From positions 26,062-90,061 of IMG/VR virus record IMGVR_UViG_3300026571_000427: DNA of 64,000 nucleotides; one strand, given 5' to 3'. Within the stretch, counting starts at the first letter, position 1; every line of letters begins with the position of its first letter. The position numbers were made by a program, and so were the translations under genes. The DNA is from a virus. Positions 1 through 64,000 of the stretch are shown piece by piece. Below the pieces are notes generated by a model that had not been told where the DNA came from, did no database searches, and saw only the letters and a list, made by a program, of their open reading frames with translations.

Positions 1-183
1 CATCAATTGATTAGTTATAACTCAGACCAACTCGTAAAAGACCGATTTAAAGATTGGAACGCTGCCGAGTTTGATTTGACTTATACGATGCGTTCTGTTG
101 GTGAATATATGCGAGAGCAAAAAGATAGAAAAGAATTGCTGCTATTTAATTATGGAACTCAAAGATTGGCTCAACTCAATTAA
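1..183 (+). CDS. 44: Clamp-loader large subunit gp44, 3' end only
   Basis: An open frame enters from the left edge and stops at 181-183, giving about 60 C-terminal residues (ends KELLLFNYGTQRLAQLN). The family call rests mainly on position: in T4-type phages the AAA+ clamp-loader ATPase gp44 directly precedes gp62 and regA, exactly as here. The catalytic AAA+ part is outside the window, so no Walker motif can be seen. The last 32 bases overlap the start of the next gene, which suggests translational coupling of the two clamp-loader subunits. Confidence 0.7.
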   Translation, partial: HQLISYNSDQLVKDRFKDWNAAEFDLTYTMRSVGEYMREQKDRKELLLFNYGTQRLAQLN

Positions 184-520
184 TTTTACAAAAGAAGATT
201 TATCCGAAGATATTAGTTCATATCCACCTTTTATTATTAATAGGTGTTTATCTGGTCACATTGATTGTGTTCTTTTTTCTAATGAAATGAATATGCATCA
301 TCATCTTTCCAAGGATATGCAATATTCGTTTTATCTAAATAGTTTGAGGAAAAAGAAGAGATTTTCTCCCTGGCTCCGAAAGGATAAGGTTACAGACTTA
401 GAATGTGTTAAACAATACTATGGTTATAGTAATGAAAAAGCATCTCAAGCACTGAAAATCCTGACAAAAGAACAACTAACTTTCATCAAAAAACGACTTG
501 ATATTGGAGGAAAAAAATGA
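152..520 (+). CDS. 62: Clamp-loader small subunit gp62
   Basis: A 122-residue protein starting MELKDWLN. An in-frame ATG at 98 exists, but the ATG at 152 is preferred because it gives the length expected for cyanophage gp62 and leaves only a 32-base overlap with gp44. gp62 joins gp44 to load the gp45 sliding clamp onto primed DNA. The run FYLNSLRKKKRFSPWLRK resembles the basic stretch (Y-L-M/N-x-x-P/R-x-G/K-K-R-x-x-x-W) seen in T4 gp62. It overlaps regA by 4 bases (ATGA). The protein diverges quickly between phages, so gene order carries much of the call. Confidence 0.8.
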   Translation: MELKDWLNSINFTKEDLSEDISSYPPFIINRCLSGHIDCVLFSNEMNMHHHLSKDMQYSFYLNSLRKKKRFSPWLRKDKVTDLECVKQYYGYSNEKASQALKILTKEQLTFIKKRLDIGGKK

Positions 521-954
521 CTACTACGGTAGAACCTACTGTTGAATGGTCTCAGGACCAAATGGTAGAAGTAATTCTTAATGAACCTGACGACTTCCTT
601 AAAGTTCGTGAAACCCTGACCCGTATCGGAGTTGCTTCACGTAAGGAGAAAAAACTCTATCAGTCTTGCCATATTTTACATAAGCAAGGTAGGTATTATA
701 TTGTTCACTTTAAAGAATTATTTGCTCTTGATGGTAAACATGCCAATCTTACTGTTAATGATGTGCAGAGAAGAAATAGAATCGTCCGTCTTCTTGCTGA
801 TTGGGGTCTAATTACAGTTATTAAACCAGATTCTGTAAATGATATTGCTCCCCTGAATCAAATCAAAGTCCTTGCTTATAAGGATAAGGGAGATTGGATT
901 TTAGAACAGAAGTATAATATTGGTAAGAAAGGAAAAGCAGTAGAAACCGAATAA
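517..954 (+). CDS. regA: RegA translational repressor of early mRNAs
   Basis: A 145-residue protein matching the RegA family in size and in motifs such as ILNEPDDFLKVRETLTRIG near the N-terminus and HFKELFALDGK in the middle. RegA binds the initiation regions of T4 early mRNAs and blocks ribosome loading, shutting off replication genes once enough protein is made. It has a good Shine-Dalgarno (GGAGG at 503-511) and a 4-base overlap with gp62. It is followed by a strong terminator, so it ends the clamp-loader transcription unit. The stop codon sits in TAAATAG. Confidence 0.93.
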   Translation: MTTTVEPTVEWSQDQMVEVILNEPDDFLKVRETLTRIGVASRKEKKLYQSCHILHKQGRYYIVHFKELFALDGKHANLTVNDVQRRNRIVRLLADWGLITVIKPDSVNDIAPLNQIKVLAYKDKGDWILEQKYNIGKKGKAVETE

Positions 955-962
955 ATAGTAGT

Positions 963-980
963 GTGCCATTCGTGCGGCAC
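963..980 (+). other. Small hairpin after regA
   Basis: GTGCC (963-967) pairs with GGCAC (976-980) across an 8-base loop just downstream of the regA stop. There is no T-run directly after it, so it is not itself a terminator. It may protect the 3' end of the mRNA. Confidence 0.4.
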
Positions 981-1004
981 TCTACAAAAGTCGGAACACC
1001 CTAA

Positions 1005-1038
1005 AAAGAGGTTCGGTTTTGCCGATACCTCTTTTTTT
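1005..1038 (+). terminator. Intrinsic terminator after regA
   Basis: AAAGAGGT (1005-1012) pairs with ACCTCTTT (1027-1034), and TCGG/CCGA extends the stem inside, followed by a run of T. It separates the replication unit from the late gene at 1081. Confidence 0.85.
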
Positions 1039-1052
1039 CGTTTCTTGTATTT

Positions 1053-1060
1053 TATAAATA
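1053..1060 (+). promoter_or_regulatory. T4-type late promoter TATAAATA
   Basis: A perfect T4 late-promoter octamer 20 bases before the ATG at 1081. It is followed by the leader CTAAAAAGTATTATTAAAA, which recurs with small changes before the genes at 9033, 10416 and 24179. Confidence 0.8.
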
Positions 1061-1080
1061 CCTAAAAAGTATTATTAAAA

Positions 1081-1629
1081 ATGGACGCGCAAGAATTTCG
1101 TAGTCTTCAAGAAGCATATATGGAAGTTGTTGAGGGTGCCTCAGGAGATGTTGCTGATAGAGCAGCAAAACTTGAAAGGCAAAAAAAGGGACAAACTCCC
1201 GAAAGACAGGAGATGTATAGGAAACTTAAAAATAAAGCACGATCAAGAGAAGAAGAACCAGAAACTATAAAACGACATCAATCTCTTGGACATAAGGGGG
1301 GAGGTACTTTTGGTGCTGGTGGGCATATGAGAACTGGAATGACTCAATCGGATAGAGACAGAAACAGAGAAGCAGCAGCAACAAGATCTAGACGACTTTC
1401 TCCTTATGATCCAAAATATAAAAAACATACAGAAGGTTCTGGAACAGTAACCAAAAATCCTAAGAAACTTCGTAAGCAACAAGCGATGGGTGAGATTGGA
1501 GAAAACTTTGACCTTTACGATATTATCCTCTCACACTTACTTGATGAAGGATATGCTGAAACACCAGAAGCAGCAGAAGCAATTATGGTGAATATGAGCG
1601 AAGAGTGGAGAGAGAGTATTATTGGTTGA
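1081..1629 (+). CDS. Late protein with two modules shared with the gene at 9033
   Basis: A basic 182-residue protein under a late promoter. Residues about 1-115 are charged, low-complexity sequence. Then come a TKNPKKLRKQQAMGE block and a C-terminal acidic block (LYDIILSHLLDEGYAETPEA and on to MSEEWRESII). Both blocks recur in the 401-residue protein at 9033, but there in the opposite order. Such proteins are common and uncharacterised in cyanophages and are probably virion-associated; that role is inferred from the late promoter. No enzymatic motif is visible. Confidence 0.75.
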   Translation: MDAQEFRSLQEAYMEVVEGASGDVADRAAKLERQKKGQTPERQEMYRKLKNKARSREEEPETIKRHQSLGHKGGGTFGAGGHMRTGMTQSDRDRNREAAATRSRRLSPYDPKYKKHTEGSGTVTKNPKKLRKQQAMGEIGENFDLYDIILSHLLDEGYAETPEAAEAIMVNMSEEWRESIIG

Positions 1630-1671
1630 TAAATATTAGTGCTTGTTTGTGGTTATTCAAGCAAAGGATTG

Positions 1672-1696
1672 GGGGCAGAAATGCTCCTTTTCTTTT
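1672..1696 (+). terminator. Terminator with GAAA tetraloop
   Basis: GGGGCA (1672-1677), loop GAAA, TGCTCC (1682-1687), then TTTTCTTTT. One G-U pair. It ends the transcript of the gene at 1081 just before the endonuclease. Confidence 0.75.
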
Positions 1697-1703
1697 ATAA
1701 ATA
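1696..1703 (+). promoter_or_regulatory. Late promoter of the GIY-YIG gene
   Basis: TATAAATA, 22 bases before the ATG at 1726, inside the inverted repeat 1643-1720. Confidence 0.75.
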
Positions 1704-1725
1704 ACTATAACCACAAACAAAGCAG

Positions 1726-2133
1726 ATGGAAAGGTATTACGTTTACGCTTATTTGCGTGAAGATAGATATTCTCCTTACTACATTGGGAAAGGTTCTGGA
1801 TTTAGAGACACAAATAAAAGAAAGTTAGGATTAGCTCAACGACCTCCTGATAGAGATAGAATAGTAAGAATAAAAGAAAACTTAACAGAACAAGAAGCAT
1901 TATCTTTGGAAATAGCACTCATAAAGTTTTGGGGTAAAAAAGATAGTGGTGGTGTATTGGTTAATAAAACCGATGGTGGTGAAGGTACTTCTGGATCAAA
2001 AAGAGATAAAGCGTCAAGACAGAAAACCGGTATGTCTATGAAGGGGAAACCTGCTTGGAACAAAGGTATGAAGTTTCCTCCTGGAACATTTGGAAGACCA
2101 GTTAAGAATAATGTAGTAGAAACCACACTTTAA
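1726..2133 (+). CDS. GIY-YIG homing-type endonuclease with NUMOD3-like tail
   Basis: A 135-residue protein. The N-terminus YYVYAYLR followed by YYIGKGSG is the GIY-YIG catalytic signature, with the conserved R/E region further on (ALSLEIALIKFWG). Residues about 100-125 (GMSMKGKPAWNKGMKF) look like a NUMOD3 DNA-binding repeat, common on free-standing phage homing endonucleases. Such enzymes cut a related phage genome and are copied in during repair. An in-frame upstream start in another frame at 1643 is not supported. The gene lies between unrelated late genes, as expected for a mobile insertion. Confidence 0.9.
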   Translation: MERYYVYAYLREDRYSPYYIGKGSGFRDTNKRKLGLAQRPPDRDRIVRIKENLTEQEALSLEIALIKFWGKKDSGGVLVNKTDGGEGTSGSKRDKASRQKTGMSMKGKPAWNKGMKFPPGTFGRPVKNNVVETTL

Positions 2134-2217
2134 AAATAATAAAAACTGTTATAAATTATTAATGATCGCCTTATTGGGATCACAAAATCAAACCTCGCTT
2201 TCAAAGGAGCTACTATA

Positions 2218-2652
2218 ATGACTAACCTCATGCGATATACCGCGTCGGATCTTCCTGCCCTATTGGAAAGGATTAACCGCAATAGTATTGGAATGGATGA
2301 ATATTTTGATCGTCTATTTAATCTTCATGAAACAACTTCTAATTACCCCCCATATAACCTTGTTCAAGTTAGTAATGTAGAATCACGACTCGAACTTGCA
2401 CTTGCCGGATTTAAGAAGGAGGAAGTACATGTATACACGGAGTATGGAAAACTTTTTGTCGAAGGACAGAAGGAAGATAGGGAGTCCGATACCAACTACA
2501 TCCATAAGGGATTGGCTCAACGATCTTTCAAGAGAGCATGGACATTATCAGATGATACAACCATTAAAGAAGTTCTATTCGAGGATGGATTGCTAACCGT
2601 TGTTCTTGGTAAGATTGTTCCTGAGCACCATGCACGAAAGGATTATCTCTAA
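2218..2652 (+). CDS. hsp20: Small heat-shock protein Hsp20 (alpha-crystallin family)
   Basis: A 144-residue protein with an alpha-crystallin core at about residues 40-130: NVESRLELALAGFKKEEVHV, then GKLFVEGQKED and SFKRAWTLSDDTTIKEVLFEDGLLTV. It is an ATP-independent holdase found in nearly all T4-like cyanophages, where it is assumed to help capsid or scaffold folding. A strong ribosome site AAAGGAG lies at 2201-2207. A TATAAATT near 2149 is one base off the late consensus and may drive it. Confidence 0.93.
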   Translation: MTNLMRYTASDLPALLERINRNSIGMDEYFDRLFNLHETTSNYPPYNLVQVSNVESRLELALAGFKKEEVHVYTEYGKLFVEGQKEDRESDTNYIHKGLAQRSFKRAWTLSDDTTIKEVLFEDGLLTVVLGKIVPEHHARKDYL

Positions 2653-2666
2653 ATAAAAATAAAAAA

Positions 2667-2828
2667 ATGAAATCTTTTGACGAGTTCAAAACAATTGCAT
2701 ATAAGGGAGCAATCCCACATACTGTTTATTCTCAAGGAAAACAAAAGCAAGTTCCAAAAGGAAAAGCAGTTCCTGTAAGAAGTCGTTCAAGTGCTGGTGG
2801 TAATGGAGATGGTGACGGTGGGGAATAA
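2667..2828 (+). CDS. Small basic protein, unknown
   Basis: A 53-residue frame (starts MKSFDEFKTIAYKG, ends with a glycine/aspartate-rich GNGDGDGGE tail). It follows hsp20 by 14 bases and runs to just before a terminator, so it fits as the last gene of the hsp20 unit. The N-terminus resembles the short helical starts of cyanophage virion-associated proteins. No function can be assigned. Confidence 0.55.
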   Translation: MKSFDEFKTIAYKGAIPHTVYSQGKQKQVPKGKAVPVRSRSSAGGNGDGDGGE

Positions 2829-2851
2829 ATAGTATTGAATATCGTCGGCGC

Positions 2852-2893
2852 GAGGAGCACCTGGCAAAATCCAGGTTGACTCCTCCTTTTTTT
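2852..2893 (+). terminator. Terminator overlapping the next promoter
   Basis: GAGGAG (2852-2857) pairs with CTCCTC (2880-2885), with an inner CCTGG/CCAGG stem, followed by TTTTTTT. The -35 box of the next promoter is inside this hairpin. Confidence 0.85.
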
Positions 2894-2904
2894 GTTGCTA
2901 CAAT
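2876..2904 (+). promoter_or_regulatory. Sigma70-type promoter of the polymerase unit
   Basis: TTGACT (2876-2881), 17-base spacer, TACAAT (2899-2904). It lies 22 bases before the gene at 2926 and likely starts early transcription of the gp43-uvsX-gp41 operon. Confidence 0.8.
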
Positions 2905-2925
2905 AGTAAGAGGTATGGAGTAAAA

Positions 2926-3321
2926 ATGACTGTAAGACTAATGTTGCTTAAGTCTGGTGAAGACTTGATTGCAGATGTAAAAGAAATGGTAGTTGGTGAC
3001 GAAGAAAATCCAGTTATGGTTGGATATTTCTTGAATAAACCATGCGTTGTTAAAATGACACCCCCATCAAATGTTCCAGAAAAGTTTGATGAAGAGGAAA
3101 TGAAAGAAGACCCTTCAAAAGCTTCTTTTAGAGTTACCTTATTCCCGTGGATGCCACTATCTAAAGATAGTGTTATTCCTTTAACAAAGGAATGGGTGGT
3201 CACTATGGTCAATCCAAGTGATAAACTGAAAGATATGTATTTAAACGATGTTATAAACTATGGAAACGATAACCAAAGTAATAGTTCTACTGAACAATCA
3301 AATTCTGATAAGTCAGATTGA
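2926..3321 (+). CDS. Conserved cyanophage protein, Sm-like candidate, copy 1
   Basis: A 131-residue protein. Residues 1-95 form a compact beta-rich block (LLKSGEDLIADVKE, then YFLNKPCVVKM and KEWVVTMVNPSDKLKDMY); the last 30 residues are polar and N/S-rich. The pattern resembles small Sm/LSm-type barrels, an inference from the strand pattern only. It lies upstream of gp43 and overlaps the next gene by 62 bases. The next protein repeats the same pattern, so the two look like a tandem duplication. Confidence 0.65.
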   Translation: MTVRLMLLKSGEDLIADVKEMVVGDEENPVMVGYFLNKPCVVKMTPPSNVPEKFDEEEMKEDPSKASFRVTLFPWMPLSKDSVIPLTKEWVVTMVNPSDKLKDMYLNDVINYGNDNQSNSSTEQSNSDKSD

Positions 3322-3526
3322 AGAAGTAGGCGCTGATATTGGAGAACCTGATTGTAAACTTATCAAACCTTTCTTAATAAGAGATGGTTCTCAGAAAGTT
3401 TTAGAACCTTTTTTGATGGGATATACAAAACAAGATTCGTTTATGATGAGTTCGGATAAGATTCTAACACTTGTTGATCCAACTCCAACTCTACTTGAAA
3501 AATATGAGGACTTGATTAAAGAATGA
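3260..3526 (+). CDS. Conserved cyanophage protein, Sm-like candidate, copy 2
   Basis: An 88-residue protein that aligns by eye with the previous one: VLLNNQILISQIEEV against LLKSGEDLIADVKEM, and KILTLVDPTPTLLEKYEDLI against VVTMVNPSDKLKDMYLNDVI. It starts inside the polar tail of copy 1 and overlaps gp43 by 4 bases, so all three are probably co-translated. Function unknown. Confidence 0.65.
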   Translation: METITKVIVLLNNQILISQIEEVGADIGEPDCKLIKPFLIRDGSQKVLEPFLMGYTKQDSFMMSSDKILTLVDPTPTLLEKYEDLIKE

Positions 3527-6018
3527 GATTTTACACTAATGTTCAATTGATTGGAAATCAGTTTTTGGTTCGTGGAGTAGAAAATGGTAAAAGATTTGAG
3601 ACAAGAGATGAGTTCTTTCCAACTCTCTTTGTAAAAACTAAAAAAGATTCTAAGTATAGAACATTAAGTGGAGAATCGGTAGAACCAATTAATCCTGGAA
3701 CAGTAAAGGACTGTCGAGAGTTCTATAAAAAATATGATGAAGTTGATGGATTTGAGATCTATGGAAATGATCGATATATCTATCAATACATCTCTGAAAA
3801 ATATTCGGAGGATGAAATTAAGTTTGATATCAATAAAATTAAACTTGTAACTCTGGACATTGAGGTTGCTTCGGAGCAGGGATTCCCTGATGTAGAATCT
3901 TGTTCCGAAGAAATCCTTGCAATTACAATTCAAGATTATACAACTAAAAAAATTATTACTTGGGGGGTTCGACCTTTCAAGCATAATCGTAGTGACTTAA
4001 CGTATCATCACTGCCCATCTGAATATGAACTTCTCAATAATTTTATTAATTATTGGATGATTGATGTTCCAGATGTTGTGACTGGTTGGAATATTCAATT
4101 ATATGATATTCCTTATATCTGCAAGCGTCTGAATCGTGTTCTTGGCGAAAAACTGATGAAACGTTTTTCTAATTGGGGACTTGTCACAGAAGGTGAAGTG
4201 TTTATTAATGGACGCAAACACACCACATTTGATGTGGGTGGAATGACTCAACTTGACTATCTTGATCTTTATAAGAAGTTTACTTATAAGGCACAGGAAT
4301 CATATCGTCTTGATTATATTGCTGAGGTAGAACTTGGTCAGAAGAAACTTGACCACTCTGAGTTTGATACCTTCAAAGATTTCTATACCCAAGGTTGGCA
4401 GAAATTTATTGAGTACAACATCGTTGACGTAGAACTTGTTGACCGTTTAGAAGATAAGATGAAACTGATTGAGTTGGCACTTACGATGGCATATGATGCC
4501 AAAGTAAATTATGCCGATGTGTTCTATCAAGTTCGGATGTGGGACAACATCATCTACAATTATCTTAAGAAAAGAAACATTGTAATTCCGCCAAGAAATA
4601 AAACGCAAAAAAATGAAAAGTATGCTGGTGCTTATGTAAAAGAACCAATTCCTGGAAAGTATGATTGGGTTGTAAACTTTGACCTTAATTCACTTTATCC
4701 ACACTTGATTATGCAATATAACATCTCACCAGAAACTCTGGTGGATGAAAGGCATCCCACAGCAACTGTTGATAAAATTCTGAATCAAGAAATCAGTTTT
4801 GAACTCTATAAAGATTATGCAGTATGTGCAAATGGTGCAATGTTCCGCAAAGACGTTCGTGGATTTCTTCCTGAACTAATGGAAAAAATGTATCAAGACC
4901 GAGTAATCTTCAAGAAGAAAATGATTGAAGCGAAAAAAGAATATGAGAAGACTAAGAACAAGGAACTTGTAAAAGAGATTGCTCGTTGTAATAATATTCA
5001 GATGGCAAAGAAGATTTCTTTGAACTCTGCTTATGGTGCGATTGGTAATCAGTATTTCCGTTATTACAAACTTGAAAATGCTGAAGCAATTACTTTAAGT
5101 GGTCAGGTTTCTATTCGTTGGATTGAAGGTAAAATGAATTCTTACCTCAATAAAATTCTTAAAACAGATAATGTAGATTATGTTATTGCTTCAGATACTG
5201 ATTCCATTTATCTTAATATGGGTCCTTTGGTTGAAACTGTATTCAAAGGAAGAGAGAAAACTACTGAAAGCGTTGTTTCGTTCCTTGATAAGGTCGCTTC
5301 GTTGGAACTTGAAAAATATATTGAAAGTTCTTACCAAGAACTGGCGGACTATGTAAATGCATATGATCAAAAAATGCAAATGAAGCGGGAGAACATTGCA
5401 GACCGTGGAATTTGGACCGCTAAGAAACGATACATTCTTAACGTTTGGGATAGTGAGGGTGTTCGCTATGAAGAACCTAAACTGAAAATGATGGGTATTG
5501 AAGCTGTTAAATCTTCTACTCCAGCTCCTTGTCGCAAAATGATTAAGGATGCATTAAAACTTATGATGAGTGGAACAGAAGATGAAGTAATTGATTTTAT
5601 TGAGAATGCTCGCAAAGAATTTAAAAACCTCCCACCAGAGCAAATTTCATTCCCTCGCTCTGCCTCTGATGTAGTTAAGTATCAGTCTTCGTCTCAAATT
5701 TATATCAAGGGAACTCCAATTCATATTCGTGGAGCACTTCTCTTTAATCATTACATTAAACAAAATAAACTTACAAATAAGTATTCACTTATCCAAAATG
5801 GGGAAAAAATTAAGTTTATCTATCTGAAGAAACCTAATAGTATTCATGAAAATATTATTTCTTTCATTCAGGAATTTCCAAAGGAACTTAATCTTGACAA
5901 ATACATAGACTATGAACTACAATTTGAGAAAGCATTTCTAGAGCCACTCAAAATCATTCTTGATGCAATTGGGTGGAGCGTTGAAAAAACAGTAAACCTT
6001 GAATTATTTTTTGCCTAA
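3523..6018 (+). CDS. 43: DNA polymerase gp43 (family B)
   Basis: An 831-residue replicative polymerase, slightly shorter than T4 gp43 (898). Visible motifs: exonuclease motif LDIEVAS (D112, E114), palm motif A DLNSLYPH (D387), motif [16 protein letters not shown] near 500, and motif [10 protein letters not shown] (D558, D560). It works with the gp45 clamp and the gp44/62 loader encoded just upstream. Start and stop overlap its neighbours by 4 bases and 1 base. Translation of T4 gene 43 is self-repressed; that cannot be judged here. Confidence 0.98.
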
Positions 6019-7025
6019 TGGATTTTCTTAAAGACATTGTAAAAGAAATCGGTGGTGAGTACACACAACTTGCTTCGGATATTGATGAAACTGAAAAGTA
6101 TGTTGACACAGGTTCGTACATTTTTAATGCACTGGTTTCAGGTAGCATATTTGGTGGTGTATCTGGCAATAAGATTACTGCTATTGCTGGAGAGTCTTCT
6201 ACTGGAAAGACTTTCTTCAGTCTCGCCGTTGTTAAGAATTTTTTGGATAATAATCCCGATGGTTATTGCCTCTACTTTGATACTGAAGCTGCTATAACTA
6301 AATCTCTTCTAGAATCCCGTGGAATTGATACTTCTCGTCTTGTGGTTGTTAATGTTGTCACTGTTGAAGAGTTTCGTGGAACGGCACTCAAAGCAGTAGA
6401 TATGTACATGAAAAAACCTGAAGGAGAGCGCAATCCTTGCATGTTTGTGCTAGACTCTTTGGGAATGCTTTCTACCAGCAAAGAGATTAATGATGCATTG
6501 AATGATAAAGAAGTTCGTGATATGACTAAATCACAACTAATCAAAGGTGCATTTCGTATGCTTACCTTAAAACTAGGTCAAGCAAAAATTCCAATGATAG
6601 TAACAAATCACACTTATGATGTTATCGGAGCTTACGTACCAACTAAAGAAATGGGTGGAGGCAGCGGACTCAAATACGCAGCGTCTTCAATCATTTATCT
6701 CAGCAAAAAGAAAGAAAAGGATGGAACAGAAGTGGTCGGCAATATTATCAAAGCTAAGACTGCTAAGTCGCGTTTGAGTAAGGAGAACAAAGATGTTGAA
6801 GTCCGTCTGTATTATGATGAGCGCGGTCTTGATCGTTACTATGGTCTTTTGGAACTTGGTGAGATTGGTGGACTCTGGAAGAATGTAGCGGGTCGCTATG
6901 AGATTGATGGTAAGAAAATTTATGCTAAACAGATTCTAAAAGAACCTGAAGTATATTTCACCGAAGAAGTAATGCAACAGTTGGACGAAATCGCACGCAA
7001 GGAATTCAGTTATGGAGAAAGTTGA
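6018..7025 (+). CDS. uvsX: UvsX RecA-like recombinase
   Basis: 335 residues. Walker A GESSTGKT at 58-65 and Walker B-like MFVLDSLGM near 140 identify a RecA/UvsX ATPase. UvsX forms filaments on single-stranded DNA and drives recombination-dependent replication and repair in T4-type phages. It follows gp43 with a 1-base overlap and overlaps the helicase gene by 14 bases, the usual cyanophage order. Confidence 0.97.
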
Positions 7026-8388
7026 GTTTCTAATTCTTAGAAACCTTTTACACAATGAGCAGTTTATTAGAAAAGTAATACCTTTCATTAAATCAGAATA
7101 TTTTGAAGATAGTAATCAAAAGATTGTATTTGAAGAAATTCTTTCTTTTGTTCAAGAATATAATCAACCAGCAACAAAAGAAGTTCTATGTATTGAAGTA
7201 GAAAAAAGAACAGATATAAATGAGCAATCTTTTAAGGAAATTGCACAAATCATTTCCTGTCTTGAAGATGTTCCTACAGAGTTTAATTGGTTAGTTGACA
7301 CAACTGAAAAGTGGTGTCGGGATCGTGCCATTTATTTGGCACTTATGGAATCTATTCATATTGCTGATGGAAATGATGAAAAGAAGAATCGTGATAGTAT
7401 TCCTTCTATTCTTTCTGATGCTCTTGCTGTAAGTTTTGATAATCATGTAGGGCACGATTATCTTCAGGATTATGAACAACGCTACGAATCTTATCATAAA
7501 AAGGAGGATAAAATTGAATTTGATCTTGAATACTTTAATAAAATCACGAAAGGTGGTCTCCCTAACAAAACTCTTAACATCGCTCTTGCTGGTACGGGCG
7601 TCGGCAAGTCTCTATTCATGTGCCATGTGGCTAGCTCCGTCTTGCTCCAAGGGAGGAACGTTCTGTACATTACGTTGGAAATGGCAGAAGAACGCATTGC
7701 TGAAAGAATTGACGCAAACCTCCTGAATGTCCCTATTCAAGATATTGTAGACCTCCCCAAGCAAATGTTTGAGAACAAGGTCACGAATCTTGCAAAGAAA
7801 ACTCAAGGAACTCTAATCATTAAAGAGTATCCAACTGCTTCTGCACATGCTGGGCACTTCAAGTCTCTCTTAAATGAACTTGCACTTAAGAAATCATTTA
7901 AACCAGATATTATTTTCATTGACTATCTGAACATTTGTTCATCTTCAAGGTATAAGGGCAATAGTAATATCAACTCTTATACCTTTGTAAAGGCAATTGC
8001 AGAAGAACTTCGTGGTCTTGCTGTAGAGTTTAATGTTCCTATTGTTAGTGCTACACAGACTACTCGTTCTGGTTATGGTTCTTCTGATGTGGAACTGACC
8101 GATACTTCTGAGAGTTTTGGTCTTCCTGCAACTGCTGACTTAATGTTTGCGTTGATTTCTACCGAAGAACTTGAAGGTCTTGGACAGATTCTTGTAAAAC
8201 AACTTAAGAATCGTTATAATGATCCTACCATTCATAAAAGATTTGTGATTGGTATTGACCGTGCTAAAATGCGTCTTTATGATTGCGAACAATCTGCTCA
8301 ACAAGATATCCTTGACAATGGAAAGGATGAAGAGTATGATTATGAAGAAAGAAAACCTAAAAAATCATTTGAAGGATTTAAATTCTAA
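7012..8388 (+). CDS. 41: Replicative DNA helicase gp41 (DnaB-like)
   Basis: 458 residues of the DnaB/gp41 hexameric helicase family. The N-terminal helical domain is followed by the RecA fold with Walker A GTGVGKS near residue 193-200 and Walker B-like [10 protein letters not shown] near 300; TQTTRSG fits the H4/sensor motif. It unwinds the fork and pairs with the gp61 primase (17053). The ATG at 7012 lies inside the uvsX end. Confidence 0.97.
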
Positions 8389-8389
8389 T

Positions 8390-8803
8390 ATGACTCAAGT
8401 TATTGATACAAACAAATATATTGAATTCGTTCGTCAAACTACAAGTCCAGCAAGCAGTGATTTTGCTCAACTACTTGCTCGTATGACTGAACTTGAAGCA
8501 ACTAATGATGCTGATGTTCCGCGTCTTCTTACTGCTGCTCTTGGTATGAGTGCTGAAGCGGGGGAGTTTACTGAGGTTGTAAAAAAAATCATCCTTCAAG
8601 GTAAACCATACAATGAAGAGAATGCCTTTCACTTGAAGCGTGAACTTGGAGATATCTGTTGGTATCTGTCTCAAGCATTTATGGCACTCGATACTAACTT
8701 CGAAGAAATTCTTAAGATGAACTATGAAAAACTGAGTGCTCGTTATCCTGAAGGAGCATTTGATGTTTATCGTTCTGAAAATCGTAAGGAGGGAGACCTG
8801 TGA
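8390..8803 (+). CDS. mazG: MazG-like nucleotide pyrophosphohydrolase
   Basis: 137 residues from the ATG at 8390; a longer frame from 8249 lies inside gp41 and is not credible. The all-alpha NTP-PPase signature is clear: EAGEFTEVVKKIILQ near 70 and ELGDICWYLSQAFMALD near 95, giving the E-x-x-E and E-x-x-D metal ligands. Cyanophage MazG prefers dGTP/dCTP-type substrates in published work rather than ppGpp. It sits directly behind gp41 in the replication operon. Confidence 0.92.
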   Translation: MTQVIDTNKYIEFVRQTTSPASSDFAQLLARMTELEATNDADVPRLLTAALGMSAEAGEFTEVVKKIILQGKPYNEENAFHLKRELGDICWYLSQAFMALDTNFEEILKMNYEKLSARYPEGAFDVYRSENRKEGDL

Positions 8804-8985
8804 CTAAAGAAAAACAAGTAGCAATTAAAATGGATGCTCGTACAGCAGCAGCAGTTCGTCAAGTTTTGTTTGACGCACAAAAAGGATATACTTATGATGA
8901 AGTAAGTGTTCCTCCTCGCGTCTCTGATATTCGTGGAGTTATTCAACAACTGGATGATAATATTGCTGCCGTTCTTGGTGTTTGA
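8800..8985 (+). CDS. Small conserved protein, unknown
   Basis: 61 residues from a GTG start that overlaps the mazG stop (GTGA). The ribosome site AAGGAGGGA just upstream supports the start. The predicted helices (DARTAAAVRQVLFDAQKGYT, then IRGVIQQLDDNIAAVL) suggest a helical pair. Its stop codon lies in the stem of the terminator, so it closes the operon that began at 2926. Confidence 0.7.
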   Translation: MTKEKQVAIKMDARTAAAVRQVLFDAQKGYTYDEVSVPPRVSDIRGVIQQLDDNIAAVLGV

Positions 8986-9003
8986 CCCTTCGGGGTCTTT
9001 TTT
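8984..9003 (+). terminator. Terminator with TTCG tetraloop
   Basis: GACCC (8984-8988), TTCG, GGGTC (8993-8997), then seven T. It ends the replication operon. Confidence 0.92.
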
Positions 9004-9011
9004 TATAAATA
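9004..9011 (+). promoter_or_regulatory. Late promoter TATAAATA
   Basis: A perfect late octamer directly behind the terminator, followed by the recurrent leader CTAAAAAAGTATTTGTAAAA and the ATG at 9033. Confidence 0.8.
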
Positions 9012-9032
9012 ACTAAAAAAGTATTTGTAAAA

Positions 9033-10238
9033 ATGGATTCTAAAATTTTTAGAGAGGCAGCTCTTGCATATCAAGCAGTTTATGATGAGGAACTCCGCCA
9101 AGAGATTAAAGAGCAGCAAGAATTTGAGAACTGGGTCAATTCTCTTATTGAAGAAGGTTATGACCTGAGTGAGTATACTTGGGAAGAGATGTATGAGGCA
9201 TATTTGAGCGAAATTCCCACATCAACACAGATGGGTGGAAAACCTGCACCTGCAGCAAAACCACAAGCACCTGTAATGACTGCATTTTCTGCTGGTGGTG
9301 GTAAAGCAAAAGTTCAAAAATTAATGAAAACTGGAATGAGTGGTGTTGAGGCAAACAGAAGAGTCTCTACAACTGGTGAATATCTCCAAAAGCAAGCAGC
9401 AAAACCCCCTGCAGCAAAACCAGCAGCAAAACCAGCAGCAAAACCAGCAGCAAAACCAGCAGCAGCAAGACCAGCAGCAGCAAGACCAGCAGCAACCCCA
9501 GCAGCAAGACCAGCAGCAGCAAAACCAGCGCCAACTGCTCCTGCAACAAAACCAGCACCAACCGCTGCAGCAAAACCAGCTCCTGGAACAAAGGCAGCAG
9601 GTCCAGAATCAATCAAACCAAAAACTCCAAATCCTTTAATGCAAAAGACATTTGGATATCAAACTGGTAATGCTCCAGATCAACAAAAAGCAAAAGCTGA
9701 TGCTATTGTAAAGAGTGGTGCCGTTGCAGCACTAAAACCAACCCCAGCAGCAGCCCCTGCTCCAGTAAATAAGGCAACTGGTTCCAAAAAGCCAGGAAGT
9801 ATTGTTTCTGGATTTGATATGTTCGATATTGTAAAAGGATATTTGCTCGATGAAGGATATGCTGAAACTGAAGAGGCAGCAATCGCTATTATGGCAAATA
9901 TGAGTGAAGAGTGGAGATCTGAAATTATTTCTGAAGCAGAAGGTTCATACGGCGAAACTCCAAAAGCATATAGTGCAGCATTAAAAACCAAGATGACTGC
10001 AAAGAGAAAGCCATTCTTAAAAGCAATGCAAAGGAGAACCAATCCTGCCAACAGAAAGGATGCTTATGGTTCTCCAAGAAAGGGTCTAACTGCCGATGAT
10101 AGAGAAAGAGCAAGAGCAGGTTCTGCTCACGGTGTAGGAACTCGTGCCGACCACGATTATCCTTCAGAGGGTCCTGGTGGAATTACTAAGAATCCTAAGA
10201 AACTCCGTAAGCAAAAAGCAATGGGTGAGCACGACTGA
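9033..10238 (+). CDS. Late protein with Ala/Pro/Lys linker and shuffled modules
   Basis: 401 residues. Residues 1-70 are an acidic helical head (EELRQEIKEQQEFENWVNSL, then DLSEYTWEEMYEAYLSE). Residues about 120-200 are a PAAK/PAAR linker encoded by tandem 12-mers. Then come a module DMFDIVKGYLLDEGYAETEE...MSEEWRSEII and, at the very C-terminus, GGITKNPKKLRKQKAMGE. Both modules also occur in the protein at 1081 in reverse order. The late promoter and composition suggest a virion or scaffold-associated protein; nothing more can be said. Confidence 0.78.
   Translation: MDSKIFREAALAYQAVYDEELRQEIKEQQEFENWVNSLIEEGYDLSEYTWEEMYEAYLSEIPTSTQMGGKPAPAAKPQAPVMTAFSAGGGKAKVQKLMKTGMSGVEANRRVSTTGEYLQKQAAKPPAAKPAAKPAAKPAAKPAAARPAAARPAATPAARPAAAKPAPTAPATKPAPTAAAKPAPGTKAAGPESIKPKTPNPLMQKTFGYQTGNAPDQQKAKADAIVKSGAVAALKPTPAAAPAPVNKATGSKKPGSIVSGFDMFDIVKGYLLDEGYAETEEAAIAIMANMSEEWRSEIISEAEGSYGETPKAYSAALKTKMTAKRKPFLKAMQRRTNPANRKDAYGSPRKGLTADDRERARAGSAHGVGTRADHDYPSEGPGGITKNPKKLRKQKAMGEHD
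9411..9488 (+). repeat. Tandem 12-mer and 15-mer coding repeats
   Basis: Four exact copies of GCAGCAAAACCA (9411-9458) are followed by two copies of GCAGCAGCAAGACCA (9459-9488). They encode the PAAK/PAAR linker of the protein at 9033 and are expected to vary in number by slippage. Confidence 0.9.
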
Positions 10239-10263
10239 TAAATAAGTCGGAAGGTTGCTCTAA

Positions 10264-10292
10264 CCCCTTGACTTTTCAGTTGAGGGGTTTTA
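10264..10292 (+). terminator. Terminator sharing bases with a promoter
   Basis: CCCCT (10264-10268) pairs with AGGGG (10283-10287), followed by TTTTAT. The -35 TTGACT lies in the loop. Confidence 0.7.
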
Positions 10293-10296
10293 TAAT
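10268..10296 (+). promoter_or_regulatory. Sigma70-type promoter for tRNA-Ala
   Basis: TTGACT (10268-10273), 17-base spacer, TATAAT (10291-10296), 10 bases before the tRNA. Confidence 0.85.
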
Positions 10297-10306
10297 ATCT
10301 AAACAC

Positions 10307-10378
10307 GGGGTGTTCGTATAACGGTTATTACTCTGGATTTGCATTCCAGCAATAAGGATTCGATTTCCTTACACTCCA
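10307..10378 (+). tRNA. tRNA-Ala (TGC)
   Basis: A 72-base cloverleaf. Acceptor GGGGTGT/ACACTCC with one G-U; anticodon stem CTGGA/TCCAG with loop TTTGCAT (anticodon 10340-10342, reads GCA); T arm AAGGA-TTCGATT-TCCTT; discriminator A. CCA is not encoded. It stands alone, far from the main tRNA cluster, with its own promoter. Confidence 0.9.
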
Positions 10379-10386
10379 TACAGAAT

Positions 10387-10394
10387 AATAAATA
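10387..10394 (+). promoter_or_regulatory. Late promoter (AATAAATA)
   Basis: One base off TATAAATA. It is followed by CTTGAAAGAGTATTTGTATAA and the ATG at 10416, the same leader family as before 1081, 9033 and 24179. Confidence 0.6.
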
Positions 10395-10415
10395 CTTGAA
10401 AGAGTATTTGTATAA

Positions 10416-11105
10416 ATGGCTGGCGAACAGGGGTTTATCTACGAAGGTAAAATTCATAGAAAATTGTTGTCTAAAAAATTAGTGCCTCCGGGATTTACTC
10501 CAGCAGGTTCTGATTCTAATGCACCAGACGCAATGTTTTTATATAATAAAAAACCATATAAACTTGAAGTAAAACTTGATTTGAAAGCCGATTATGGTCA
10601 AGGAACCTTAGAATATCAGAATGGAAGATGGGTTCTTGGTGGAGCAAAAACTGCCGCAGCTGAAGAACTTAGAAATTTAATGAGAACTGTTGGCATTGAA
10701 AATTTTGCAAATAAGCAATGGGGACCTAAAGGACCACCAAATAAAGGAATCATTGATAATAAAGCAATGACTGATGATATGGTAAAATCTGACTATGCGA
10801 GATTTACTGATGCATTTTTACCAATTAAATCAAGTGCTTTATGGGGTTACTATGGTTCTAAACAAACTTATTATATTCAAATTGGTGGATATGGATTATA
10901 TTATATGGCAGCAAACCCTGCCGGTCTTCCAGTTCCTCAATTTAATCCTGGTTTGAGAATTAGATTGAGGTTGAAAAGAGGTGGGAGTGGAACAATCTAT
11001 AATTATAGATTTACAACCGCATTGCAAATCACAAATAAACCACCAAAATCAAAGTATGATATTGATAAAGGAGTTGATTTTTTACTTGCACAATATGCAA
11101 AGTAA
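10416..11105 (+). CDS. Putative PD-(D/E)XK-type protein, unknown role
   Basis: 229 residues. PDAMFLYNKKPYKLEVKLD (residues about 38-56) fits the D-x(n)-E-x-K core of PD-(D/E)XK nucleases, followed by a Q (GQGTLEYQ). The rest includes a basic beta-rich C-terminal region (GLRIRLRLKRGG, YNYRFTTALQI). The nuclease idea comes from this motif only; no closer family is recognised. It is driven by a late promoter, so it could also be a virion-borne protein. Its stop codon TAATAAATA doubles as the next late promoter. Confidence 0.6.
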   Translation: MAGEQGFIYEGKIHRKLLSKKLVPPGFTPAGSDSNAPDAMFLYNKKPYKLEVKLDLKADYGQGTLEYQNGRWVLGGAKTAAAEELRNLMRTVGIENFANKQWGPKGPPNKGIIDNKAMTDDMVKSDYARFTDAFLPIKSSALWGYYGSKQTYYIQIGGYGLYYMAANPAGLPVPQFNPGLRIRLRLKRGGSGTIYNYRFTTALQITNKPPKSKYDIDKGVDFLLAQYAK

Positions 11106-11111
11106 TAAATA
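11104..11111 (+). promoter_or_regulatory. Late promoter overlapping a stop codon
   Basis: AATAAATA begins inside the stop of the previous gene (TAA 11103-11105), 34 bases before the ATG at 11146. Confidence 0.55.
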
Positions 11112-11145
11112 ACTAAAAGACAGGTAAGTGCGTTAAAATACATTG

Positions 11146-12444
11146 ATGAAAAATTTCTTTCAGTTTTTGTCTGAGGCAACACAATCGCAAGCAGCGATGC
11201 AAGCGAAAAAACTTGGATTGGTTGGTGATGGTCATGGTGGATGGATTGACCGTTCCGGTAAAGTCATTGCGAGAACGGAGAAGGGGAAACTTAAATATAT
11301 TGATGGTCGCCAAGCAAAAGGTGCAAAACAACCAGAGACACAAGCACCTCAAGCAGCACAAGCACCATCTCCTCAACCAATCGCTACAGCACAAGAACCT
11401 GCACCACAACCTCAAGCAGCACCAGGACAAGAACCCGAAGAGCAACCTGCAGAAGAACTTCCACCACTCACTGTTGTATTTGGTCGCTTCAATCCACCAA
11501 CAGTGGGGCACGAAAAACTTCTCAAGTCAGCAAAGAGAATTTCTGCCGGTGGAGATATTAAGATTTATCCTTCAAGGTCTCAAGATCCAAAGAAGAATCC
11601 TTTAGACCCTGATAGTAAAGTTTCTTATATGAAGAAAATGTTCCCTGAGTTCGAGGAGAACATTATTAATGATAAGGAAATGAAGACAATTTTTAATGTT
11701 CTCATTACCGCTAATGAAGACGGGTATACTAATGTCAATATTGTTGTTGGTTCAGATAGGCAAGCAGAGTTTGAAAATCTGGCACAAAAGTATAATGGAG
11801 AACTTTATACCTTTGATCAAATTAGGGTAATCTCTGCTGGTGTTCGTGATGCTGATGCTGAGGGTGTTGAGGGAATGTCGGCATCGAAGATGAGAAAGGC
11901 AGTTATTGATGGCGATTTTAAATCTTTTAGAAGAGGCACTCCAAAGTCTCTTGATGATGCAGAAACTCAAGGTTTATTCAATGCTGTTCGTCAGGGAATG
12001 GGTGTTAAAAAGTCAGCAATCAAAAAGGAAAGTTTTGCTTTATGGGAGATTGCTCCAAAGTATGATATGAGAAATCTTCGTGAGAATTATGTGAGAGGTA
12101 AAATTTTCAGAATCGGTGATAAAGTTCAAAACCTTAATACTGGTTTGATTGGTGAAGTAATGCGTAGGGGAACCAATCATTTAATCTGTGTGACTGAAGA
12201 GGGTTATATGTTTAAGTCTTGGATTAAAGATGTGATGGAATATACCGAAGTTCAAATGGATAGTCCAATGAGAGACGAAAAGCATCCAAATACTCTTGTT
12301 GGTACATTGGGGGCATTTAAGCATTATGCATCAAAAACTCCCGGTGCAGTGGGAACTAATAAACAATATTTGCAGAAGGGTGGCAAGGCTTATGGTATCA
12401 ATTTCATAAATAAGTATAAAGCAAAAAAAGCAAGTACTTTTTAA
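11146..12444 (+). CDS. NMNAT/cytidylyltransferase-like virion-associated protein
   Basis: 432 residues from the ATG at 11146 (a TTG one codon earlier is possible). The N-terminal head MKNFFQFLSEATQSQA resembles other cyanophage late proteins. A Q/P/A-rich linker (about 60-110) leads to a nucleotidyltransferase fold: VVFGRFNPPTVGHEKLL gives the GxFxPxxxGH motif, and GMSASKMRKAVIDGD fits the ISSTxxR motif. The C-terminal part (FRIGDKVQNLNTGLIGEVMRRGTNHLI) looks like a small SH3/KOW-type barrel. Nicotinamide-mononucleotide adenylyltransferase or related activity is plausible; the substrate cannot be read from sequence. Confidence 0.78.
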   Translation: MKNFFQFLSEATQSQAAMQAKKLGLVGDGHGGWIDRSGKVIARTEKGKLKYIDGRQAKGAKQPETQAPQAAQAPSPQPIATAQEPAPQPQAAPGQEPEEQPAEELPPLTVVFGRFNPPTVGHEKLLKSAKRISAGGDIKIYPSRSQDPKKNPLDPDSKVSYMKKMFPEFEENIINDKEMKTIFNVLITANEDGYTNVNIVVGSDRQAEFENLAQKYNGELYTFDQIRVISAGVRDADAEGVEGMSASKMRKAVIDGDFKSFRRGTPKSLDDAETQGLFNAVRQGMGVKKSAIKKESFALWEIAPKYDMRNLRENYVRGKIFRIGDKVQNLNTGLIGEVMRRGTNHLICVTEEGYMFKSWIKDVMEYTEVQMDSPMRDEKHPNTLVGTLGAFKHYASKTPGAVGTNKQYLQKGGKAYGINFINKYKAKKASTF

Positions 12445-12445
12445 G

Positions 12446-14746
12446 ATGAACTCCAATAATTTAAAAGATATCTCCAAACTTTATTTGGAGCAGGTTGTCG
12501 AATCTGCGGTTCCCGGTAAACCCGCCGAGAGACTTGGTGCAGTGACTGCTATTCCTAAGTCTGAGCAGGATGCTGCAAGAGAAAGAACTCTTGCTAAAGC
12601 AAAGGCAATGAGAGATAAGAAAAAAATAAAAGAAGCACTTGATCCTGTAGGAAAAGAAGATTCGGATATTGACAATGATGGTGATGTAGATAAGTCAGAT
12701 AAGTACCTCCATAAGCGTCGTAAAGCAATTGGTAAAGCAATTGCAACCCAAAAAGAAGCACTTGATCCTGTAGGAAAAGAAGATTCGGATATTGACAATG
12801 ATGGTGATGTAGATAAGTCTGATGAATATCTGAAGCATCGTAGAAAAGTTCGTGGAAAAGCAATTGGCGTTAGAAAAGAGAGTTTTTCAAATTGGAGAGA
12901 TGATTTAATTGAAGTTGCAGATAAGATTAAAGGTGAAGGTAAAGAACCAAGAGTAGTTGAAAAGGAAGTTAACAATAAAGTTGACATCAATCCAAAACTT
13001 GATCTTGGGGAAAAAATTGAAGAACTTGGTGGAACTCTTCTTGAAATGAATGAGATTGAAGATTTCAATGGAGTTCTTGATGAAATGTCAGACATGGAAA
13101 TTTTCCTACTGTCAGATTCTTTAATTGAAGAAGTTGTCCAAGAATTTTTCTATGAGTGTATTGAAGAAGGATATGATATCAATGATATTGAAAATGAGTT
13201 ACTTGAATCTCTTGAAATTTCTTCTGCACTTTTAAATGAGGCAAAAGTTACTTATGGTCACGACACTGATATTAAGAGTGATAGACTTCAAAAAGTCAAA
13301 GGTGCTGTAAAGAAAGTTGGTAAAGCAATTGCTGGTGGACTTGGATATGCAGCTGGTGCTGCAGTAAGAGGAGCAAGAGCACTGGGTTCTGCAGCAAGAA
13401 AAGGTTATGAGAGAGGTAGAAGTGGATCTTCTTCATCATCAACTACAACTTCAGGAACTTCAACTACTTCAGATTCTGGTAGTGGTAAATCAACTTCAGA
13501 TGGAGAAGATAAAAAACCAGGTCTTCTTTCGAGAATTGGTTCAAAATTGAAGAGAGGTCTTGCAAAAGCCGCAAGGTCGGTATCAAGAGGAGCAAGAAAT
13601 GTTGCTCGTAAGATTGAAGGTGGCAAACCTTCAAAATCAAAAGCACAAAAAGAGGCACCAAAACCAACGGCAGCACCTAAGAAAGCAGAAAAACCCGCTG
13701 ACCCATGGGAAGGAAGTGCAACAACTCCTCCCAAAAAAGAAGAGGGGAGACCAGCTAAAAAAGCAAGAAAAGGATCTCCATCACCTGCTGAAGTAAAAGC
13801 AAAAATTGATGCTAAAGAAAAGACAAAACCAAAAGCAAAACCAAAAAGAAAGTCTAAGTTAGATGATCTTCTTGCAAGTGTAAGAAGTGAGGAAGTGCAT
13901 ATTGATGAAGCTGAGTATGCTCCTAATAAATATGGTAGAACTGCTGGTGGGCAGTGGTATAGAAAAGATGCACAAAAAACAGGTGGATCTGGTGCATGGG
14001 AAGGGGGAATTCCTGGAGATGTTCCTCGTCCAACACCGGGGTTAAATCTACCTCAGGCAAGTTTAAAGAAAAAGCCTTCTACAATGGTTGCTCATTACGA
14101 ACCTGATGGAAACATAATTGATGAAAAAACCCTAACCTCTGCGGAGACTAAAGAAAAGGAAAGAATCGTTAAGTCAATGAAGTCCAAGGCAGGAGACTTT
14201 GAGAAGAGATATCCTGGTCGCGGTAAAGAAGTAATGTATGCGACTGCTACTAAAATGGCAAAGAAAATCGCAGAGCAAAATATTAACGAATTCTTAGGAA
14301 CTGGTAGAGTTGTTGCTGGAAAAACTCAAGCAGGATATAATTCTGGATCAAAATTTACACAGGCTGGAACGGTTCAGAAAGTTTTTGGTAAGACAGTTCC
14401 TGGAAGTTTTAAACCAGGAGTTTCTCAGTCCGATGTAAATAGACATAATCAAAGAGTTGGTTCTGGTTCACAGATTAAACCAAATAAACAATCTATGAAT
14501 CAACTTTTGGGTAAAGAACGTGGTGGTCAAACTACTGTTGGCGTAACTCCAGATAAGAAACCTCCTGCAGCAAAACCAGTAGCAAAACCTGCTACTGCTA
14601 AATCTAAACCACAAACTGCATCTGCAGCACTTGCTAAAGGTCTCAAGGGAGTTCCTCTTTTAGGAAATGTTGCAGATGTCGCAAATAAGTATGATAGAAG
14701 GATTAACTATAGAGATAATCCAGAAATGCAAAAATATATGAAGTGA
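12446..14746 (+). CDS. Large late protein with two dockerin/EF-hand-like repeats
   Basis: 766 residues, highly charged. Residues about 63-140 contain two copies of a block ALDPVGKEDSDIDNDGDVDK; D-x-D-x-D-G-D-V-D is a calcium-binding loop of EF-hand/dockerin type. An acidic helical segment (200-265) follows, then a basic G/S/K/R-rich stretch (290-480) and further modules such as YAPNKYGRTAGGQWYRKDAQ and EKRYPGRGKEVMYATATKMAKK. The last motif is found in many cyanophage structural proteins. It starts 1 base after the previous gene. Probably a virion protein; function unknown. Confidence 0.75.
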   Translation: MNSNNLKDISKLYLEQVVESAVPGKPAERLGAVTAIPKSEQDAARERTLAKAKAMRDKKKIKEALDPVGKEDSDIDNDGDVDKSDKYLHKRRKAIGKAIATQKEALDPVGKEDSDIDNDGDVDKSDEYLKHRRKVRGKAIGVRKESFSNWRDDLIEVADKIKGEGKEPRVVEKEVNNKVDINPKLDLGEKIEELGGTLLEMNEIEDFNGVLDEMSDMEIFLLSDSLIEEVVQEFFYECIEEGYDINDIENELLESLEISSALLNEAKVTYGHDTDIKSDRLQKVKGAVKKVGKAIAGGLGYAAGAAVRGARALGSAARKGYERGRSGSSSSSTTTSGTSTTSDSGSGKSTSDGEDKKPGLLSRIGSKLKRGLAKAARSVSRGARNVARKIEGGKPSKSKAQKEAPKPTAAPKKAEKPADPWEGSATTPPKKEEGRPAKKARKGSPSPAEVKAKIDAKEKTKPKAKPKRKSKLDDLLASVRSEEVHIDEAEYAPNKYGRTAGGQWYRKDAQKTGGSGAWEGGIPGDVPRPTPGLNLPQASLKKKPSTMVAHYEPDGNIIDEKTLTSAETKEKERIVKSMKSKAGDFEKRYPGRGKEVMYATATKMAKKIAEQNINEFLGTGRVVAGKTQAGYNSGSKFTQAGTVQKVFGKTVPGSFKPGVSQSDVNRHNQRVGSGSQIKPNKQSMNQLLGKERGGQTTVGVTPDKKPPAAKPVAKPATAKSKPQTASAALAKGLKGVPLLGNVADVANKYDRRINYRDNPEMQKYMK
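12628..12819 (+). repeat. 69-bp perfect direct repeat, 123 bp apart
   Basis: 12628-12696 and 12751-12819 are identical. They encode the two calcium-loop repeats of the protein at 12446. Perfect identity at silent positions implies recent duplication or ongoing conversion. Confidence 0.95.
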
Positions 14747-14800
14747 ATCTGTTATATAAAAATCCTAAATATCTTTGGATACTCTTTTACGGAGGACATT

Positions 14801-14974
14801 ATGGGCGCAGTAGTAGCAGTGGTAAAACCACTTCTTATTCAGATTGCAACTCATCCAGCTGTTAAAGGTCTTGTTCTTGACCTACTTAAAAAGTATGTTG
14901 ATAGCACCGATAACAGTATTGATAATGTCGTTTATGATTTAGTAAAGGATAAACTCTTTACACCACAAGCATGA
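14801..14974 (+). CDS. Small protein, unknown
   Basis: 57 residues beginning MGAVVAVVKPLLIQIATHPA, with a clear ribosome site GGAGGA at 14791-14796. A hydrophobic first half (about residues 3-30) and a polar second half ending KDKLFTPQA suggest a membrane- or assembly-associated peptide. Its stop overlaps the next start (ATGA), so the two are probably made together. Confidence 0.7.
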   Translation: MGAVVAVVKPLLIQIATHPAVKGLVLDLLKKYVDSTDNSIDNVVYDLVKDKLFTPQA

Positions 14975-15135
14975 TTACCTGCCTTGTAACTAACTGGGGA
15001 GTAACCATTATTCTTGGTCTATTACTAACTACATCCGAGTGGTTGGCAAAAACAAAAAGATTTGAGGAGAATGGATTGCTTGATTTAACAACTAATTTTT
15101 TGAGAGTTGTTTTACATAAGGGAGACCAAAAGTAA
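14971..15135 (+). CDS. Small membrane protein
   Basis: 54 residues with one predicted transmembrane segment at about residues 8-26 (WGVTIILGLLLTTSEWLA) and a basic, polar C-terminal half. Coupled to the previous gene by ATGA. The stop codon lies in the loop of the following terminator. A holin-like role is possible but unsupported. Confidence 0.65.
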   Translation: MITCLVTNWGVTIILGLLLTTSEWLAKTKRFEENGLLDLTTNFLRVVLHKGDQK

Positions 15136-15149
15136 GGTCTCTTTTTTTT
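15122..15149 (+). terminator. Terminator
   Basis: GAGACC (15122-15127), loop AAAAGTAA, GGTCTC (15136-15141), then eight T. Confidence 0.9.
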
Positions 15150-15156
15150 ATAAATA
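15149..15156 (+). promoter_or_regulatory. Late promoter TATAAATA
   Basis: A perfect octamer whose first T is the last T of the terminator, 33 bases before the ATG at 15190. Confidence 0.8.
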
Positions 15157-15189
15157 ATTTTTAGCAAATAACTTTACGGAAGAAAGAAC

Positions 15190-15942
15190 ATGGCACTCTG
15201 GGGAAATAATGATGCTAAAGGATCTGGTGGTACAGTATCTCTTGATTATGCAACCCTTACTGTAACTGGCAGTGGAACTACATTTGGTCAAGTAGGTGCT
15301 GCTGCAACTGGAGATGTGATTAGATTTGGTACTGCATTTGGTGTTCACTACGGTGATGCTGTAATTGTTGGTATTGCAAGTACGACGAGTCTTTCTATTG
15401 CATCAACTGCAGGATTAAATGGGTCTGCTATTTCTGGAGTTGCATTTGAAATTAGCGAATCGCCTAAGTATGCAGTTTTAGATAGTCATTTAAATCAGTC
15501 AACTGGGTCAGTAACTGAAAACTATACCTTCCTTAAGACATCCGCAACTTATACTGCAGGTGTTGGAACTGATATAGTTTTAGTTAATAGTGTTGCTGGT
15601 GTTGTTGCTGGAGATACTCTTGCCAGTGGAGCTGTTTCTAAGGTTGTCGCATCTGTTGGATCAACTTCAGTTTCTCTTGCATCAACCATCGCAACTGCAA
15701 TTACTGCTGGAAACTTAGTTACTTTCTCAAGGGTAACTGGTGGTCGTGAGACTGCTGTTATTGGTGCTAATGGAACTGTTGTTACTGCGGCATCAGCAAC
15801 TCGCTATGAGTTAACTCATGGTGGTTGGGTCGGTATTACGACATATAAAGATAGTGAAGGTAATCTGAGAGTTAGGAAGGAAGTTCTTGTTGCAATGTCT
15901 GGAATTACTACTGGAAATACAAATTATCCACCTGCTCTATAA
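15190..15942 (+). CDS. Virion structural protein, MALWGNND type
   Basis: 250 residues, rich in G/A/S/T/V, with no signal peptide. The start MALWGNNDAKGSGGTVSLDY is a hallmark of a conserved cyanophage structural family. The body alternates short beta strands (GDVIRFGTAFGVHYGDAVIV), consistent with a beta-rich fibre or decoration protein; the C-terminal part is WVGITTYKDSEGNLRVRKEV. Ribosome site GGAAG upstream. The exact place in the particle is unknown. Confidence 0.8.
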   Translation: MALWGNNDAKGSGGTVSLDYATLTVTGSGTTFGQVGAAATGDVIRFGTAFGVHYGDAVIVGIASTTSLSIASTAGLNGSAISGVAFEISESPKYAVLDSHLNQSTGSVTENYTFLKTSATYTAGVGTDIVLVNSVAGVVAGDTLASGAVSKVVASVGSTSVSLASTIATAITAGNLVTFSRVTGGRETAVIGANGTVVTAASATRYELTHGGWVGITTYKDSEGNLRVRKEVLVAMSGITTGNTNYPPAL

Positions 15943-15945
15943 TCT

Positions 15946-16359
15946 ATGATTTTTAATGAGTTGAATGAGGATAATTTTATATTATTCGCTATTAAACATT
16001 ATGAAAATCCTCAAGCAGTAACCAAAGAAGATTTTGAAAAGGATTTAAATCATTTCAAATATATTAAAAGATTATTGAAACGATATAAGAATACTGGTCA
16101 GTTAAAAACTCACCTTCTTCTTAATCATTTTATTATTCTTTATAATATTTTTGGGGAGGCAGCAACTCCAATGCTTTTCTATAAAATAGAAAGAGAGTTG
16201 TGGTCTGCCATGAAAACCTTCATTATTTTTCTTAATAGGTTACCCGAATATCCAAAATGTTATATACATGATATTCAAGTTGACATAAACTGCCTCTCTG
16301 AACTCTATAAAATCTACAATGGAAAAGAAGAAATTGGACTGGATAATTCAAATAGTTAG
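15946..16359 (+). CDS. Conserved cyanophage helical protein
   Basis: 137 residues, mostly helical (HFKYIKRLLKRYKNTGQLKT, LLNHFIILYNIFGEAATPML), 3 bases behind the structural gene. No catalytic motif. It always occurs with the next small gene in cyanophages as far as I recall, and overlaps it by 41 bases here. Function unknown. Confidence 0.75.
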   Translation: MIFNELNEDNFILFAIKHYENPQAVTKEDFEKDLNHFKYIKRLLKRYKNTGQLKTHLLLNHFIILYNIFGEAATPMLFYKIERELWSAMKTFIIFLNRLPEYPKCYIHDIQVDINCLSELYKIYNGKEEIGLDNSNS

Positions 16360-16534
16360 AGAGCAGATGGTAACTGGTTCTTCTGCTGGTGCTCCTGGGT
16401 TTAGTGCATCTGCTGAACCAAAAGGTCCAACTGCTGGTTTTGATCCTGTTATGGGTTTAACGAGAAGAAAAAAATATGCATCTTTAGGAGTGGGATCCCG
16501 CAAACGCTGGATGAAAAACAAACCATCGCAGTAA
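16319..16534 (+). CDS. Small conserved protein MEKKKLDWI type
   Basis: 71 residues: a short helix (MEKKKLDWIIQIVREQM), a flexible GSSAGAPGFSASAEPKGPTA stretch and a basic C-terminus with MGLTRRKKYASLGVGSRKRW. It begins inside the previous gene in another frame. The composition fits a small structural or packaging accessory protein; no function is known to me. Confidence 0.75.
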   Translation: MEKKKLDWIIQIVREQMVTGSSAGAPGFSASAEPKGPTAGFDPVMGLTRRKKYASLGVGSRKRWMKNKPSQ

Positions 16535-16538
16535 ACTA

Positions 16539-16886
16539 ATGTTTGGACAAGACTCAAAGATCAAGGTTGCAGTTCTTGAAGAAAGAGTAAAAATCCATGA
16601 GGAAATGGTTGAGCGTGTAGATGCTGCCATCCAAACTTTGAGTGAAACTAATCAAAACATTTGTAAGATGCTTGCGGTACATGACGAAAGAATTTTTAAC
16701 TGTGTCAGAAGTGATGAAGATATCAATGAGAAAATGGGTAAGTTGGAAGTAAAAGTAGACGAACTTTCTAGATTTAAATGGATGGCAGCAGGTATAGTTG
16801 CTGTTGCTTTATTATTTGTTCCAGTTGTAACAGATTTTATAACTTCTTCAGTAAATTCTCTAACAGAACAAGTAAGAAATAAATAA
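16539..16886 (+). CDS. Coiled-coil plus one TM protein, XhlA-like
   Basis: 115 residues: a long amphipathic coiled coil (about 8-75, KVAVLEERVKIHEEMVERVD and on) followed by a single transmembrane helix at about 80-100 (WMAAGIVAVALLFVPVV). This layout resembles the haemolysin XhlA family, often found in phage lysis modules. A lysis-accessory role is inferred from shape only. It starts 4 bases behind the previous gene. Confidence 0.7.
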   Translation: MFGQDSKIKVAVLEERVKIHEEMVERVDAAIQTLSETNQNICKMLAVHDERIFNCVRSDEDINEKMGKLEVKVDELSRFKWMAAGIVAVALLFVPVVTDFITSSVNSLTEQVRNK

Positions 16887-16892
16887 TTGAGT

Positions 16893-16907
16893 GTTGGCAC
16901 AAGATGC
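16893..16907 (+). other. Small hairpin in intergenic gap
   Basis: TGGCA/TGCCA with a 5-base loop, without a T-run. The gap 16887-17052 otherwise holds only the promoter at 17001. Confidence 0.35.
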
Positions 16908-17000
16908 CAGTGAAAACTAAAAATAAGACGACGATTTATTCTCTCCAAAAAATAACAAATTCGGTTATAAAATGGACCGCTCTCATAACCGTTTTGTGTA

Positions 17001-17028
17001 TTGACAAGACTCAATAATCTGGTAGAAT
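17001..17028 (+). promoter_or_regulatory. Sigma70-type promoter of primase-nrd unit
   Basis: TTGACA (17001-17006), 16-base spacer, TAGAAT (17023-17028), 24 bases before the primase ATG. Confidence 0.75.
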
Positions 17029-17052
17029 AAGTAGACTCCTAAGTGTATTGTC

Positions 17053-18021
17053 ATGGATTTTGTTGATGTTAAATACATCAATTTGATTTCTTCCAGATTT
17101 CAAAAATTTAAAAAGGTAAAGCACAACCTTTATAATTTTCGTTGTCCTATTTGTGGAGATTCTCAAAAGAATAAGAATAAAGCAAGGGGATATTTGTATC
17201 AGGTAAAAAATAATACAAATTTTAAATGTCACAATTGCGGTCTCAATATATCCTTTAATAACTTTTTAAAACAAATTGATACTGCAATATACAAACAATA
17301 TACATTTGAAAAGTTTAAGGAAGGTCATACTGGAAAAAACTTTACTGTAGAAGAACCAGTATTTAAATTTGAGGCACCTAAGTTCAAACCAAAATTAAAT
17401 CTACCTAAAGCATCAGCAAATACTGACGCAAAGAGTTATTTGGAAAGTAGAAAATTAAATCCAGATAACTATTATTACGCCGAAAAATTTAAGGAGTGGA
17501 CTAACTCTCTTCACCAAACATTCGACAGCACAGATAAAGATGAACCAAGGATTATCATTCCTTTGTTCTATCAAAATAATCTAGTCGGGTTTCAGGGAAG
17601 AGCACTTGGTCCCAGCAAGGTAAAATACATTACAGTAATGCTTAACGATGACGCACCAAAAATCTATGGTCTCGATGAAGTCCAAAAAAGTGAAACTGTC
17701 TACATCACCGAAGGTCCATTCGACTCAACTTTCATTCGCAACTCGATTGCTCTTTGCGGAGCTGACGGTGATATTACTAAGTGGAATATTCGCGATTGTG
17801 TTTGGATATACGATAACGAACCACGTAATGCAGAAATCCACTCTAGAATCTCCAGAGTTATTAGTAGTGGACAAAAAGTTGTCATCTGGCCCTCAAGAAT
17901 AAAAGAAAAAGATATTAATGATATGGTTTTATCTGGACTAGATGTTCAGTCTGTGATAGAATCAAATACTTACTCTGGATTAGAAGCAAAACTTAAATTT
18001 ACTACCTGGAAGAAAATATGA
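17053..18021 (+). CDS. 61: DNA primase gp61
   Basis: 322 residues. The N-terminal zinc ribbon is seen as CPIC (C31, C34) and CHNC near 58-61. The Toprim-type catalytic core includes VYITEGPFDSTFIR and the acidic VWIYDNEP. It makes RNA primers with the gp41 helicase, which is encoded 9 kb upstream. It overlaps nrdA by 4 bases, so primase and ribonucleotide reductase form one operon. Confidence 0.93.
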   Translation: MDFVDVKYINLISSRFQKFKKVKHNLYNFRCPICGDSQKNKNKARGYLYQVKNNTNFKCHNCGLNISFNNFLKQIDTAIYKQYTFEKFKEGHTGKNFTVEEPVFKFEAPKFKPKLNLPKASANTDAKSYLESRKLNPDNYYYAEKFKEWTNSLHQTFDSTDKDEPRIIIPLFYQNNLVGFQGRALGPSKVKYITVMLNDDAPKIYGLDEVQKSETVYITEGPFDSTFIRNSIALCGADGDITKWNIRDCVWIYDNEPRNAEIHSRISRVISSGQKVVIWPSRIKEKDINDMVLSGLDVQSVIESNTYSGLEAKLKFTTWKKI

Positions 18022-20315
18022 GCAACGGTACAAAGGTTAAAAAGCGTGATGGTCGAATTGAGTCTCTTGACTTAGACAAGATGCATTTGATGGTCGAAGA
18101 GGCATGTAAGGGTCTTGCAGGTGTATCTGCGAGTCAAGTTGAAATGACTTCTGGCATTCAATTTTATGATGGTATTACTACGGGGGAGATTCAGGAAATT
18201 TTGATTCGCTCTGCTAGTGACTTGATTGATTTGGATCATCCAAATTATCAGTATGTTGCTGCTCGTCTTCTTTTGTTTGCTGTTCGTAAGCAACTTTATG
18301 GAAAGATGAAAGAACTCCCAACTCTAGAGCAACACATTTACCAATGTGTTAATCATGAAGTTTATGATAATGACATTTTCAATAAGTACTCGAAAGAAGA
18401 GATTGATAGGGCTGATTCATATATTGATCATGACCGCGACTATCTCTTCACTTATGCGGGTTTACGTCAAGTCGTTGATAAGTACCTTGTGCAAGATAGA
18501 AGCGGCGGTGGAGTATATGAAACTCCGCAGTTCATGTATATGATGATTGCTTTGACTATCTTTGCTGAGTATCCAAAAGAAACTAGAATGTCATATGTAA
18601 AGAGGTATTATGACGCAATCTCCAAACACAAAATCAACATCCCAACTCCCATCATGGCAGGAGTTAGAACGCCACTTCGACAATTTGCTAGTTGTGTTCT
18701 TGTTGATGTTGATGACACCCTCGATTCTATCTTTAGCAGTGATATGGCTATTGGTCGATACGTTGCACAGAGGGCGGGAATCGGCATCAACGCTGGTAGG
18801 ATCCGTGGCATCAACAGCAAAATCAGAGGGGGAGAAGTTCAACACACGGGTGTTGTACCATTTCTCAAGAAGTTTGAAGCAACTGTCAGATGTTGCACGC
18901 AGAATGGCATACGAGGTGGATCCGCGACAGTCCACTTCCCAATCTGGCACCAAGAAATAGAAGATATTTTAGTCCTTAAGAATAACAAGGGAACGGAAGA
19001 TAATCGTGTCCGCAAACTTGATTACTCCATTCAAATTAGCAAGTTGTTCTATGAAAGATTTATTCAAGACGGTGAGATCACGCTTTTCTCTCCACATGAT
19101 GTCCCTGGACTTTATGATAGCTTTGGACTCCCTGAGTTTGATTCTCTCTACGTACAATATGAAAAAGATCCGTCCATTGCGAAAAAAACTATTAAAGCAC
19201 AAGAACTCATCCTTAGCCTTCTTAAAGAACGCGCAGAGACGGGTCGAGTCTACATTATGAATATTGACCACTGCAATTCTCATTCTTCTTTTAAAGACAA
19301 AGTTAATATGAGTAATCTTTGTCAAGAGATTACTCTTCCAACAGACCCTCTTCAGCATATTGATGACAAGATGGGTGAGATTGCACTTTGCATTCTTTCT
19401 GCAATTAATGTTGGAAAGGTAAAGTCTGATGAAGAACTTGAAGAACTTTGTGACCTTTCTGTTCGCGGTTTGGATGAGTTGATTGATTATCAAAATTACC
19501 CCGTGGATGCGGCAGAAATCGCCACCAAGGCGCGTCGTTCTCTTGGTATAGGGTTTATAGGGTTAGCGCACTATTTGGCAAAACTTGGGTTTAATTATGA
19601 TTCCCAAGAAGCATGGGATGCAGTTCATGGTTTATCCGAATCATTCCAGTATTATCTTCTAAAAGCATCTAATCAACTTGCTAAAGAAAAAGGATATTGC
19701 GAATACTTTGGTCGCACTAAGTATGCTGATGGAATTCTTCCAATTGATACTTACAAAAAAGATGTAGATGAAATTTCTTCTGTTCAACTTCAGCATGATT
19801 GGGAAACTCTTAGAGCATCCATCTTGGAACACGGTCTCAGGCACTCAACACTGTCCGCACAAATGCCTTCGGAGAGCAGTTCCGTTGTGTCAAATGCAAC
19901 CAATGGAATTGAACCTCCTCGCGGATTCTTGTCCGTTAAGAAAAGTAAAAAGGGACCACTCAAACAGATTGTTCCACAGTATCATACCCTCAAGAATGCG
20001 TATACGCTTCTTTGGGATATGCCTAGTAACCGTGGTTATATTAATATTGTTGCTGTGATGCAAAAATTCTTTGACCAAGCAATCTCAGGCAACTGGTCCT
20101 ATAACCCGGAGAATTATACGGATAATGAAGTCCCAGTGTCCGTGATGGCACAAGACTTTTTGACTACATACAAGTACGGGTGGAAGACTTCTTACTACCA
20201 AAACACTTATGATATTAAAACTGATGAGGTAGTAGAAGAGAAACCCAATCTTCAAGATTTGTTAAGTGAGTTAAGTTCAGTAGAGGAGGGAGAGTGTGAA
20301 TCCTGTGCAGTTTAA
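18018..20315 (+). CDS. nrdA: Ribonucleotide reductase alpha subunit
   Basis: 765 residues of class Ia NrdA. An ATP-cone region lies at about 5-95. The radical-site core includes FASCVLVDVDDTLDSI, RAGIGINAGRIRG, IMNIDHCNSHS and MPSESSSVVSNATNGIEPPR. The C-terminal redox pair CESC is present (GECESCAV). It reduces ribonucleoside diphosphates for phage DNA synthesis, taking nucleotides from host RNA and DNA turnover. The C-terminus overlaps nrdB by 20 bases. Confidence 0.97.
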   Translation: MSNGTKVKKRDGRIESLDLDKMHLMVEEACKGLAGVSASQVEMTSGIQFYDGITTGEIQEILIRSASDLIDLDHPNYQYVAARLLLFAVRKQLYGKMKELPTLEQHIYQCVNHEVYDNDIFNKYSKEEIDRADSYIDHDRDYLFTYAGLRQVVDKYLVQDRSGGGVYETPQFMYMMIALTIFAEYPKETRMSYVKRYYDAISKHKINIPTPIMAGVRTPLRQFASCVLVDVDDTLDSIFSSDMAIGRYVAQRAGIGINAGRIRGINSKIRGGEVQHTGVVPFLKKFEATVRCCTQNGIRGGSATVHFPIWHQEIEDILVLKNNKGTEDNRVRKLDYSIQISKLFYERFIQDGEITLFSPHDVPGLYDSFGLPEFDSLYVQYEKDPSIAKKTIKAQELILSLLKERAETGRVYIMNIDHCNSHSSFKDKVNMSNLCQEITLPTDPLQHIDDKMGEIALCILSAINVGKVKSDEELEELCDLSVRGLDELIDYQNYPVDAAEIATKARRSLGIGFIGLAHYLAKLGFNYDSQEAWDAVHGLSESFQYYLLKASNQLAKEKGYCEYFGRTKYADGILPIDTYKKDVDEISSVQLQHDWETLRASILEHGLRHSTLSAQMPSESSSVVSNATNGIEPPRGFLSVKKSKKGPLKQIVPQYHTLKNAYTLLWDMPSNRGYINIVAVMQKFFDQAISGNWSYNPENYTDNEVPVSVMAQDFLTTYKYGWKTSYYQNTYDIKTDEVVEEKPNLQDLLSELSSVEEGECESCAV

Positions 20316-21486
20316 AATTTCTTCAACAGAAGAACCTCAAACAAATATTAAAGGAATGACTGTTTTTAATACTGAAAAAGTTGACACCAAAAAACAACCA
20401 ATGTTTTTTGGTAAACCACTTGGGGTTCAAAGATACGATTCATACAAATATCCTATTTTTGATAAACTAACCACTCAGCAACTTGGATACTTCTGGAGAC
20501 CCGAAGAGGTGTCTCTCCAGAAGGATCGTGGAGATTATCAAACACTTCGCCCTGAACAGAAGCACATTTATACTTCTAACCTGAAGTATCAGATTATGCT
20601 TGATTCTGTTCAGGGTCGTGGTCCTGGTATGGCATTCATTCCATACTGCTCACTCCCTGAGTTAGAAGCATGTATGGAAGTGTGGGGATTTATGGAGATG
20701 ATCCATAGTCGCTCATACACTTACATTATCAAGAACGTATATTCAGACCCATCTGAGGTGTTTGATACTATTATTGGTGATGAGCGTATTCTGGAACGTG
20801 CTAAGAGCGTCACAGAGTCTTATGATGACTTTATTCAATCTGCACAGAATTATGGTACTTCCGAAACTTGGAAGCAACAACTTGAAGGAGTCACATACGC
20901 AAGGGAAAATCTCAATGATGTCAAACGAAAACTGTACAGAGCAGTCGCAAACGTTAATATTCTTGAAGGTATTCGCTTCTACGTTAGTTTTGCTTGTAGT
21001 TTCGCCTTTGGTGAACTTAAGCTTATGGAAGGATCTGCTAAAATCATCTCTCTTATCGCAAGAGATGAAAACCAACACTTAGCACTTACTCAGAACATTC
21101 TGAATAAGTGGAGAGAAGGTGATGATCCAGAAATGCAAAAGATTATGAAAGAAGAAGAGGAATGGACTTATAAGATGTTTGATCGTGCTGTAAACGAAGA
21201 GAAGAAATGGGCAGATTATCTGTTCAAAGATGGCAGCATGATTGGATTAAACGACAAACTTCTTCAACAATATGTTGAATGGGTAGCAAATAGAAGACTT
21301 AAAGCAATTGGACTAAAACCCCAATACGATATTTCAGCAAACAATAATCCACTTCCTTGGACACAGCACTGGATTTCCTCTAAAGGTCTCCAGGTTGCTC
21401 CCCAGGAAACGGAAGTCGAGAGTTATGTAGTCGGCGGAATCAAACAAGATGTTACCAAAAATACTTTCGCAGGATTCCAATTATGA
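20296..21486 (+). CDS. nrdB: Ribonucleotide reductase beta subunit
   Basis: 396 residues from a GTG start with ribosome site GAGGAGGGA just upstream. Diiron ligands are visible: LEACMEVWGFMEMIHSRSY (E and E-x-x-H) and ARDENQHLALT (E-x-x-H). Y-containing helices fit a class Ia radical protein. It assembles with NrdA. The translation start lies in the 3' end of nrdA. Confidence 0.97.
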   Translation: MNPVQFKISSTEEPQTNIKGMTVFNTEKVDTKKQPMFFGKPLGVQRYDSYKYPIFDKLTTQQLGYFWRPEEVSLQKDRGDYQTLRPEQKHIYTSNLKYQIMLDSVQGRGPGMAFIPYCSLPELEACMEVWGFMEMIHSRSYTYIIKNVYSDPSEVFDTIIGDERILERAKSVTESYDDFIQSAQNYGTSETWKQQLEGVTYARENLNDVKRKLYRAVANVNILEGIRFYVSFACSFAFGELKLMEGSAKIISLIARDENQHLALTQNILNKWREGDDPEMQKIMKEEEEWTYKMFDRAVNEEKKWADYLFKDGSMIGLNDKLLQQYVEWVANRRLKAIGLKPQYDISANNNPLPWTQHWISSKGLQVAPQETEVESYVVGGIKQDVTKNTFAGFQL

Positions 21487-21598
21487 TGAATGGTGTGAAC
21501 AGGAAATTCTGAACGCATACAAAGAAGCAGCAGAATGTGATGAGTTTATGTTTGGAGATTATGACTTTTGCAAAGAATGGTTAGGTGAGAATACTTAA
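21449..21598 (+). CDS. Small acidic protein overlapping nrdB
   Basis: 49 residues (starts MLPKILSQDSNYDEWCEQ, ends CKEWLGENT), beginning in another frame 38 bases before the nrdB stop and ending just before the terminator. It has three cysteines. The tight fit between nrdB and terminator supports a real gene; a GGCGGA about 10 bases before the ATG may be its ribosome site. Function unknown. Confidence 0.5.
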   Translation: MLPKILSQDSNYDEWCEQEILNAYKEAAECDEFMFGDYDFCKEWLGENT

Positions 21599-21611
21599 TC
21601 TCATATAGATA

Positions 21612-21636
21612 GGGGAAGTTATCCTTCCCCTTTTTT
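21612..21636 (+). terminator. Terminator after nrdB unit
   Basis: GGGGAAG (21612-21618), loop TTATC, CTTCCCC (21624-21630), then six T running into the next ATG. Confidence 0.88.
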
Positions 21637-21798
21637 ATGTCTAAAAATCAACTGACTAAAGATGAAATTAAAGTTCGTGTTTTGAAATTAAAAGACAATC
21701 TTTATAAAGATCATATTAGACCCGAAATGGATATGAAAGGACTTGCTCATAAATATCTGAACGAAGTTCTTGATATTATTGATGAGTACAGATATTGA
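21637..21798 (+). CDS. Small helical protein, unknown
   Basis: 53 residues (MSKNQLTKDEIKVRVLKLKD and on, ending DIIDEYRY), starting immediately after the T-run of the terminator, with no room for a normal ribosome site unless part of the hairpin serves. It overlaps the next gene by 17 bases. Basic/acidic helical pattern; function unknown. Confidence 0.6.
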   Translation: MSKNQLTKDEIKVRVLKLKDNLYKDHIRPEMDMKGLAHKYLNEVLDIIDEYRY

Positions 21799-22225
21799 CT
21801 ATGAGAATCCTTGGACCTACAATGGAAAAGAATTTGGTTCGAGTGATATTCAGGATTATTTTGGTTTCGTATATCATATTCATTGCAACAAAACTAATCG
21901 TGACTATATTGGTCGAAAATATTTCTGGAGCTTCCGCACACCGAGAGGAAAATCTAGAAAGGTTAAGGCAGAATCTGATTGGAAAAAATACTATGGTTCA
22001 TGTCCAGAACTCAAAGAAGATATAGAGAAATATGGTAGGGAGAATTTTACGCGCACTATTTTATCATTACATAAAACAAAGGGCAAAACAAACTTTGAAG
22101 AAACAAGGCAACTCTTCTTCAACAATGTTCTCACAGAATCCCTTGACAGTGGAGTGCCCAGATACTACAATAGCAACATCCTCAACAGGTACTTCCGAAA
22201 GGACTATTATGAACGCAACGACTGA
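21782..22225 (+). CDS. SegE-like GIY-YIG family nuclease
   Basis: 147 residues from the ATG at 21782. FGFVYHIHCNKTNRDYIGRK is a GIY-YIG-type core with the arginine/lysine region WKKYYGSCPELKEDIEKYG and NFTRTIL behind it, similar to the SegE branch. Unlike the other endonucleases of the window it has no late promoter of its own and is embedded in a chain of overlapping small genes, as is usual for this cyanophage gene behind nrdB. It may be resident rather than mobile. Confidence 0.78.
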   Translation: MSTDIDYENPWTYNGKEFGSSDIQDYFGFVYHIHCNKTNRDYIGRKYFWSFRTPRGKSRKVKAESDWKKYYGSCPELKEDIEKYGRENFTRTILSLHKTKGKTNFEETRQLFFNNVLTESLDSGVPRYYNSNILNRYFRKDYYERND

Positions 22226-22385
22226 AGATATTGTTGCTCATGTTAGGTCATGGTCTCTTGACCGTGCCGCTGATATGAGCATTCCTAAAGAGGATGCACG
22301 CGCAATTCTTGCTGAGTTTTATGAGTGGATTGAACCGGAAGATGATGAACTTGAGATTGTCTCTCTAGAACCTGAAGATTACTAA
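22209..22385 (+). CDS. Small acidic protein, unknown
   Basis: 58 residues (MNATTEDIVAHVRSWSLDRA and on, acidic tail EPEDDELEIVSLEPEDY). Ribosome site AAAGGA 6 bases before the ATG; it overlaps the nuclease gene by 17 bases. Function unknown. Confidence 0.7.
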   Translation: MNATTEDIVAHVRSWSLDRAADMSIPKEDARAILAEFYEWIEPEDDELEIVSLEPEDY

Positions 22386-22415
22386 ATAAACTTTTAATAA
22401 AATTTGAGAAAAAAA

Positions 22416-22598
22416 ATGACAGAACAGCAGCAACATCTACAACAACTTTTAGAACAAAGAGTTAAACTTGAATCAGAAATTAATCAAAACAGAGAACTTT
22501 TTTGGAAAGTTCAAGGAGCTATTGAGTATCTAACACAAATTGGAGTTACTTTGCCAGAGCCAGAATCCAAAGAAACTTCTGAAGAAGTGGAATCTTGA
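22416..22598 (+). CDS. Small coiled-coil protein
   Basis: 60 residues from the ATG at 22416 (a TTG at 22404 is less likely). Almost entirely coiled coil (QQHLQQLLEQRVKLESEINQ) with an acidic tail. Its 3' end carries the -35 box of the next promoter. It resembles small cyanophage tail or chaperone-like coiled coils; function unknown. Confidence 0.7.
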   Translation: MTEQQQHLQQLLEQRVKLESEINQNRELFWKVQGAIEYLTQIGVTLPEPESKETSEEVES

Positions 22599-22623
22599 CA
22601 GATTCTAAATAAAAACTTATAAT
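22595..22623 (+). promoter_or_regulatory. Consensus sigma70 promoter
   Basis: TTGACA (22595-22600), 17-base spacer, TATAAT (22618-22623): a perfect consensus. The start site near 22630 coincides with the first bases of a terminator hairpin, so new RNAs begin with that stem. Confidence 0.85.
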
Positions 22624-22631
22624 GTTTATAA

Positions 22632-22653
22632 CCCACCATAAGGTGGGTTTTCT
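22632..22653 (+). terminator. Terminator at the start of the new transcript
   Basis: CCCACC (22632-22637), ATAA, GGTGGG (22642-22647), then TTTTCTT. It would stop read-through from upstream. Confidence 0.8.
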
Positions 22654-22682
22654 TGTAATGAGACTTTGAGTGACAATTAGAG

Positions 22683-22730
22683 CCGTGGAAAGTGCCCTTT
22701 GAGAAAAGGGTGTACCCCCTTTCTATACGG
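22683..22730 (+). ncRNA. Structured leader RNA of the lysozyme gene
   Basis: Outer stem CCGT (22683-22686)/ACGG (22727-22730) and GAAAG (22688-22692)/CTTTC (22719-22723) encloses hairpin CCCTTT (22695-22700)-GAGA-AAAGGG (22705-22710). The AAAGGG can instead pair with CCCTTT at 22717-22722, so two exclusive forms exist. It ends 22 bases before the ATG at 22753. No known family is recognised. Confidence 0.55.
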
Positions 22731-22752
22731 ATGTAGAGTTCAATTAATTTTA

Positions 22753-23406
22753 ATGCTAAACTTCTTTACTGTAGCCGTTCCTCTTTTAGCAATGGTTACA
22801 ACCAATACGGCATCACTGCCTTTCTCTAGTTATAAACTGCAAGGTCCTCCTCCCCCAGTGGATGAAAAACCTTATTCTATTATTAAAGAGTTTGAACCCG
22901 AGAAGACAGCAATCCTAGAGGTTGCACCACCAAAGCCAAAAGAGAAAAGACTAATTTGTAAAGGGTGTAATGAACATGAGAATGCTACCCTGGCATTTTT
23001 CCAGGATCGTGGTATTAGAGACAGAAACGCCCTTGCTACCATCATGGGCAATATTAGACAGGAATCAACATTCGTGCCTAACATTTGTGAAGGTGGTAGT
23101 AGAACCTCATACTATAATTGTGGAAGAGGTTATGGTTTGATACAATTTACTTCTGCTTCTCGTTATTATGGACTGGGTGCTTTTGCTAAAAAAATAGGAG
23201 GTAATCCTTCTACTGCTGATACTCAACTTCGGTATATTACTACTGAACCACAATGGAAGAGTATTGAAAACAGAATGAAAGTTTCTGGAAAATCTATTGA
23301 TAGGTATATGAATTATGCCTACGAATGGATTGGATGGGGACACCATGGAGCAAGAACACAATATGCTTATGACTATGCTAAACGATTGGTTCTTGCTGAT
23401 GTCTAA
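22753..23406 (+). CDS. Secreted/tail-type lysozyme (Phage_lysozyme2-like)
   Basis: 217 residues from the ATG at 22753. A hydrophobic N-terminus (MLNFFTVAVPLLAMVTTNTA) looks like a signal or anchor, followed by a P-rich linker to about residue 70. The catalytic domain (75-217) has NALATIMGNIRQESTFVPNI with a likely catalytic E, and GYGLIQFTSASRYYGLGAFA, typical of phage tail lysozymes that cut peptidoglycan. Three or more cysteines (CKGC, C, C) may form disulfides. It is expressed from its own promoter and structured leader. Confidence 0.85.
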   Translation: MLNFFTVAVPLLAMVTTNTASLPFSSYKLQGPPPPVDEKPYSIIKEFEPEKTAILEVAPPKPKEKRLICKGCNEHENATLAFFQDRGIRDRNALATIMGNIRQESTFVPNICEGGSRTSYYNCGRGYGLIQFTSASRYYGLGAFAKKIGGNPSTADTQLRYITTEPQWKSIENRMKVSGKSIDRYMNYAYEWIGWGHHGARTQYAYDYAKRLVLADV

Positions 23407-23446
23407 ATAACTTTACCTGACTTGCTGACACTTTTCAGGTGGGATT

Positions 23447-23470
23447 GGAGTGCTTCGGCACTCCTTTCTT
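23447..23470 (+). terminator. Terminator with TTCG tetraloop
   Basis: GGAGTGC (23447-23453), TTCG, GCACTCC (23458-23464), then TTTCTT. Confidence 0.9.
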
Positions 23471-23471
23471 G

Positions 23472-23479
23472 TATAAATA
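23472..23479 (+). promoter_or_regulatory. Late promoter TATAAATA of the endonuclease
   Basis: A perfect octamer 24 bases before the ATG at 23504, inside the inverted repeat. Confidence 0.78.
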
Positions 23480-23503
23480 GTAATGTCAGCAAGTTAGAGT
23501 AGT

Positions 23504-24163
23504 ATGAAACACTTTTATGTGTATTATTCCTATGAGGAATATGGAAGAGGTTATATTGGAAAAAGAGAATGTAAATGTCTTCCAGAAGAAGATGTAAGTT
23601 ATTTTGGAAGTTTCAAAGATAAAACTTTCAATCCAACTCAAAAAATAATATTAGAAACTTTTGGGAGTGTTGAAGAAGCACTTGAAGCAGAATGTGCTCT
23701 CCACGATTTTTATGAAGTAGATAAAAATCCACACTTTGCTAATAGGGCAAAACAAACTTCTACTGGATTTTATTGTAATAAAGGTGCTGGTGAAGAAGCA
23801 AACAAGAAAAGAAGTGAGTTGATGAAAACAGAATACAATCCTATGAGTAATCCAAAACTCAAAGAGAAAGCAAGAAAAAACTTGATTAGAACTTTGAGTA
23901 ATCCAGAAATGAGAAAACTAAAAAGTAGAGTTGGAAAGAAAGCACACAATCGTCCAGAAGTAGTTGAGAACCATAGACAGGCAGCACTCAAATCTCATCA
24001 AAATCCAGAAACAAAAAGAAAACATATTGAGGCAAAACTTGGTGAGAAAAATCCTTGTTATGGTAAAAAGTGGATTACAAATGGAAATGAAAACAAATAC
24101 ATAAACTCTATTGATGAAGTTCCAAGTGGTTTTTGGTATGGTAGAGTTTTCATAAATACCTAA
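23504..24163 (+). CDS. GIY-YIG homing endonuclease
   Basis: 219 residues. N-terminal FYVYYSYEEYGRGYIGKREC is the GIY-YIG core; YFGSFKDK and LEAECALHDFY hold the further conserved residues of the family. The middle and C-terminal parts have modular basic repeats (NPMSNPKLKEKARKNLIRTL, NPEMRKLKSRVGKKAHNRP), typical of NUMOD-type DNA-binding tails, and a final KKWITNGNENKYINS segment. A free-standing mobile nuclease between the lysozyme and a late gene. Confidence 0.92.
   Translation: MKHFYVYYSYEEYGRGYIGKRECKCLPEEDVSYFGSFKDKTFNPTQKIILETFGSVEEALEAECALHDFYEVDKNPHFANRAKQTSTGFYCNKGAGEEANKKRSELMKTEYNPMSNPKLKEKARKNLIRTLSNPEMRKLKSRVGKKAHNRPEVVENHRQAALKSHQNPETKRKHIEAKLGEKNPCYGKKWITNGNENKYINSIDEVPSGFWYGRVFINT
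24151..24158 (+). promoter_or_regulatory. Late promoter (CATAAATA) inside the endonuclease end
   Basis: Overlaps the last codons of the nuclease; followed by CCTAAAAAGTACTTATAAAG and the ATG at 24179, the recurrent late leader. Confidence 0.65.
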
Positions 24164-24178
24164 AAAGTACTTATAAAG

Positions 24179-25381
24179 ATGCAGTTTCAAGAAGAAATCC
24201 TTGATGAAAGGACTTTGATGGTAGGGAAAAAAGTTAGACCTTCCGGAACTATGAATATGCGTGGATCAGAAGGTGCCGCGAGAAAAGATGTTTCTCGTGC
24301 GGGGTTTAGGAAAAAAGGTCCCATTCAAGATCCAAAAGTAGAAAAGAGTGGAAAAGATGTTCCTGTTTGGGTAAGAACTCATAAGTCTCCTGGAGATTAT
24401 GCTGCTCATACTGCAAGAAAGCAACATAGAGAGGGTGATAAGCCACAGAGTAAAGAATTAAAAAAACAGTTTGGTAAAACTGGTGCTAAGAAAGATTCTC
24501 CAGTTCATGATATCACTGTTGGTTCTCCAAAATCTAAAGTAAAAGATCCCGGACAAAGAGCAAGACAATTTGTTGGTGCTCTCAAAGGCGTAAAAGATAC
24601 TATGAAGTCAAAGAAAGGAGTTGCTACAAATACTCCTACTGCTATTGATTCTGCTAAGTCTAAGGGTAAAAAGAGTAGAAGTGGTGAGGAAGGTGCAGAA
24701 CAAAGAGGTAGAATTTATAAGAAACTAGGAATGGGAGAAAGAAATCCCAAGACTGGTGTTCAGATGGCGAAGTTGAGTGATTCCTTTAATGGAAAAACTT
24801 TTAGTGAGTTTATATATGAGTGTTATATTATTTTAGAAGCAAGAAAATATACTAGAATCCGTTCTAGAGAAGATGCTGAGAAAATTCGACAATCACAAGA
24901 AAATCCAAATGCTTATAGATTAAAAAATAGACAAACTGCAGAAACTCCATATTGGGGACTAGAATCCAAAGAAAAAAGAAAAGACCAAGATGAAAGGAGA
25001 AAAGAAAATCTAAAAGCGATTAGTCATAAAGAGTTGGAAGATCATTGTAAAAGAAATTTGCATCCGGGTGATTGTAAAAAAAATGCGAATAGAGCATTAA
25101 GAATTGAAAGGGGAAGGAAAAAGTCTCAAAGAGATGAGGCAAAAAGTAAGTCTCAGGAAACAGGGCAAAAGCATGATGTAGATCATATTCAAGCACAACC
25201 AAATAGAAGAAGTGAAACAACAAAATCAAGATTTCAAGCAATTCATCCGGGTGATTCTTCTGATAATAGGAGAGTAATTCCAAGTAGAGAAAATCGTGAA
25301 AAAAATTCTAGTAATACTGAAAAATCAACGACTAGATCTGGTGCTCTTATGAGAGCCCTTCAAAGAGCTAGACAAAAATAA
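24179..25381 (+). CDS. Basic late protein with HNH-like C-terminal domain
   Basis: 400 residues. The first 240 are basic, low-complexity and resemble cyanophage virion proteins (GEEGAEQRGRIYKKLGMGERN, FSEFIYECYIILEARKY). From about 240 the sequence changes: a charged helical linker, then KHDVDHIQAQPN and HPGDSSDNRRVIPSRENREK. D-H-I...N-x-x-x-x-x...N-R-E-K is the order of an HNH finger. This suggests a nuclease domain carried on, or packaged with, the particle. Late promoter and leader are as at 9033. HNH activity is inferred from the motif only. Confidence 0.7.
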   Translation: MQFQEEILDERTLMVGKKVRPSGTMNMRGSEGAARKDVSRAGFRKKGPIQDPKVEKSGKDVPVWVRTHKSPGDYAAHTARKQHREGDKPQSKELKKQFGKTGAKKDSPVHDITVGSPKSKVKDPGQRARQFVGALKGVKDTMKSKKGVATNTPTAIDSAKSKGKKSRSGEEGAEQRGRIYKKLGMGERNPKTGVQMAKLSDSFNGKTFSEFIYECYIILEARKYTRIRSREDAEKIRQSQENPNAYRLKNRQTAETPYWGLESKEKRKDQDERRKENLKAISHKELEDHCKRNLHPGDCKKNANRALRIERGRKKSQRDEAKSKSQETGQKHDVDHIQAQPNRRSETTKSRFQAIHPGDSSDNRRVIPSRENREKNSSNTEKSTTRSGALMRALQRARQK

Positions 25382-25387
25382 TAAATA

Positions 25388-25417
25388 GAGGAGAGCGGTT
25401 GCTACTCCTCTTTTTTT
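25388..25417 (+). terminator. Terminator
   Basis: GAGGAG (25388-25393) pairs with CTCCTC (25405-25410), with an inner AGC/GCT, followed by seven T that touch the next ATG. Confidence 0.85.
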
Positions 25418-25822
25418 ATGTTCAATTTTAACTTCGGAAAGAAGAAACCTGATAAGAAGCAGATAATCCTTATAAGCGTCATACTCAGTGGTATCGTAGC
25501 AACCCTCTCCCAATGCACAGGAGCGCCTCAGGAGCGCCTCTGGGACCTTCTAGACGAGGTTCAGAGATCTCTGTTCCCAGGCACCGTAATCAACGATGTG
25601 CTGCTTCAGGACCCTGCTGTGGTTGGTAGGAGAGTTGAGCGTGATGTGGATAAAGCAATTCGTGATTATGAGGACTTGACAAGAGACTCAGATCCACCTA
25701 GAGTACCTTTGCCCAGGTTGATTGAGAAAGCTCCAGATAACTCTGAGGCTCAACGATTACTTGGTGGGGAGATGAGACTATGCGCTCCATGGGTTGACAG
25801 TTGCCCCAAAGAACCTATATAA
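25418..25822 (+). CDS. Membrane-anchored or lipoprotein-like protein, unknown
   Basis: 134 residues starting directly after the T-run. A basic N-terminus is followed by a transmembrane segment at about 15-33 (QIILISVILSGIVATLSQC). LSQC is close to, but not, a normal lipobox. The rest is soluble and proline-rich. Base composition is more GC-rich than its neighbours (for example around 25520-25610), hinting at separate origin. Its last bases overlap the promoter of the tRNA cluster. Confidence 0.65.
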   Translation: MFNFNFGKKKPDKKQIILISVILSGIVATLSQCTGAPQERLWDLLDEVQRSLFPGTVINDVLLQDPAVVGRRVERDVDKAIRDYEDLTRDSDPPRVPLPRLIEKAPDNSEAQRLLGGEMRLCAPWVDSCPKEPI

Positions 25823-25823
25823 T
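25794..25823 (+). promoter_or_regulatory. Sigma70-type promoter of the main tRNA cluster
   Basis: TTGACA (25794-25799), 18-base spacer, TATAAT (25818-25823), 10 bases before tRNA-Tyr. Confidence 0.85.
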
Positions 25824-25832
25824 AGAAAAGTC

Positions 25833-25914
25833 GGGTAGGTGTCCGAGTGGTTAATGGAGGCGGACTGTAAATCCGCTGGCTCTGCCTACGGGGGTTCAAA
25901 TCCCTCCCTGCCCA
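25833..25914 (+). tRNA. tRNA-Tyr (GTA)
   Basis: 82 bases, class II. Acceptor GGGTAGG/CCTGCCC; anticodon stem GCGGA/TCCGC with loop CTGTAAA; long variable arm; T loop TTCAAAT; discriminator A. Confidence 0.93.
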
Positions 25915-25917
25915 CCT

Positions 25918-25989
25918 GGTCCCTTCGTCTAGCGGTTAGGACACCACCCTTTCACGGTGTAGACACGGGTTCGATTCCCGTAGGGACTA
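25918..25989 (+). tRNA. tRNA-Glu (TTC)
   Basis: 72 bases. Acceptor GGTCCCT/AGGGACT (first pair G-U); anticodon loop CTTTCAC with CACC/GGTG stem and a mismatch at the outer pair; T arm ACGGG-TTCGATT-CCCGT. Confidence 0.9.
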
Positions 25990-25991
25990 TT

Positions 25992-26080
25992 GGAAGTGTG
26001 GCAGAGAGGTCTAATGCAGTGGATTGCTAATCCGCCGATGTACCTAAGTGCATCCGTTGGTTCGAATCCAACCACTTCCG
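25992..26080 (+). tRNA. tRNA-Ser (GCT)
   Basis: 89 bases, class II. Acceptor GGAAGTG/CACTTCC, loop with GCT anticodon (reads AGC/AGU), variable arm around GATGTACC...GCATC, T loop TTCGAAT, discriminator G. Confidence 0.93.
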
Positions 26081-26083
26081 CCA

Positions 26084-26155
26084 GGGAGATTAGCTCAGTG
26101 GTAGAGCAATGTGCTGATAACGCAGAGGTCGGTGGTTCAAATCCACCATTTCCCA
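26084..26155 (+). tRNA. tRNA-Ile (GAT)
   Basis: 72 bases. Acceptor GGGAGAT/ATTTCCC, anticodon loop CTGATAA, D arm GCTCAGTGGTAGAGC, T arm GGTGG-TTCAAAT-CCACC. The outer anticodon-stem pair is mismatched. Confidence 0.92.
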
Positions 26156-26156
26156 C

Positions 26157-26185
26157 TTGACCAGTTTCCAAACAACTGGTACAAT
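26157..26185 (+). promoter_or_regulatory. Sigma70-type promoter with inverted repeat in the spacer
   Basis: TTGACC (26157-26162), 17-base spacer, TACAAT (26180-26185). ACCAGTT (26160-26166) and AACTGGT (26174-26180) form a perfect 7-base inverted repeat covering the spacer: an operator-like site or a hairpin in read-through RNA. Confidence 0.75.
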
Positions 26186-26192
26186 ATAAGAG

Positions 26193-26260
26193 TTGAGAAA
26201 TCAACTGCGGCATTCCCCTTCGGTAGGTTCAGGAATGGCGGCGATAGGAACCTACTTTAT
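26193..26260 (+). ncRNA. Pseudoknot-like structured RNA ahead of tRNA-Arg
   Basis: GTTGA-GAAA-TCAAC forms a first hairpin (26193-26206). Then CATTCC (26211-26216) pairs with GGAATG (26232-26237) while GTAGGTTC in its loop (26223-26230) pairs with GAACCTAC (26248-26255): an H-type pseudoknot with loops of 6, 1 and 10 bases. RNase P trimming of tRNA-Arg at 26261 would free a ~69-base RNA. No known family recognised; T4 also encodes two stable non-tRNA RNAs in its tRNA cluster. Confidence 0.55.
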
Positions 26261-26333
26261 GGGCACATAGCATAATGGATAATGCAACATCCTTCTAAGA
26301 TGACGATTGGGGGTTCGAGTCCCTCTGTGCCTG
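26261..26333 (+). tRNA. tRNA-Arg (TCT)
   Basis: 73 bases. Acceptor GGGCACA/TGTGCCT, anticodon loop CTTCTAA (reads AGA), T loop TTCGAGT, discriminator G. Confidence 0.9.
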
Positions 26334-26334
26334 T

Positions 26335-26413
26335 TGGAGTTTATCTCCATACATAAAAGTGATAGAGGGTAAGCCTCTGTTATATCCTTATGAGGTATAT
26401 TACGCTTACTCCA
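26335..26413 (+). ncRNA. Structured spacer RNA between tRNA-Arg and tRNA-Leu
   Basis: TGGAGT (26335-26340) pairs with ACTCCA (26408-26413), closing two inner hairpins: AGAGG-GTAAG-CCTCT (26364-26378) and TATAT-CCT-TATG-AGG-TATAT (26381-26400, one bulge). TGGAG can also pair with the nearby CTCCA at 26345-26349. It fills the whole gap between the two tRNAs and lacks a T loop or anticodon arm, so it is not a tRNA. Confidence 0.45.
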
Positions 26414-26416
26414 TCT

Positions 26417-26499
26417 GCTTCAGTGGTGGAACGGTAGACACAGCGGACTTAGAATCCGCCGCCTTAAAAAGCGTGGAAGTTCAAATCTTCTCTGGAGCA
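26417..26499 (+). tRNA. tRNA-Leu (TAG)
   Basis: 83 bases, class II. Acceptor GCTTCAG/CTGGAGC, anticodon stem GCGGA/TCCGC with loop CTTAGAA (reads CUA), T loop TTCAAAT, discriminator A. Confidence 0.92.
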
Positions 26500-26500
26500 C

Positions 26501-26529
26501 TTGACAATCAAACTTAAATAGTTTATGAT
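26501..26529 (+). promoter_or_regulatory. Sigma70-type promoter flanked by inverted repeat
   Basis: TTGACA (26501-26506), 17-base spacer, TATGAT (26524-26529). GACAATCA (26503-26510) and TGATTGTC (26526-26533) are perfect 8-base complements overlapping both boxes. Confidence 0.75.
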
Positions 26530-26538
26530 TGTCTCATT

Positions 26539-26610
26539 GCGAAAGTAACTCAACGGTAGAGTCCCTGCCTTCCAAGCAGGTTGTTGCGAGTTCGAATCTC
26601 GTCTTTCGCT
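26539..26610 (+). tRNA. tRNA-Gly (TCC)
   Basis: 72 bases. Acceptor GCGAAAG/CTTTCGC, anticodon stem CCTGC/GCAGG with loop CTTCCAA (reads GGA), T arm GCGAG-TTCGAAT-CTCGT, discriminator T. Confidence 0.93.
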
Positions 26611-26622
26611 CTTGGTAGTCGT

Positions 26623-26722
26623 TATGCAGATAGCATAGAAAGACGCCAAAGGAAGTTAAGTCAAAGAATCGAGACAAGCAGACAATGCCCTTTGAACTGG
26701 TGTAAGTCCAGTAACTTCCTTT
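26623..26722 (+). ncRNA. Three-way-junction RNA between tRNA-Gly and tRNA-Asn
   Basis: AAAGGAAGTTA (26648-26658) pairs perfectly with TAACTTCCTTT (26712-26722). Inside are TCAAAG (26661-26666)/CTTTGA (26690-26695) and CTGG (26697-26700)/CCAG (26708-26711), a tight three-way junction. A small TATGC/GCATA hairpin precedes it (26624-26638). It ends 2 bases before tRNA-Asn, so tRNA processing would release it. Family unknown. Confidence 0.55.
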
Positions 26723-26724
26723 AT

Positions 26725-26797
26725 TCCCATCGACCGAGCAAGCGAACGGGCCTGACTGTTAATCAGAGATTGGTAGGGGCAGTACCTACGATGGGAG
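26725..26797 (+). tRNA. tRNA-Asn (GTT), atypical D and T loops
   Basis: 73 bases with normal cloverleaf spacing: acceptor TCCCATC/GATGGGA, anticodon loop CTGTTAA, T stem GTAGG/CCTAC, T1 and G73 as in bacterial tRNA-Asn. But the T loop is GGCAGTA instead of TTCRANT, the D loop is AGCAAGCGAA without GG, and position 8 is G. The elbow contacts of a normal tRNA cannot form. Confidence 0.65.
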
Positions 26798-26800
26798 CTT

Positions 26801-26872
26801 GCCCGAATAGCTCAAAGGCAGAGCGTTTCGTTTACACCGAAAATGTTGGGGGTTCAAGTCCCTCTTCGGGCA
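26801..26872 (+). tRNA. tRNA-Val (TAC)
   Basis: 72 bases. Acceptor GCCCGAA/TTCGGGC, anticodon stem TTTCG/CGAAA with loop TTTACAC, T loop TTCAAGT, discriminator A. Confidence 0.93.
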
Positions 26873-26883
26873 CTTTACTAAAA

Positions 26884-26918
26884 CGAATACTTGTGTTATA
26901 AATAATAAAAGGTATTCG
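26884..26918 (+). promoter_or_regulatory. Inverted repeat enclosing the late promoter of the HNH gene
   Basis: CGAATACTT (26884-26892) pairs with AGGTATTCG (26910-26918) with one G-U pair. The late promoter TATAAATA (26897-26904) lies between the arms, and the right arm starts 6 bases after it, near the expected start site and 9 bases before the ATG. Third case of the design at 1643 and 23420. Confidence 0.6.
26897..26904 (+). promoter_or_regulatory. Late promoter TATAAATA of the HNH gene
   Basis: A perfect octamer 22 bases before the ATG at 26927. Confidence 0.75.
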
Positions 26919-26926
26919 GTTCTATT

Positions 26927-27463
26927 ATGACTACTTGTTTAAACTGCGGGTGTGAGAACGATAAACCTAAGTTCTGCTCCCGTTCGTGTTCTGTAACCTA
27001 TAATAATAAGAAGTCTCCTAAGAGGAAAAGAACTGGTTGGGACACCGCCATCTGTAATTACTGCAGTGTAGAGTTTGACTATAAGAAAAAGAGTTCTACT
27101 GGCAAGTTCTGTTCTAACAAGTGTAGTGCTGCAGCCAAGAGACAATGGACAATAGATAAGTGGAAAGTAGGAGAACTGAACCATACAGGGCAGGGTTATG
27201 TTCCCAGCGGTGTTCGTGCTTACTTATTAGAAGCGAGTGGGGGTAAGTGTTCCCTTTGTGGTTGGTCTGGAACAAACATTCATACCGGACGAACCTGCCT
27301 TGAGGTGGACCACATAGACGACGACCCTTTCAACCACGCCCCTGAAAATCTACAAGTGGTCTGTCCCAACTGCCACGCACAAAAAACTTTACCACCCCAA
27401 AAGAGTAACGGTGGACGTTACAGTAAGGACAAGCAACATCCTAAGTTTTGTATGAATAAGTAA
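26927..27463 (+). CDS. HNH endonuclease with zinc ribbons
   Basis: 178 residues. Two N-terminal zinc-finger units (CLNCGCENDKPKFCSRSC and CNYCSVEF...KFCSNKC) are followed by a C-terminal HNH finger: CSLCGW, LEVDHIDDDPFNHAPENLQV, VCPNCH. The H-D/H-N-H residues and four structural cysteines are visible. A free-standing homing-type nuclease at the end of the tRNA cluster, under a late promoter. Confidence 0.93.
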   Translation: MTTCLNCGCENDKPKFCSRSCSVTYNNKKSPKRKRTGWDTAICNYCSVEFDYKKKSSTGKFCSNKCSAAAKRQWTIDKWKVGELNHTGQGYVPSGVRAYLLEASGGKCSLCGWSGTNIHTGRTCLEVDHIDDDPFNHAPENLQVVCPNCHAQKTLPPQKSNGGRYSKDKQHPKFCMNK

Positions 27464-27490
27464 AAAAATGAATCCCTCTGCTCCCATTTG

Positions 27491-27498
27491 CATAAATA
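27491..27498 (+). promoter_or_regulatory. Late promoter (CATAAATA)
   Basis: One base off consensus, 16 bases before the ATG at 27515, with CAAAAAGAGTATAATGG behind it, related to the recurrent late leader. Confidence 0.55.
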
Positions 27499-27514
27499 TT
27501 TCAAAAAGAGTATA

Positions 27515-27949
27515 ATGGAAAAACTTTATAAACTCTTGAGTGATGCACAGTCATCGCTTTTTGTTTTATTCCATAAAACTTGGGCATTTCACTGGAATGT
27601 TGTAGGTGAAGATTTCACTCAACTACATCAACTCTTTGGTGGTCAGTATGAGACTATGTTTGAAGAGATTGATCGTCTCTCAGAACATATGCGTTATCTG
27701 AATGTAAAACCTCTCAGTTCTCTCTCAAGAATGCTTGAGGTAACTCAAATCAAAGAGGCAGCAAGTTCAACCGGAGCAAAAGAAATGCTTCAAGAACTTC
27801 TTGATAACAATACCAAGTTTTGTGAATTGATGGGAGAAATTTCGGAAGAGTCTGAAAATCAAAAGTCATATGCTACAGCAAATTTAGTTCAAGATTTGAT
27901 GGAATCTCATGGTAAGTTTGTTTGGCAGTTGAGAGCACACCTGCAATGA
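27515..27949 (+). CDS. Dps/ferritin-like protein
   Basis: 144 residues from the ATG at 27515. LFHKTWAFHWNVVGEDFTQL then ETMFEEIDRLSEHMRYL match the Dps helix pair that holds the ferroxidase ligands (H-W-N...E-x-x-D). Dps proteins bind DNA and detoxify iron and peroxide. The rest is helical to the end. Rare but known in marine phages; it could protect phage DNA or the host under light stress, together with the peroxiredoxin at 55350. Confidence 0.85.
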   Translation: MEKLYKLLSDAQSSLFVLFHKTWAFHWNVVGEDFTQLHQLFGGQYETMFEEIDRLSEHMRYLNVKPLSSLSRMLEVTQIKEAASSTGAKEMLQELLDNNTKFCELMGEISEESENQKSYATANLVQDLMESHGKFVWQLRAHLQ

Positions 27950-27964
27950 TTAGGATGAAGAATA

Positions 27965-28216
27965 ATGATTTCAATAAGATGCAAAGATTGTAATAGAGAA
28001 ATAACAGGACATCATTCAAAAACAGTGACCTGTGGTTGTCCTAATATGGCAACAATTCGTGGAGATAAGATTTCAGCACTTGACTTATCTCGTATTGTTA
28101 TGTTAAACTCTATTCAGAAAGAACAAAAATCAAATGTTCTGACTTCACAAGATATTGCCTGGCAAGAGGCAAGACGCCAACGCAAAGTAAAGCGTTTGGA
28201 TTTTGAGGTTCGTTGA
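27965..28216 (+). CDS. Small protein with zinc-ribbon-like cysteines
   Basis: 83 residues. CKDCNREITGHHSKTVTCGC gives C-x-x-C and C-x-C near the N-terminus, a possible metal site; the rest is helical and basic (QEARRQRKVKRLDFEVR). It is followed 10 bases later by a tRNA. Function unknown. Confidence 0.7.
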   Translation: MISIRCKDCNREITGHHSKTVTCGCPNMATIRGDKISALDLSRIVMLNSIQKEQKSNVLTSQDIAWQEARRQRKVKRLDFEVR

Positions 28217-28226
28217 ACCTCCCACT

Positions 28227-28311
28227 GGAAAGGTGGTCGAGTGGTTGAAGGCTCTAGTCTTGAAAACTAGCGATGTGAAAGCATCCGTGGGTTCGAATCC
28301 CACCCTTTCCG
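28227..28311 (+). tRNA. tRNA-Ser (TGA)
   Basis: 85 bases, class II. Acceptor GGAAAGG/CCTTTCC, anticodon stem CTAGT/ACTAG with loop CTTGAAA (reads UCA), variable arm GATG...CATC, T loop TTCGAAT, discriminator G. Confidence 0.93.
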
Positions 28312-28426
28312 TTTTAAGTTAAGTTACAAATTTAATATTTTCTTCAACAGTGTTACGATATGAACACAAAAAATTGACTTTGAAATGTCTGTGATTAGTA
28401 TATAATAGTATCACAGGGACAAACCT

Positions 28427-28576
28427 ATGGATCAGCACACCTATGATAATTGGGTGAAGATCAAGGCAACTTTTGAAGCCTCTGGCAACACTAATAATAT
28501 GTTTTATTATCGAGCATGTGAGATTTTAAAAACCCGAAAAGATCCTCTCGCAAAGTTTCTTGGAGACGAGAAATGA
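28427..28576 (+). CDS. Small protein, unknown
   Basis: 49 residues (MDQHTYDNWVKIKATFEASG and on, ending AKFLGDEK). Overlaps the next gene by ATGA. The gap before it (28312-28426) is AT-rich and has a TATAAT at 28400 without a well-spaced -35 box. Confidence 0.6.
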   Translation: MDQHTYDNWVKIKATFEASGNTNNMFYYRACEILKTRKDPLAKFLGDEK

Positions 28577-28776
28577 TGCACGAACAAGACGAATTTATTA
28601 CACGTTCTGAAGTTCAGGAGATGATCGATGCAGCAATACGACGACACAACCGTAATGCTTCTATCATTAGTATGTGCGTCGGTTGGGTGGTTCTTGCTTT
28701 ATTTGCTGAAGGACTTTTGAGACTTGTAGGGGTAATTCCTCCGTTGCTTCCATGGCTCAAAATCACTCTGAACTGA
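28573..28776 (+). CDS. Small membrane protein
   Basis: 67 residues: an acidic/basic amphipathic N-terminus (EFITRSEVQEMIDAAIRRHN) and one or two hydrophobic segments (SIISMCVGWVVLALFAEGLL and VIPPLLPWL). It overlaps its neighbours on both sides (4 and 25 bases). Function unknown. Confidence 0.65.
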   Translation: MMHEQDEFITRSEVQEMIDAAIRRHNRNASIISMCVGWVVLALFAEGLLRLVGVIPPLLPWLKITLN

Positions 28777-29042
28777 TTTTCTTGGTTCCTTGGTTTGTTC
28801 TTGTGGTGATTGCACTTACAATGTTCGTGCAGGGTTGGATGATTATGAATGCTCATCATGGGTATTCTAAAAGTCCAAAAGTAAAACATCCAGAATTAAA
28901 CGACGTTAAAGCAGGAGATCCTTTACTAGTGGTTAAATTCACCGAAGAAGACTTGCAAGAACTGCAACAAAGAATTATACAACAAAAAATGGATGAACTC
29001 TTTGAAGAACCATCTACCTATGAGGACGAAGAAGATGATTAG
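28752..29042 (+). CDS. Small membrane protein with acidic tail
   Basis: 96 residues with a transmembrane helix at about 8-33 (ELIFLVPWFVLVVIALTMFV) and a cytoplasmic-type acidic C-terminus (FTEEDLQELQQRIIQQKMDE). A recurrent cyanophage hypothetical. It overlaps both neighbours. Confidence 0.68.
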   Translation: MAQNHSELIFLVPWFVLVVIALTMFVQGWMIMNAHHGYSKSPKVKHPELNDVKAGDPLLVVKFTEEDLQELQQRIIQQKMDELFEEPSTYEDEEDD

Positions 29043-29130
29043 GTTAATATTCACTTCAATGACTTTGTTTGGTTCAATTGGACTTTTTATATATTGGGGA
29101 CTTACGCACGCATATCCAGAGGTTTTATGA
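29035..29130 (+). CDS. 31-residue single-TM peptide
   Basis: Begins MIRLIFTSMTLFGSIGLF and ends HAYPEVL. It overlaps the previous stop by 8 bases and gnd by ATGA, so it sits exactly in the operon rhythm. The size and single helix recall small photosystem or cytochrome subunits, but no specific match can be claimed. Confidence 0.5.
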   Translation: MIRLIFTSMTLFGSIGLFIYWGLTHAYPEVL

Positions 29131-30161
29131 AAGTAGGATTAATCGGTTTAGGAAGAATGGGCGAAGGTATGTCTCGCCGCATGATGAAATCGGGTATAGA
29201 GGTTTGGGGATATAGAAGAAATTATGAGAAAGCAAACGAAGCTTTTGAAAAGGGATTTGTTAATGGAATTACGACTGATATTGAAAGCCTTGTTAAAGTA
29301 GTTAAACAAAATAAAAACGGTAGACAACAACCAGGTATTTTTCAAATGGTTGTTCCATCCGAAACAGTAGAGGAAACGATCAATGAGTTACTACGATATT
29401 GTGGTGAAGGAGATATTATTATTGATCATGGCAATAGCAATTTTAAAGACAGTCGGAAAAGAGCAGAGCGTCTGGCAAAACTTGGTATCCAATATATTGA
29501 TTGTGGTACTAGCGGCGGTGTTTATGGTTTGGATCGTGGATACTGTCTTATGGTTGGTGGCGGAAATACTGCGGTCGCCACTTGTGCGAGGATTTTTGAT
29601 GCCCTTGCCCCAGGAATCAACGCTGCCCCCAGGACTCAGTATGACTCGGATGTAACTTCTGCTGAGTTTGGTTGGTTACATTGTGGTGGTCCTGGTGCTG
29701 GACATTTTGTGAAGATGGTTCACAATGGAATTGAATATGGAATGATGCAGGCATATGCTGAAGGATTTAATATCTTAAAGAACGCAAATAACGGAGCACA
29801 GTATGTCAAAGAAGGAGATGCTGAAGTTGCTCCTATGGCAGACCCAGAAAGTTATTGTTACGACATTGATGTTGCTGAGGTGGCTGAGTTATGGCGTCGC
29901 GGTAGCGTGGTTGGTAGTTGGTTACTCGATCTTACTGCTGATGTGCTACGCAGGGATGGTAGCCTTAAACGCTTCTCTGGAGGAGTATCCGATAGCGGTG
30001 AGGGTCGTTGGACTGTTTCTGCCGCTGTGGACTTGGGGGTTCCCGCTCCTGTTATTACTACGGCACTATTTGAAAGATTTAACTCACGCAATCTCGGATC
30101 ATTTGGAGCAAAAATCCTGAACGGAATGCGTTATATGTTTGGTGGTCATCATGTTAGGTAA
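29127..30161 (+). CDS. gnd: 6-phosphogluconate dehydrogenase
   Basis: 344 residues from the ATG at 29127. The Rossmann motif GLIGLGRMGEGM is at the N-terminus; DHGNSNFKDSRKRAERL and the substrate motif DCGTSGGVYGLDRGYCLMVGG, then GPGAGHFVKMVHNGIEYGMMQ with catalytic lysine, are all present. It makes ribulose-5-phosphate and NADPH. In cyanophages gnd diverts carbon to the pentose-phosphate pathway for dNTP synthesis in the dark, matching nrdAB. It is shorter than the ~470-residue host form but similar to the short (YqeC-type) branch. Confidence 0.95.
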   Translation: MKVGLIGLGRMGEGMSRRMMKSGIEVWGYRRNYEKANEAFEKGFVNGITTDIESLVKVVKQNKNGRQQPGIFQMVVPSETVEETINELLRYCGEGDIIIDHGNSNFKDSRKRAERLAKLGIQYIDCGTSGGVYGLDRGYCLMVGGGNTAVATCARIFDALAPGINAAPRTQYDSDVTSAEFGWLHCGGPGAGHFVKMVHNGIEYGMMQAYAEGFNILKNANNGAQYVKEGDAEVAPMADPESYCYDIDVAEVAELWRRGSVVGSWLLDLTADVLRRDGSLKRFSGGVSDSGEGRWTVSAAVDLGVPAPVITTALFERFNSRNLGSFGAKILNGMRYMFGGHHVR

Positions 30162-30270
30162 AGCACTTATTTTTGTTGCTATTCCATTTGTATTATCTAC
30201 ACTCTATTTCGGAACAAGAGGCGGATACTATGACTCCAAAGACTATAAGGGAAATGGAACCGCACATTAG
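30151..30270 (+). CDS. 39-residue membrane peptide
   Basis: MLGKALIFVAIPFVLSTLYF is an N-terminal hydrophobic helix, followed by a short polar tail (YDSKDYKGNGTAH). It overlaps the gnd end by 11 bases. Confidence 0.5.
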   Translation: MLGKALIFVAIPFVLSTLYFGTRGGYYDSKDYKGNGTAH

Positions 30271-30457
30271 GCAGAGATATTGGTTTGCAATGTCTGCCTT
30301 TTCAAGAATGTATGGAGTAAAAACTGCTTCTAATGATATACATATTAAACAGTTCTGTATTGAATGGTCATATTGGGATTGTCAAGCTCCTTTACAGGGG
30401 CTTGACGAAGCAGACCAATACATGTATTATGAATACAAGAACTGGAGAGGAAGATGA
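30230..30457 (+). CDS. Small soluble protein, unknown
   Basis: 75 residues from the ATG at 30230 (the ATG at 30254 is an alternative). Rich in aromatic residues (RQRYWFAMSAFSRMYGV, FCIEWSYWDCQAPLQGLDEA). It overlaps the genes on both sides. Function unknown. Confidence 0.6.
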   Translation: MTPKTIREMEPHIRQRYWFAMSAFSRMYGVKTASNDIHIKQFCIEWSYWDCQAPLQGLDEADQYMYYEYKNWRGR

Positions 30458-30570
30458 TTTTCCACTTGGTTGAAACCCTAGCAGCAAGTCCTTTCTTTCT
30501 TTTTCTTTGTGGATGTGGGTTGACAATCGTACCATTCGCTGGTATTATGTTTATACATAAAAACAAATAA
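30454..30570 (+). CDS. 38-residue membrane peptide
   Basis: Two close hydrophobic stretches (LAASPFFLFLCGCGLTIVPF, AGIMFI). Coupled to the previous gene by ATGA; its stop is the last base before tRNA-Pro. Confidence 0.5.
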   Translation: MIFHLVETLAASPFFLFLCGCGLTIVPFAGIMFIHKNK

Positions 30571-30646
30571 CCGGATATCGCCTAACTTGGTCATGGCACC
30601 TGCTTTGGGAGCAGGAATAATTTCAGTTCAAATCTGAATATCCGGA
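30571..30646 (+). tRNA. tRNA-Pro (TGG)
   Basis: 76 bases. Acceptor CCGGATA/TATCCGG, anticodon stem CCTGC/GCAGG with loop TTTGGGA, T arm TTCAG-TTCAAAT-CTGAA, discriminator A. Confidence 0.92.
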
Positions 30647-30664
30647 CTCATAAAACTTCACTTT

Positions 30665-30895
30665 ATGAAAATGTATCCAGAACTTTCAGATCTCCAAAAG
30701 TTTACAGTTCAAGAGTTTCAAGAAGATTTTGACAACCTAATAGAAAGAGTAGAAAATGGTGAATCATTTGTCATTACTGACGGAGAAAGAAACGCAGTGA
30801 TAGTTCCATACAACGAAACCATAAAGTTTGCAGTAGAATCTAAAGTGGACGACGATGTGATACGAATACATACCGACCACGAAGAAGGTTGTTGA
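30665..30895 (+). CDS. Phd/YefM-like antitoxin, orphan
   Basis: 76 residues. KFTVQEFQEDFDNLIERVEN followed by GESFVITDGERNAVIVPYNE is the Phd/YefM antitoxin pattern: a short beta hairpin plus helix for dimer and DNA binding, then a toxin-binding tail. No toxin-like gene (Doc, YoeB or RelE) lies on either side; the neighbours are tRNAs. It may neutralise a host toxin or act as a small repressor. The promoter for the following tRNAs overlaps its end. Confidence 0.7.
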   Translation: MKMYPELSDLQKFTVQEFQEDFDNLIERVENGESFVITDGERNAVIVPYNETIKFAVESKVDDDVIRIHTDHEEGC

Positions 30896-30920
30896 CACAG
30901 AGTTTCAGGTCCTCTATAAT
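30892..30920 (+). promoter_or_regulatory. Consensus sigma70 promoter with inverted repeat over the -10 box
   Basis: TTGACA (30892-30897), 17-base spacer, TATAAT (30915-30920). TTCAGGTC (30904-30911) and GACCTGAA (30922-30929) are perfect 8-base complements centred on the -10 box. Confidence 0.85.
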
Positions 30921-30934
30921 AGACCTGAATTTAA

Positions 30935-31022
30935 GCGAGTGAGACTTGGTAGTCAGAGGAGTCTTATAAACTCTTTCCGCCAGATTAGCGGCTTTGAGGT
31001 GGTTCGAATCCACCCACTCGTA
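30935..31022 (+). tRNA. Class II tRNA-like gene with anticodon TAT
   Basis: 88 bases. Acceptor GCGAGTG/CACTCGT (first pair G-U), anticodon stem GGAGT/ACTCT with loop CTTATAA, long variable arm CCGC...GCGG, normal T arm GGTGG-TTCGAAT-CCACC. The loop gives TAT (AUA, Ile), but a long variable arm belongs to Leu, Ser or Tyr. The D arm is short (GACT-TGGT-AGTC). Identity is therefore uncertain. Confidence 0.6.
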
Positions 31023-31026
31023 CCTT

Positions 31027-31099
31027 GCTCCTTTAGCAATCTGGTGAATGCAGCGAACTCATAATTCGCCTGAGGCGTGTTCGATCCACGCAAGGAGCA
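31027..31099 (+). tRNA. tRNA with CAT anticodon (Met or Ile)
   Basis: 73 bases. Acceptor GCTCCTT/AAGGAGC, anticodon stem GCGAA/TTCGC with loop CTCATAA, T arm GCGTG-TTCGATC-CACGC, discriminator A. It lacks the mismatch at 1-72 of an initiator; elongator Met and lysidine-modified Ile cannot be told apart here. Confidence 0.88.
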
Positions 31100-31100
31100 C

Positions 31101-31130
31101 TTGACAGATTACCTGTCAAACCCTTATAAT
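31101..31130 (+). promoter_or_regulatory. Sigma70-type promoter, -35 box in an inverted repeat
   Basis: TTGACA (31101-31106), 18-base spacer, TATAAT (31125-31130). TTGACAG (31101-31107) and CTGTCAA (31113-31119) are perfect complements. Confidence 0.8.
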
Positions 31131-31152
31131 ACTAAGGTCAACATTCAAAACA

Positions 31153-31368
31153 ATGACTCTCACAGCAAAATTCAAGAAAGACGTTCAAACCCTTCGTGGT
31201 GCAGCAAACGGTGACTTCTACCTTGATGTAAAGAATCCTAAACTCTATAAAAAGGTTCGTCGTTTTTATGAGAATGAGGGTGTAGTATTCTCTGGTGATC
31301 CACTGGATGATTATGAGATGCTTATGGAATATGTTCTTGCTGATCTTGAATCCGTTGAAGTTGCATGA
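31153..31368 (+). CDS. Small conserved cyanophage protein
   Basis: 71 residues, basic N-terminus and acidic C-terminus (KFKKDVQTLRGAANGDFYLD ... DYEMLMEYVLADLESVEVA). Own promoter at 31101. It overlaps the next gene by 4 bases. Function unknown. Confidence 0.72.
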   Translation: MTLTAKFKKDVQTLRGAANGDFYLDVKNPKLYKKVRRFYENEGVVFSGDPLDDYEMLMEYVLADLESVEVA

Positions 31369-31613
31369 CAACACGACTTCCTAAGGTTCTTTTGGAACGA
31401 GAAGGATATCGCTTCGTAGAAGTTGGTATTCTTGAGATTAACGGTAAACCCGATTACCGTCTCCAAAAACAAAATGAGTACACCAAACGCTGGAATGACA
31501 TTTATCTTTTTGATAATGTTCTACAATGCTCTACTGCAATGGAGGATATTGAATATGCTAAATGGTTGGACCCAGACCGTGTTCCTTGTTATGTGAAAGA
31601 CGATGAAGATTAA
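31365..31613 (+). CDS. Small conserved cyanophage protein
   Basis: 82 residues with a mixed alpha/beta pattern (YRFVEVGILEINGKPDYRLQ, WNDIYLFDNVLQCSTAMEDI). No motif recognised. Coupled to the previous gene by ATGA. Confidence 0.72.
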   Translation: MTTRLPKVLLEREGYRFVEVGILEINGKPDYRLQKQNEYTKRWNDIYLFDNVLQCSTAMEDIEYAKWLDPDRVPCYVKDDED

Positions 31614-31618
31614 TTAAA

Positions 31619-32275
31619 ATGTTAAATCATATTGAACGAATAAAAATTTGTTCCGAAGTAGCTATTAAACTTTATTACGATTTTAATTTCGAATATAGTC
31701 TAAAAGCAAAAGCGGATGAGACAGTAGACTATTCTAAAAATCAAAAAGAACAAGTACCCTTAGAAAAAGGAGAAGCAACATCTACTGTTATACATAATAT
31801 CAATGGGCAACCTCATACTTGGACAGAGAATAGGAAATACATTCAATTTTTGAATGCAAATATGCCTTACATTCTCAAAGAATTTGGTCTCTCCAATCAA
31901 CCAATTGAAGTAGCAAATTCTTGGATTAATCGTCATTCTAAAGGGGGAAGAACTGTAGAACACAAGCATCAATTTGTTGATATTGTTGTTAGTTCTTACC
32001 TTCATTGTCCACCAAATAGTGGAAATCTCTTGATAAGAGATCCATTAGAATATCATAGGGCAAATGATGTCGTAGAATCTGCTTTCTCTAAACAAGTAAA
32101 ATATCAGTATCCTTGGATTGAAGTTCCTGTTAAAACAAATGAACTTGTAATCTTTCCTGGATGGGTAAATCACAAAACAGAAGAAAGCAATTCTGATTTT
32201 GATAGATATGTTATGACTTTTAATCTCAAGTATATGCATGGTCCAATGATGGGTGAAAGTCCCGGGATGACTTAA
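31619..32275 (+). CDS. 2-oxoglutarate/Fe(II)-dependent oxygenase
   Basis: 218 residues. The double-stranded beta-helix signature is visible in the C-terminal half: VEHKHQFVDIVVSSYLHCPP, GNLLIRDP, and LVIFPGWVNHKTEESNSDFDRYV, giving the H...H and R ligands of the 2OG-FeII_Oxy_5 type. The first metal pair is probably H-x-H or H-x-D around EHKH. Such oxygenases are common in cyanophages; targets are unknown and could be proteins, sugars or nucleic acid. Confidence 0.87.
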   Translation: MLNHIERIKICSEVAIKLYYDFNFEYSLKAKADETVDYSKNQKEQVPLEKGEATSTVIHNINGQPHTWTENRKYIQFLNANMPYILKEFGLSNQPIEVANSWINRHSKGGRTVEHKHQFVDIVVSSYLHCPPNSGNLLIRDPLEYHRANDVVESAFSKQVKYQYPWIEVPVKTNELVIFPGWVNHKTEESNSDFDRYVMTFNLKYMHGPMMGESPGMT

Positions 32276-32303
32276 AAAGCGCACTGGTCGGGAGCAACCC
32301 CTT

Positions 32304-32540
32304 ATGGCAAAATCTGATCTACTTCGTTGGATTGGAAACATTCTCCTCATAATTGGTTATCAAACTATGCTATGGGGAGAATTTAAATATGGTTTAATGA
32401 TAAAGGTTGTTGGAGGATTACTCACAGTACCCTTTGCTATTAAACTTAAACTTTGGGATGTACTATTCTTATGTGCATTCTTTGGTATTACCGAGATATC
32501 AAAGTTAACCCAACTTTTCTTTAGTCCTGGAACGACTTAA
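32304..32540 (+). CDS. Conserved small membrane protein
   Basis: 78 residues with three hydrophobic helices (WIGNILLIIGYQTMLWG, MIKVVGGLLTVPFAI, WDVLFLCAFFGITEI). A recurrent cyanophage protein of unknown function. It is the last gene before the structured leader of the glycan operon. Confidence 0.72.
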   Translation: MAKSDLLRWIGNILLIIGYQTMLWGEFKYGLMIKVVGGLLTVPFAIKLKLWDVLFLCAFFGITEISKLTQLFFSPGTT

Positions 32541-32581
32541 AACTTATACTGGTGGAGTCAAAATGACCCTATTATGAGTTT

Positions 32582-32657
32582 ATTGCCTCTCTCAAGGGCA
32601 ATTGGTGCGGATGGGACTCTCTCCCGCCTGGTTTCTTGCCTCCAGTCAAAGGGCAAG
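32582..32657 (+). ncRNA. Leader RNA with two near-identical hairpins, wcaG-motif candidate
   Basis: ATTGCC (32582-32587)/GGCAAT (32597-32602) and CTTGCC (32635-32640)/GGCAAG (32652-32657) form two hairpins that share TTGCCTC at the 5' side and TCAARGGGCAA at the 3' side. A third hairpin (GGGA/TCCC within GCGG...CCGC, 32607-32627) lies between. A terminator follows, then the GDP-mannose-type epimerase gene. The published wcaG RNA motif is known from cyanophages upstream of exopolysaccharide genes; whether this sequence fits its consensus needs a covariance search. Confidence 0.6.
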
Positions 32658-32678
32658 TGGCGAGCCTGAGTTACATAA

Positions 32679-32706
32679 GAGGAGTTGCATAAACTCCTCT
32701 TTTTTT
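32679..32706 (+). terminator. Terminator at the end of the glycan leader
   Basis: GAGGAGTT (32679-32686) pairs with AACTCCTC (32692-32699), then seven T. It may end the upstream unit or act as an attenuator controlled by the leader. Confidence 0.85.
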
Positions 32707-32713
32707 GTATACT
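32685..32713 (+). promoter_or_regulatory. Possible sigma70 promoter overlapping the terminator
   Basis: TTGCAT (32685-32690) in the terminator loop, 17-base spacer, TATACT (32708-32713), 27 bases before the first glycan gene. A second TATACT lies at 32715. Confidence 0.55.
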
Positions 32714-32739
32714 ATATACTAAGAGAAATTTATTGGTCT

Positions 32740-33852
32740 ATGAGTGAGTACAAGAAAACGGCACTTGTGTTAGGTGCTGGTGGCTTTATTGGAAGTCATA
32801 TGGTAAGAAGATTAAAGTCTGAAGGTTATTGGGTGCGTGGTGTAGACCTCAAGTATCCAGAATTTTCAATTTCTGAAGCAGATGAATTCATTCAGGGAGA
32901 CCTGAGGGATATGAACTTTGTTCGCCGTGTTCTTGAATTTAAAGGAGAGCAAGGAAACTTTTATAACTCAGTTCCTTATCGATATATTCTACCCTTCCAT
33001 GAAATCTATCAGTTCGCTGCTGATATGGGCGGTGCAGGATTTGTTTTCACTGGAGAAAATGATGCTGATATTATGCACAACTCTGCAACCATCAACTTAA
33101 ATGTTCTTGAAGCACAGCGTCAATTGAATGAAACTTTTGATGGTGTTGATAATGGCACCGCTTGTGTTCGCCCAGTATTAGATTATAAAACTAAAATTTT
33201 CTATTCTGGATCTGCTTGTATGTATCCAGAACATAATCAATTAGATCCAGACAATCCCGATTGTCGTGAAGAGTCCGCTTATCCTGCTAACCCAGATTCC
33301 GAGTATGGTTGGGAAAAACTCTTCTCAGAGAGACTCTTCTTCGCTTATCACCGCAACTATGGTATTCCTGTGCGGGTTGCTAGGTATCATAATATCTTTG
33401 GACCTGAAGGAACCTGGACTGGTGGTAGAGAAAAAGCACCCGCAGCAATCTGTCGTAAAGTTGCCTACCTTTCAGAGGAAGGTGGAACCATCGAGGTGTG
33501 GGGAGACGGGCTACAAACTCGTTCCTTCCTGTATATTGATGAATGCATCGAAGCAACCCGCAGAATGATGAATAGTGATTTCATCGGACCTGTTAATATT
33601 GGTTCCGAAGAAATGGTAACCATTAATCAACTCGTAGATACTGCTGCTAAAGTTGCAGGTAAAGTCGTAGAGAAGAATCATATTGATGGTCCTCTTGGAG
33701 TTCGTGGACGCAATTCAAATAATGATTTGATTCGCGAAAAACTTGGTTGGGATTATTCACAGACTCTGGAAGAAGGTATCCGCAAGACTTATGAGTGGAT
33801 TAATACGCAAATGAAAAAGGTGGAAGAGGTGAAAGGTGACAGTAAAGAATGA
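32740..33852 (+). CDS. GDP-mannose 3,5-epimerase-type SDR
   Basis: 370 residues from the ATG at 32740. Rossmann start ALVLGAGGFIGSHMVRRL; FAADMGGAGFVFTGEN, YSGSACMYPEH and ESAYPANPDSEYGWEKLFSE (Y-x-x-x-K catalytic pair) are typical of plant-like GDP-mannose 3,5-epimerases and GDP-fucose synthases (WcaG family). It would convert GDP-mannose toward GDP-L-galactose or GDP-gulose. First gene of the 21-gene glycan operon and overlaps the next gene by 17 bases. Confidence 0.9.
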   Translation: MSEYKKTALVLGAGGFIGSHMVRRLKSEGYWVRGVDLKYPEFSISEADEFIQGDLRDMNFVRRVLEFKGEQGNFYNSVPYRYILPFHEIYQFAADMGGAGFVFTGENDADIMHNSATINLNVLEAQRQLNETFDGVDNGTACVRPVLDYKTKIFYSGSACMYPEHNQLDPDNPDCREESAYPANPDSEYGWEKLFSERLFFAYHRNYGIPVRVARYHNIFGPEGTWTGGREKAPAAICRKVAYLSEEGGTIEVWGDGLQTRSFLYIDECIEATRRMMNSDFIGPVNIGSEEMVTINQLVDTAAKVAGKVVEKNHIDGPLGVRGRNSNNDLIREKLGWDYSQTLEEGIRKTYEWINTQMKKVEEVKGDSKE

Positions 33853-34579
33853 TTTGGATATCGACTTTGATTATATTAATCAAAAACTTAAATCTGGACT
33901 AAAACTTAGAATTGATGTGGGTCTTTCCTGTGATATGGGAAGATCTAAACGATGGATTAATTTTATTGATGATGTTTTTGTTATTGGTATTGAACCCCAC
34001 CCAGAAAATTGTTCTTCCCTAAAGGAACTTTTAGTTAGAACAAGAGGTGGAGATAGATTCTATCTTATCGAAGCTGCAATTGATAATGTTGAAGAACCAA
34101 CTACAAAAGAATTTTATGGATTTGGTTGGGATGTTTGGCCAAATAATCCAGGATGTTCTTCACTACTCAAACCAAAGGGTAGGTTTGAGAATTCTACAGA
34201 AAATGTGTATAATGTGGATGTCATTTCTTTAAAGTCTATATTGGATAATATTGATTATGATGTAGTAGAAGTCTTAAAAACTGACACGCAGGGTAACGAT
34301 CTTAATGTTATTAAGAGTCTTGGTGACCACATTAAAAATGTCGTCTTCATTGATTCTGAATATGATGAATCTGATGACTATGAAAATGCAAATACTGGTG
34401 GTGAGTTAGATGAATATTTGGTAGAAAATAATTTTAAAAAATATCAGATGATTCTTCAACCGACAAGAGATATGATGGTTGAAGATACGCGATATATGAA
34501 CACTCTAATAGAAGACATAGATAAGTATTCGGATGATTATACATTTGAATCTCATGAAGTTATGGTTGATGTAGAATGA
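33836..34579 (+). CDS. FkbM-type SAM methyltransferase
   Basis: 247 residues from a GTG start behind GAGGTGAAAG. LRIDVGLSCDMGRSKRWI, IGIEPHPENCSSL and EVLKTDTQGNDLNVIKSL are FkbM-family motifs; members O-methylate sugars of lipopolysaccharide and exopolysaccharide. Residues after 200 (MMVEDTRYMNTLI) fit the typical C-terminus. Coupled by 17- and 4-base overlaps. Confidence 0.85.
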   Translation: MTVKNDLDIDFDYINQKLKSGLKLRIDVGLSCDMGRSKRWINFIDDVFVIGIEPHPENCSSLKELLVRTRGGDRFYLIEAAIDNVEEPTTKEFYGFGWDVWPNNPGCSSLLKPKGRFENSTENVYNVDVISLKSILDNIDYDVVEVLKTDTQGNDLNVIKSLGDHIKNVVFIDSEYDESDDYENANTGGELDEYLVENNFKKYQMILQPTRDMMVEDTRYMNTLIEDIDKYSDDYTFESHEVMVDVE

Positions 34580-35427
34580 AAATTACTATTCTTGGTTCCA
34601 GTGGGCAAATTGGTGCCTACCTTTCGGAGTATCTTCGAGAAAAAGGTCATACTGTTATTGACTTTGATAAGGTGGAAACACCCAATCATGATATGACTGT
34701 GATACCGAATCAATATCTTGAGAATGCAATTGAGACTGCAGACTTTGTATTCTTTCTTGCATTTGATGTTGGTGGGTCTCGTTACCTGAAGAAGTATCAA
34801 CATACTTTCCAGTTCATTGATAATAACGCTCGCTTGATGGCAAATGCATTTGGACTTCTTAAAAAGTATAATAAGAGATTTGTATTTGCATCATCTCAAA
34901 TGAGCAACATGAGTTACTCTCCATATGGGGTACTCAAAAATGTTGGAGAACTTTATACCAAATCTCTTAATGGACTTATTGTTAAGTTCTGGAATGTATA
35001 TGGTATCGAAAAGGACCATGACAAAGCACATGTTATCACAGACTTCATCCGTAAAGGATTTGAGACTGGTGCAATTGATATGCTTACTGATGGTCAGGAA
35101 GAACGGGAGTTTCTATATGCTGAAGACTGCTGCGAAGCACTTGAGGCAATTATGGAAAACTATAATGAATTTACCTCAGAAGATAATCTTCATATTACAA
35201 GCTTTAAGTCAACAAAAATCATTGACATTGCAAGTATTATTTGTGGACAATTTAATTTGATCGGAAAGTATGATGTAAAAGTTCAACCATCTGATCAAAA
35301 AGATAGTGTACAGATGGATAAAAGAAATAGACCAGATACCTATTTGATGAAATGGTGGACCCCTAAAACCACAATTGATCAAGGTATTGCTAAAGTATTT
35401 GAAGCAATGAAAGGAGATTATCTATGA
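34576..35427 (+). CDS. NAD-dependent epimerase/dehydratase (SDR)
   Basis: 283 residues. GSSGQIGAYLSEYL at the N-terminus is the nucleotide-binding G-x-x-G-x-x-G, FASSQMSNMSYSPYGVLK gives the S and Y-x-x-x-K active site. The C-terminal half has GQEEREFLYAEDCCEALEAI, the substrate-domain signature of sugar-nucleotide epimerases. Exact substrate unknown. Overlaps its neighbours by 4 bases on both sides. Confidence 0.87.
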   Translation: MKITILGSSGQIGAYLSEYLREKGHTVIDFDKVETPNHDMTVIPNQYLENAIETADFVFFLAFDVGGSRYLKKYQHTFQFIDNNARLMANAFGLLKKYNKRFVFASSQMSNMSYSPYGVLKNVGELYTKSLNGLIVKFWNVYGIEKDHDKAHVITDFIRKGFETGAIDMLTDGQEEREFLYAEDCCEALEAIMENYNEFTSEDNLHITSFKSTKIIDIASIICGQFNLIGKYDVKVQPSDQKDSVQMDKRNRPDTYLMKWWTPKTTIDQGIAKVFEAMKGDYL

Positions 35428-36416
35428 AGATATTTGTTACTGGATGCGCGGGACTCCTTGGGTCCAATTATACTCGACATCTTTTAGCGAACGGTCATAA
35501 GGTAATAGGTATTGATGATCTTTCTGGTGGATATAAAGCGTTTCTTCCAAAGGCAGAAAATTTTACATTTGCAAAATTTGATCTTGAAAGGAGAAAAAAA
35601 GTAGTTGAATTGTTCGAAGAACATAAACCAGATGTCCTTTTGCATTTTGCTGCATATGCTGCTGAAGGACTATCACCTTTTATTCGAAACTATAACTATA
35701 GAAACAATCTTATTTGTTCTGCCAATTTAATTAATGAATGTATCAAGCACGATACTAAAATGATTTTCACCTCTAGTATGGCAGTCTATGGTGAGCAAGA
35801 ACCACCATTCACTGAAGATAAGCGTCCTCAACCAATTGACCCATATGGTATTGCTAAGTATGCTGTCGAGTGTGATTTAAAATTAGCTCACGAACAGTTT
35901 GGACTTCGATACAATATTGTTCGTCCTCATAATGTTCTTGGAATTTACCAAAACATTTGGGACCGTTATCGAAATGTGATTGGTATTTTCATTCGCAAAA
36001 CTTTGAATGGTCAACCAATTCTTGTTTATGGTGATGGGGAACAGACTCGTGCTTTCTCCGATATCAAATATTATATGGAACCATTTGATAAACTTCTTAC
36101 AGAATATGATGGAGAAATTTTTAATATTGGTGCCGATAAACATTTTACTTTGAATGAGGTTGCTGAAACCGTACAGAAGATTGGTAAGAAATATGGATAT
36201 GAAGTTCCTATTGAACATGGTGAACCAAGACATGAAGTTAAGCACGCATATTGTGATCATACAAAAGCAAAAAGTATGTTAGAATTCAGGGATGAAACAA
36301 AACTTGAAGAACTAATTGAAAGTATGTTTATCTGGGCTATGAAGCAACCGAATAGAAAAGTGAAGAGTATGGAATATGAAGTTACTAAAGACATTTACGA
36401 TTATTGGAGAAATTAA
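35424..36416 (+). CDS. GalE-like NAD-dependent epimerase
   Basis: 330 residues. GCAGLLGSNYTRHLLANGH, IDDLSGGYK, LHFAAYAAEG, TSSMAVYGEQEPPF and DPYGIAKYAVE (Y-x-x-x-K) are all those of UDP-glucose/UDP-galactose 4-epimerases. GDGEQTRAFSDIKYYMEPF fits the substrate loop. It would interconvert UDP-hexoses for the operon's transferases. The next gene starts on the following base. Confidence 0.9.
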   Translation: MKIFVTGCAGLLGSNYTRHLLANGHKVIGIDDLSGGYKAFLPKAENFTFAKFDLERRKKVVELFEEHKPDVLLHFAAYAAEGLSPFIRNYNYRNNLICSANLINECIKHDTKMIFTSSMAVYGEQEPPFTEDKRPQPIDPYGIAKYAVECDLKLAHEQFGLRYNIVRPHNVLGIYQNIWDRYRNVIGIFIRKTLNGQPILVYGDGEQTRAFSDIKYYMEPFDKLLTEYDGEIFNIGADKHFTLNEVAETVQKIGKKYGYEVPIEHGEPRHEVKHAYCDHTKAKSMLEFRDETKLEELIESMFIWAMKQPNRKVKSMEYEVTKDIYDYWRN

Positions 36417-37088
36417 ATGACAACTAGAACTATCGAAATTACAAAACAAGATTTTGAATCTAAATCGGAACTGCTGGAATATGATTATGAATTTCTTTCC
36501 AAATTGGAAGGAATGTTTGATCATAGTGAAGGTGGATTATTTAATTGGAGAACAGCTGAAAATATGGTTCACCAATTAAAATTTCATAAAAAATATTTGC
36601 AAAAGATTCAACCAAAGTATATCTTGGAAATTGGAACTTTTAAGGGATTTTATTCTTACGTTGTTAAAAAAGAAATACCTGAAGTAAAAGTTTATACTTT
36701 TGGTATTAATGAGGAAAGTCAACTTTGTGTTGATGCAATTAATGAACTTTATGGTGAAAATTTTATTACTTTTTTTCCCGGAGATTCTTTAGAAACTTTA
36801 ACTTCTTTTGACAACCCAGATGACATTCCATTTGATATGGCATGGGTAGATGGTGGACATAGTTACGAATGTGCTATTTCCGATTTGGTAAATTGTGGAA
36901 AATTGGGAATAGAAAATATCTTAATCGATGATTGTGATATGGGACAAGTAACCGCTGCCTTAAGAGATTTTTGTAATATGGTTTTTTCCGATAATGAAAA
37001 TGATTATTCTTATTCTATTAAAGATTATAGTCCAAATGAAAGAATGATAACCTATTTGTCCAGAGAAAAAATTTATGAAAATATTTGA
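36417..37088 (+). CDS. Class I SAM methyltransferase (Methyltransf_24-like)
   Basis: 223 residues. ILEIGTFKGFYSYVVKK is motif I; PFDMAWVDGGHSYECAISDL is the D-G-x-H-x-Y signature of the Methyltransf_24/cephalosporin-hydroxylase-like group; IENILIDDCDMG follows. Likely modifies a sugar or a glycan intermediate. Very AT-rich. It overlaps the next gene by 14 bases. Confidence 0.78.
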   Translation: MTTRTIEITKQDFESKSELLEYDYEFLSKLEGMFDHSEGGLFNWRTAENMVHQLKFHKKYLQKIQPKYILEIGTFKGFYSYVVKKEIPEVKVYTFGINEESQLCVDAINELYGENFITFFPGDSLETLTSFDNPDDIPFDMAWVDGGHSYECAISDLVNCGKLGIENILIDDCDMGQVTAALRDFCNMVFSDNENDYSYSIKDYSPNERMITYLSREKIYENI

Positions 37089-37929
37089 TTCCTTTAGATT
37101 TTTTAATGAGTTAGAGATACTTGAAATACGTTTCAATCTCCTTTATGACTATGTGGATTATTTTGTTATAACAGAATGTCCATATACTACTATGGGTGAT
37201 GAAAAACCTCTTTATTATTTGGAGAACAAAGAACGTTTTTCCAAATTTAACGATAAGGTTATTCATGATGTAATGGATGAAATCCCTGTGGATTTTACTG
37301 CATTTTTAGAAAAACAAAAATTTCATACTGCATATGAAGACATTGATCCAAATTGTGGACAAAGATATATTGATATTCCTCTCCCCTATCAAAGGGATAT
37401 GTATGCAAGAAATTATACTGCAGTCTCGATTGAAAAAGCAGGAGTGACTGATGATGATATTGTTATAACAAGTGATGCTGATGAAATTGTAAATCCATTA
37501 ATTTTAGAAAATCTAAATTGGTTTAATCCTAATAATTTATATGTTGCAATGCAGAGAGCATTTTATTATAATCTTAATACTCATTATCATGATAATTGGA
37601 GAGGTTCAAGAATTTGTACTTGGAAAAAAATAAAAAATCTTTCTATAGACAAACTGAGAGATAGTATGTGGAATGAATCTTATCGAATTCAAGATGGTGG
37701 ATGGCATTGGAGTTATTTTGGTGGTGTGGAAAGATATAAACAAAAAATGGTCGCAGGTGCCGATGCTCAACCTTCAATAATAGTGAATGCCGAAGATATA
37801 GTCAGTGAAAAGAAAGACCCTTTGGGTAGAGGTGTAAATTATTTTCCTGTTCCTATAGATGAATCATTTCCACAGTACATTGTAGATAATCAAGAAAAAT
37901 ATTCAGAATTTATTACGCCATGGAATTGA
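37075..37929 (+). CDS. Glycosyltransferase family 17-like
   Basis: 284 residues. MKIFDSFRFFNELEILEIRF with VITECPYTTMGDEKPLYYLE and VITSDADEIVNPLILENL match GT17 (beta-1,4-GlcNAc transferase type), where D-A-D-E binds the metal and donor. RYIDIPLPYQRDMYARNY lies between. Cyanophage and other phage GT17 members are assumed to act on cell-surface glycans. Overlaps on both sides. Confidence 0.85.
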   Translation: MKIFDSFRFFNELEILEIRFNLLYDYVDYFVITECPYTTMGDEKPLYYLENKERFSKFNDKVIHDVMDEIPVDFTAFLEKQKFHTAYEDIDPNCGQRYIDIPLPYQRDMYARNYTAVSIEKAGVTDDDIVITSDADEIVNPLILENLNWFNPNNLYVAMQRAFYYNLNTHYHDNWRGSRICTWKKIKNLSIDKLRDSMWNESYRIQDGGWHWSYFGGVERYKQKMVAGADAQPSIIVNAEDIVSEKKDPLGRGVNYFPVPIDESFPQYIVDNQEKYSEFITPWN

Positions 37930-38852
37930 TTGAAGGTGTAGCACTTTCAAAACTATGTGATTATTCTTTCGGAGACCAGTCTGGTCAATGGGGGAATATT
38001 TTTACATCATTTATGAAAGATGCTAATTTATTGAATCTTGAATTCGTTAATAGATTATTTGAGATTAAAAAAAGCAGAGATTATATGACTCTGTTTATTG
38101 ATAATATTCGTTTATATAAAAGACATATTGTTGAGGTTAGTGATTCTGATAGACCATATGTCAATTCATTAATGGAAAGGAGTGATTTATTAAATCTTTG
38201 CTCAAATTTTCCTGAAATGAATTTTATTATTTTCACAAATCTTGAGGATACTCCCATTGATGATTATATCTTTGACTTGATACCCAATAATGTTTTGTGC
38301 ATTTCTGCAGTAAATGCTATTGCTAATGGTGGAAAAGTTATCCCAGCTCCTTATGGACTGCAGAGAGCAATGAATCCTAATGATATGAGAGTATCTGAAA
38401 TTAAAGGCGCTTCAAAAAATCTTCCAAATAATCCTCCCGGACTTTTATATGTGAGTCACAACGAATCTTCCAATGAAGAAAGGAAGGGAATAAAAGAAAT
38501 GTTCAGGAATAAATCTTGGGCAGTGGTACATGAAAATAGAGTTTCTTTTTCTGTGTTTCTTTATAATCTTAGTCAATCAAAATTTATGATATGCCCAAGA
38601 GGAAATGCTATTGATTGTCATCGTAATTGGGAAGTTCTTTATATGAGAAGAGTTCCAATTATGAAGAGGCATCTTTATTTGGAAACTTTATTTGCAGATT
38701 ACCCTGTTCTTTTTGTGGATAAATACTCCGAAGTAAATGAAAATCTATTAATAGAAAACGATCATTTATTCCAAAAAGCTCAAAAAATGGATTTGTCTGG
38801 ATTGACACTTCCAAAATTTTTTGATAATATCGTAAATAAGTACACGAATTAA
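37920..38852 (+). CDS. Exostosin-like glycosyltransferase (GT47-type)
   Basis: 310 residues. The C-terminal half SKFMICPRGNAIDCHRNWEV followed by MRRVPIMKRH and DYPVLFVDKY follows the exostosin pattern (C-P-x-G-x-x-x-x...R-x-x-E-x-L...G-x-x-P-V). The N-terminal half is divergent. Acceptor and donor unknown. Overlaps the GT17 gene by 10 bases. Confidence 0.72.
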   Translation: MELIEGVALSKLCDYSFGDQSGQWGNIFTSFMKDANLLNLEFVNRLFEIKKSRDYMTLFIDNIRLYKRHIVEVSDSDRPYVNSLMERSDLLNLCSNFPEMNFIIFTNLEDTPIDDYIFDLIPNNVLCISAVNAIANGGKVIPAPYGLQRAMNPNDMRVSEIKGASKNLPNNPPGLLYVSHNESSNEERKGIKEMFRNKSWAVVHENRVSFSVFLYNLSQSKFMICPRGNAIDCHRNWEVLYMRRVPIMKRHLYLETLFADYPVLFVDKYSEVNENLLIENDHLFQKAQKMDLSGLTLPKFFDNIVNKYTN

Positions 38853-39449
38853 ATGAAGTATCTAACTGATTTTTGTAATAAAGCTTTAAACGGAAACCTA
38901 GATTCTGATAGGCATATTATTACAATTTTTTCAATCGCTTTGGCATCTAAAGGTTCTACATATGTTGAACTTGGTGTTAGGGAAGGACATACCACAGAAC
39001 CTTTATATGAAGCAGCAAAGTTAAATAACGGACATCTGTGGTCTGTTGATCTTAATCCACCGTCAGAATTTAAACCAAATAATGGCAACTATACATTTCA
39101 TCAAGGAGATAGTATCAAGTTCCTTGAAGATTGGCCTAAGGATAAAAAAATAGATGTTGTTTATGTCGATGACTGGCATTCATATCCTCATGTTAAAAAG
39201 CAGTTAGAACTTCTTGATGAATTAGTTGGTCCAACAAGTGTTATTCTTTTGCACGATTTGATGTATGGAAGCACTGACCCATTCTACCATTCTGATCTTA
39301 CACTTAAAGATGGTCAATGGGCTGGTGGTGGTCCATATAGAGCAGTAGCAGAACTTGACCCACAATTCTGGGAATGGTCAACACTTCCTTGGAATAATGG
39401 TCTTACTATTTTGAGAAAAAAATACAGTAACAAATATCATCGGAGATAA
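38853..39449 (+). CDS. Class I SAM methyltransferase
   Basis: 198 residues. STYVELGVREGHTTEPLYEA is motif I, HLWSVDLNPP motif II, and IDVVYVDDWHSYPHVKKQLE the D-D-x-H-x-Y signature shared with the gene at 36417. VILLHDLMYGSTDPFYHSDL follows. Probably a paralogous sugar methyltransferase. It starts on the base after the previous stop. Confidence 0.78.
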   Translation: MKYLTDFCNKALNGNLDSDRHIITIFSIALASKGSTYVELGVREGHTTEPLYEAAKLNNGHLWSVDLNPPSEFKPNNGNYTFHQGDSIKFLEDWPKDKKIDVVYVDDWHSYPHVKKQLELLDELVGPTSVILLHDLMYGSTDPFYHSDLTLKDGQWAGGGPYRAVAELDPQFWEWSTLPWNNGLTILRKKYSNKYHRR

Positions 39450-39451
39450 TT

Positions 39452-40396
39452 ATGTTAGCAGTAAGTATTCATGAACACGCGGGTTTGGGAAACCAAATCT
39501 GGAGAGCGGTTTGTTGTCGTGTCTTTGCTGATCGTTTGGGTTATGATTATGCGATTAGTTCACCCGGTTGGAGAGGTCCATTTTTAAATTTTGATTTTGG
39601 AAAAGATATCTCTCTTAATGTAGAACAAGCATCTGATTTTTATGACTGTAGAGAACTTCCCGATGGTATCTTACATTATTATGAAGAAGAAAGCATCCAT
39701 CATAAAACTGCTCCTGGAGAAATTGGAGCAGCAGATAAAAATTTCTTTACAGTAAAGGATAATACTTATATTAATGGTAACTTCCAGAGGATGTCTTATA
39801 TTGAAGATTATCGAGATAAAATATGTGACTGGTTATCTTATGACGACAAATATAAAGTCCGGGACTATTCTTCGGAAAATATCTGTGTAATTCAAATTAG
39901 GGGTGGTGACTACAAAACTGGGCATTCGGTACTACCTGCTGAGTATTATCGATTTGCTATGAAGCATATGAAAGAAAATAATCCAGATATTGAGTTTGTA
40001 ATCATTACTGATGACCCAGAGTTTGCTGGTCAATTAGTTCCTGGTGTTAAGATTGTTGGATCTGCAATTTCTGAAGAAAAGGATCCTTACCAAAAGAATA
40101 TCAGTTGGTATATTTATCCTGGTGGTCCAGTATCTATTGATTATAGTATTTTGAATACTGCTAAGTATGCTATTATTTCAGCATCTACTTTTGCATTTTG
40201 GCCAGTTTGGACTAATAATGAACTTATTAATGTAATTGCACCTAAGTATTGGTTTGATTGGTCTCGCTCTAATGGTTGGTGGAGACCTGAAGATGGAATC
40301 GTAAATGATGAAAGATGGTTATGGTTGGATACTGATGGAGATTTATATCCGGGTAGTGTGTGTAAGGAAGAGCGGGATAATTATTACGTGAAATAA
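39452..40396 (+). CDS. GT11-like glycosyltransferase (alpha-1,2-fucosyltransferase family)
   Basis: 314 residues. EHAGLGNQIWRAVCCRVFAD is the N-terminal G-L-G-N-Q motif, VIQIRGGDY corresponds to the H-x-R-R-G-D donor motif (here Q-I-R-G-G-D), and YAIISASTFAFWPVW to the N-S-S-F-S-W-W motif. The variant motifs make it the most divergent of three GT11-like genes in the operon. Good ribosome site CGGAGA. Confidence 0.75.
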   Translation: MLAVSIHEHAGLGNQIWRAVCCRVFADRLGYDYAISSPGWRGPFLNFDFGKDISLNVEQASDFYDCRELPDGILHYYEEESIHHKTAPGEIGAADKNFFTVKDNTYINGNFQRMSYIEDYRDKICDWLSYDDKYKVRDYSSENICVIQIRGGDYKTGHSVLPAEYYRFAMKHMKENNPDIEFVIITDDPEFAGQLVPGVKIVGSAISEEKDPYQKNISWYIYPGGPVSIDYSILNTAKYAIISASTFAFWPVWTNNELINVIAPKYWFDWSRSNGWWRPEDGIVNDERWLWLDTDGDLYPGSVCKEERDNYYVK

Positions 40397-40399
40397 TCT

Positions 40400-41473
40400 A
40401 TGAAAATCATTAAAGAAAAAGTATTAAGCGAGAAAGAGAAGCACTATTCATATCCAATCAAGGTTGATAGTGATGAAGATGTAGTTTCTCTTAGTGATGC
40501 TAAGAGTACGGGAATGATTTTCTTGGGCGAGAGGGAAATAAACTATCCCAAGTTGTGGGATGGTGAAGAGTTTAAACTACCATTTAATGAATTTTTATTG
40601 AAAGAATATGATAATTCCTACTTTAGAATGATAGGTATTGAAAACTTTACTTATTATTGTGAGGGAAGTAGGGTAGAAGCTTTAAATATAGAACCATCAT
40701 ATGTTGACTTAGAGTTTGACCGAGTATTCTCTGCTCTAAATTATGGTGGTTATATATGGCAACACTTTGTTCAAGATGCTCTACCCATTATCGCATTTGC
40801 AAGAGAATTTCTTGAACAGAATCCTGATGTAACAATTTTATTATATGAAGGTGTTAATAAGAAATCTATATCTGACTTTTTTCTCAATAAATTAAATTTA
40901 AAAAACCCAGTATATTATGTTCCAAATTATACTCCATTTAGGTATGCTGAAATTTTAGCAAGAGCAAACAAGTTATATCTACTTGATTGTAATAATCATA
41001 TGCCTTGTTATTGGTGGAATAACTTTTTCTATCAAGAGGCTAATGAGTTTATATTGAGAGATGAGAAATTTGAAAATAAAAATTTAATTTATCTGAACAG
41101 AAACAAAACAGCAACCTCAAGAATTTTTATTAATGAAGAAGAAACTGTTGATTACTTGAAACAATATGCAGAGAAAAACGATTTGAATTTTATAGATTAT
41201 ATTGACACAAATTATACGATTGAAGAAACATTTGATATTTTTAAAAATGCACATACTGTAGTTGGGTGCCATGGCGGAGCAAATTATAATATAATATTCT
41301 GCCCTAAAGGTACAAAATTTATAGAGTATGTGTTTACAGATTGCATGTATACATTGTATAATATTGCTAGCTCTATAGAATTGGATTACTTTATAGTTCC
41401 TAATCGCGGAACTAATATGTCCGAAGGTGCTTTAGTAAAAATAAATAAACTGCAAAGATTATTGGAGAAATAG
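40400..41473 (+). CDS. Glycosyltransferase family 61-like
   Basis: 357 residues. The C-terminal HTVVGCHGGANYNIIFCPKG then FIEYVF is the GT61 (DUF563) signature (G-x-H-G-A-x-L-x-x-x-x-F). NKNLIYLNRNKTATSRIFIN gives the mid-domain R-x-x-x-x-x-R/N region. GT61 enzymes add xylose or GlcNAc in eukaryotes and act on surface glycans in bacteria. Three bases behind the previous gene. Confidence 0.82.
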   Translation: MKIIKEKVLSEKEKHYSYPIKVDSDEDVVSLSDAKSTGMIFLGEREINYPKLWDGEEFKLPFNEFLLKEYDNSYFRMIGIENFTYYCEGSRVEALNIEPSYVDLEFDRVFSALNYGGYIWQHFVQDALPIIAFAREFLEQNPDVTILLYEGVNKKSISDFFLNKLNLKNPVYYVPNYTPFRYAEILARANKLYLLDCNNHMPCYWWNNFFYQEANEFILRDEKFENKNLIYLNRNKTATSRIFINEEETVDYLKQYAEKNDLNFIDYIDTNYTIEETFDIFKNAHTVVGCHGGANYNIIFCPKGTKFIEYVFTDCMYTLYNIASSIELDYFIVPNRGTNMSEGALVKINKLQRLLEK

Positions 41474-41474
41474 A

Positions 41475-42014
41475 ATGGATTTTTATTTGGATGGAATGCG
41501 TGAAGAGTATTCCAGAGAGTTGACTAATAGTGTGAAGCAAAATACTAATGTTTATACTGTTGGATGGAGACCAGATTCTCATATGTGGCAGTATGATTTC
41601 TTTAAAGAGAGGAATTGTAATATAACTCTTATTGAAATTTTTGAACCTAATGCTAATGCATTTCCGAAGGAAGAATATAATGCTACTGTAGTATGTGATT
41701 CTGTTGAAAATTTCGCTCAGTATGTAAACAAAGAAGAGAAAGATAAAAATATTTTATATTGGTCTGATGGTCCAGAGCATCTGGAGATGGATGCTTCTAA
41801 AAAACTTTTGGAAGAAGCAAAAGAATATTTTTCTCTTATTATAATCCAAACTCCAAATGGTGTTTATGAGCAAGGTGAGATGTATGGTAATATTCATGAA
41901 TCTCATCTGAGTTCTTGGTACGAATCTGATTATGAAGAACTTGGATTTAAGTTGGATAAAACCCATGGACCTGCTCATAATTTTGATGCTCTGATTGGTT
42001 TCTGGATTGGTTGA
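41475..42014 (+). CDS. Putative methyltransferase-like protein
   Basis: 179 residues. NVYTVGWRPDSHMWQYDFFK, ITLIEIFEPNANAFPK (motif I/II region), NILYWSDGPEHLEMDASKKL and LIIIQTPNGVYEQGEMYGN, ending in W-Y-x-x-D-Y-x-x-L-G-F, resemble a class I methyltransferase fold of the DUF-type found in phage and bacterial glycan clusters. No G-x-G-x-G is visible, so activity is uncertain. Confidence 0.6.
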   Translation: MDFYLDGMREEYSRELTNSVKQNTNVYTVGWRPDSHMWQYDFFKERNCNITLIEIFEPNANAFPKEEYNATVVCDSVENFAQYVNKEEKDKNILYWSDGPEHLEMDASKKLLEEAKEYFSLIIIQTPNGVYEQGEMYGNIHESHLSSWYESDYEELGFKLDKTHGPAHNFDALIGFWIG

Positions 42015-42032
42015 GAATAATAAAAATAATAT

Positions 42033-42737
42033 ATGATTAATCTTCCTGATGTAACTCTGTTTACTATAGACACTACTGGAGAAATTGATAAAACCCTTCG
42101 TGCTTTATATACAAGTATGAGTGGTATTAATTATGGTGCTGTTAAATTAGTAACAACAAAAGAGCAAATAGAAAAACATAAAGATCAACTTGAAAATGAT
42201 GGAATTATCTTAGAAGAACCTACAATAGAAGTTAATAATTACAACGATTATAATTATTATGTAATTTATAAAATTTGTGAACATATAGAAACATCTCACT
42301 GTTTGTTAGTTCAACCAGATGGATTTGTTTTGTTCCCCGAAAAGTGGGATGATAGTTGGTTGGAATATGATTACATAGGCGCTCCTTGGGAATATGTTGA
42401 GGATTCTTATATTGATCCTTTTGGAAATCATCATCGAGTTGGTAATGGTGGATTTTCTTTGAGAAGTAAAAAACTTCTAAATGTTCCAAATAAAGTTGAA
42501 GTTCCTTGGGAGGTAAACAATAGTGATTTCTATTGGATGCCCCCTGGAGTTGTTAACTATCATGAGGACGGAAACATATGTGTACACAACAGACACATAT
42601 TTGTTGAGCAAGGATGTAAGTTTGCTCCGGTTGAAGTTGCTGTTAAATTTTCTCAGGAAGCAAGAGTTCCTGAGTGTGAAGGGATCACTCCCTTCGGATT
42701 TCATTATAGATTGCCTCCAGGAGTTGTATTAGAATGA
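42033..42737 (+). CDS. DUF5672-type glycosyltransferase
   Basis: 234 residues. HCLLVQPDGFVLFPEKWDDS, YIGAPW, RVGNGGFSLRSKKLL and the C-terminal EGITPFGFH are the DUF5672 pattern, a GT-A family related to GT2/GT25 in bacterial surface-glycan clusters. D-G (in QPDG) takes the place of the D-x-D. 18 bases behind the previous gene, the largest gap in the operon. Confidence 0.8.
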   Translation: MINLPDVTLFTIDTTGEIDKTLRALYTSMSGINYGAVKLVTTKEQIEKHKDQLENDGIILEEPTIEVNNYNDYNYYVIYKICEHIETSHCLLVQPDGFVLFPEKWDDSWLEYDYIGAPWEYVEDSYIDPFGNHHRVGNGGFSLRSKKLLNVPNKVEVPWEVNNSDFYWMPPGVVNYHEDGNICVHNRHIFVEQGCKFAPVEVAVKFSQEARVPECEGITPFGFHYRLPPGVVLE

Positions 42738-43534
42738 TAGGACATAATCACTTAGGTAAAAATGGGAGATTTGGGAATCAAATGTTCCAATATGCATCAA
42801 CGAGGGGTATCGCTGCTGCTCGTGGATATGATTTTATTATTCCTGATGGACCAAGAACCGATGAAGAGTTTTATGATGAAGAAAACCAACATAAACTTTT
42901 CATGGCATTTAAAATGTCGGGACTTAAAAATGTTGGATTATTGAAAGCACCATACAAACAAGAAAGTTCTTTCGGATATGATAAAGAACTTGTGAAAAGA
43001 TGTCCTGATGATATTAATCTCTATGGATATTTTCAATCCGAAAGATATTTCTGGCACATTGAAAATGAAATTCGCCAAGACTTTACTTGGAGAGATGATG
43101 TTTGGAATACCTGCAAAGAAATATTCGATCAAGTAGTTCCCGAAGGTAAAGCAATTTCTTTGCATGTAAGAAGAACCGATCAAGTGGAGAAAAAAGATTA
43201 TCATTATCTTCAGACAGATGAATATTTTGCTGAAGCACTTTCTAAACTTCCGCAAGATATTCCTGTAATTGTATTTTCCGATGAACCAAAGTGGTGTCAG
43301 AATAGTAATTTGTTTGAGGATGATAGATTTTTAATTTCGGAATCAAGTGATAATATTCATGATATGTGCCTCATGTCCATGTGCCAATATCATATCATTG
43401 CTGCAAGTACTTTTAGTTGGTGGGGTGCTTGGCTTGCTAAAAGTGAAAAAGTTATTTGTCCCAAGAATTGGTTTGGACCAAGTTCGGATGTTGATGATAA
43501 AGATTTAGTTCCTGATGGTTGGGAGAGAATCTGA
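42734..43534 (+). CDS. GT11 alpha-1,2-fucosyltransferase-like
   Basis: 266 residues. GRFGNQMFQYASTRGIAA near the N-terminus, ISLHVRRTDQVEKKDYHYL (H-x-R-R-x-D) near 140 and IIAASTFSWWGAWLA near 230 are the three GT11 motifs. These enzymes transfer L-fucose from GDP-fucose to galactose; the donor here could be the GDP-sugar made by the epimerase at 32740. Clear paralogue of the gene at 45081. Confidence 0.92.
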   Translation: MIGHNHLGKNGRFGNQMFQYASTRGIAAARGYDFIIPDGPRTDEEFYDEENQHKLFMAFKMSGLKNVGLLKAPYKQESSFGYDKELVKRCPDDINLYGYFQSERYFWHIENEIRQDFTWRDDVWNTCKEIFDQVVPEGKAISLHVRRTDQVEKKDYHYLQTDEYFAEALSKLPQDIPVIVFSDEPKWCQNSNLFEDDRFLISESSDNIHDMCLMSMCQYHIIAASTFSWWGAWLAKSEKVICPKNWFGPSSDVDDKDLVPDGWERI

Positions 43535-44289
43535 TGAGATTTTCTATTGCTATTCCTGCCCATGACCGTGGAGAAAATGGTTCAATATGGATGAGAGAAC
43601 TGCTTGATTCCATTAAGAGGCAAACTCTTCTTGATTTGGAAATTGTTGTTTCTGACCAGAGTAAAAATGATAATATCTTGAATGTCTGTCAAGAATACTC
43701 TGATGACTTTGAGTTTAAGTATGTGAGGTATGAAGGAAAAGTTCCCTGCGAAAATATTAATATTGCTTTAGATGAGTGTGAGGGAGAGATAATTAAGATT
43801 ATGTTCTCTGATGATATTTTTGTGAACGATTCTGCTCTTGAAATAATAGACCAAGAATATAAACAAACTAATTGTAAGTGGGCATTTAGTGGATTCTGTG
43901 GAACTAAAGATGGCAAACAATTTTATGATTACAAAACTCCAAAGTGGTCTGACTATATGTTGGAGGGAAGAAATCTTTTAAGTAGTCCAACAGTTGTCTC
44001 TTTTTTGAATACTTCTAAACAACACTTTGATGAAAATTTGAAACTATTTTTAGACACAGAATTTTATCATCGCATGAGGTGGGAAAATGGTATGCCTCAT
44101 ATTATTGAAGATACATTAGTTGCAAATAGAGATCATGATGATAGAATTAGTAGTCAACAAACCTCTCAATATGATGCTGCAATTGAACATCCGGAAGGTG
44201 GGTGGTTAATCAATACCAAAGAATATCATTATATACAGGATAAGCATAGAGATTTTTGCATGAACAGGAAGTATCCAGATGAAAATTGA
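43534..44289 (+). CDS. Glycosyltransferase family 2
   Basis: 251 residues from the ATG at 43534, supported by GGGAGAG upstream; its first A is the last base of the previous stop. FSIAIPAHDRGENGSIWMRE, LEIVVSDQSKNDN and EIIKIMFSDDIFVND form the GT-A fold, with S-D-D as the metal-binding motif. Overlaps the next gene by 11 bases. Confidence 0.87.
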   Translation: MRFSIAIPAHDRGENGSIWMRELLDSIKRQTLLDLEIVVSDQSKNDNILNVCQEYSDDFEFKYVRYEGKVPCENINIALDECEGEIIKIMFSDDIFVNDSALEIIDQEYKQTNCKWAFSGFCGTKDGKQFYDYKTPKWSDYMLEGRNLLSSPTVVSFLNTSKQHFDENLKLFLDTEFYHRMRWENGMPHIIEDTLVANRDHDDRISSQQTSQYDAAIEHPEGGWLINTKEYHYIQDKHRDFCMNRKYPDEN

Positions 44290-45094
44290 TTTAAAGGAAG
44301 CAACATTTATTATTCCTATTCGGATTGAATCTCAAGATAGGTTGCGTAATGTTATTACAACAACGGCGTTTCTTCTGGAAAATTTTGATACTAATATCAC
44401 CATCAAAGAAGTAGATTCAGAATCAGTTTTTCAAAAGGATGCTCTTCCCATTCTCAAGGATATTTTGGATGTTGAAATAAATGTGAACCATATCTTTGAG
44501 AAGAGTGATGATCCTCTATTTCATCGTCAAAGAGTTCTGAATGAAATGATTGCCGAATCCAAAACAGAAATCGTTGTAAATTATGACTGTGATGTTTTGC
44601 TTCCTTTAGATTCATATCATGAAGCATATCAATCTATTCTTCATCATACTCACGATGTAATCTATCCTTATGGACAAGGAATGCATCAGTATCAGGTTAG
44701 AGCAACTGATGAGATTGTCTCTGAATTTTTAGAAACAAAAGATTATCAAGTGCTCGATAAGAATTCTAATCTTCATACTTCTGACTTTGGTTGGGTTCAG
44801 TTCTTTAATCGTAAAGTCTACATTGATGGTGGGATGGAAAATGAAAATTTCAAAGCATATGCACCAGAAGATAAAGAAAGATTTTACAGGTTTACTACTT
44901 TAGATTATAATGTAGGTAGGATTACTGATTATGTTTATCACTTAGAACATAGTCGAGGGGAAAATTCTTGGTTTAGTAATCCACATATGCAATCAAATAT
45001 GCAAGAGTGGGAAAAAATTCAAACTATGAATAAAGAGCAATTAAAAGAATATTATTCTAAGCAAAATTATCTTAAAAAATATGTTAGCATTTAA
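44279..45094 (+). CDS. GT2-like glycosyltransferase
   Basis: 271 residues. ATFIIPIRIESQDRLRNVIT at the N-terminus and EIVVNYDCDVLLPLDSYHEA (D-x-D) are GT-A motifs. FGWVQFFNRKVYIDGGMENE with the G-G-M-x-N-E resembles the galactosyltransferase-type acceptor domain (Glyco_transf_7C). Ends with a basic helix. Overlaps the next gene by 14 bases. Confidence 0.82.
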   Translation: MKIDLKEATFIIPIRIESQDRLRNVITTTAFLLENFDTNITIKEVDSESVFQKDALPILKDILDVEINVNHIFEKSDDPLFHRQRVLNEMIAESKTEIVVNYDCDVLLPLDSYHEAYQSILHHTHDVIYPYGQGMHQYQVRATDEIVSEFLETKDYQVLDKNSNLHTSDFGWVQFFNRKVYIDGGMENENFKAYAPEDKERFYRFTTLDYNVGRITDYVYHLEHSRGENSWFSNPHMQSNMQEWEKIQTMNKEQLKEYYSKQNYLKKYVSI

Positions 45095-45938
45095 TCAGAT
45101 TGGAAATCTTGGTAGACTTGGAAATCAAATGTTCGAATATGCAGCAGTGAGAGGTATTGCTGCCAAGCATGGATATAATTGGTGTATCCCCCCATTCAAC
45201 AGAAACGGTATTGAAAATTACAGTCTTCATCAGTGTTTTAAGTTAGAATCTGTTAAGGAGGAAAACTTAGCAGTCAGAGATGATTTTGGATATGTTCAGG
45301 AAAGGTTCTTTCACTTTGATGATGAACTCTTTGAAAATTGCCCAAATGATGTAAGTATTCACGGGTTCTTTCAATCTGAAAAATATTTCAAACATATTTC
45401 AGATGAAATTAGAAAAGACTTTACATTTCACGATGAGCATCTTGGACCATGTAAAGAAATGATGAGTTCCCTTGAAGGACAAGAACCGATTATGCTTCAT
45501 GTTCGTAGAGGTGATCCTAATCTTACAGACCCTCGTGGATTTAAGTGGAGTTATACTCAGTGTTCTTCGCAACATCCTCCACAAACAATTGAATACTATG
45601 AAAAAGCATTAGCAGAGTTTGATGATGAGCAACCAGTTGTTATTTTTTCCGACTCTCCCGAATGGGTAAAGGAACAGGAGTTTTTCTCTGGTGATCGCTT
45701 TCTTCATTCTGAACCACAGGAAAAATATGCAGATGGTTCCTATACTCCATACTCCGATTTGTGCTTGATGTCTCTGTGTTCTCATGCTATTATTGCTAAT
45801 AGTAGTATGAGTTGGTGGGGTGCTTGGTTAATTTCTAATCCAAATAAAAAGGTCATTGCACCTAAAAATTGGTTTGGACCTTCTTATGCCGATAAAGATA
45901 CTAAAGACCTTTATGTAGAAAACTGGATTGTGTTATGA
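45081..45938 (+). CDS. GT11 alpha-1,2-fucosyltransferase-like
   Basis: 285 residues. GRLGNQMFEYAAVRGIAAKH, IMLHVRRGDPNLTDPRGF (H-x-R-R-G-D), and IIANSSMSWWGAWLI (N-S-S-x-S-W-W-G) are textbook GT11 motifs, the best conserved of the three. Same neighbourhood and motif spacing as the paralogue at 42734, so the pair likely arose by duplication. Confidence 0.94.
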   Translation: MLAFNQIGNLGRLGNQMFEYAAVRGIAAKHGYNWCIPPFNRNGIENYSLHQCFKLESVKEENLAVRDDFGYVQERFFHFDDELFENCPNDVSIHGFFQSEKYFKHISDEIRKDFTFHDEHLGPCKEMMSSLEGQEPIMLHVRRGDPNLTDPRGFKWSYTQCSSQHPPQTIEYYEKALAEFDDEQPVVIFSDSPEWVKEQEFFSGDRFLHSEPQEKYADGSYTPYSDLCLMSLCSHAIIANSSMSWWGAWLISNPNKKVIAPKNWFGPSYADKDTKDLYVENWIVL

Positions 45939-46693
45939 ACCGTATTAATGATTACTCAGAATTAAAAAATAAAATAGTTTCTTGGATTCAAAATTATGCT
46001 TCTGAGAATAATATTAAATCTCTTGTAGTTGGAGTCTCTGGTGGAATTGATTCTGCCGTTGTCTCTACTCTCTGTGCCGAGACAGGACTTCCAACATATG
46101 TTTTGTCTATGCCTCTTCATTCATCTTTTAAAAATGATGAACTATCTGATTCTTATTCCAATGTATTGGAAGATAAGTATGATAATGTAACTAAAGTTAG
46201 AATTGATTTGACTGGTACATACGATCAACTTATGAAGTCATTTGATTTCTGGACAGGGGAAGGAGAGTTTACCAAGAATAATCTTGCAAATGCAAATACA
46301 AAGTCACGCATTCGTATGGTTACTTTGTATCAAGTTGCTGGATGTGTTGGTGGTATTGTAGTTGGTACTGGGAACAAGGTTGAAGATTATGGTGTAGGAT
46401 TCTATACTAAGTATGGTGATGGTGGAGTAGATATTGCTCCTATTGCCGACCTGTATAAAACTGAGGTTTGGATGTTGGGGGAACATCTTGGTGTTGATGA
46501 ACGGATTATTTCTGCACCTCCTACTGATGGACTTTGGGAAGATGGTAGAAGTGATGAATCTCAAATTGGTGCTTCTTACGCAGAACTTGAAGAGGCAATG
46601 GAATTTGGGACGGGCAGTGCAGTAAAGATTCTGCAAAGATTTAATACTCAAAACAAACATAAAATGATTCCTATTCCAACTTTTACTCTGTAA
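45935..46693 (+). CDS. nadE: NAD synthetase
   Basis: 252 residues, the length of ammonia-dependent NadE without a glutaminase domain. SLVVGVSGGIDSAVVSTL is the ATP-pyrophosphatase P-loop. GIVVGTGNKVEDYGVGFYTK, YGDGGVDIAPIADLYKTEVW and SAPPTDGLWEDGRSDE are NadE-specific. It turns nicotinic acid adenine dinucleotide plus ammonia into NAD. It overlaps the fucosyltransferase gene by 4 bases, inside the glycan operon, whose four NAD-using enzymes are obvious consumers. Confidence 0.95.
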   Translation: MNRINDYSELKNKIVSWIQNYASENNIKSLVVGVSGGIDSAVVSTLCAETGLPTYVLSMPLHSSFKNDELSDSYSNVLEDKYDNVTKVRIDLTGTYDQLMKSFDFWTGEGEFTKNNLANANTKSRIRMVTLYQVAGCVGGIVVGTGNKVEDYGVGFYTKYGDGGVDIAPIADLYKTEVWMLGEHLGVDERIISAPPTDGLWEDGRSDESQIGASYAELEEAMEFGTGSAVKILQRFNTQNKHKMIPIPTFTL

Positions 46694-46700
46694 TTATTAT

Positions 46701-47585
46701 ATGTCTTTACACTTATCGTTGGACATGAACGGAAATAAAACTGAGGGTGCGGGTGCTATGATGATGTACCCCATTATGCTCAGTTTTGTTTCCAAATTTT
46801 TTGGAGTTGAGTTTTCTTTTTCAGGAGTTAAAGACCTGTCTCACTTTGAGTATACTGATTATACTGGTGACAGTGAATCTTGGTCCAAATCATTTGAAGA
46901 GTTTTTTAATTTTCCTAAGTTAAAAAATCCAGATGAAATAATTAGAGGTTTTTCTTTTGATCAAAATCTTGTAAATTTTATTGCAGAAAATAGAAATACT
47001 AACAAAGAAATTTTAATTGAACTTCCTCAGCATGGTGCAACTTGGCCCATGATGTGTTTCTGTGAGCAGAATTCTGATATAATTTTTACTGAAGAGTTAG
47101 TAAAAGAGGCAAAGAATAATTTGCGATTTAGTGGAGAAAAATATTTCAATAATGATGAGGTAAATATTGCCCTACATATAAGGACGGAAAATCCAAAAGA
47201 TGTTGATGCCTCTTCAACCGAAAGGGAACTTTATAATTATGAGAGAGATTTCTCTAGATATTTGAATCTGATTGACAGGTTGAAACAAAAATATTATAAT
47301 AAGAAGACAGTTCTTCATATTTACTCTCAGGGATTTACTAATTCATTTGAAGAATTTGTAAATCTAACAACAGAAATGTTTGAAGTTAAACTTCATATAG
47401 ATGAACATCCAATCAGTGACTTATATCATATGATATACTCAGATTGCTTTATTATGGCAAACAGTGCTTTTTCATATATTGCTTCATTTATGAGAACTGA
47501 TTTGACCTATGTGAGAGATAATTTTTGGTGTTTCACTTATCCGTCAACAATTAAAGTAGACTATAATTTCAATATTCCATTATGA
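46701..47585 (+). CDS. Putative glycosyltransferase (GT-B, fucosyltransferase-like)
   Basis: 294 residues. NIALHIRTENPKDVDA resembles the H-x-R donor motif of GT11/GT23-type enzymes, and MIYSDCFIMANSAFSYIASF the C-terminal donor site (S-D-x-x-x-x-S-x-S-F). The N-terminal part is unrelated to the other GT11 genes. The assignment is by motif shape and context only. 7 bases behind nadE. Confidence 0.6.
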   Translation: MSLHLSLDMNGNKTEGAGAMMMYPIMLSFVSKFFGVEFSFSGVKDLSHFEYTDYTGDSESWSKSFEEFFNFPKLKNPDEIIRGFSFDQNLVNFIAENRNTNKEILIELPQHGATWPMMCFCEQNSDIIFTEELVKEAKNNLRFSGEKYFNNDEVNIALHIRTENPKDVDASSTERELYNYERDFSRYLNLIDRLKQKYYNKKTVLHIYSQGFTNSFEEFVNLTTEMFEVKLHIDEHPISDLYHMIYSDCFIMANSAFSYIASFMRTDLTYVRDNFWCFTYPSTIKVDYNFNIPL

Positions 47586-48355
47586 CTGCAACAATTACCG
47601 AAGTAAAAAAGTTTTGGGATGATCGTCCCTGCAATGTCAGACATTCTTCAAAAGAGGTTGGTACTAAAGAATATTTTAATGAGGTAGAAAGAAAGAAATT
47701 TTTTGTTGAACCTCACATCCTTGACTTCACTGAATTTTCCAAATGGGAAGGTAAAAAAGTTTTAGAGATTGGTTGTGGTCTTGCTACAGTTGGTTTGAAC
47801 TTTGCTCTTAATGGGGCAGATTATACTGGAGTAGAACTTTCTGAATCAAGTCTTGAACTTGCTAAACAAAGATTTGAAGTATTTGAGCAGACTGGAAAGT
47901 TTTATTCTGGAAACGCTGAAGAACTTTCAACCTTTGTCCCTGCAGAGACTTATGATTTGGTTTATTCTTTTGGGGTAATTCATCATAGTCCTCACCCAGA
48001 AAAGATTATTTCTGAGATTAAAAAGTATATGAACGAGAATAGTGTTCTCAAGATTATGCTTTATGCAAAAGACTCTTGGAAAAATTATATGATTGAGTCT
48101 GGTCTTGATCAACCAGAAGCACAGTATGGTTGTCCAATCGCTAATACATATACTAAGCAAGATGTGGTAGACTTGTTGGATGGATATGAAGTTCTATCAA
48201 TTGAACAGGATCATATCTTCCCCTATCAAATAGAACCTTATAAGAATGGTGAGTATGTGAGACAACCTTGGTTTGAATCCATGCCTCCGGAAATGTTTAG
48301 AGTTCTTGAAAAAAATCTTGGTTGGCATTTACTTATTACAGCAAAACTAAAATGA
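47582..48355 (+). CDS. Class I SAM methyltransferase
   Basis: 257 residues. KVLEIGCGLATVGLNFALNG (motif I), YTGVELSESSLELAKQRF (motif II) and YDLVYSFGVIHHSPHPEKII (motif IV) are textbook class I. The N-terminal VKKFWDDRPCNVRHSSKEVG is seen in sugar methyltransferase-type proteins. Coupled to both neighbours by 4-base overlaps. Confidence 0.9.
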   Translation: MTATITEVKKFWDDRPCNVRHSSKEVGTKEYFNEVERKKFFVEPHILDFTEFSKWEGKKVLEIGCGLATVGLNFALNGADYTGVELSESSLELAKQRFEVFEQTGKFYSGNAEELSTFVPAETYDLVYSFGVIHHSPHPEKIISEIKKYMNENSVLKIMLYAKDSWKNYMIESGLDQPEAQYGCPIANTYTKQDVVDLLDGYEVLSIEQDHIFPYQIEPYKNGEYVRQPWFESMPPEMFRVLEKNLGWHLLITAKLK

Positions 48356-49506
48356 AAGTAGGAGTTATTGGGGCAGGTAGACTTGGTATTTGCTTTGCCC
48401 TTCTTTTAGAAAAAGCAGGTTATGAGGTTGTAGCCTCTGATGTTAGAGAAGACTATGTAAATGGTCTTCTACAAAGAACCATTGATACTCACGAACCAGA
48501 AGTTCAGCAACTTCTTTCTGAAGCAAAGAATATTACATTTAAAACTGGAAACTATGATGTTATCCGAGAGTGTGATGTTCTTTATACTCTGGTAGCGACG
48601 CCATCTCTTCCTGACGGAAGTTATGATGTTAGTGCTGTTTGGGGTGTTATCAATGATATTCAAAATGCTCCAGACCTTGGGATTGAAGTTAAAGGTAAAT
48701 GTTTTGTAGTTGGATGTACAACTAATCCGGGTGATTGTGATAATTTTCAATCCCAACTCAATGCTTATGGCGTAGATGTTTACTATAATCCTGAGTTTAT
48801 TGCTCAGGGAAATATTATTAAGGACCTGCAGAATGCAGATATGGTCCTTGTTGGTGGACCCGAAGGTCAGTATCGCCCATTCATTGAAGAAATTTATAAT
48901 AGAATTCAAGTAACAGAACCAAGAATTTATTTTATGTCAACGACTGCTGCAGAGTTAGTTAAACTTGCAGTCAATTGTTTCTTAACTACCAAGATTAGTT
49001 ATGCAAATATGGTTGGCGAAGTCATGTCTCTTGCTGGTCTTGAAGAAGAAATTGATCATGTTCTTAAAGCAATCGGTTCTGATACAAGAGTTGGTAGTAA
49101 ATATCTGAAATATGGATATGGATTTGGTGGTCCGTGCTTACCAAGAGACAATCGTTCTTTTGCTGCTTATGCAAAAAAACTTGGTTTAGAATATAACCTT
49201 GGAAAAACAACTGATGACTTTAATAATGAACACGCAAAGTTTTTGAAAACCTACTTTATCAAAAAGAACGAGAATAAAATTCCATTTGCTTTTCATTACA
49301 TTTCATATAAAGAAGGAACTGATATCCTTACCGAGAGTCAGCAGTATCGTCTTTGCTTAGACCTTCTCGATGAGGGTTATAAAGTATATGTACTTGACAA
49401 TCAAGCAATTCTTGGTCAAGTAAAAGATTTCCTAGAATCAAAATATGGAGATAGAGTTGTGGTTGATGGAATTCCCAATGAAGAGGTATACTGGATTGAT
49501 TTGTGA
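48352..49506 (+). CDS. UDP-glucose/GDP-mannose 6-dehydrogenase family
   Basis: 384 residues from the ATG at 48352. KVGVIGAGRLGICFALLLEK binds NAD. YNPEFIAQGNIIKDLQNADM, ELVKLAVNCFLTTKISYANM (K-x-x-x-N) and YGYGFGGPCLPRDNRSFAAY with the catalytic cysteine (GGPC) identify the family. It oxidises a nucleotide sugar to a uronic acid with two NAD. No further chain-determining residues were checked. Confidence 0.93.
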   Translation: MKVGVIGAGRLGICFALLLEKAGYEVVASDVREDYVNGLLQRTIDTHEPEVQQLLSEAKNITFKTGNYDVIRECDVLYTLVATPSLPDGSYDVSAVWGVINDIQNAPDLGIEVKGKCFVVGCTTNPGDCDNFQSQLNAYGVDVYYNPEFIAQGNIIKDLQNADMVLVGGPEGQYRPFIEEIYNRIQVTEPRIYFMSTTAAELVKLAVNCFLTTKISYANMVGEVMSLAGLEEEIDHVLKAIGSDTRVGSKYLKYGYGFGGPCLPRDNRSFAAYAKKLGLEYNLGKTTDDFNNEHAKFLKTYFIKKNENKIPFAFHYISYKEGTDILTESQQYRLCLDLLDEGYKVYVLDNQAILGQVKDFLESKYGDRVVVDGIPNEEVYWIDL

Positions 49507-50318
49507 TGGATTTTAATAAATTGGATAAGAATAAATCAGCATACAAACTAAAAAATATTGGACCCATTTATTATCTTAATCTTGATGGACAGCAAGAAAG
49601 GAGAGAATATATGGAGTCCCAATTTAAATATTGGGAAGTTGAAAATTATACACGCATCTCTGCATACGATGGTCGTGAAGATGACTTAAGTGATATTATA
49701 ATAGGTCGCTATCCTGAAAATATGACATCGGGTGAGATTGGATGTATTACATCTCACCTTAAGGCAATAAAGCATTGGTATGAAACCTCAGATAGTCCAT
49801 ATGCAATCATCATGGAAGATGATTGTAATCTTGATTTGGTGAAATACTGGGATTTTAATTGGTCAGATTTTTATGCACATATTCCATATGATTGGGATGT
49901 AGTTCAAATCGCAATCATTTGTACTGGTGATTTGCATGTTAGATTGCATAAGAGATTTGTTAATGACTTTTCAACAGCTTGCTATCTTATTAATAGACAT
50001 CATGCAGAAAAGTTATTGAAGTTCCATGTCCGTGGAGAAAAATATAAACTGGATAATGGAGTCAAACCTCGTCCAGTTGCGGATGATTTGATTTATAATT
50101 CTGGAAATACATATTCAATTCCTCTTCTCTTTTATAGAATTGAACTTGGATCATCTATTCATCCGGAACATGTTGATATTTTTCATAAAGGAAATCACAC
50201 TGCACTCTCCGAATTTTGGGAGCAAAATGGTTCTAAAATTAAAATAGAAGAATACATGGATTATGATCCATATCTGGGGAGAATAACCGAAAATTCTACT
50301 TCTCAGCAAAACACTTGA
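49506..50318 (+). CDS. Glycosyltransferase family 25-like
   Basis: 270 residues. GPIYYLNLDGQQERREYMES at the N-terminus, GEIGCITSHLKAIKHWYE and YAIIMEDDCNLD (E-D-D) are the GT25 pattern of LPS galactosyltransferases; YLINRHHAEKLL follows. Last gene of the operon. The ATG shares a base with the previous stop; a GTG at 49503 is the alternative. Its 3' end holds the -35 box of the porin promoter. Confidence 0.88.
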   Translation: MDFNKLDKNKSAYKLKNIGPIYYLNLDGQQERREYMESQFKYWEVENYTRISAYDGREDDLSDIIIGRYPENMTSGEIGCITSHLKAIKHWYETSDSPYAIIMEDDCNLDLVKYWDFNWSDFYAHIPYDWDVVQIAIICTGDLHVRLHKRFVNDFSTACYLINRHHAEKLLKFHVRGEKYKLDNGVKPRPVADDLIYNSGNTYSIPLLFYRIELGSSIHPEHVDIFHKGNHTALSEFWEQNGSKIKIEEYMDYDPYLGRITENSTSQQNT

Positions 50319-50343
50319 CAAAATTTAAGAATCTCTCTATACT
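50315..50343 (+). promoter_or_regulatory. Sigma70-type promoter of the porin gene
   Basis: TTGACA (50315-50320), 17-base spacer, TATACT (50338-50343). The -35 box overlaps the stop codon of the last glycan gene. Confidence 0.82.
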
Positions 50344-50353
50344 AAATAAGTAC

Positions 50354-50378
50354 TTAAGAATTCAGTTGTAATTCTTAA
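50354..50378 (+). promoter_or_regulatory. Hairpin in the porin 5' leader
   Basis: TTAAGAATT (50354-50362) and AATTCTTAA (50370-50378) are perfect 9-base complements with a 7-base loop, at the start of the porin mRNA. It could stabilise the message or serve as an operator. Confidence 0.6.
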
Positions 50379-50410
50379 CATTTGTCCTATAGTACATAAA
50401 AAATAATTTT

Positions 50411-51907
50411 ATGAAACTCAAACAACTGATGCTTGCACCTGTTGCTCTGGGAATGGTTGCTCCTGTTGCTGCGAATGCGGCAGACCTTAACATGGCAGCA
50501 GTCAACCAATATGCAACCTCTGAGCAGGTCACAAGCGTCTCACAACTGTCTGATGTTCAACCTACGGATTGGGCATATCAGGCACTCAGCAACCTTGTAG
50601 AGCGTTATGGTTGCGTTGCTGGTTATCCAAATGGCACCTTCAGTGGTGGCAAAGCAATGACTCGCTATGAGGCAGCAGCACTTCTGAATGCTTGCTTGGA
50701 TCGCGTAACAGAAAATACTGATGAACTCAAGCGTCTTGCTAATGAGTTCCGTGATGAACTCACTGTTATTCAAGGTAAGGTTGCAAGTTTGGAAACCAAA
50801 GTAGGTGCTCTTGAAGCAACTCAGTTCTCTACCACCACAAAACTTCGCGGTGAAGCAAACTTTGTTCTTGGTGGTGTAGATAATGCTTGGACTCCCGGTT
50901 CAACTGCAAGTACGAATGTTGGTAATACTGCATTCAACTATGATCTTCGCCTGAACTTTGACACATCGTTCACTGGTAAAGATCTGCTCCGCACTCGTCT
51001 GCGTTCTGGCAACTTCTCCAGTCAACCCTTCGGTTCTTCTTCTTCTCTGTTCAAACTGGATAAGGCAGAGAGTACCGCAAATGCAGTTACTCTCGACCGT
51101 CTCTACTATCAGTTCCCTGCACTTGCTAAGGGTGTAACTCTGACTGCTGGTGCTCTGGTTCGTAACACTGAAATGACCTGGATTCCTACTGCATATAAGT
51201 CGGAAGTTCTTGACTTCTTCCAACTTGCTGGTGCTCCTGGCGTCTATAACAAGGCAACTGGTGCTGGTTTTGGTGCCCAGTGGTCACAAGGTAAGAAAGG
51301 TTTTGTTGCTGGTCTGAACTATGTTGCTCAAAATGGTGGCGATTCCACCAAAGGTGAGTTCAACGAAAAGGGTGCCCTGAACACTCTGGCACAGATTGGT
51401 TATCGTGCTCCTAACTACGGTATTGCATTCGGTTATCGTTATGGTACTGAAGGCACTCGTGTTCGCACCTTTAATGGTGTTGCTGGTGCTTCTGGTGCTC
51501 TTGCTCCAGGTCAAACCTCCAACGGTTATGCTCTGAGTGCTTACTGGCAACCCTCTAAGTCTGGCATTGTTCCCTCGGTATCTGCTGGTTATGGTTGGAA
51601 CACTGTAAGTCTGAATGCTGAAGGTGCAGCAACTCCTGCTGGTGCTACCGATTCTCAAACTTGGTATGCTGGTCTTCAGTGGAGTGATGTACTTGCCAAG
51701 GGTAATTCTGCAGGTTTTGCTGTGGGTCAACCTGGTAATGCAGAAGGACTGGATGAGGATGCAACGATGTGGGAAGTATTCTACAAGTATCGTGTAAGCG
51801 ATAACATTACTATTACTCCTGCAGTGTTCTATGCTTCTAACAACCAAGCATTCACTGATGCTTCTTCCAACTTTGGTGGTGTAATCCAAACCAAATTTAC
51901 TTTCTGA
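50411..51907 (+). CDS. Cyanobacterial-type outer-membrane porin (SLH + OprB)
   Basis: 498 residues. Signal peptide MKLKQLMLAPVALGMVAPVA ending ANA. An SLH domain follows (DVQPTDWAYQALSNLVERYG, GYPNGTFSGGKAMTRYEAAA), then a coiled coil (ELKRLANEFRDELTVIQGKV) and a 16-strand-type OprB barrel ending in aromatic TKFTF. This is the architecture of cyanobacterial SomA/SomB porins that anchor the outer membrane to peptidoglycan. A phage copy would be inserted into the host envelope. Base use is more GC-rich than the glycan operon, pointing to host origin. Confidence 0.92.
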   Translation: MKLKQLMLAPVALGMVAPVAANAADLNMAAVNQYATSEQVTSVSQLSDVQPTDWAYQALSNLVERYGCVAGYPNGTFSGGKAMTRYEAAALLNACLDRVTENTDELKRLANEFRDELTVIQGKVASLETKVGALEATQFSTTTKLRGEANFVLGGVDNAWTPGSTASTNVGNTAFNYDLRLNFDTSFTGKDLLRTRLRSGNFSSQPFGSSSSLFKLDKAESTANAVTLDRLYYQFPALAKGVTLTAGALVRNTEMTWIPTAYKSEVLDFFQLAGAPGVYNKATGAGFGAQWSQGKKGFVAGLNYVAQNGGDSTKGEFNEKGALNTLAQIGYRAPNYGIAFGYRYGTEGTRVRTFNGVAGASGALAPGQTSNGYALSAYWQPSKSGIVPSVSAGYGWNTVSLNAEGAATPAGATDSQTWYAGLQWSDVLAKGNSAGFAVGQPGNAEGLDEDATMWEVFYKYRVSDNITITPAVFYASNNQAFTDASSNFGGVIQTKFTF

Positions 51908-51926
51908 TAAACTGAAAGTGTGATAA

Positions 51927-53219
<1,293 letters not shown>

Positions 53220-53237
53220 ACCTTAACCTTCTCTTAG

Positions 53238-53266
53238 TGGACTTTAATTTTCATTTCCTTTAGAAT
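53238..53266 (+). promoter_or_regulatory. Possible sigma70 promoter of pstS
   Basis: TGGACT (53238-53243), 17-base spacer, TAGAAT (53261-53266), 23 bases before the pstS ATG. No pho-box-like direct repeat is obvious. Confidence 0.5.
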
Positions 53267-53289
53267 TTCTTTGTAGTTATTCACTTTTT

Positions 53290-54252
53290 ATGAAACTCAA
53301 AAACTTTATTTCTATTAGTCTTGCTCTTGCTCCTGCTGCTGCATTTGCTGGGACTACTTTGAACGGTGCAGGTGCCACCTTCCCAGCACCTCTTTATCAA
53401 CGATGGTTCCAAGATTATGCACGAACTTCTGGGAGTAGGGTTAATTATCAGTCCGTTGGTTCTGGTGCTGGTGTTCGTCAATTCCTTGCGGGAACGGTTG
53501 ATTTCGCAGCAAGTGACGAACCCATCAAACCCGCAGAAGCGGCAAAAGTGAAGCGTGGTGTTGTCCAGATCCCTATGATTGGTGGAACGATTGCTGTTGC
53601 TTACAACAATCCTAGTTGCACTCTGAAACTCACTCAAAAGCAAACTGTTGATATTTTTGCTGGTCGTATTAAAGACTGGAAGCAAGTCGGATGTGCTGCT
53701 GGTCCGATGAAAGTTGTTCATCGTTCTGATGGTTCTGGAACTACTTTTGCATTCACCAACTCTTTGGAAGCATTTGGTGGTTGGACTTATGGTGTAGGTA
53801 AGTCTATTAATTGGCCTACTGGTGTTGGTTCAAAAGGTAACGAAGGTGTTTCTGGTACTATCAAAAACACTCCTGGTGCTATTGGTTATGTGAATACTGG
53901 ATTTGTTCGTGCCAACAAACTTAAAGCAGCAGTTATTCAAAACAAGGCAGGTAAGTTTGTCGGTCCTTCCGCTGTGACTGGTGCTGCTGCTCTGAATAGC
54001 ATTACTCTGGATGCAAACCTTGCTGGCGAAAATCCCAATCCCTCTGGAACAAATGCATATCCAATTTCTACTCTGACTTGGATCCTTGCATATAAGAAAG
54101 GTAATGGTGCTAAGACTGATGATATCCGTGCTGCTCTGAACTATGCTTTGAGCACAAAAGCACAGATGATTGCTGATGATTTGGGTTATGTTCCTCTTGC
54201 AGGTTCGGTTCTCAACAAATCACGCATTGCTGTTGGGCGTATTGGTCAGTAA
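53290..54252 (+). CDS. pstS: Phosphate-binding protein PstS
   Basis: 320 residues. Signal peptide MKLKNFISISLALAPAAAFA. GAGATFPAPLYQRWFQDYAR, VGSGAGVRQFLAGTVDFAAS, DGSGTTFAFTNSL and GAIGYVNTGFV are PstS hallmarks. It binds phosphate in the periplasm for the host Pst transporter and is a known cyanophage auxiliary gene controlled by host PhoB in some phages. No other pst gene lies here. Confidence 0.96.
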   Translation: MKLKNFISISLALAPAAAFAGTTLNGAGATFPAPLYQRWFQDYARTSGSRVNYQSVGSGAGVRQFLAGTVDFAASDEPIKPAEAAKVKRGVVQIPMIGGTIAVAYNNPSCTLKLTQKQTVDIFAGRIKDWKQVGCAAGPMKVVHRSDGSGTTFAFTNSLEAFGGWTYGVGKSINWPTGVGSKGNEGVSGTIKNTPGAIGYVNTGFVRANKLKAAVIQNKAGKFVGPSAVTGAAALNSITLDANLAGENPNPSGTNAYPISTLTWILAYKKGNGAKTDDIRAALNYALSTKAQMIADDLGYVPLAGSVLNKSRIAVGRIGQ

Positions 54253-54284
54253 TTCCTAACAAAACTAGGTATAAATGACTACGA

Positions 54285-54310
54285 GGGGTGCTTGACACCC
54301 CTTTATTTTT
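54285..54310 (+). terminator. Terminator sharing bases with the hli promoter
   Basis: GGGGTG (54285-54290), loop CTTGA, CACCCC (54296-54301), then TTTATTTTT. The loop contains the start of the next -35 box. Confidence 0.85.
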
Positions 54311-54320
54311 GCTATATAAT
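54292..54320 (+). promoter_or_regulatory. Consensus sigma70 promoter of the hli-petF unit
   Basis: TTGACA (54292-54297), 17-base spacer, TATAAT (54315-54320), 28 bases before the hli ATG. A perfect consensus. Confidence 0.88.
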
Positions 54321-54348
54321 TGTGTAACAATTCGTAATAAAACGAAAA

Positions 54349-54558
54349 ATGACTGTAACAAAAAACGAGTTTGGGCAAATGAATATGTTTGCCAAAGAAC
54401 CCGCGATGTATATGACCAAGGAAGACCTTGAGCGTTATGGCATCGAACCCTATGCAGAAAAAGCGGAGAAAATGAATGGACGCTGGGCTATGGTCGGCAT
54501 TGTTGCTGGCGCTATTTCTTATGCTCTCACTGGGCACCTCTTCTTTGGAGTAGTTTGA
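54349..54558 (+). CDS. hli: High-light-inducible protein (HLIP)
   Basis: 69 residues. AEKMNGRWAMVGIVAGAISYALTGHL (here split at A-E-K-M-N-G-R-W-A-M) is the chlorophyll-binding single transmembrane helix of the Lhc/HLIP family. HLIPs protect photosystems from excess light and are hallmark cyanophage genes. The N-terminal extension is polar. Confidence 0.95.
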   Translation: MTVTKNEFGQMNMFAKEPAMYMTKEDLERYGIEPYAEKAEKMNGRWAMVGIVAGAISYALTGHLFFGVV

Positions 54559-54561
54559 GAC

Positions 54562-54590
54562 TTGACAATGACTTCAACTATCTTTACAAT
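54562..54590 (+). promoter_or_regulatory. Sigma70-type promoter before petF
   Basis: TTGACA (54562-54567), 17-base spacer, TACAAT (54585-54590), 64 bases before petF and overlapping the small ORF at 54568. Confidence 0.72.
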
Positions 54591-54654
54591 AACATCAGTT
54601 GCCTTTTTTGTTTTACTGGCAGCATCCGTTGAAAAAATTTGCGAGACTTACTAA
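54568..54654 (+). CDS. 28-residue single-TM peptide, doubtful
   Basis: [20 protein letters not shown] then VEKICETY. It looks like a small thylakoid membrane subunit and couples to petF by TAATG, but its first 23 bases coincide with a near-consensus promoter. Either may be real. Confidence 0.4.
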
Positions 54655-54947
54655 TGACCGTTTTTAATGTCACTCTCCAATCCCCTGATGGCACCGAAAC
54701 TACTATCAAATGTCCTGATGACCAGTACATCCTTGAAGCAGCAGAAGAGGCAGGTGTTGACCTCCCTTCATCGTGTAAGGCAGGCGCTTGCTCTGCCTGT
54801 GCTGGCAAACTCATTTCTGGCACCGTTGACAACGAAGAACAATCGTTCCTTGATGATGATCAACAAGCAGAAGGTTGGGTTCTCACTTGCGTTGCTTATC
54901 CCACAAGTGATTGTGTAATTCTTACTGAACAGGAAGAGAATCTGTGA
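54654..54947 (+). CDS. petF: Plant-type [2Fe-2S] ferredoxin
   Basis: 97 residues. [13 protein letters not shown] followed by [12 protein letters not shown] gives the C-x4-C-x2-C-x(29)-C cluster ligands. It carries electrons from photosystem I to phage or host reductases such as bilin or ribonucleotide enzymes. Known in cyanophages. Overlaps the next gene (GTGA). Confidence 0.95.
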
Positions 54948-55222
54948 GCACTGCTGGTATGCTAGGGCAGTTCGCAATTGCCCTTCAAGAACTTGGGTGG
55001 AATGCTGATGATGAAATCTCGGTGGAGATTGGAGGAGTAGCAGTAACAGGAACTGCTACCAGTCCAAATGCAAATCCAAAATGGGCAAAACCATTTGGAA
55101 CTGTATCCTACCAAAACGATGCTTTCATCGTAATTAAAAACAAATCGAGGAACCCAGTTGTTCCTTCACAACCAAATCCTGAACTTAAACAACACCACCT
55201 TTATCAAGGAGAAAACAAATGA
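54944..55222 (+). CDS. Conserved small protein, unknown
   Basis: 92 residues from a GTG start coupled to pet[21 protein letters not shown] is helical, the rest beta-rich and proline-rich. It overlaps the second HLIP by 4 bases (ATGA), so it belongs to a photosynthesis-linked unit. Function unknown. Confidence 0.68.
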
Positions 55223-55338
55223 AAAATCTTTTTACTGAAAAAGCTGAGCGTATTAATGGTTGGTTTGCAATGATTGGTTTTGTTGCAGCCGCTGGTTCTT
55301 ATCTTACTACCGGTCAAATTATCCCCGGTGTGTTTTGA
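55219..55338 (+). CDS. hli: Short high-light-inducible protein
   Basis: 39 residues. TEKAERINGWFAMIGFVAAA is the HLIP chlorophyll-binding helix (E-x-x-N-G-W-x-A-M-x-G), with an almost absent N-terminal part. Second hli of the unit. Confidence 0.92.
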   Translation: MKNLFTEKAERINGWFAMIGFVAAAGSYLTTGQIIPGVF

Positions 55339-55349
55339 TAGAGGTCAAA

Positions 55350-55877
55350 ATGCGTAAAGAGCAATATCAAGTTCCACAAGTACAATTTGTATTCCGTGAG
55401 AATAGTGAGTTTGTAAATCGTACATCCGCAGAACTATTCAATGGAAAGCGTGTGGTCATTTTTAGCCTGCCTGGTGCTTTCACTCCTACTTGCAGTGCCT
55501 ATCAGCTACCTGGATTCGAAGAGAAATACGACGACTTTATTGGTAGTGGCATCGACGCTATTTACTGCATCTCTGTTAATGATGGGTTTGTGATGAATGC
55601 CTGGGCACAAGACCAGAACATTGAGAAAGTAAAACTCATTCCAGATGGAAATGCATATTTCACACGCTCTATGGGAATGCTTGTTAGTAAGTCCAACCTT
55701 GGTTTCGGTGATCGCTCTTGGCGTTATGCTGCAGTCGTGGATAACGGAATCATCGAGAAACTGTTTGTTGAACCAGGACAGCGCGATAATGCCCCTGAAG
55801 ATCCTTATGTTGAGACTACTCCAGAAAATGTTTTTGAATATGTAAAATCTACGGTTCGAGAAACTGTTACTGCCTGA
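55350..55877 (+). CDS. Peroxiredoxin (Prx5/AhpE-like)
   Basis: 175 residues from the ATG at 55350; the longer frame from 55260 overlaps the HLIP. VVIFSLPGAFTPTCSAYQLP carries the peroxidatic cysteine (P-x-x-x-T/S-x-x-C). It reduces peroxides using thioredoxin or glutaredoxin. No resolving-cysteine partner domain is fused. It closes the light-stress unit and is followed by a strong terminator. Known from a few cyanophages. Confidence 0.93.
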   Translation: MRKEQYQVPQVQFVFRENSEFVNRTSAELFNGKRVVIFSLPGAFTPTCSAYQLPGFEEKYDDFIGSGIDAIYCISVNDGFVMNAWAQDQNIEKVKLIPDGNAYFTRSMGMLVSKSNLGFGDRSWRYAAVVDNGIIEKLFVEPGQRDNAPEDPYVETTPENVFEYVKSTVRETVTA

Positions 55878-55886
55878 AGATAATCA

Positions 55887-55910
55887 AGCGCCCAAAAAGG
55901 CGCTTTTTTT
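55887..55910 (+). terminator. Terminator
   Basis: AGCGCC (55887-55892), loop CAAAAA, GGCGCT (55899-55904), then T-run. Confidence 0.92.
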
Positions 55911-55917
55911 ATAAATA
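55910..55917 (+). promoter_or_regulatory. Late promoter TATAAATA
   Basis: A perfect octamer sharing a T with the terminator, 25 bases before the ATG at 55943. Confidence 0.8.
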
Positions 55918-55942
55918 TCTTCAGTGTTTATAGAGATAATCC

Positions 55943-56614
55943 ATGACCCTAGATCTTCATAACTTTTTTAAGTTTTATGATGATAGCAATTCAAATCATG
56001 TTGCAGCGGTTCAGTGGTTAGAAGATAATCTTCCTCCCCAATTTTTAGACGATGCGGAGACAGATTGGATTGGAATTTTTAGAACCAAACCCCCTACACC
56101 AGCGGTTCTAAACGTTCCATATTTCAATCAAGTAGATAACTACAGAGATGCACATAGAACTTGCAACTCTTCATCGTGCGCTATGTGTCTTGCGTTCCTC
56201 AAGCCAGGAAGCATTAAAGGTGACGATGAATACGTCAAGAAAGTATTTGCGATTGGTGATACAACGGACCATGCCGTACAGACGAAGGTTCTGGCAGGTT
56301 ATGGCGTTAAGTCACACTTTAGTTACAATCTATCTTTTGCTGATATTGATAAAAGTTTGGACGCTGGGAAGCCCGTTGTTATTGGCATACTCCATAGGGG
56401 TTCTCTTTCTGCACCTACTGGTGGGCACATGTGCGTTGTAATTGGTAAGACTCCAGACGGAAAAGGATATTACGTTAATGACCCATATGGATCATTGAAT
56501 GATAACTATACTGGTCCTGTAACTAACGGTAAGAAAACAATCTATACCAAAGCAGTTCTTAAGCACCGTTGGTGTCCAGGAGGCAATGATGGGTGGGGCA
56601 GAATCTTCGATTAG
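55943..56614 (+). CDS. C39-like peptidase with DLHNFFKFYD targeting domain
   Basis: 223 residues. Residues 1-48 (DLHNFFKFYDDSNSNHVAAV then QWLEDNLPP) are a small helical domain also present at the start of the lysozyme at 56713. The rest resembles the Peptidase_C39_2 fold: NVPYFNQVDNYRDAHRTCNS with a likely catalytic C, GGHMCVVIGKT with H, and YYVNDPYG with N/D. It probably cleaves peptides in the wall or a virion protein. Late promoter directly upstream. Confidence 0.82.
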   Translation: MTLDLHNFFKFYDDSNSNHVAAVQWLEDNLPPQFLDDAETDWIGIFRTKPPTPAVLNVPYFNQVDNYRDAHRTCNSSSCAMCLAFLKPGSIKGDDEYVKKVFAIGDTTDHAVQTKVLAGYGVKSHFSYNLSFADIDKSLDAGKPVVIGILHRGSLSAPTGGHMCVVIGKTPDGKGYYVNDPYGSLNDNYTGPVTNGKKTIYTKAVLKHRWCPGGNDGWGRIFD

Positions 56615-56627
56615 ATTTAAGGCAAAA

Positions 56628-56735
56628 ATGCTTAAAGTGATCAAAGAACTTACAAATCATGGAAAGCACGTAGAAGCAAACGAACTTTATCAACGGTATT
56701 TCGGAGAAAACAATGGCAAGAATCGATTTACATAA
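56628..56735 (+). CDS. Small ORF between the two hydrolases
   Basis: 35 residues (MLKVIKELTNHGKHVEANEL and on). An earlier in-frame ATG at 56586 would give 49 residues. It overlaps the lysozyme start by 23 bases. Helical, unknown, moderately supported. Confidence 0.4.
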   Translation: MLKVIKELTNHGKHVEANELYQRYFGENNGKNRFT

Positions 56736-57381
56736 CTTCTTCAAGTTTTATGACGAGAAGAACCCCAACCACGTTAAAGCAGTGCAGTGGTTGGAAGATA
56801 ACCTCCCAGTCAAATATCTAGAAGATAATATTGATTGGGCGGAGATTTATAGAGGAAAAAAGACTAGTGCTGCACCAGCAACCACTGCTGCTGCAGCTCC
56901 TGTAACAGGTGGTGATGATGTTCCTCAAATGGGCATCAAGTTAATCAAAGAGTTTGAGGGATGTCATCTGAAGGCATACCCAGACCCCTTGACTGGTGGA
57001 CTTCCAATCACTATTGGTTGGGGATCTACTCGCAAGAAGGATGGATCACCCTTCAAAATGGGTGATACCCTAACACAGGCAGAAGCAGATGAACTTCTTA
57101 TCGAACAATGTAAGAAAGAGTTCCTTCCTGCTCTGCGTAAAATCCCTCATTGGAATGAAATGTCAGATGGAAAAAGAGGCGCTCTGCTCAGCTTTGCTTA
57201 TAATCTTGGTGCCGGTTTTTACGGTGGCGATAACTTTAATACTATTACTAAACGCTTGAAAAATAAGGAGTGGGATTTAGTTCCTGATGCTCTTTATCTC
57301 TATCGCAATCCTGGTTCTAATGTAGAAGCAGGACTTGCACGTAGAAGAAAAGCAGAGGGTGAATCCTGGAAGAAGGGATAA
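56713..57381 (+). CDS. GH24 lysozyme (endolysin) with the same N-terminal domain
   Basis: 222 residues. Residues 1-45 repeat the DLHNFFKFYDEKNPNHVKAV domain of the peptidase, followed by an A/T/P linker. The catalytic domain (75-222) is T4-lysozyme-like: LIKEFEGCHLKAYPDPLTGG with catalytic E, ITIGWGSTRK (T/G), and ALLSFAYNLGAGFYGG. It hydrolyses peptidoglycan. The late promoter upstream of the peptidase probably serves both. Confidence 0.93.
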   Translation: MARIDLHNFFKFYDEKNPNHVKAVQWLEDNLPVKYLEDNIDWAEIYRGKKTSAAPATTAAAAPVTGGDDVPQMGIKLIKEFEGCHLKAYPDPLTGGLPITIGWGSTRKKDGSPFKMGDTLTQAEADELLIEQCKKEFLPALRKIPHWNEMSDGKRGALLSFAYNLGAGFYGGDNFNTITKRLKNKEWDLVPDALYLYRNPGSNVEAGLARRRKAEGESWKKG

Positions 57382-57434
57382 ATAGTTACAATCATAACTG
57401 ATTCTTGATCTTAAATGGTCTGAATCTACATAGT

Positions 57435-57454
57435 CCGAATCCTCTGTGATTCGG
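57435..57454 (+). other. Hairpin in the gap after the lysozyme
   Basis: CCGAATC/GATTCGG (7 pairs, loop CTCTGT). No T-run directly behind. The gap 57382-57526 has only this and an ATAAATA at the lysozyme stop. Confidence 0.5.
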
Positions 57455-57526
57455 TGATTACTTTACTTTTAAACATAACTTCGGTTTGTTTTGTTTAGTA
57501 CACACTGAACTCACAGAGGACTTTCT

Positions 57527-59491
57527 ATGTCTTACGCTACAAGGGCGCTTGCTGTAGCGTCTGCTCTTTTAATGGGGGCATCAACAGCAGCATTAGCAGA
57601 AACAATATCTGGAACAGATTTCGAGACTGGAGATACTTCAGGATGGAATACTGGAACTCAAACAGGAACATTAGATGCCACAATCGACGGAGGAGGAACT
57701 GGTGTTAGTGTCGTAGATAATCCAGTTATCTTTAATGCCGGTTCTTTCCCAGCACAAGGAAGTCCAACATTACAAGATGGTTCTCCTAATCCATATTACG
57801 CACCCGCAGTAACACCAACCACTTGGGAGTTTGCTCCTTACGGAACCGCAGGTGCAGCACTACAACCAAATGGACAGCAAACATTCGACCAGGCAACAGA
57901 AGCACTTGGTTTAACCGCAGAACAAAATCAAGCAATAAGAGACCTTCTTATTCAACAGCAACAAGCATCTGGACTTGGAAATCCAAATCCTACTGATGCT
58001 GCTTGGATTACAAAATCAGTCACTTTGGAGACTGGAAAAGTTTATACAATGTCTTGGAACTACATTGGAACGGACTATGTTCCTTTCAATGATGGTTCTA
58101 TTACTTCACTTGTTTATCAAGGAACTGGAACTTCTCCATCAGTAACAGTTAATAACCAACTTCAAAACTATGCATTACTTGGATTTACTAATCCAGGAAC
58201 TGGTGATTATTCAACAGGTTCTTTTGGTTCTACTGGATGGCAGTATTCAACTTATCAAGTAGGTGCTAATGGTGATTATCTCTTGGGATTTGCAGTATTC
58301 AACCTTGGAGATACCGCACTATCACCAGTTCTTTTAGTTGATAGTCAACCTGGAACTACAACAGCAAATGGTGAAGAATTCACTCCTGTTGCTCCAAATA
58401 ATCCAGATGCTCCATCTGTTGATGAGGTAGCACCAACTCCAACTCCTACACCAGAGCCAACTCCTGAACCACAACCACCAACATTATTAAACTCTGTGAC
58501 TGTTCCTGCACCAGGACTTCCAGTTGTTGTTACCACAGAAGTAACTCATAAGGCATCTGAGAAGGATGGAGTTCAAAAGATTAGAAGAGACTTTGCAACC
58601 ACAACTCAAACTCCTTTATTAAGACAGGATACTTATAGTGATGGAACCGTTGTAGCATCATTACTTCTTTCTGTTGATATTGAAAATAATCATGATGTTC
58701 TTTCTGGACGCACTGACCAGCATGAAGTTTTAGATAAGATTGGTGGTGGATTACAAAATCTGTTTATTTACGAACCAACTGAACCAACCACAGACAGAGT
58801 AAGAGTATTCAATAACAACTATTATGCCTGGTCTTCTGGTGATTATGGATACAATGGTAAGACTTTAATCATTGGTGGTGGATTAGAGATTGATATTAAA
58901 CCAACCTGGACTATAGGTGGTCAATATAATAATATGAACATTGATTTGGGTGGTGTTGATAGTACTTCTAAACTCCTCAAAAATCATTATGGAATATTCA
59001 ATATGTTCCGTGGAAATACATTCTCACTCTTAACAAATGCTGGATACTCCCAGAACAAATATAATGTATCCAGAAATGTTCAGAGTGTCTTCAATAATGA
59101 AAGTTCAACAGAAGGAAAAGAGTGGTTTGTAAATAACAGACTATTCTGGCATCTCAATAAGAATGTAACTCCATTTGTTGGATACACTGTTGGTAACTAT
59201 CAGAGAGATGGATTTACTGAGAAAGGTTCTATTCAATCCAGAAGAACTGTTGATGCTATAAACAAAACTTCACATTCTGGTGAGGTAGGTCTAAATATTT
59301 CACACCGTTTTGGTGGAAAGAAAAAGGATTTATTTGGAGTAACTATTGGTGGTTCTTATGAAACCAGTGGAATGATTGAAGCATCTGCTTCTGTTGATTA
59401 TAAGGAAATGGTTATTATTGAAGGAATACATCAAATTAATGATGGAGTTTCTAACACAGCAGTATCTGCAAAACTTAAATTTAAGTTCTGA
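57527..59491 (+). CDS. Secreted protein with predicted C-terminal beta-barrel (autotransporter-like)
   Basis: 654 residues. Signal peptide (ATRALAVASALLMGASTAAL then A). The N-terminal 280 residues form a beta-rich passenger (ISGTDFETGDTSGWNTGTQT, YTMSWNYIGTDYVPFNDGSI), followed by a P/T/E linker (PTPTPTPEPTPEPQPP). The C-terminal 270 residues alternate hydrophobic and polar residues and end in KLKFKF, as outer-membrane barrels do (AGYSQNKYNVSRNV, FVGYTVGNYQRDGF). The layout is that of a type V autotransporter. No specific family is recognised, so the name is by architecture. Confidence 0.72.
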   Translation: MSYATRALAVASALLMGASTAALAETISGTDFETGDTSGWNTGTQTGTLDATIDGGGTGVSVVDNPVIFNAGSFPAQGSPTLQDGSPNPYYAPAVTPTTWEFAPYGTAGAALQPNGQQTFDQATEALGLTAEQNQAIRDLLIQQQQASGLGNPNPTDAAWITKSVTLETGKVYTMSWNYIGTDYVPFNDGSITSLVYQGTGTSPSVTVNNQLQNYALLGFTNPGTGDYSTGSFGSTGWQYSTYQVGANGDYLLGFAVFNLGDTALSPVLLVDSQPGTTTANGEEFTPVAPNNPDAPSVDEVAPTPTPTPEPTPEPQPPTLLNSVTVPAPGLPVVVTTEVTHKASEKDGVQKIRRDFATTTQTPLLRQDTYSDGTVVASLLLSVDIENNHDVLSGRTDQHEVLDKIGGGLQNLFIYEPTEPTTDRVRVFNNNYYAWSSGDYGYNGKTLIIGGGLEIDIKPTWTIGGQYNNMNIDLGGVDSTSKLLKNHYGIFNMFRGNTFSLLTNAGYSQNKYNVSRNVQSVFNNESSTEGKEWFVNNRLFWHLNKNVTPFVGYTVGNYQRDGFTEKGSIQSRRTVDAINKTSHSGEVGLNISHRFGGKKKDLFGVTIGGSYETSGMIEASASVDYKEMVIIEGIHQINDGVSNTAVSAKLKFKF

Positions 59492-59557
59492 AATCCTAAA
59501 TAACAAAGACACTTCATCAAAAGACTGATGGATAATCCAAATAAAAGAGAAAAGTGT

Positions 59558-59872
59558 ATGAGTACTGTTATTCGTATAGCGATTTTGGGTTGGTCCGCTG
59601 CTCTTCTTACTGCCAGTTATGCTGGGGCTCTATCTAAGATGGATCCTACTTTTATTGCTACTGTATTCACAGCATCTGCTGCAACTTTCGGTATTAATAC
59701 AATGAAGAAGGGTGGCGATGAAGATGAGAAGAAAGAAGAACCACGCAGAGAAGTTGTAGTAGAACCTACTCCAGAACCACCAGCACCAGAAGTTGCTGCT
59801 GAACCAACTCTTGAAGAAAGAGTTGAAGCACTTGAAGAAGGTCAAGTACAACCTCGCACAGGTGGCGCATAA
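59558..59872 (+). CDS. Holin-like membrane protein
   Basis: 104 residues from the ATG at 59558 (AAAAGAGAAAAG upstream; an ATG at 59528 would add ten residues). Two hydrophobic helices (about 4-27 and 32-48) and a highly charged C-terminal tail (GGDEDEKKEEPRREVVVEPT) fit a class II holin, and the endolysin lies 2 kb upstream. The role is inferred. Confidence 0.6.
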   Translation: MSTVIRIAILGWSAALLTASYAGALSKMDPTFIATVFTASAATFGINTMKKGGDEDEKKEEPRREVVVEPTPEPPAPEVAAEPTLEERVEALEEGQVQPRTGGA

Positions 59873-59988
59873 TGGCAAAGTCAGCAAACAAAGGTAAGAA
59901 AGGTTCGGCAGGTTCTGCTAATAACAAAAAGCAGAATTCTGGCAATGCGAACGCCAAAAAGGCAAAGAATGGTGGAAAGAAAAAATGA
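59872..59988 (+). CDS. 38-residue very basic peptide
   Basis: Almost only K, N, A, G and S (MAKSANKGKKGSAGSANNKK and on, ending GGKKK). It starts at the last A of the previous stop and overlaps the next gene by 4 bases. Looks like a nucleic-acid-binding or charge-neutralising peptide. Confidence 0.55.
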   Translation: MAKSANKGKKGSAGSANNKKQNSGNANAKKAKNGGKKK

Positions 59989-60164
59989 TTGAATTTGTTA
60001 CTTTGGTGGTTGTTGGTCATGTGTTAGTTGGACCTAACTTATGTCAAACTGATTTTTTAAGTGATAATCAAATTTACACATTTATATACCAATGCCAAGA
60101 GAATGGAACACTCCAAAACGAGAGTGTTGGAATGCTCCCATCCACCAAATACTCAAAGCTATAG
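59985..60164 (+). CDS. Small exported or membrane protein
   Basis: 59 residues starting MIEFVTLVVVGHVLVGPNLC, a short hydrophobic N-terminus, followed by a polar tail with a second cysteine. Similar small proteins occur in other cyanophages as far as I recall. It overlaps both neighbours. Confidence 0.6.
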   Translation: MIEFVTLVVVGHVLVGPNLCQTDFLSDNQIYTFIYQCQENGTLQNESVGMLPSTKYSKL

Positions 60165-60292
60165 ATAATCACACCCGTCTTCATATGGAGACGGGTGATT
60201 TTTGGCATGAAGAACAGGCCCAGATCTTGAGAAAATATGTCAAAGATTTGAAAATCTGGATTCATAAACAAGAAGGATGGTGGGATGAATGA
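60092..60292 (+). CDS. Conserved small cyanophage protein
   Basis: 66 residues, rich in W, H and basic residues (MPREWNTPKRECWNAPIHQI, LKIWIHKQEGWWDE). It overlaps the neighbours by 73 and 4 bases. Function unknown. Confidence 0.68.
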   Translation: MPREWNTPKRECWNAPIHQILKAIDNHTRLHMETGDFWHEEQAQILRKYVKDLKIWIHKQEGWWDE

Positions 60293-61035
60293 AAAAAATT
60301 CTCACAGCAATTAGTTTATCATTAGCATTGATTTCTCCAGTAGCAGCAGAATCAATAATTAAAACACAACCAACTGTAAAACCTTATAGTTTATCAGCAA
60401 TGGGTTGTATGATACTTTTGGAATGTACTGAAGGAGTAGAAAGACTTACAGTAGATTCTGAATTACTAAAAGATCCAGACTTTGATCCATTTAGAGAAGA
60501 ACTAAAAGCAATCATTGCAGGACTTGATAAACTTGGAGTTCCTGTTTATGTTGCACCAGAAAGATATTTCACACCAAGGACAGTAGGATTATATAAACCA
60601 GAATATAATCGTTTCTTTGTAAATGAAACTCTTCTTAAAGATCCTAGAGAGTTTCTAGGAACAATGAGACACGAAGGATGGCATACAGTTCAAGACTGTA
60701 TGGGTGGTGGATTAAAAACATCTTTTATGGCACAGGTTCATCAAGATAGTGAGATCCCTGCCTGGGTTATGAAATCTACAAGATTGACTTATGAAACGAT
60801 GGGTCAAGGTCGTGCAGTTCCTTGGGAAGCAGATGCTAACTGGGCAGAAGAACAATCAAATGTCACTGCAGAAAAGTTAGAAATGTGTGCTAAGGGTCCA
60901 CTGTGGGAACAGATGAGACCAACTCCAATGACAATGGATTGGCTGATTGGTTGTGGATGGATGAAACCACAAGAGGGTAAGTATCCATATTATCCAAACA
61001 AGAAAGCAGAATATTGTGTAGAAGGTAAGTTTTAA
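60289..61035 (+). CDS. Secreted HExxH metalloprotease-like protein
   Basis: 248 residues. Signal peptide MKKILTAISLSLALISPVAA. FLGTMRHEGWHTVQDCMGGG contains H-E-x-x-H; WEADANWAE about 60 residues on may give the third zinc ligand. Four or more cysteines (MGCMILLEC, VQDC, C near the end) suggest disulfides in the periplasm. Proteolytic activity is inferred from the motif only. Substrate could be the host wall or outer-membrane proteins. Confidence 0.75.
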   Translation: MKKILTAISLSLALISPVAAESIIKTQPTVKPYSLSAMGCMILLECTEGVERLTVDSELLKDPDFDPFREELKAIIAGLDKLGVPVYVAPERYFTPRTVGLYKPEYNRFFVNETLLKDPREFLGTMRHEGWHTVQDCMGGGLKTSFMAQVHQDSEIPAWVMKSTRLTYETMGQGRAVPWEADANWAEEQSNVTAEKLEMCAKGPLWEQMRPTPMTMDWLIGCGWMKPQEGKYPYYPNKKAEYCVEGKF

Positions 61036-61187
61036 TGAGCGACTTTCCTTGGGGAGTAATTATAATATTGGGGTCTGGTCTTATCTTTACTTTATATGTA
61101 ATCTACTACATATTACGATTAGCACACGAGGAAATGAAAAATGAAGAACCTAGCAATCATTCTGTCAACAACAAGTCTTCTCATTAG
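61035..61187 (+). CDS. Small membrane protein
   Basis: 50 residues with a single transmembrane helix (WGVIIILGSGLIFTLYVIYY) and a polar C-terminal tail (HEEMKNEEPSNHSVNNKSSH). It overlaps the next gene by 47 bases in another frame. The pair of nested small membrane proteins near lysis genes recalls i-spanin/o-spanin layouts, but no lipobox is visible. Confidence 0.55.
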   Translation: MSDFPWGVIIILGSGLIFTLYVIYYILRLAHEEMKNEEPSNHSVNNKSSH

Positions 61188-61353
61188 TGGAGCACTTTGC
61201 TATGGTGCTTATGTGACTTATAAAAAAGCGGAAGCAATTTTAAACAACCCAGAACAGTTCGTTGGTAAGGTTGTGGAGAATCAAGTGAATAAAGCATTTG
61301 AGAAACTACCAATTCCCAAACTAAATACTGGGAGTATTAAGTTTCCTTTCTAA
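61141..61353 (+). CDS. Small exported or membrane protein
   Basis: 70 residues. N-terminal hydrophobic helix (LAIILSTTSLLISGALCYGA) then a helical segment (YKKAEAILNNPEQFVGKVVE) and a P-rich end. Its start lies inside the previous gene. It overlaps the nuclease gene by 1 base. Confidence 0.6.
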   Translation: MKNLAIILSTTSLLISGALCYGAYVTYKKAEAILNNPEQFVGKVVENQVNKAFEKLPIPKLNTGSIKFPF

Positions 61354-61793
61354 TGGCAGACAAAGACCCGTATATCTATAGAATCAAATCAGTATATAAG
61401 GTAGTAGATGGCGACACTATTGATGCTGCTATTGACCTTGGGTTTGATATCTCCCTTACTAAACGAATTCGTCTTGCTGGTGTCGATACCCCAGAGAGCA
61501 GAACAACTGATGCTAAAGAAAAGGCACTTGGTCTTGAAGTTAAAGAATGGCTCAAGAAAAAGTTAGAAGGTCAAACTGACATTATTGTCAAAACAGAACT
61601 CCCAGATTCTACCGAAAAGTACGGAAGAATTCTTGGACATTTGTTTATTGGGGATGCTGAAGTATCCGCAGTCAATAAAAAGAAATCAGTCAATCAAATG
61701 ATGATTGATGAAGGATTTGCTTGGGAATATTCTGGTGGCACTAAAAAGAAAGATTTTGCTCTATTAGAATCAAAAAGACAAGCGAGCAGATAA
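61353..61793 (+). CDS. Staphylococcal-nuclease-like protein (thermonuclease family)
   Basis: 146 residues. VYKVVDGDTIDAAIDLGF, KRIRLAGVDTPESRT, EKYGRILGHLFIG and MIDEGFAWEY are the SNase motifs, with the catalytic R-D-E triad largely conserved. It has no signal peptide, so it acts in the cell or with the particle. The last 24 bases overlap the end of the convergent - strand gene. Known in several cyanophages. Confidence 0.88.
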   Translation: MADKDPYIYRIKSVYKVVDGDTIDAAIDLGFDISLTKRIRLAGVDTPESRTTDAKEKALGLEVKEWLKKKLEGQTDIIVKTELPDSTEKYGRILGHLFIGDAEVSAVNKKKSVNQMMIDEGFAWEYSGGTKKKDFALLESKRQASR

Positions 61794-62654
61794 TTTCTTA
61801 GCAATCTTTTTAGGAGGGGCATAGAGAGACTTAAATCTTTCTTGCCCCTCTTTTGTGAATTTATCTTTTACTGGTTCATCAATAATCACTTTATTCTCAA
61901 TTTCATATAGGGTATTCTTTTCAATCTCATCACGGATATATTGTTCTACATTATCTGTTTGTGCAACAAGTCTTGTTCCCTCTGATGAATATTCAAAAAT
62001 ATCAATATGACCTGCTTCTGCCATCACATAATGGAGAACAGGTTTAACTTGTTTGATTTTAATTTTAAACTTATTCTTTGTTGCTTCTTTGATAAATGGT
62101 TCAGCAGCATTCTTCAATACATTTAAAACTGCTGTGGATGCCATTGTAGCAGCAGTTGTGACTACTGCGACAGCACCAGCCGTAGCAACAAGAGAAGGGT
62201 CAGGTAAATTAATATCGACACCATAAACAGAAAATGTTGGTTGTGGTTTATCTGCTGGAACTTCTGCAACTGGAGTAACAACAGGAGTTTGAGTAGGGGG
62301 GGTTTGAGCAACCTGAGGCAGTTGAGGTGGGGGGGTAGTATCAGGCAACCCCCTTGTTTTTTCTTGTTGTTCTGTTGCTTGTTTTTCACGCTCTGCTTTT
62401 ACAGCAGCATCAAACTCTGCTTGAGTTGGAACATTAATAACTGGATATTTAATCGTAGTATTTGGGGCATCAATAACAGGAACTTCAAGACCACGAACAA
62501 CAGGTGCTTCTACAGAACGAACATTTGGTCTATCTATAGTTGAGATTATAGATGGACCAGATATTCTGTTGATACTTGCACTCGGTATGTTAATCGGATT
62601 ATTTCCGATTATTTGCCTTAAGTTTGGATTATCAATAGGTTGTATTGGTTCCAT
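61770..62654 (-). CDS. Proline-rich late protein, - strand
   Basis: 294 residues from the ATG at 62654, with GAGG 9 bases before it; ATG 62663 and TTG 62669 are alternatives. Residues about 1-75 form short P-containing repeats (NNPINIPSASINRISGPSII), followed by a Q/P/T linker, an alanine-rich hydrophobic stretch (SLVATAGAVAVVTTAATMAS) and a basic C-terminal domain (KFKIKIKQVKPVLHYVMAEA). It resembles virion-associated proteins. Convergent with the nuclease gene; overlaps the next - strand gene by 23 bases. Confidence 0.72.
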   Translation of the reverse strand: MEPIQPIDNPNLRQIIGNNPINIPSASINRISGPSIISTIDRPNVRSVEAPVVRGLEVPVIDAPNTTIKYPVINVPTQAEFDAAVKAEREKQATEQQEKTRGLPDTTPPPQLPQVAQTPPTQTPVVTPVAEVPADKPQPTFSVYGVDINLPDPSLVATAGAVAVVTTAATMASTAVLNVLKNAAEPFIKEATKNKFKIKIKQVKPVLHYVMAEAGHIDIFEYSSEGTRLVAQTDNVEQYIRDEIEKNTLYEIENKVIIDEPVKDKFTKEGQERFKSLYAPPKKIAKKLSARLSF

Positions 62655-63210
62655 TGACCACATCCTCAACTCTTGGGTACTTCACAACAATATCTTCACA
62701 AACTTTGTAGTAAGGACTATCAGGATGGAACATAATTCCTGCTTTGTATGCTTCACCACATTTTAATAATCTTACAAGTTCAAAATCTAATCTTGCTTTA
62801 TCAGCTTCGGCTTGTTGTCTTGAGATTTCAACTCTTGCTCTTGATTTGCAGAGTTCTTGTAAAGAACCATCTAAGGGAATATTAAATCCCATAGATAATC
62901 CAGCATTTCCAGAATAAGATGAAAACTGTTCTGGATCTTGACTAGCATTACCATTACCAATAATAAATGGTGCCAGGGAAAATGTTGGTCCTTGACAAGA
63001 AACACCAGCACCAAATGTATTCATAGCATAAGGGCCCTGAAGCACTTGAACTGCCTGGTTTGTTACATTACCAGTAGCAGATGCTGAAGGTCCTGCGATG
63101 TTTGTATTTGATGGAGCTTGCTGAGCAAATGCAGTCCCTGTTGAAATTATTGCGTAAAGACAGAGATTGATGTAGTAGTTGATTGAGTTTCTGTGGTGCG
63201 ATCTATCCAT
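62632..63210 (-). CDS. Exported protein, unknown, - strand
   Basis: 192 residues. N-terminus with hydrophobic core (INLCLYAIISTGTAFA) then AQQAPS fits a signal peptide. The body is N/G/S-rich (NTNIAGPSASATGNVTNQAV) and a helical C-terminal half (RVEISRQQAEADKARLDFEL) has several cysteines. Its ATG at 63210 lies 64 bases inside the upstream gene. Function unknown. Confidence 0.65.
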   Translation of the reverse strand: MDRSHHRNSINYYINLCLYAIISTGTAFAQQAPSNTNIAGPSASATGNVTNQAVQVLQGPYAMNTFGAGVSCQGPTFSLAPFIIGNGNASQDPEQFSSYSGNAGLSMGFNIPLDGSLQELCKSRARVEISRQQAEADKARLDFELVRLLKCGEAYKAGIMFHPDSPYYKVCEDIVVKYPRVEDVVNGTNTTY

Positions 63211-63512
63211 GTTTCTTTTGCCACTCCAGGTCCGAGATAGGTTTCACTGAACTGGAATGGAGCACCAGGAGTTGTAATACTATAATTTGTATCCTTAGTA
63301 GGATTTCCAGGAATGTTGATGTTCGTACCAGTTACAGTATAAGATTCACCAGTTGTATATTCAACTTGGCGGATTGCTTCTACAATTCTTGTTGTAGATT
63401 CTGTTGTTGCATTGATTGTGCCTCTAGTAAAATTAGGCACAACGCTCTCAGCATAAACGGGAGTACAAATGACTCCCGTTGCTAAAAGCAAAACGGGAGT
63501 TAAATGTCTCAT
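63147..63512 (-). CDS. Small exported protein, paralogue of the next, - strand
   Basis: 121 residues. Signal peptide MRHLTPVLLLATGVICTPVY then A. SYTVTGTNINIPGNPTKDTN, YSITTPGAPFQFSETYLGPG aligns with the neighbouring protein at 63509. T/S/N-rich and beta-prone. It overlaps both neighbours. Confidence 0.7.
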   Translation of the reverse strand: MRHLTPVLLLATGVICTPVYAESVVPNFTRGTINATTESTTRIVEAIRQVEYTTGESYTVTGTNINIPGNPTKDTNYSITTPGAPFQFSETYLGPGVAKETWIDRTTETQSTTTSISVFTQ

Positions 63513-63970
63513 TTGAATACACTCAGTTCAATGGACCTTTGAGCAGTAGCACTTGTTCCAGCACCACCAGCAGTAACAGTAGGAACACCAGTTGGTGAAA
63601 GAGTACCTGCAAGAGTTCCTTTCTCACCACCAACTTGAGTTACACTATCTCCGTAGAGATTTGGTGTTCCAATAACACCGTTAGTAACTGTTTGAGTATT
63701 AACTGGAGTATCAGCAGCATTGAAACTTTCAGAGAAAGTAAATGCTTGACCTGGAGTATTAATGTCATAGGTTCCAGCACCACCAACACCTCCAAAGGAT
63801 GTTGCTTGGATATTGGTTCCTGACGCCGAATAGGAAGCACCAATTCGAGTTGATTGAACTGCGGCACCATCAACTTTCAATTGAACGGAATCAGTGATTT
63901 TTGATGTAATTTCAGCAGCATTAACTGGGATTGCGAAGAATAACGAAAAGGCTAATAGAAGTCTTTTCAT
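63509..63970 (-). CDS. Small exported protein, - strand
   Basis: 153 residues. Signal peptide MKRLLLAFSLFFAIPVNA. SYSASGTNIQATSFGGVGGA then YDINTPGQAFTFSESFNAA is the block shared with the gene at 63147. First gene of the - strand unit within the window; its promoter is to the right, near or beyond 63971-64000. The secreted, beta-rich pair could be a surface structure; function unknown. Confidence 0.7.
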   Translation of the reverse strand: MKRLLLAFSLFFAIPVNAAEITSKITDSVQLKVDGAAVQSTRIGASYSASGTNIQATSFGGVGGAGTYDINTPGQAFTFSESFNAADTPVNTQTVTNGVIGTPNLYGDSVTQVGGEKGTLAGTLSPTGVPTVTAGGAGTSATAQRSIELSVFK

Positions 63971-64000
63971 TTTCTTATTGTTGTGATAAACACTCCAGGC

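Follow-up and report, generated by a model that had tools for sequence, protein, structure and literature searches.

A wcaG RNA as the possible 3′-terminal module of a longer structured RNA, with a promoter predicted behind it for a viral glycan operon

The window, a stretch of 64,000 nucleotides from the virus record IMGVR_UViG_3300026571_000427 of IMG/VR, carries a canonical wcaG RNA in front of a glycan operon. On balance, this RNA is read here as the 3′-terminal module of a longer structured RNA that would end an upstream transcript, with the glycan operon relaunched behind it. The identity of the wcaG RNA, the covarying modules upstream of it, their linkage to it and a terminator–promoter composite behind it are established at the level of sequence, and the actual points of transcription start and stop are what we infer. 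Confidence in the reading is held at a moderate level because a third of the listed loci lack the composite and because its basis is sequence. The features concerned are as follows.

31027–31100: tRNA-Met, directly before the promoter at 31101–31130
31101–31130, plus strand: predicted sigma-70 promoter of the proposed upstream unit, TTGACA-18-TATAAT, matching the consensus at 12 of 12 positions
31153–31368, plus strand: ORF of 71 amino acids in the proposed upstream unit
31365–31613, plus strand: homologue of gp206 / T4-LIKE GC 250, 82 amino acids, with 63.5% identity over 74 amino acids to the S-SM2 protein (E 8e-38)
31619–32275, plus strand: 2OG-Fe(II) oxygenase gene (PF13759, 3e-12; phrog_81, 1.1e-20), with its stop codon inside module 1
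32258–32308, plus strand: module 1 of the RNA array (model R2, 49.5 bits, E 2.3e-15; this copy is part of R2's own alignment)
32304–32540, plus strand: small ORF of 78 amino acids, membrane-protein-like by eye (phrog_2318, 3.8e-20), with its stop codon inside module 2
32523–32573, plus strand: module 2 of the RNA array (model R2, 42.9 bits, E 3.9e-13; this copy is part of R2's own alignment)
32574–32671, plus strand: canonical wcaG RNA (match to RF01761, model positions 1–98 of 98)
32576–32602, plus strand: hairpin A, covarying stem 32582–32587/32597–32602, with an extra pseudoknot between GAG at 32576–32578 and CTC in the loop
32628–32657, plus strand: hairpin B, covarying stem 32635–32640/32652–32657, with a proposed pseudoknot between CUGG at 32628–32631 and CCAG at 32642–32645
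32677–32706, plus strand: intrinsic terminator, hairpin 32677–32701 and U-tract to 32706
32685–32713, plus strand: sigma-70-like promoter fused to the terminator, with TTGCAT in the hairpin, a 17-nt spacer and TATACT, and a predicted start at about 32720
32740–50318, plus strand: 21 co-directional ORFs over 17.6 kb, annotated by Pfam searches
32740–33852, plus strand: NAD-dependent epimerase gene (PF01370, 8.8e-35), the first gene behind wcaG

An earlier note, made from the letters of the window, had suggested that a pair of repeat-sharing hairpins before the epimerase gene might be a wcaG RNA in a tandem or variant form. The family assignment was borne out by a search with the Rfam model RF01761, which gave a full-length match on the plus strand at 102.9 bits against a gathering cut-off of 42 (E 1.2e-18 over 64 kb) and placed the start at 32574, slightly upstream of the 32582 given before. 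The repeats are present as described, with GTTTATTGCCTC at 32578–32589 and GTTTCTTGCCTC at 32631–32642 spaced 53 nt apart, and AAGGGCAATTGG at 32594 and AAGGGCAAGTGG at 32649 spaced 55 nt apart, and so is the third stem between the hairpins, in which GGG at 32613–32615 pairs with CCC at 32623–32625. Both similar hairpins are nonetheless the canonical family's own two hairpins, and the full-length match rules out a tandem or variant form. This is the only copy in the 90-kb virus record from which the window is taken.

The stems of the RNA covary strongly among relatives. In 75 aligned sequences including that of the window, 98.7% of stem cells are paired compared with 82.4% after shuffling, and the covariation score is 0.481 compared with 0.182; the two outer stems covary, and the central GGG/CCC stem is invariant. 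The CUGG/CCAG pairs of hairpin B are nearly invariant, so that covariation neither supports nor contradicts this pseudoknot. For the window's single sequence the folding energy is not striking (z −1.70, with 12 of 200 shuffles as good). In hairpin A, the three bases before UUU pair with three loop bases (GAG/CUC, AGG/CCU, UGG/CCA and few others). Strict 3-bp Watson–Crick pairing was found in 60 of 86 motifs, with 24.3 ± 3.8 expected from shuffling and 38 in the best of 5000 shuffles, and a lenient test that allowed wobble pairs gave 80 of 84 (66.7 shuffled, best shuffle 74). Counted over unique combinations, the lenient result of 46 of 50 merely equals the best shuffle, and a 4-bp test stays within the range of the shuffles, at 21 of 86 motifs where the best shuffle reached 22. 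Hairpin A could not be parsed in 19 (lenient) and 17 (strict) of the 103 motifs, several of which carry another head. The Rfam structure line for wcaG, as printed, is without this pseudoknot, although the line may omit pseudoknots.

Relatives were sampled with one conserved-core DNA pattern, which retrieved at least 120 viral contigs and constitutes a sample rather than a census. Among the matches listed, 121 wcaG places including that of the window were found, of which 107 are unique. Each of seven phage records (the window's 90-kb fragment and six phage isolates) contains one wcaG copy. One pattern scan of cellular genomes returned 47 contigs, none titled as a cyanobacterium, and a search of cellular genomes with model R1 gave 27 matches at E up to 10, of which only one was high (contig L134, 73.8 bits; the next scored 20.1). 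Over 8 kb this contig, titled as a Rhodobacteraceae metagenome-assembled genome (MAG), shares 98.8% identity with L063, a viral contig of IMG/VR, so that a phage contig was probably binned into the MAG. No match was found in a plasmid collection. In L019, L020, L027, L088, L120, L170 and L174, extra hairpin units, hairpin B-like by eye, can be seen between hairpin B and a tRNA gene.

Upstream of wcaG lie modules of about 50 nt, each made of a 7-nt loop on a 4-bp stem (e.g. AGUC/GACU), then A-rich sequence and CUGGU; the commoner type also has a GGG/CCC hairpin. Module 1 of the window has the AGUC/GACU stem, a loop C that pairs with the G four bases before UGGU, and the GGG/CCC hairpin. One or two modules were found within 900 nt upstream of wcaG in 91 of the 100 listed loci with enough sequence, in a count limited to modules with C-G or U-A as this pair. 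The pattern used to collect candidates fixed the loop size, GGR in the loop and the CUGGU end, leaving the stem and the paired letters free. Perfect stems were present in 87 of the 231 candidates so collected, compared with 17 ± 3.2 after shuffling, in a count that is independent of any stem or pyrimidine requirement. Among these 87, loop position 2 and the position four bases ahead of UGGU form C-G in 53, U-A in 33 and A-U in 1, the last of which looks like a chance match. In 69 aligned units the same pair is never broken (C-G 47, U-A 22), stem and pair together are 98.8% paired, and covariation is 0.449 compared with 0.130 shuffled; the selection pattern for these units already asked in part for the stem and for a pyrimidine as the second loop base, and the counts lean on that choice. 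One row of the alignment (L003 in A2) was trimmed at the wrong end.

The modules are tightly linked to wcaG. In about 930 kb of listed contigs with 106 wcaG loci, 110 module matches lie on the wcaG strand and none on the opposite strand, and 99 of the 110 fall within 500 nt upstream of wcaG. Model R2, built from the 69 units, was run on the seven phage records (the window's record, G000, and the six isolates). With E limited to 0.01 it gave 13 matches, each of which either starts no more than about 330 nt upstream of the record's one wcaG or overlaps the 5′ portion of that RNA. Six of the training units come from four of the records searched (two from the window, two from S-SM2 and one each from S-PM2 and S-CAM1), and 5 of the 13 matches fall in the three records absent from training. 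Nothing besides wcaG and tRNA was found by Rfam at the gathering threshold in 18 array loci, and at E up to 10 there was no credible match for the modules in 32200–32750 of the window. The short consensus pattern GGRAYGACWTRA occurs twice in the window (0.11 expected), and the patterns GGTGGCGNGC and ACTGGTSGRGNCAA, allowing mismatches, are at chance level. No earlier description of the upstream modules was found in the literature searched (text without figures or supplements, with most subscription papers outside its scope); judged from sequence comparison, the covarying modules upstream of wcaG and their linkage to it are new here. The GGA in the module loops prompted consideration of a CsrA sponge, which was rejected on the absence of CsrA (PF02599) from all seven phage records searched.

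The array can be interleaved with ORFs, as in the window, where the 78-amino-acid ORF at 32304–32540 sits between the two modules. The elements are more than 100 nt apart in 44 of 100 listed loci, and all 44 gaps hold an ORF of at least 40 amino acids. The start of the gap ORF lies 44–54 nt after the first base of the module in 31 of 44, and the stop lies inside the next element or within 35 nt of it in 41 of 44. These ORFs belong to five families with 33, 4, 3, 3 and 1 members. In L028 the slot between module and wcaG is filled by a mannose-6-phosphate isomerase-like ORF (PF01050, 1.2e-26). Another gap ORF is 2OG-Fe(II) oxygenase-like, just below the Pfam cut-off.

Further upstream, a gp206-like gene lies within 1.5 kb of wcaG in 77 of 102 listed loci and downstream in none of 93. 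Co-directional tRNAs accompany wcaG on the upstream side at 67 of 102 loci and on the downstream side at 15 of 93, and an epimerase lies downstream in 43 of 93. Nearest-ORF clustering fails to separate the sides, with 104 upstream proteins in 20 clusters and 80 downstream proteins in 23 (listed loci); the nearest ORFs being about equally varied on both sides, only gp206 among the neighbour counts favours the upstream side. Twelve isolates were compared, of which 10 have the gp206-like gene and 7 a tRNA upstream. Their downstream neighbours are an epimerase or other sugar gene in Bellamy, S-SM2, SynMITS9220M01, S-SRM01, S-SKS1 and DSL-LC03; tRNA-Gly in S-CAM1, S-RSM4 and S-CAM3; a tRNA reading as Gly by sequence in S-PM2; tRNA-Met in S-CREM1; and in S-SZBM1 a small unknown gene, behind which stands a high-light-inducible gene.

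Directly behind wcaG the window has the strong terminator and the promoter-like pair that had been described from the letters, the two being fused so that the −35 element (TTGCAT, 32685–32690) lies in the terminator hairpin and the −10 element (TATACT, 32708–32713) follows the U-tract. The −35 is poor, matching the consensus at 3 of 6 positions, and a sigma-70 scan requiring at least 4 of 6 omits this pair. Of the 107 unique listed places, 102 were classifiable and 5 were too short for judgement. Such a composite stands behind wcaG in 66 of the 102, with a terminator without composite in 16 and no terminator in the stretch examined in 20. The spacer is 17 nt in 65 of the 66 listed composites, the window's included, and the −10 is TATAAT in 50. 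Strong terminators carry the composite in 57 of 67 cases near wcaG compared with 11 of 54 elsewhere on the same listed contigs, so the arrangement is not exclusive to wcaG. A length-matched scan found promoter-like sites behind wcaG in 74 of 94 listed stretches (25.2 expected). Before wcaG there is no such enrichment in the last 140 nt (19 of 94 listed loci, 18.6 expected), and an uncontrolled count over a longer stretch, which starts 120 nt ahead of the first module and ends at wcaG, found a promoter-like site in 33 of 94 listed loci; transcription may thus also start just before the module array. Searches of the literature (text without figures or supplements, most subscription papers being outside its scope) turned up no earlier description of the composite behind wcaG, and no start-site map of a wcaG phage was found in the text searched, which included parts of PMC3037559 and PMC10976474. 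The window contains six strong terminators, two of which (32677 and 54284) are promoter composites. The second of these fusions, from 54284–54302 onward, has TTGACA-17-TATAAT and no wcaG. At the terminators at 15122 and 55886, the U-tract runs into T4-like late-promoter sequence TATAAATA.

The 21 ORFs downstream are rich in glycan functions. Pfam matches were obtained for 17 (E up to 0.001; the last up to 0.01) and not for 4, and comprise 4 nucleotide-sugar enzymes, 6 glycosyltransferases and 4 methyltransferases above the cut-off, together with an NAD synthase-like protein, DUF5672 and one weak match. The first gene is indeed the epimerase that had been expected there. The NAD synthase-like gene (PF02540, 8.8e-48) lies inside the glycan cluster at 45935–46690. 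A strict scan past 32677 found no further strong terminator before 54284, so the unit may run over three more ORFs. Behind the glycan cluster, 50411–54249 holds OprB-porin-like, S-adenosylhomocysteine hydrolase and PBP-superfamily genes.

Under the favoured reading of wcaG as the 3′ module of an upstream transcript, the proposed upstream unit would be about 1.6 kb long from the promoter at 31101–31130 to the terminator, in the order promoter, gp206-like gene, oxygenase gene, module 1, small ORF, module 2, wcaG and terminator. RNA polymerase arriving from upstream would make the modules and wcaG and stop at 32700–32706, and the glycan operon would be started afresh by the sigma-70 promoter with its −35 in the terminator hairpin and its −10 past the U-tract. 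With the operon started at the terminator-fused promoter, the primary glycan mRNA would lack wcaG. The earlier note had reckoned with transcription starting only at about 32720, in which case the hairpins would never be in the operon mRNA, and it is this case that the promoter prediction matches. Several observations count against the 3′-module reading. The downstream genes are often glycan genes, which a leader would explain more directly, and 20 of 102 listed loci have no terminator and 16 no composite. The window's −35 matches at only three positions, the stop codon of an ORF of at least 40 amino acids lies inside the module in only 42 of 135 modules at listed loci, and the loci are a sample drawn with a single core pattern.

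The leader idea takes wcaG as a metabolite-sensing riboswitch of the glycan operon, in which a ligand-changed fold decides whether the terminator at 32677 forms. A table entry in PMC2864571 gives wcaG as ‘switch? y’ (probably), and in the text of that paper it has been a riboswitch candidate since 2010; no tested function of wcaG was found in the literature searched, which included parts of PMC2864571, PMC9964418 and PMC9602691. The terminator within a few nucleotides of the RNA and the epimerase downstream at nearly half of the listed loci fit such a switch. The arms of wcaG-linked terminators also pair better with the motif than unlinked arms do (−9.2 compared with −7.8 kcal/mol, listed loci), an advantage that may come from their purine-rich make-up. 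Attenuation by the adjacent terminator, which had been suggested as possible, nevertheless finds no locus-specific pairing: in 74 listed loci the arms pair with their own motif as with swapped ones (−10.19 and −10.12 kcal/mol, sd 0.14), and a second comparison gave −7.19 and −7.35 kcal/mol (sd 0.11). In the same 74 loci, which were chosen for terminators 25–70 nt after the core, the terminator begins just 0–19 nt behind the motif. The fifth of classifiable loci without a terminator and the promoter-like composite behind wcaG at most of them also speak against a riboswitch. What was suggested of a gated 21-gene, 17.6-kb operon divides: the co-directional, glycan-rich genes are there, and gating is unsupported, with the composite between RNA and genes in 66 of 102 listed loci. 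From the sequence evidence, wcaG is probably not the operon's switch, and a metabolite-sensing riboswitch is unlikely, the least probable of the readings weighed here. Read-through from upstream would put wcaG in a longer operon mRNA, and wcaG may control such read-through.

A processive role of this kind, with wcaG and the modules acting like put or EAR RNA, would have the nascent RNA modify polymerase coming from upstream so that it passes the terminator into the glycan operon, the local promoter giving a second, unmodified supply. It is consistent with a compact multi-hairpin RNA right before a terminator and a 17.6-kb operon in which the strict scan found no other strong terminator until 54284, and with modules and wcaG lying on the same strand. 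Against it, wcaG also precedes tRNAs (8 listed loci) and terminator-free loci (20 of 102), and the local promoter would make read-through needless for expression; from this analysis we regard antitermination as unlikely, though with a somewhat better claim than the riboswitch. Release or separate transcription of wcaG as a trans-acting small RNA would suit its single copy in all seven phage records (one a 90-kb fragment), its covarying structure and the terminator directly behind it. Without promoter enrichment in the last 140 nt upstream, such a small RNA would mostly need to be cut from a longer RNA, although the 33 of 94 loci with a promoter-like site in the longer stretch, an uncontrolled count, leave room for a start of its own. 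A small RNA of this type appears improbable, a shade less so than the riboswitch.

For the preferred 3′-module reading, the role of the RNA is a guess and a weaker inference: most likely it is either a compact 3′ terminus, folded into pseudoknots, that serves to stabilise the mRNA from upstream or to mature it, which is our first guess, or a released small RNA. More tentatively, and with somewhat less than even conviction, wcaG at large may be just the 3′ part of a bigger modular RNA that cyanophages carry in single copy, composed of one or two pseudoknot-like upstream modules, an optional slot for interchangeable small ORFs, wcaG, and a terminator that doubles as the promoter of the next operon. 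It would then belong to a new class of phage 3′-end or small RNAs and would not be an orphan riboswitch. If this is true, the usual presence of a promoter between wcaG and its supposed target genes, together with the modules upstream, means that a ligand search guided by the downstream genes may be misdirected, and an RNA spanning about 32258–32706 would be a better construct for probing than the 98-nt core alone. The fused terminator–promoter would be a compact phage means of insulating and relaunching transcription.

Among known systems, the HK022 put RNA and the EAR of Bacillus eps operons act in processive antitermination as compact structured RNAs near the start of a long phage or exopolysaccharide operon. 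They are sited downstream of the operon promoter, whereas in the window the RNA comes before the predicted operon promoter, and the likeness is one of description. The STAXI motif, as described in the text of PMC2864571, resembles the modules in being an array of repeated pseudoknot-like units, and differs in gene context from the wcaG modules; this comparison, too, is by description. The manA RNA (RF01745) is likewise a candidate cis-regulatory RNA of cyanophages, and phage S-CREM1 carries it within a group of tRNAs, about 370 nt past wcaG. At the gathering threshold it is absent from the window and from the 18 array loci, and the upstream modules have no match to it. The closest likeness is to the wcaG motif itself, described from T4-like cyanophages before glycan genes as two hairpins with a central stem (RF01761; Weinberg 2010, in the text of PMC2864571), which the window shares in its full-length match, its T4-like cyanophage setting, the glycan genes that follow, and the hairpins and central stem. 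The RNA described here differs from that motif in extending upstream by one or two covarying modules (91 of 100 listed loci), in the extra pseudoknot of hairpin A, and in the terminator–promoter fusion behind it in 66 of 102 listed loci.
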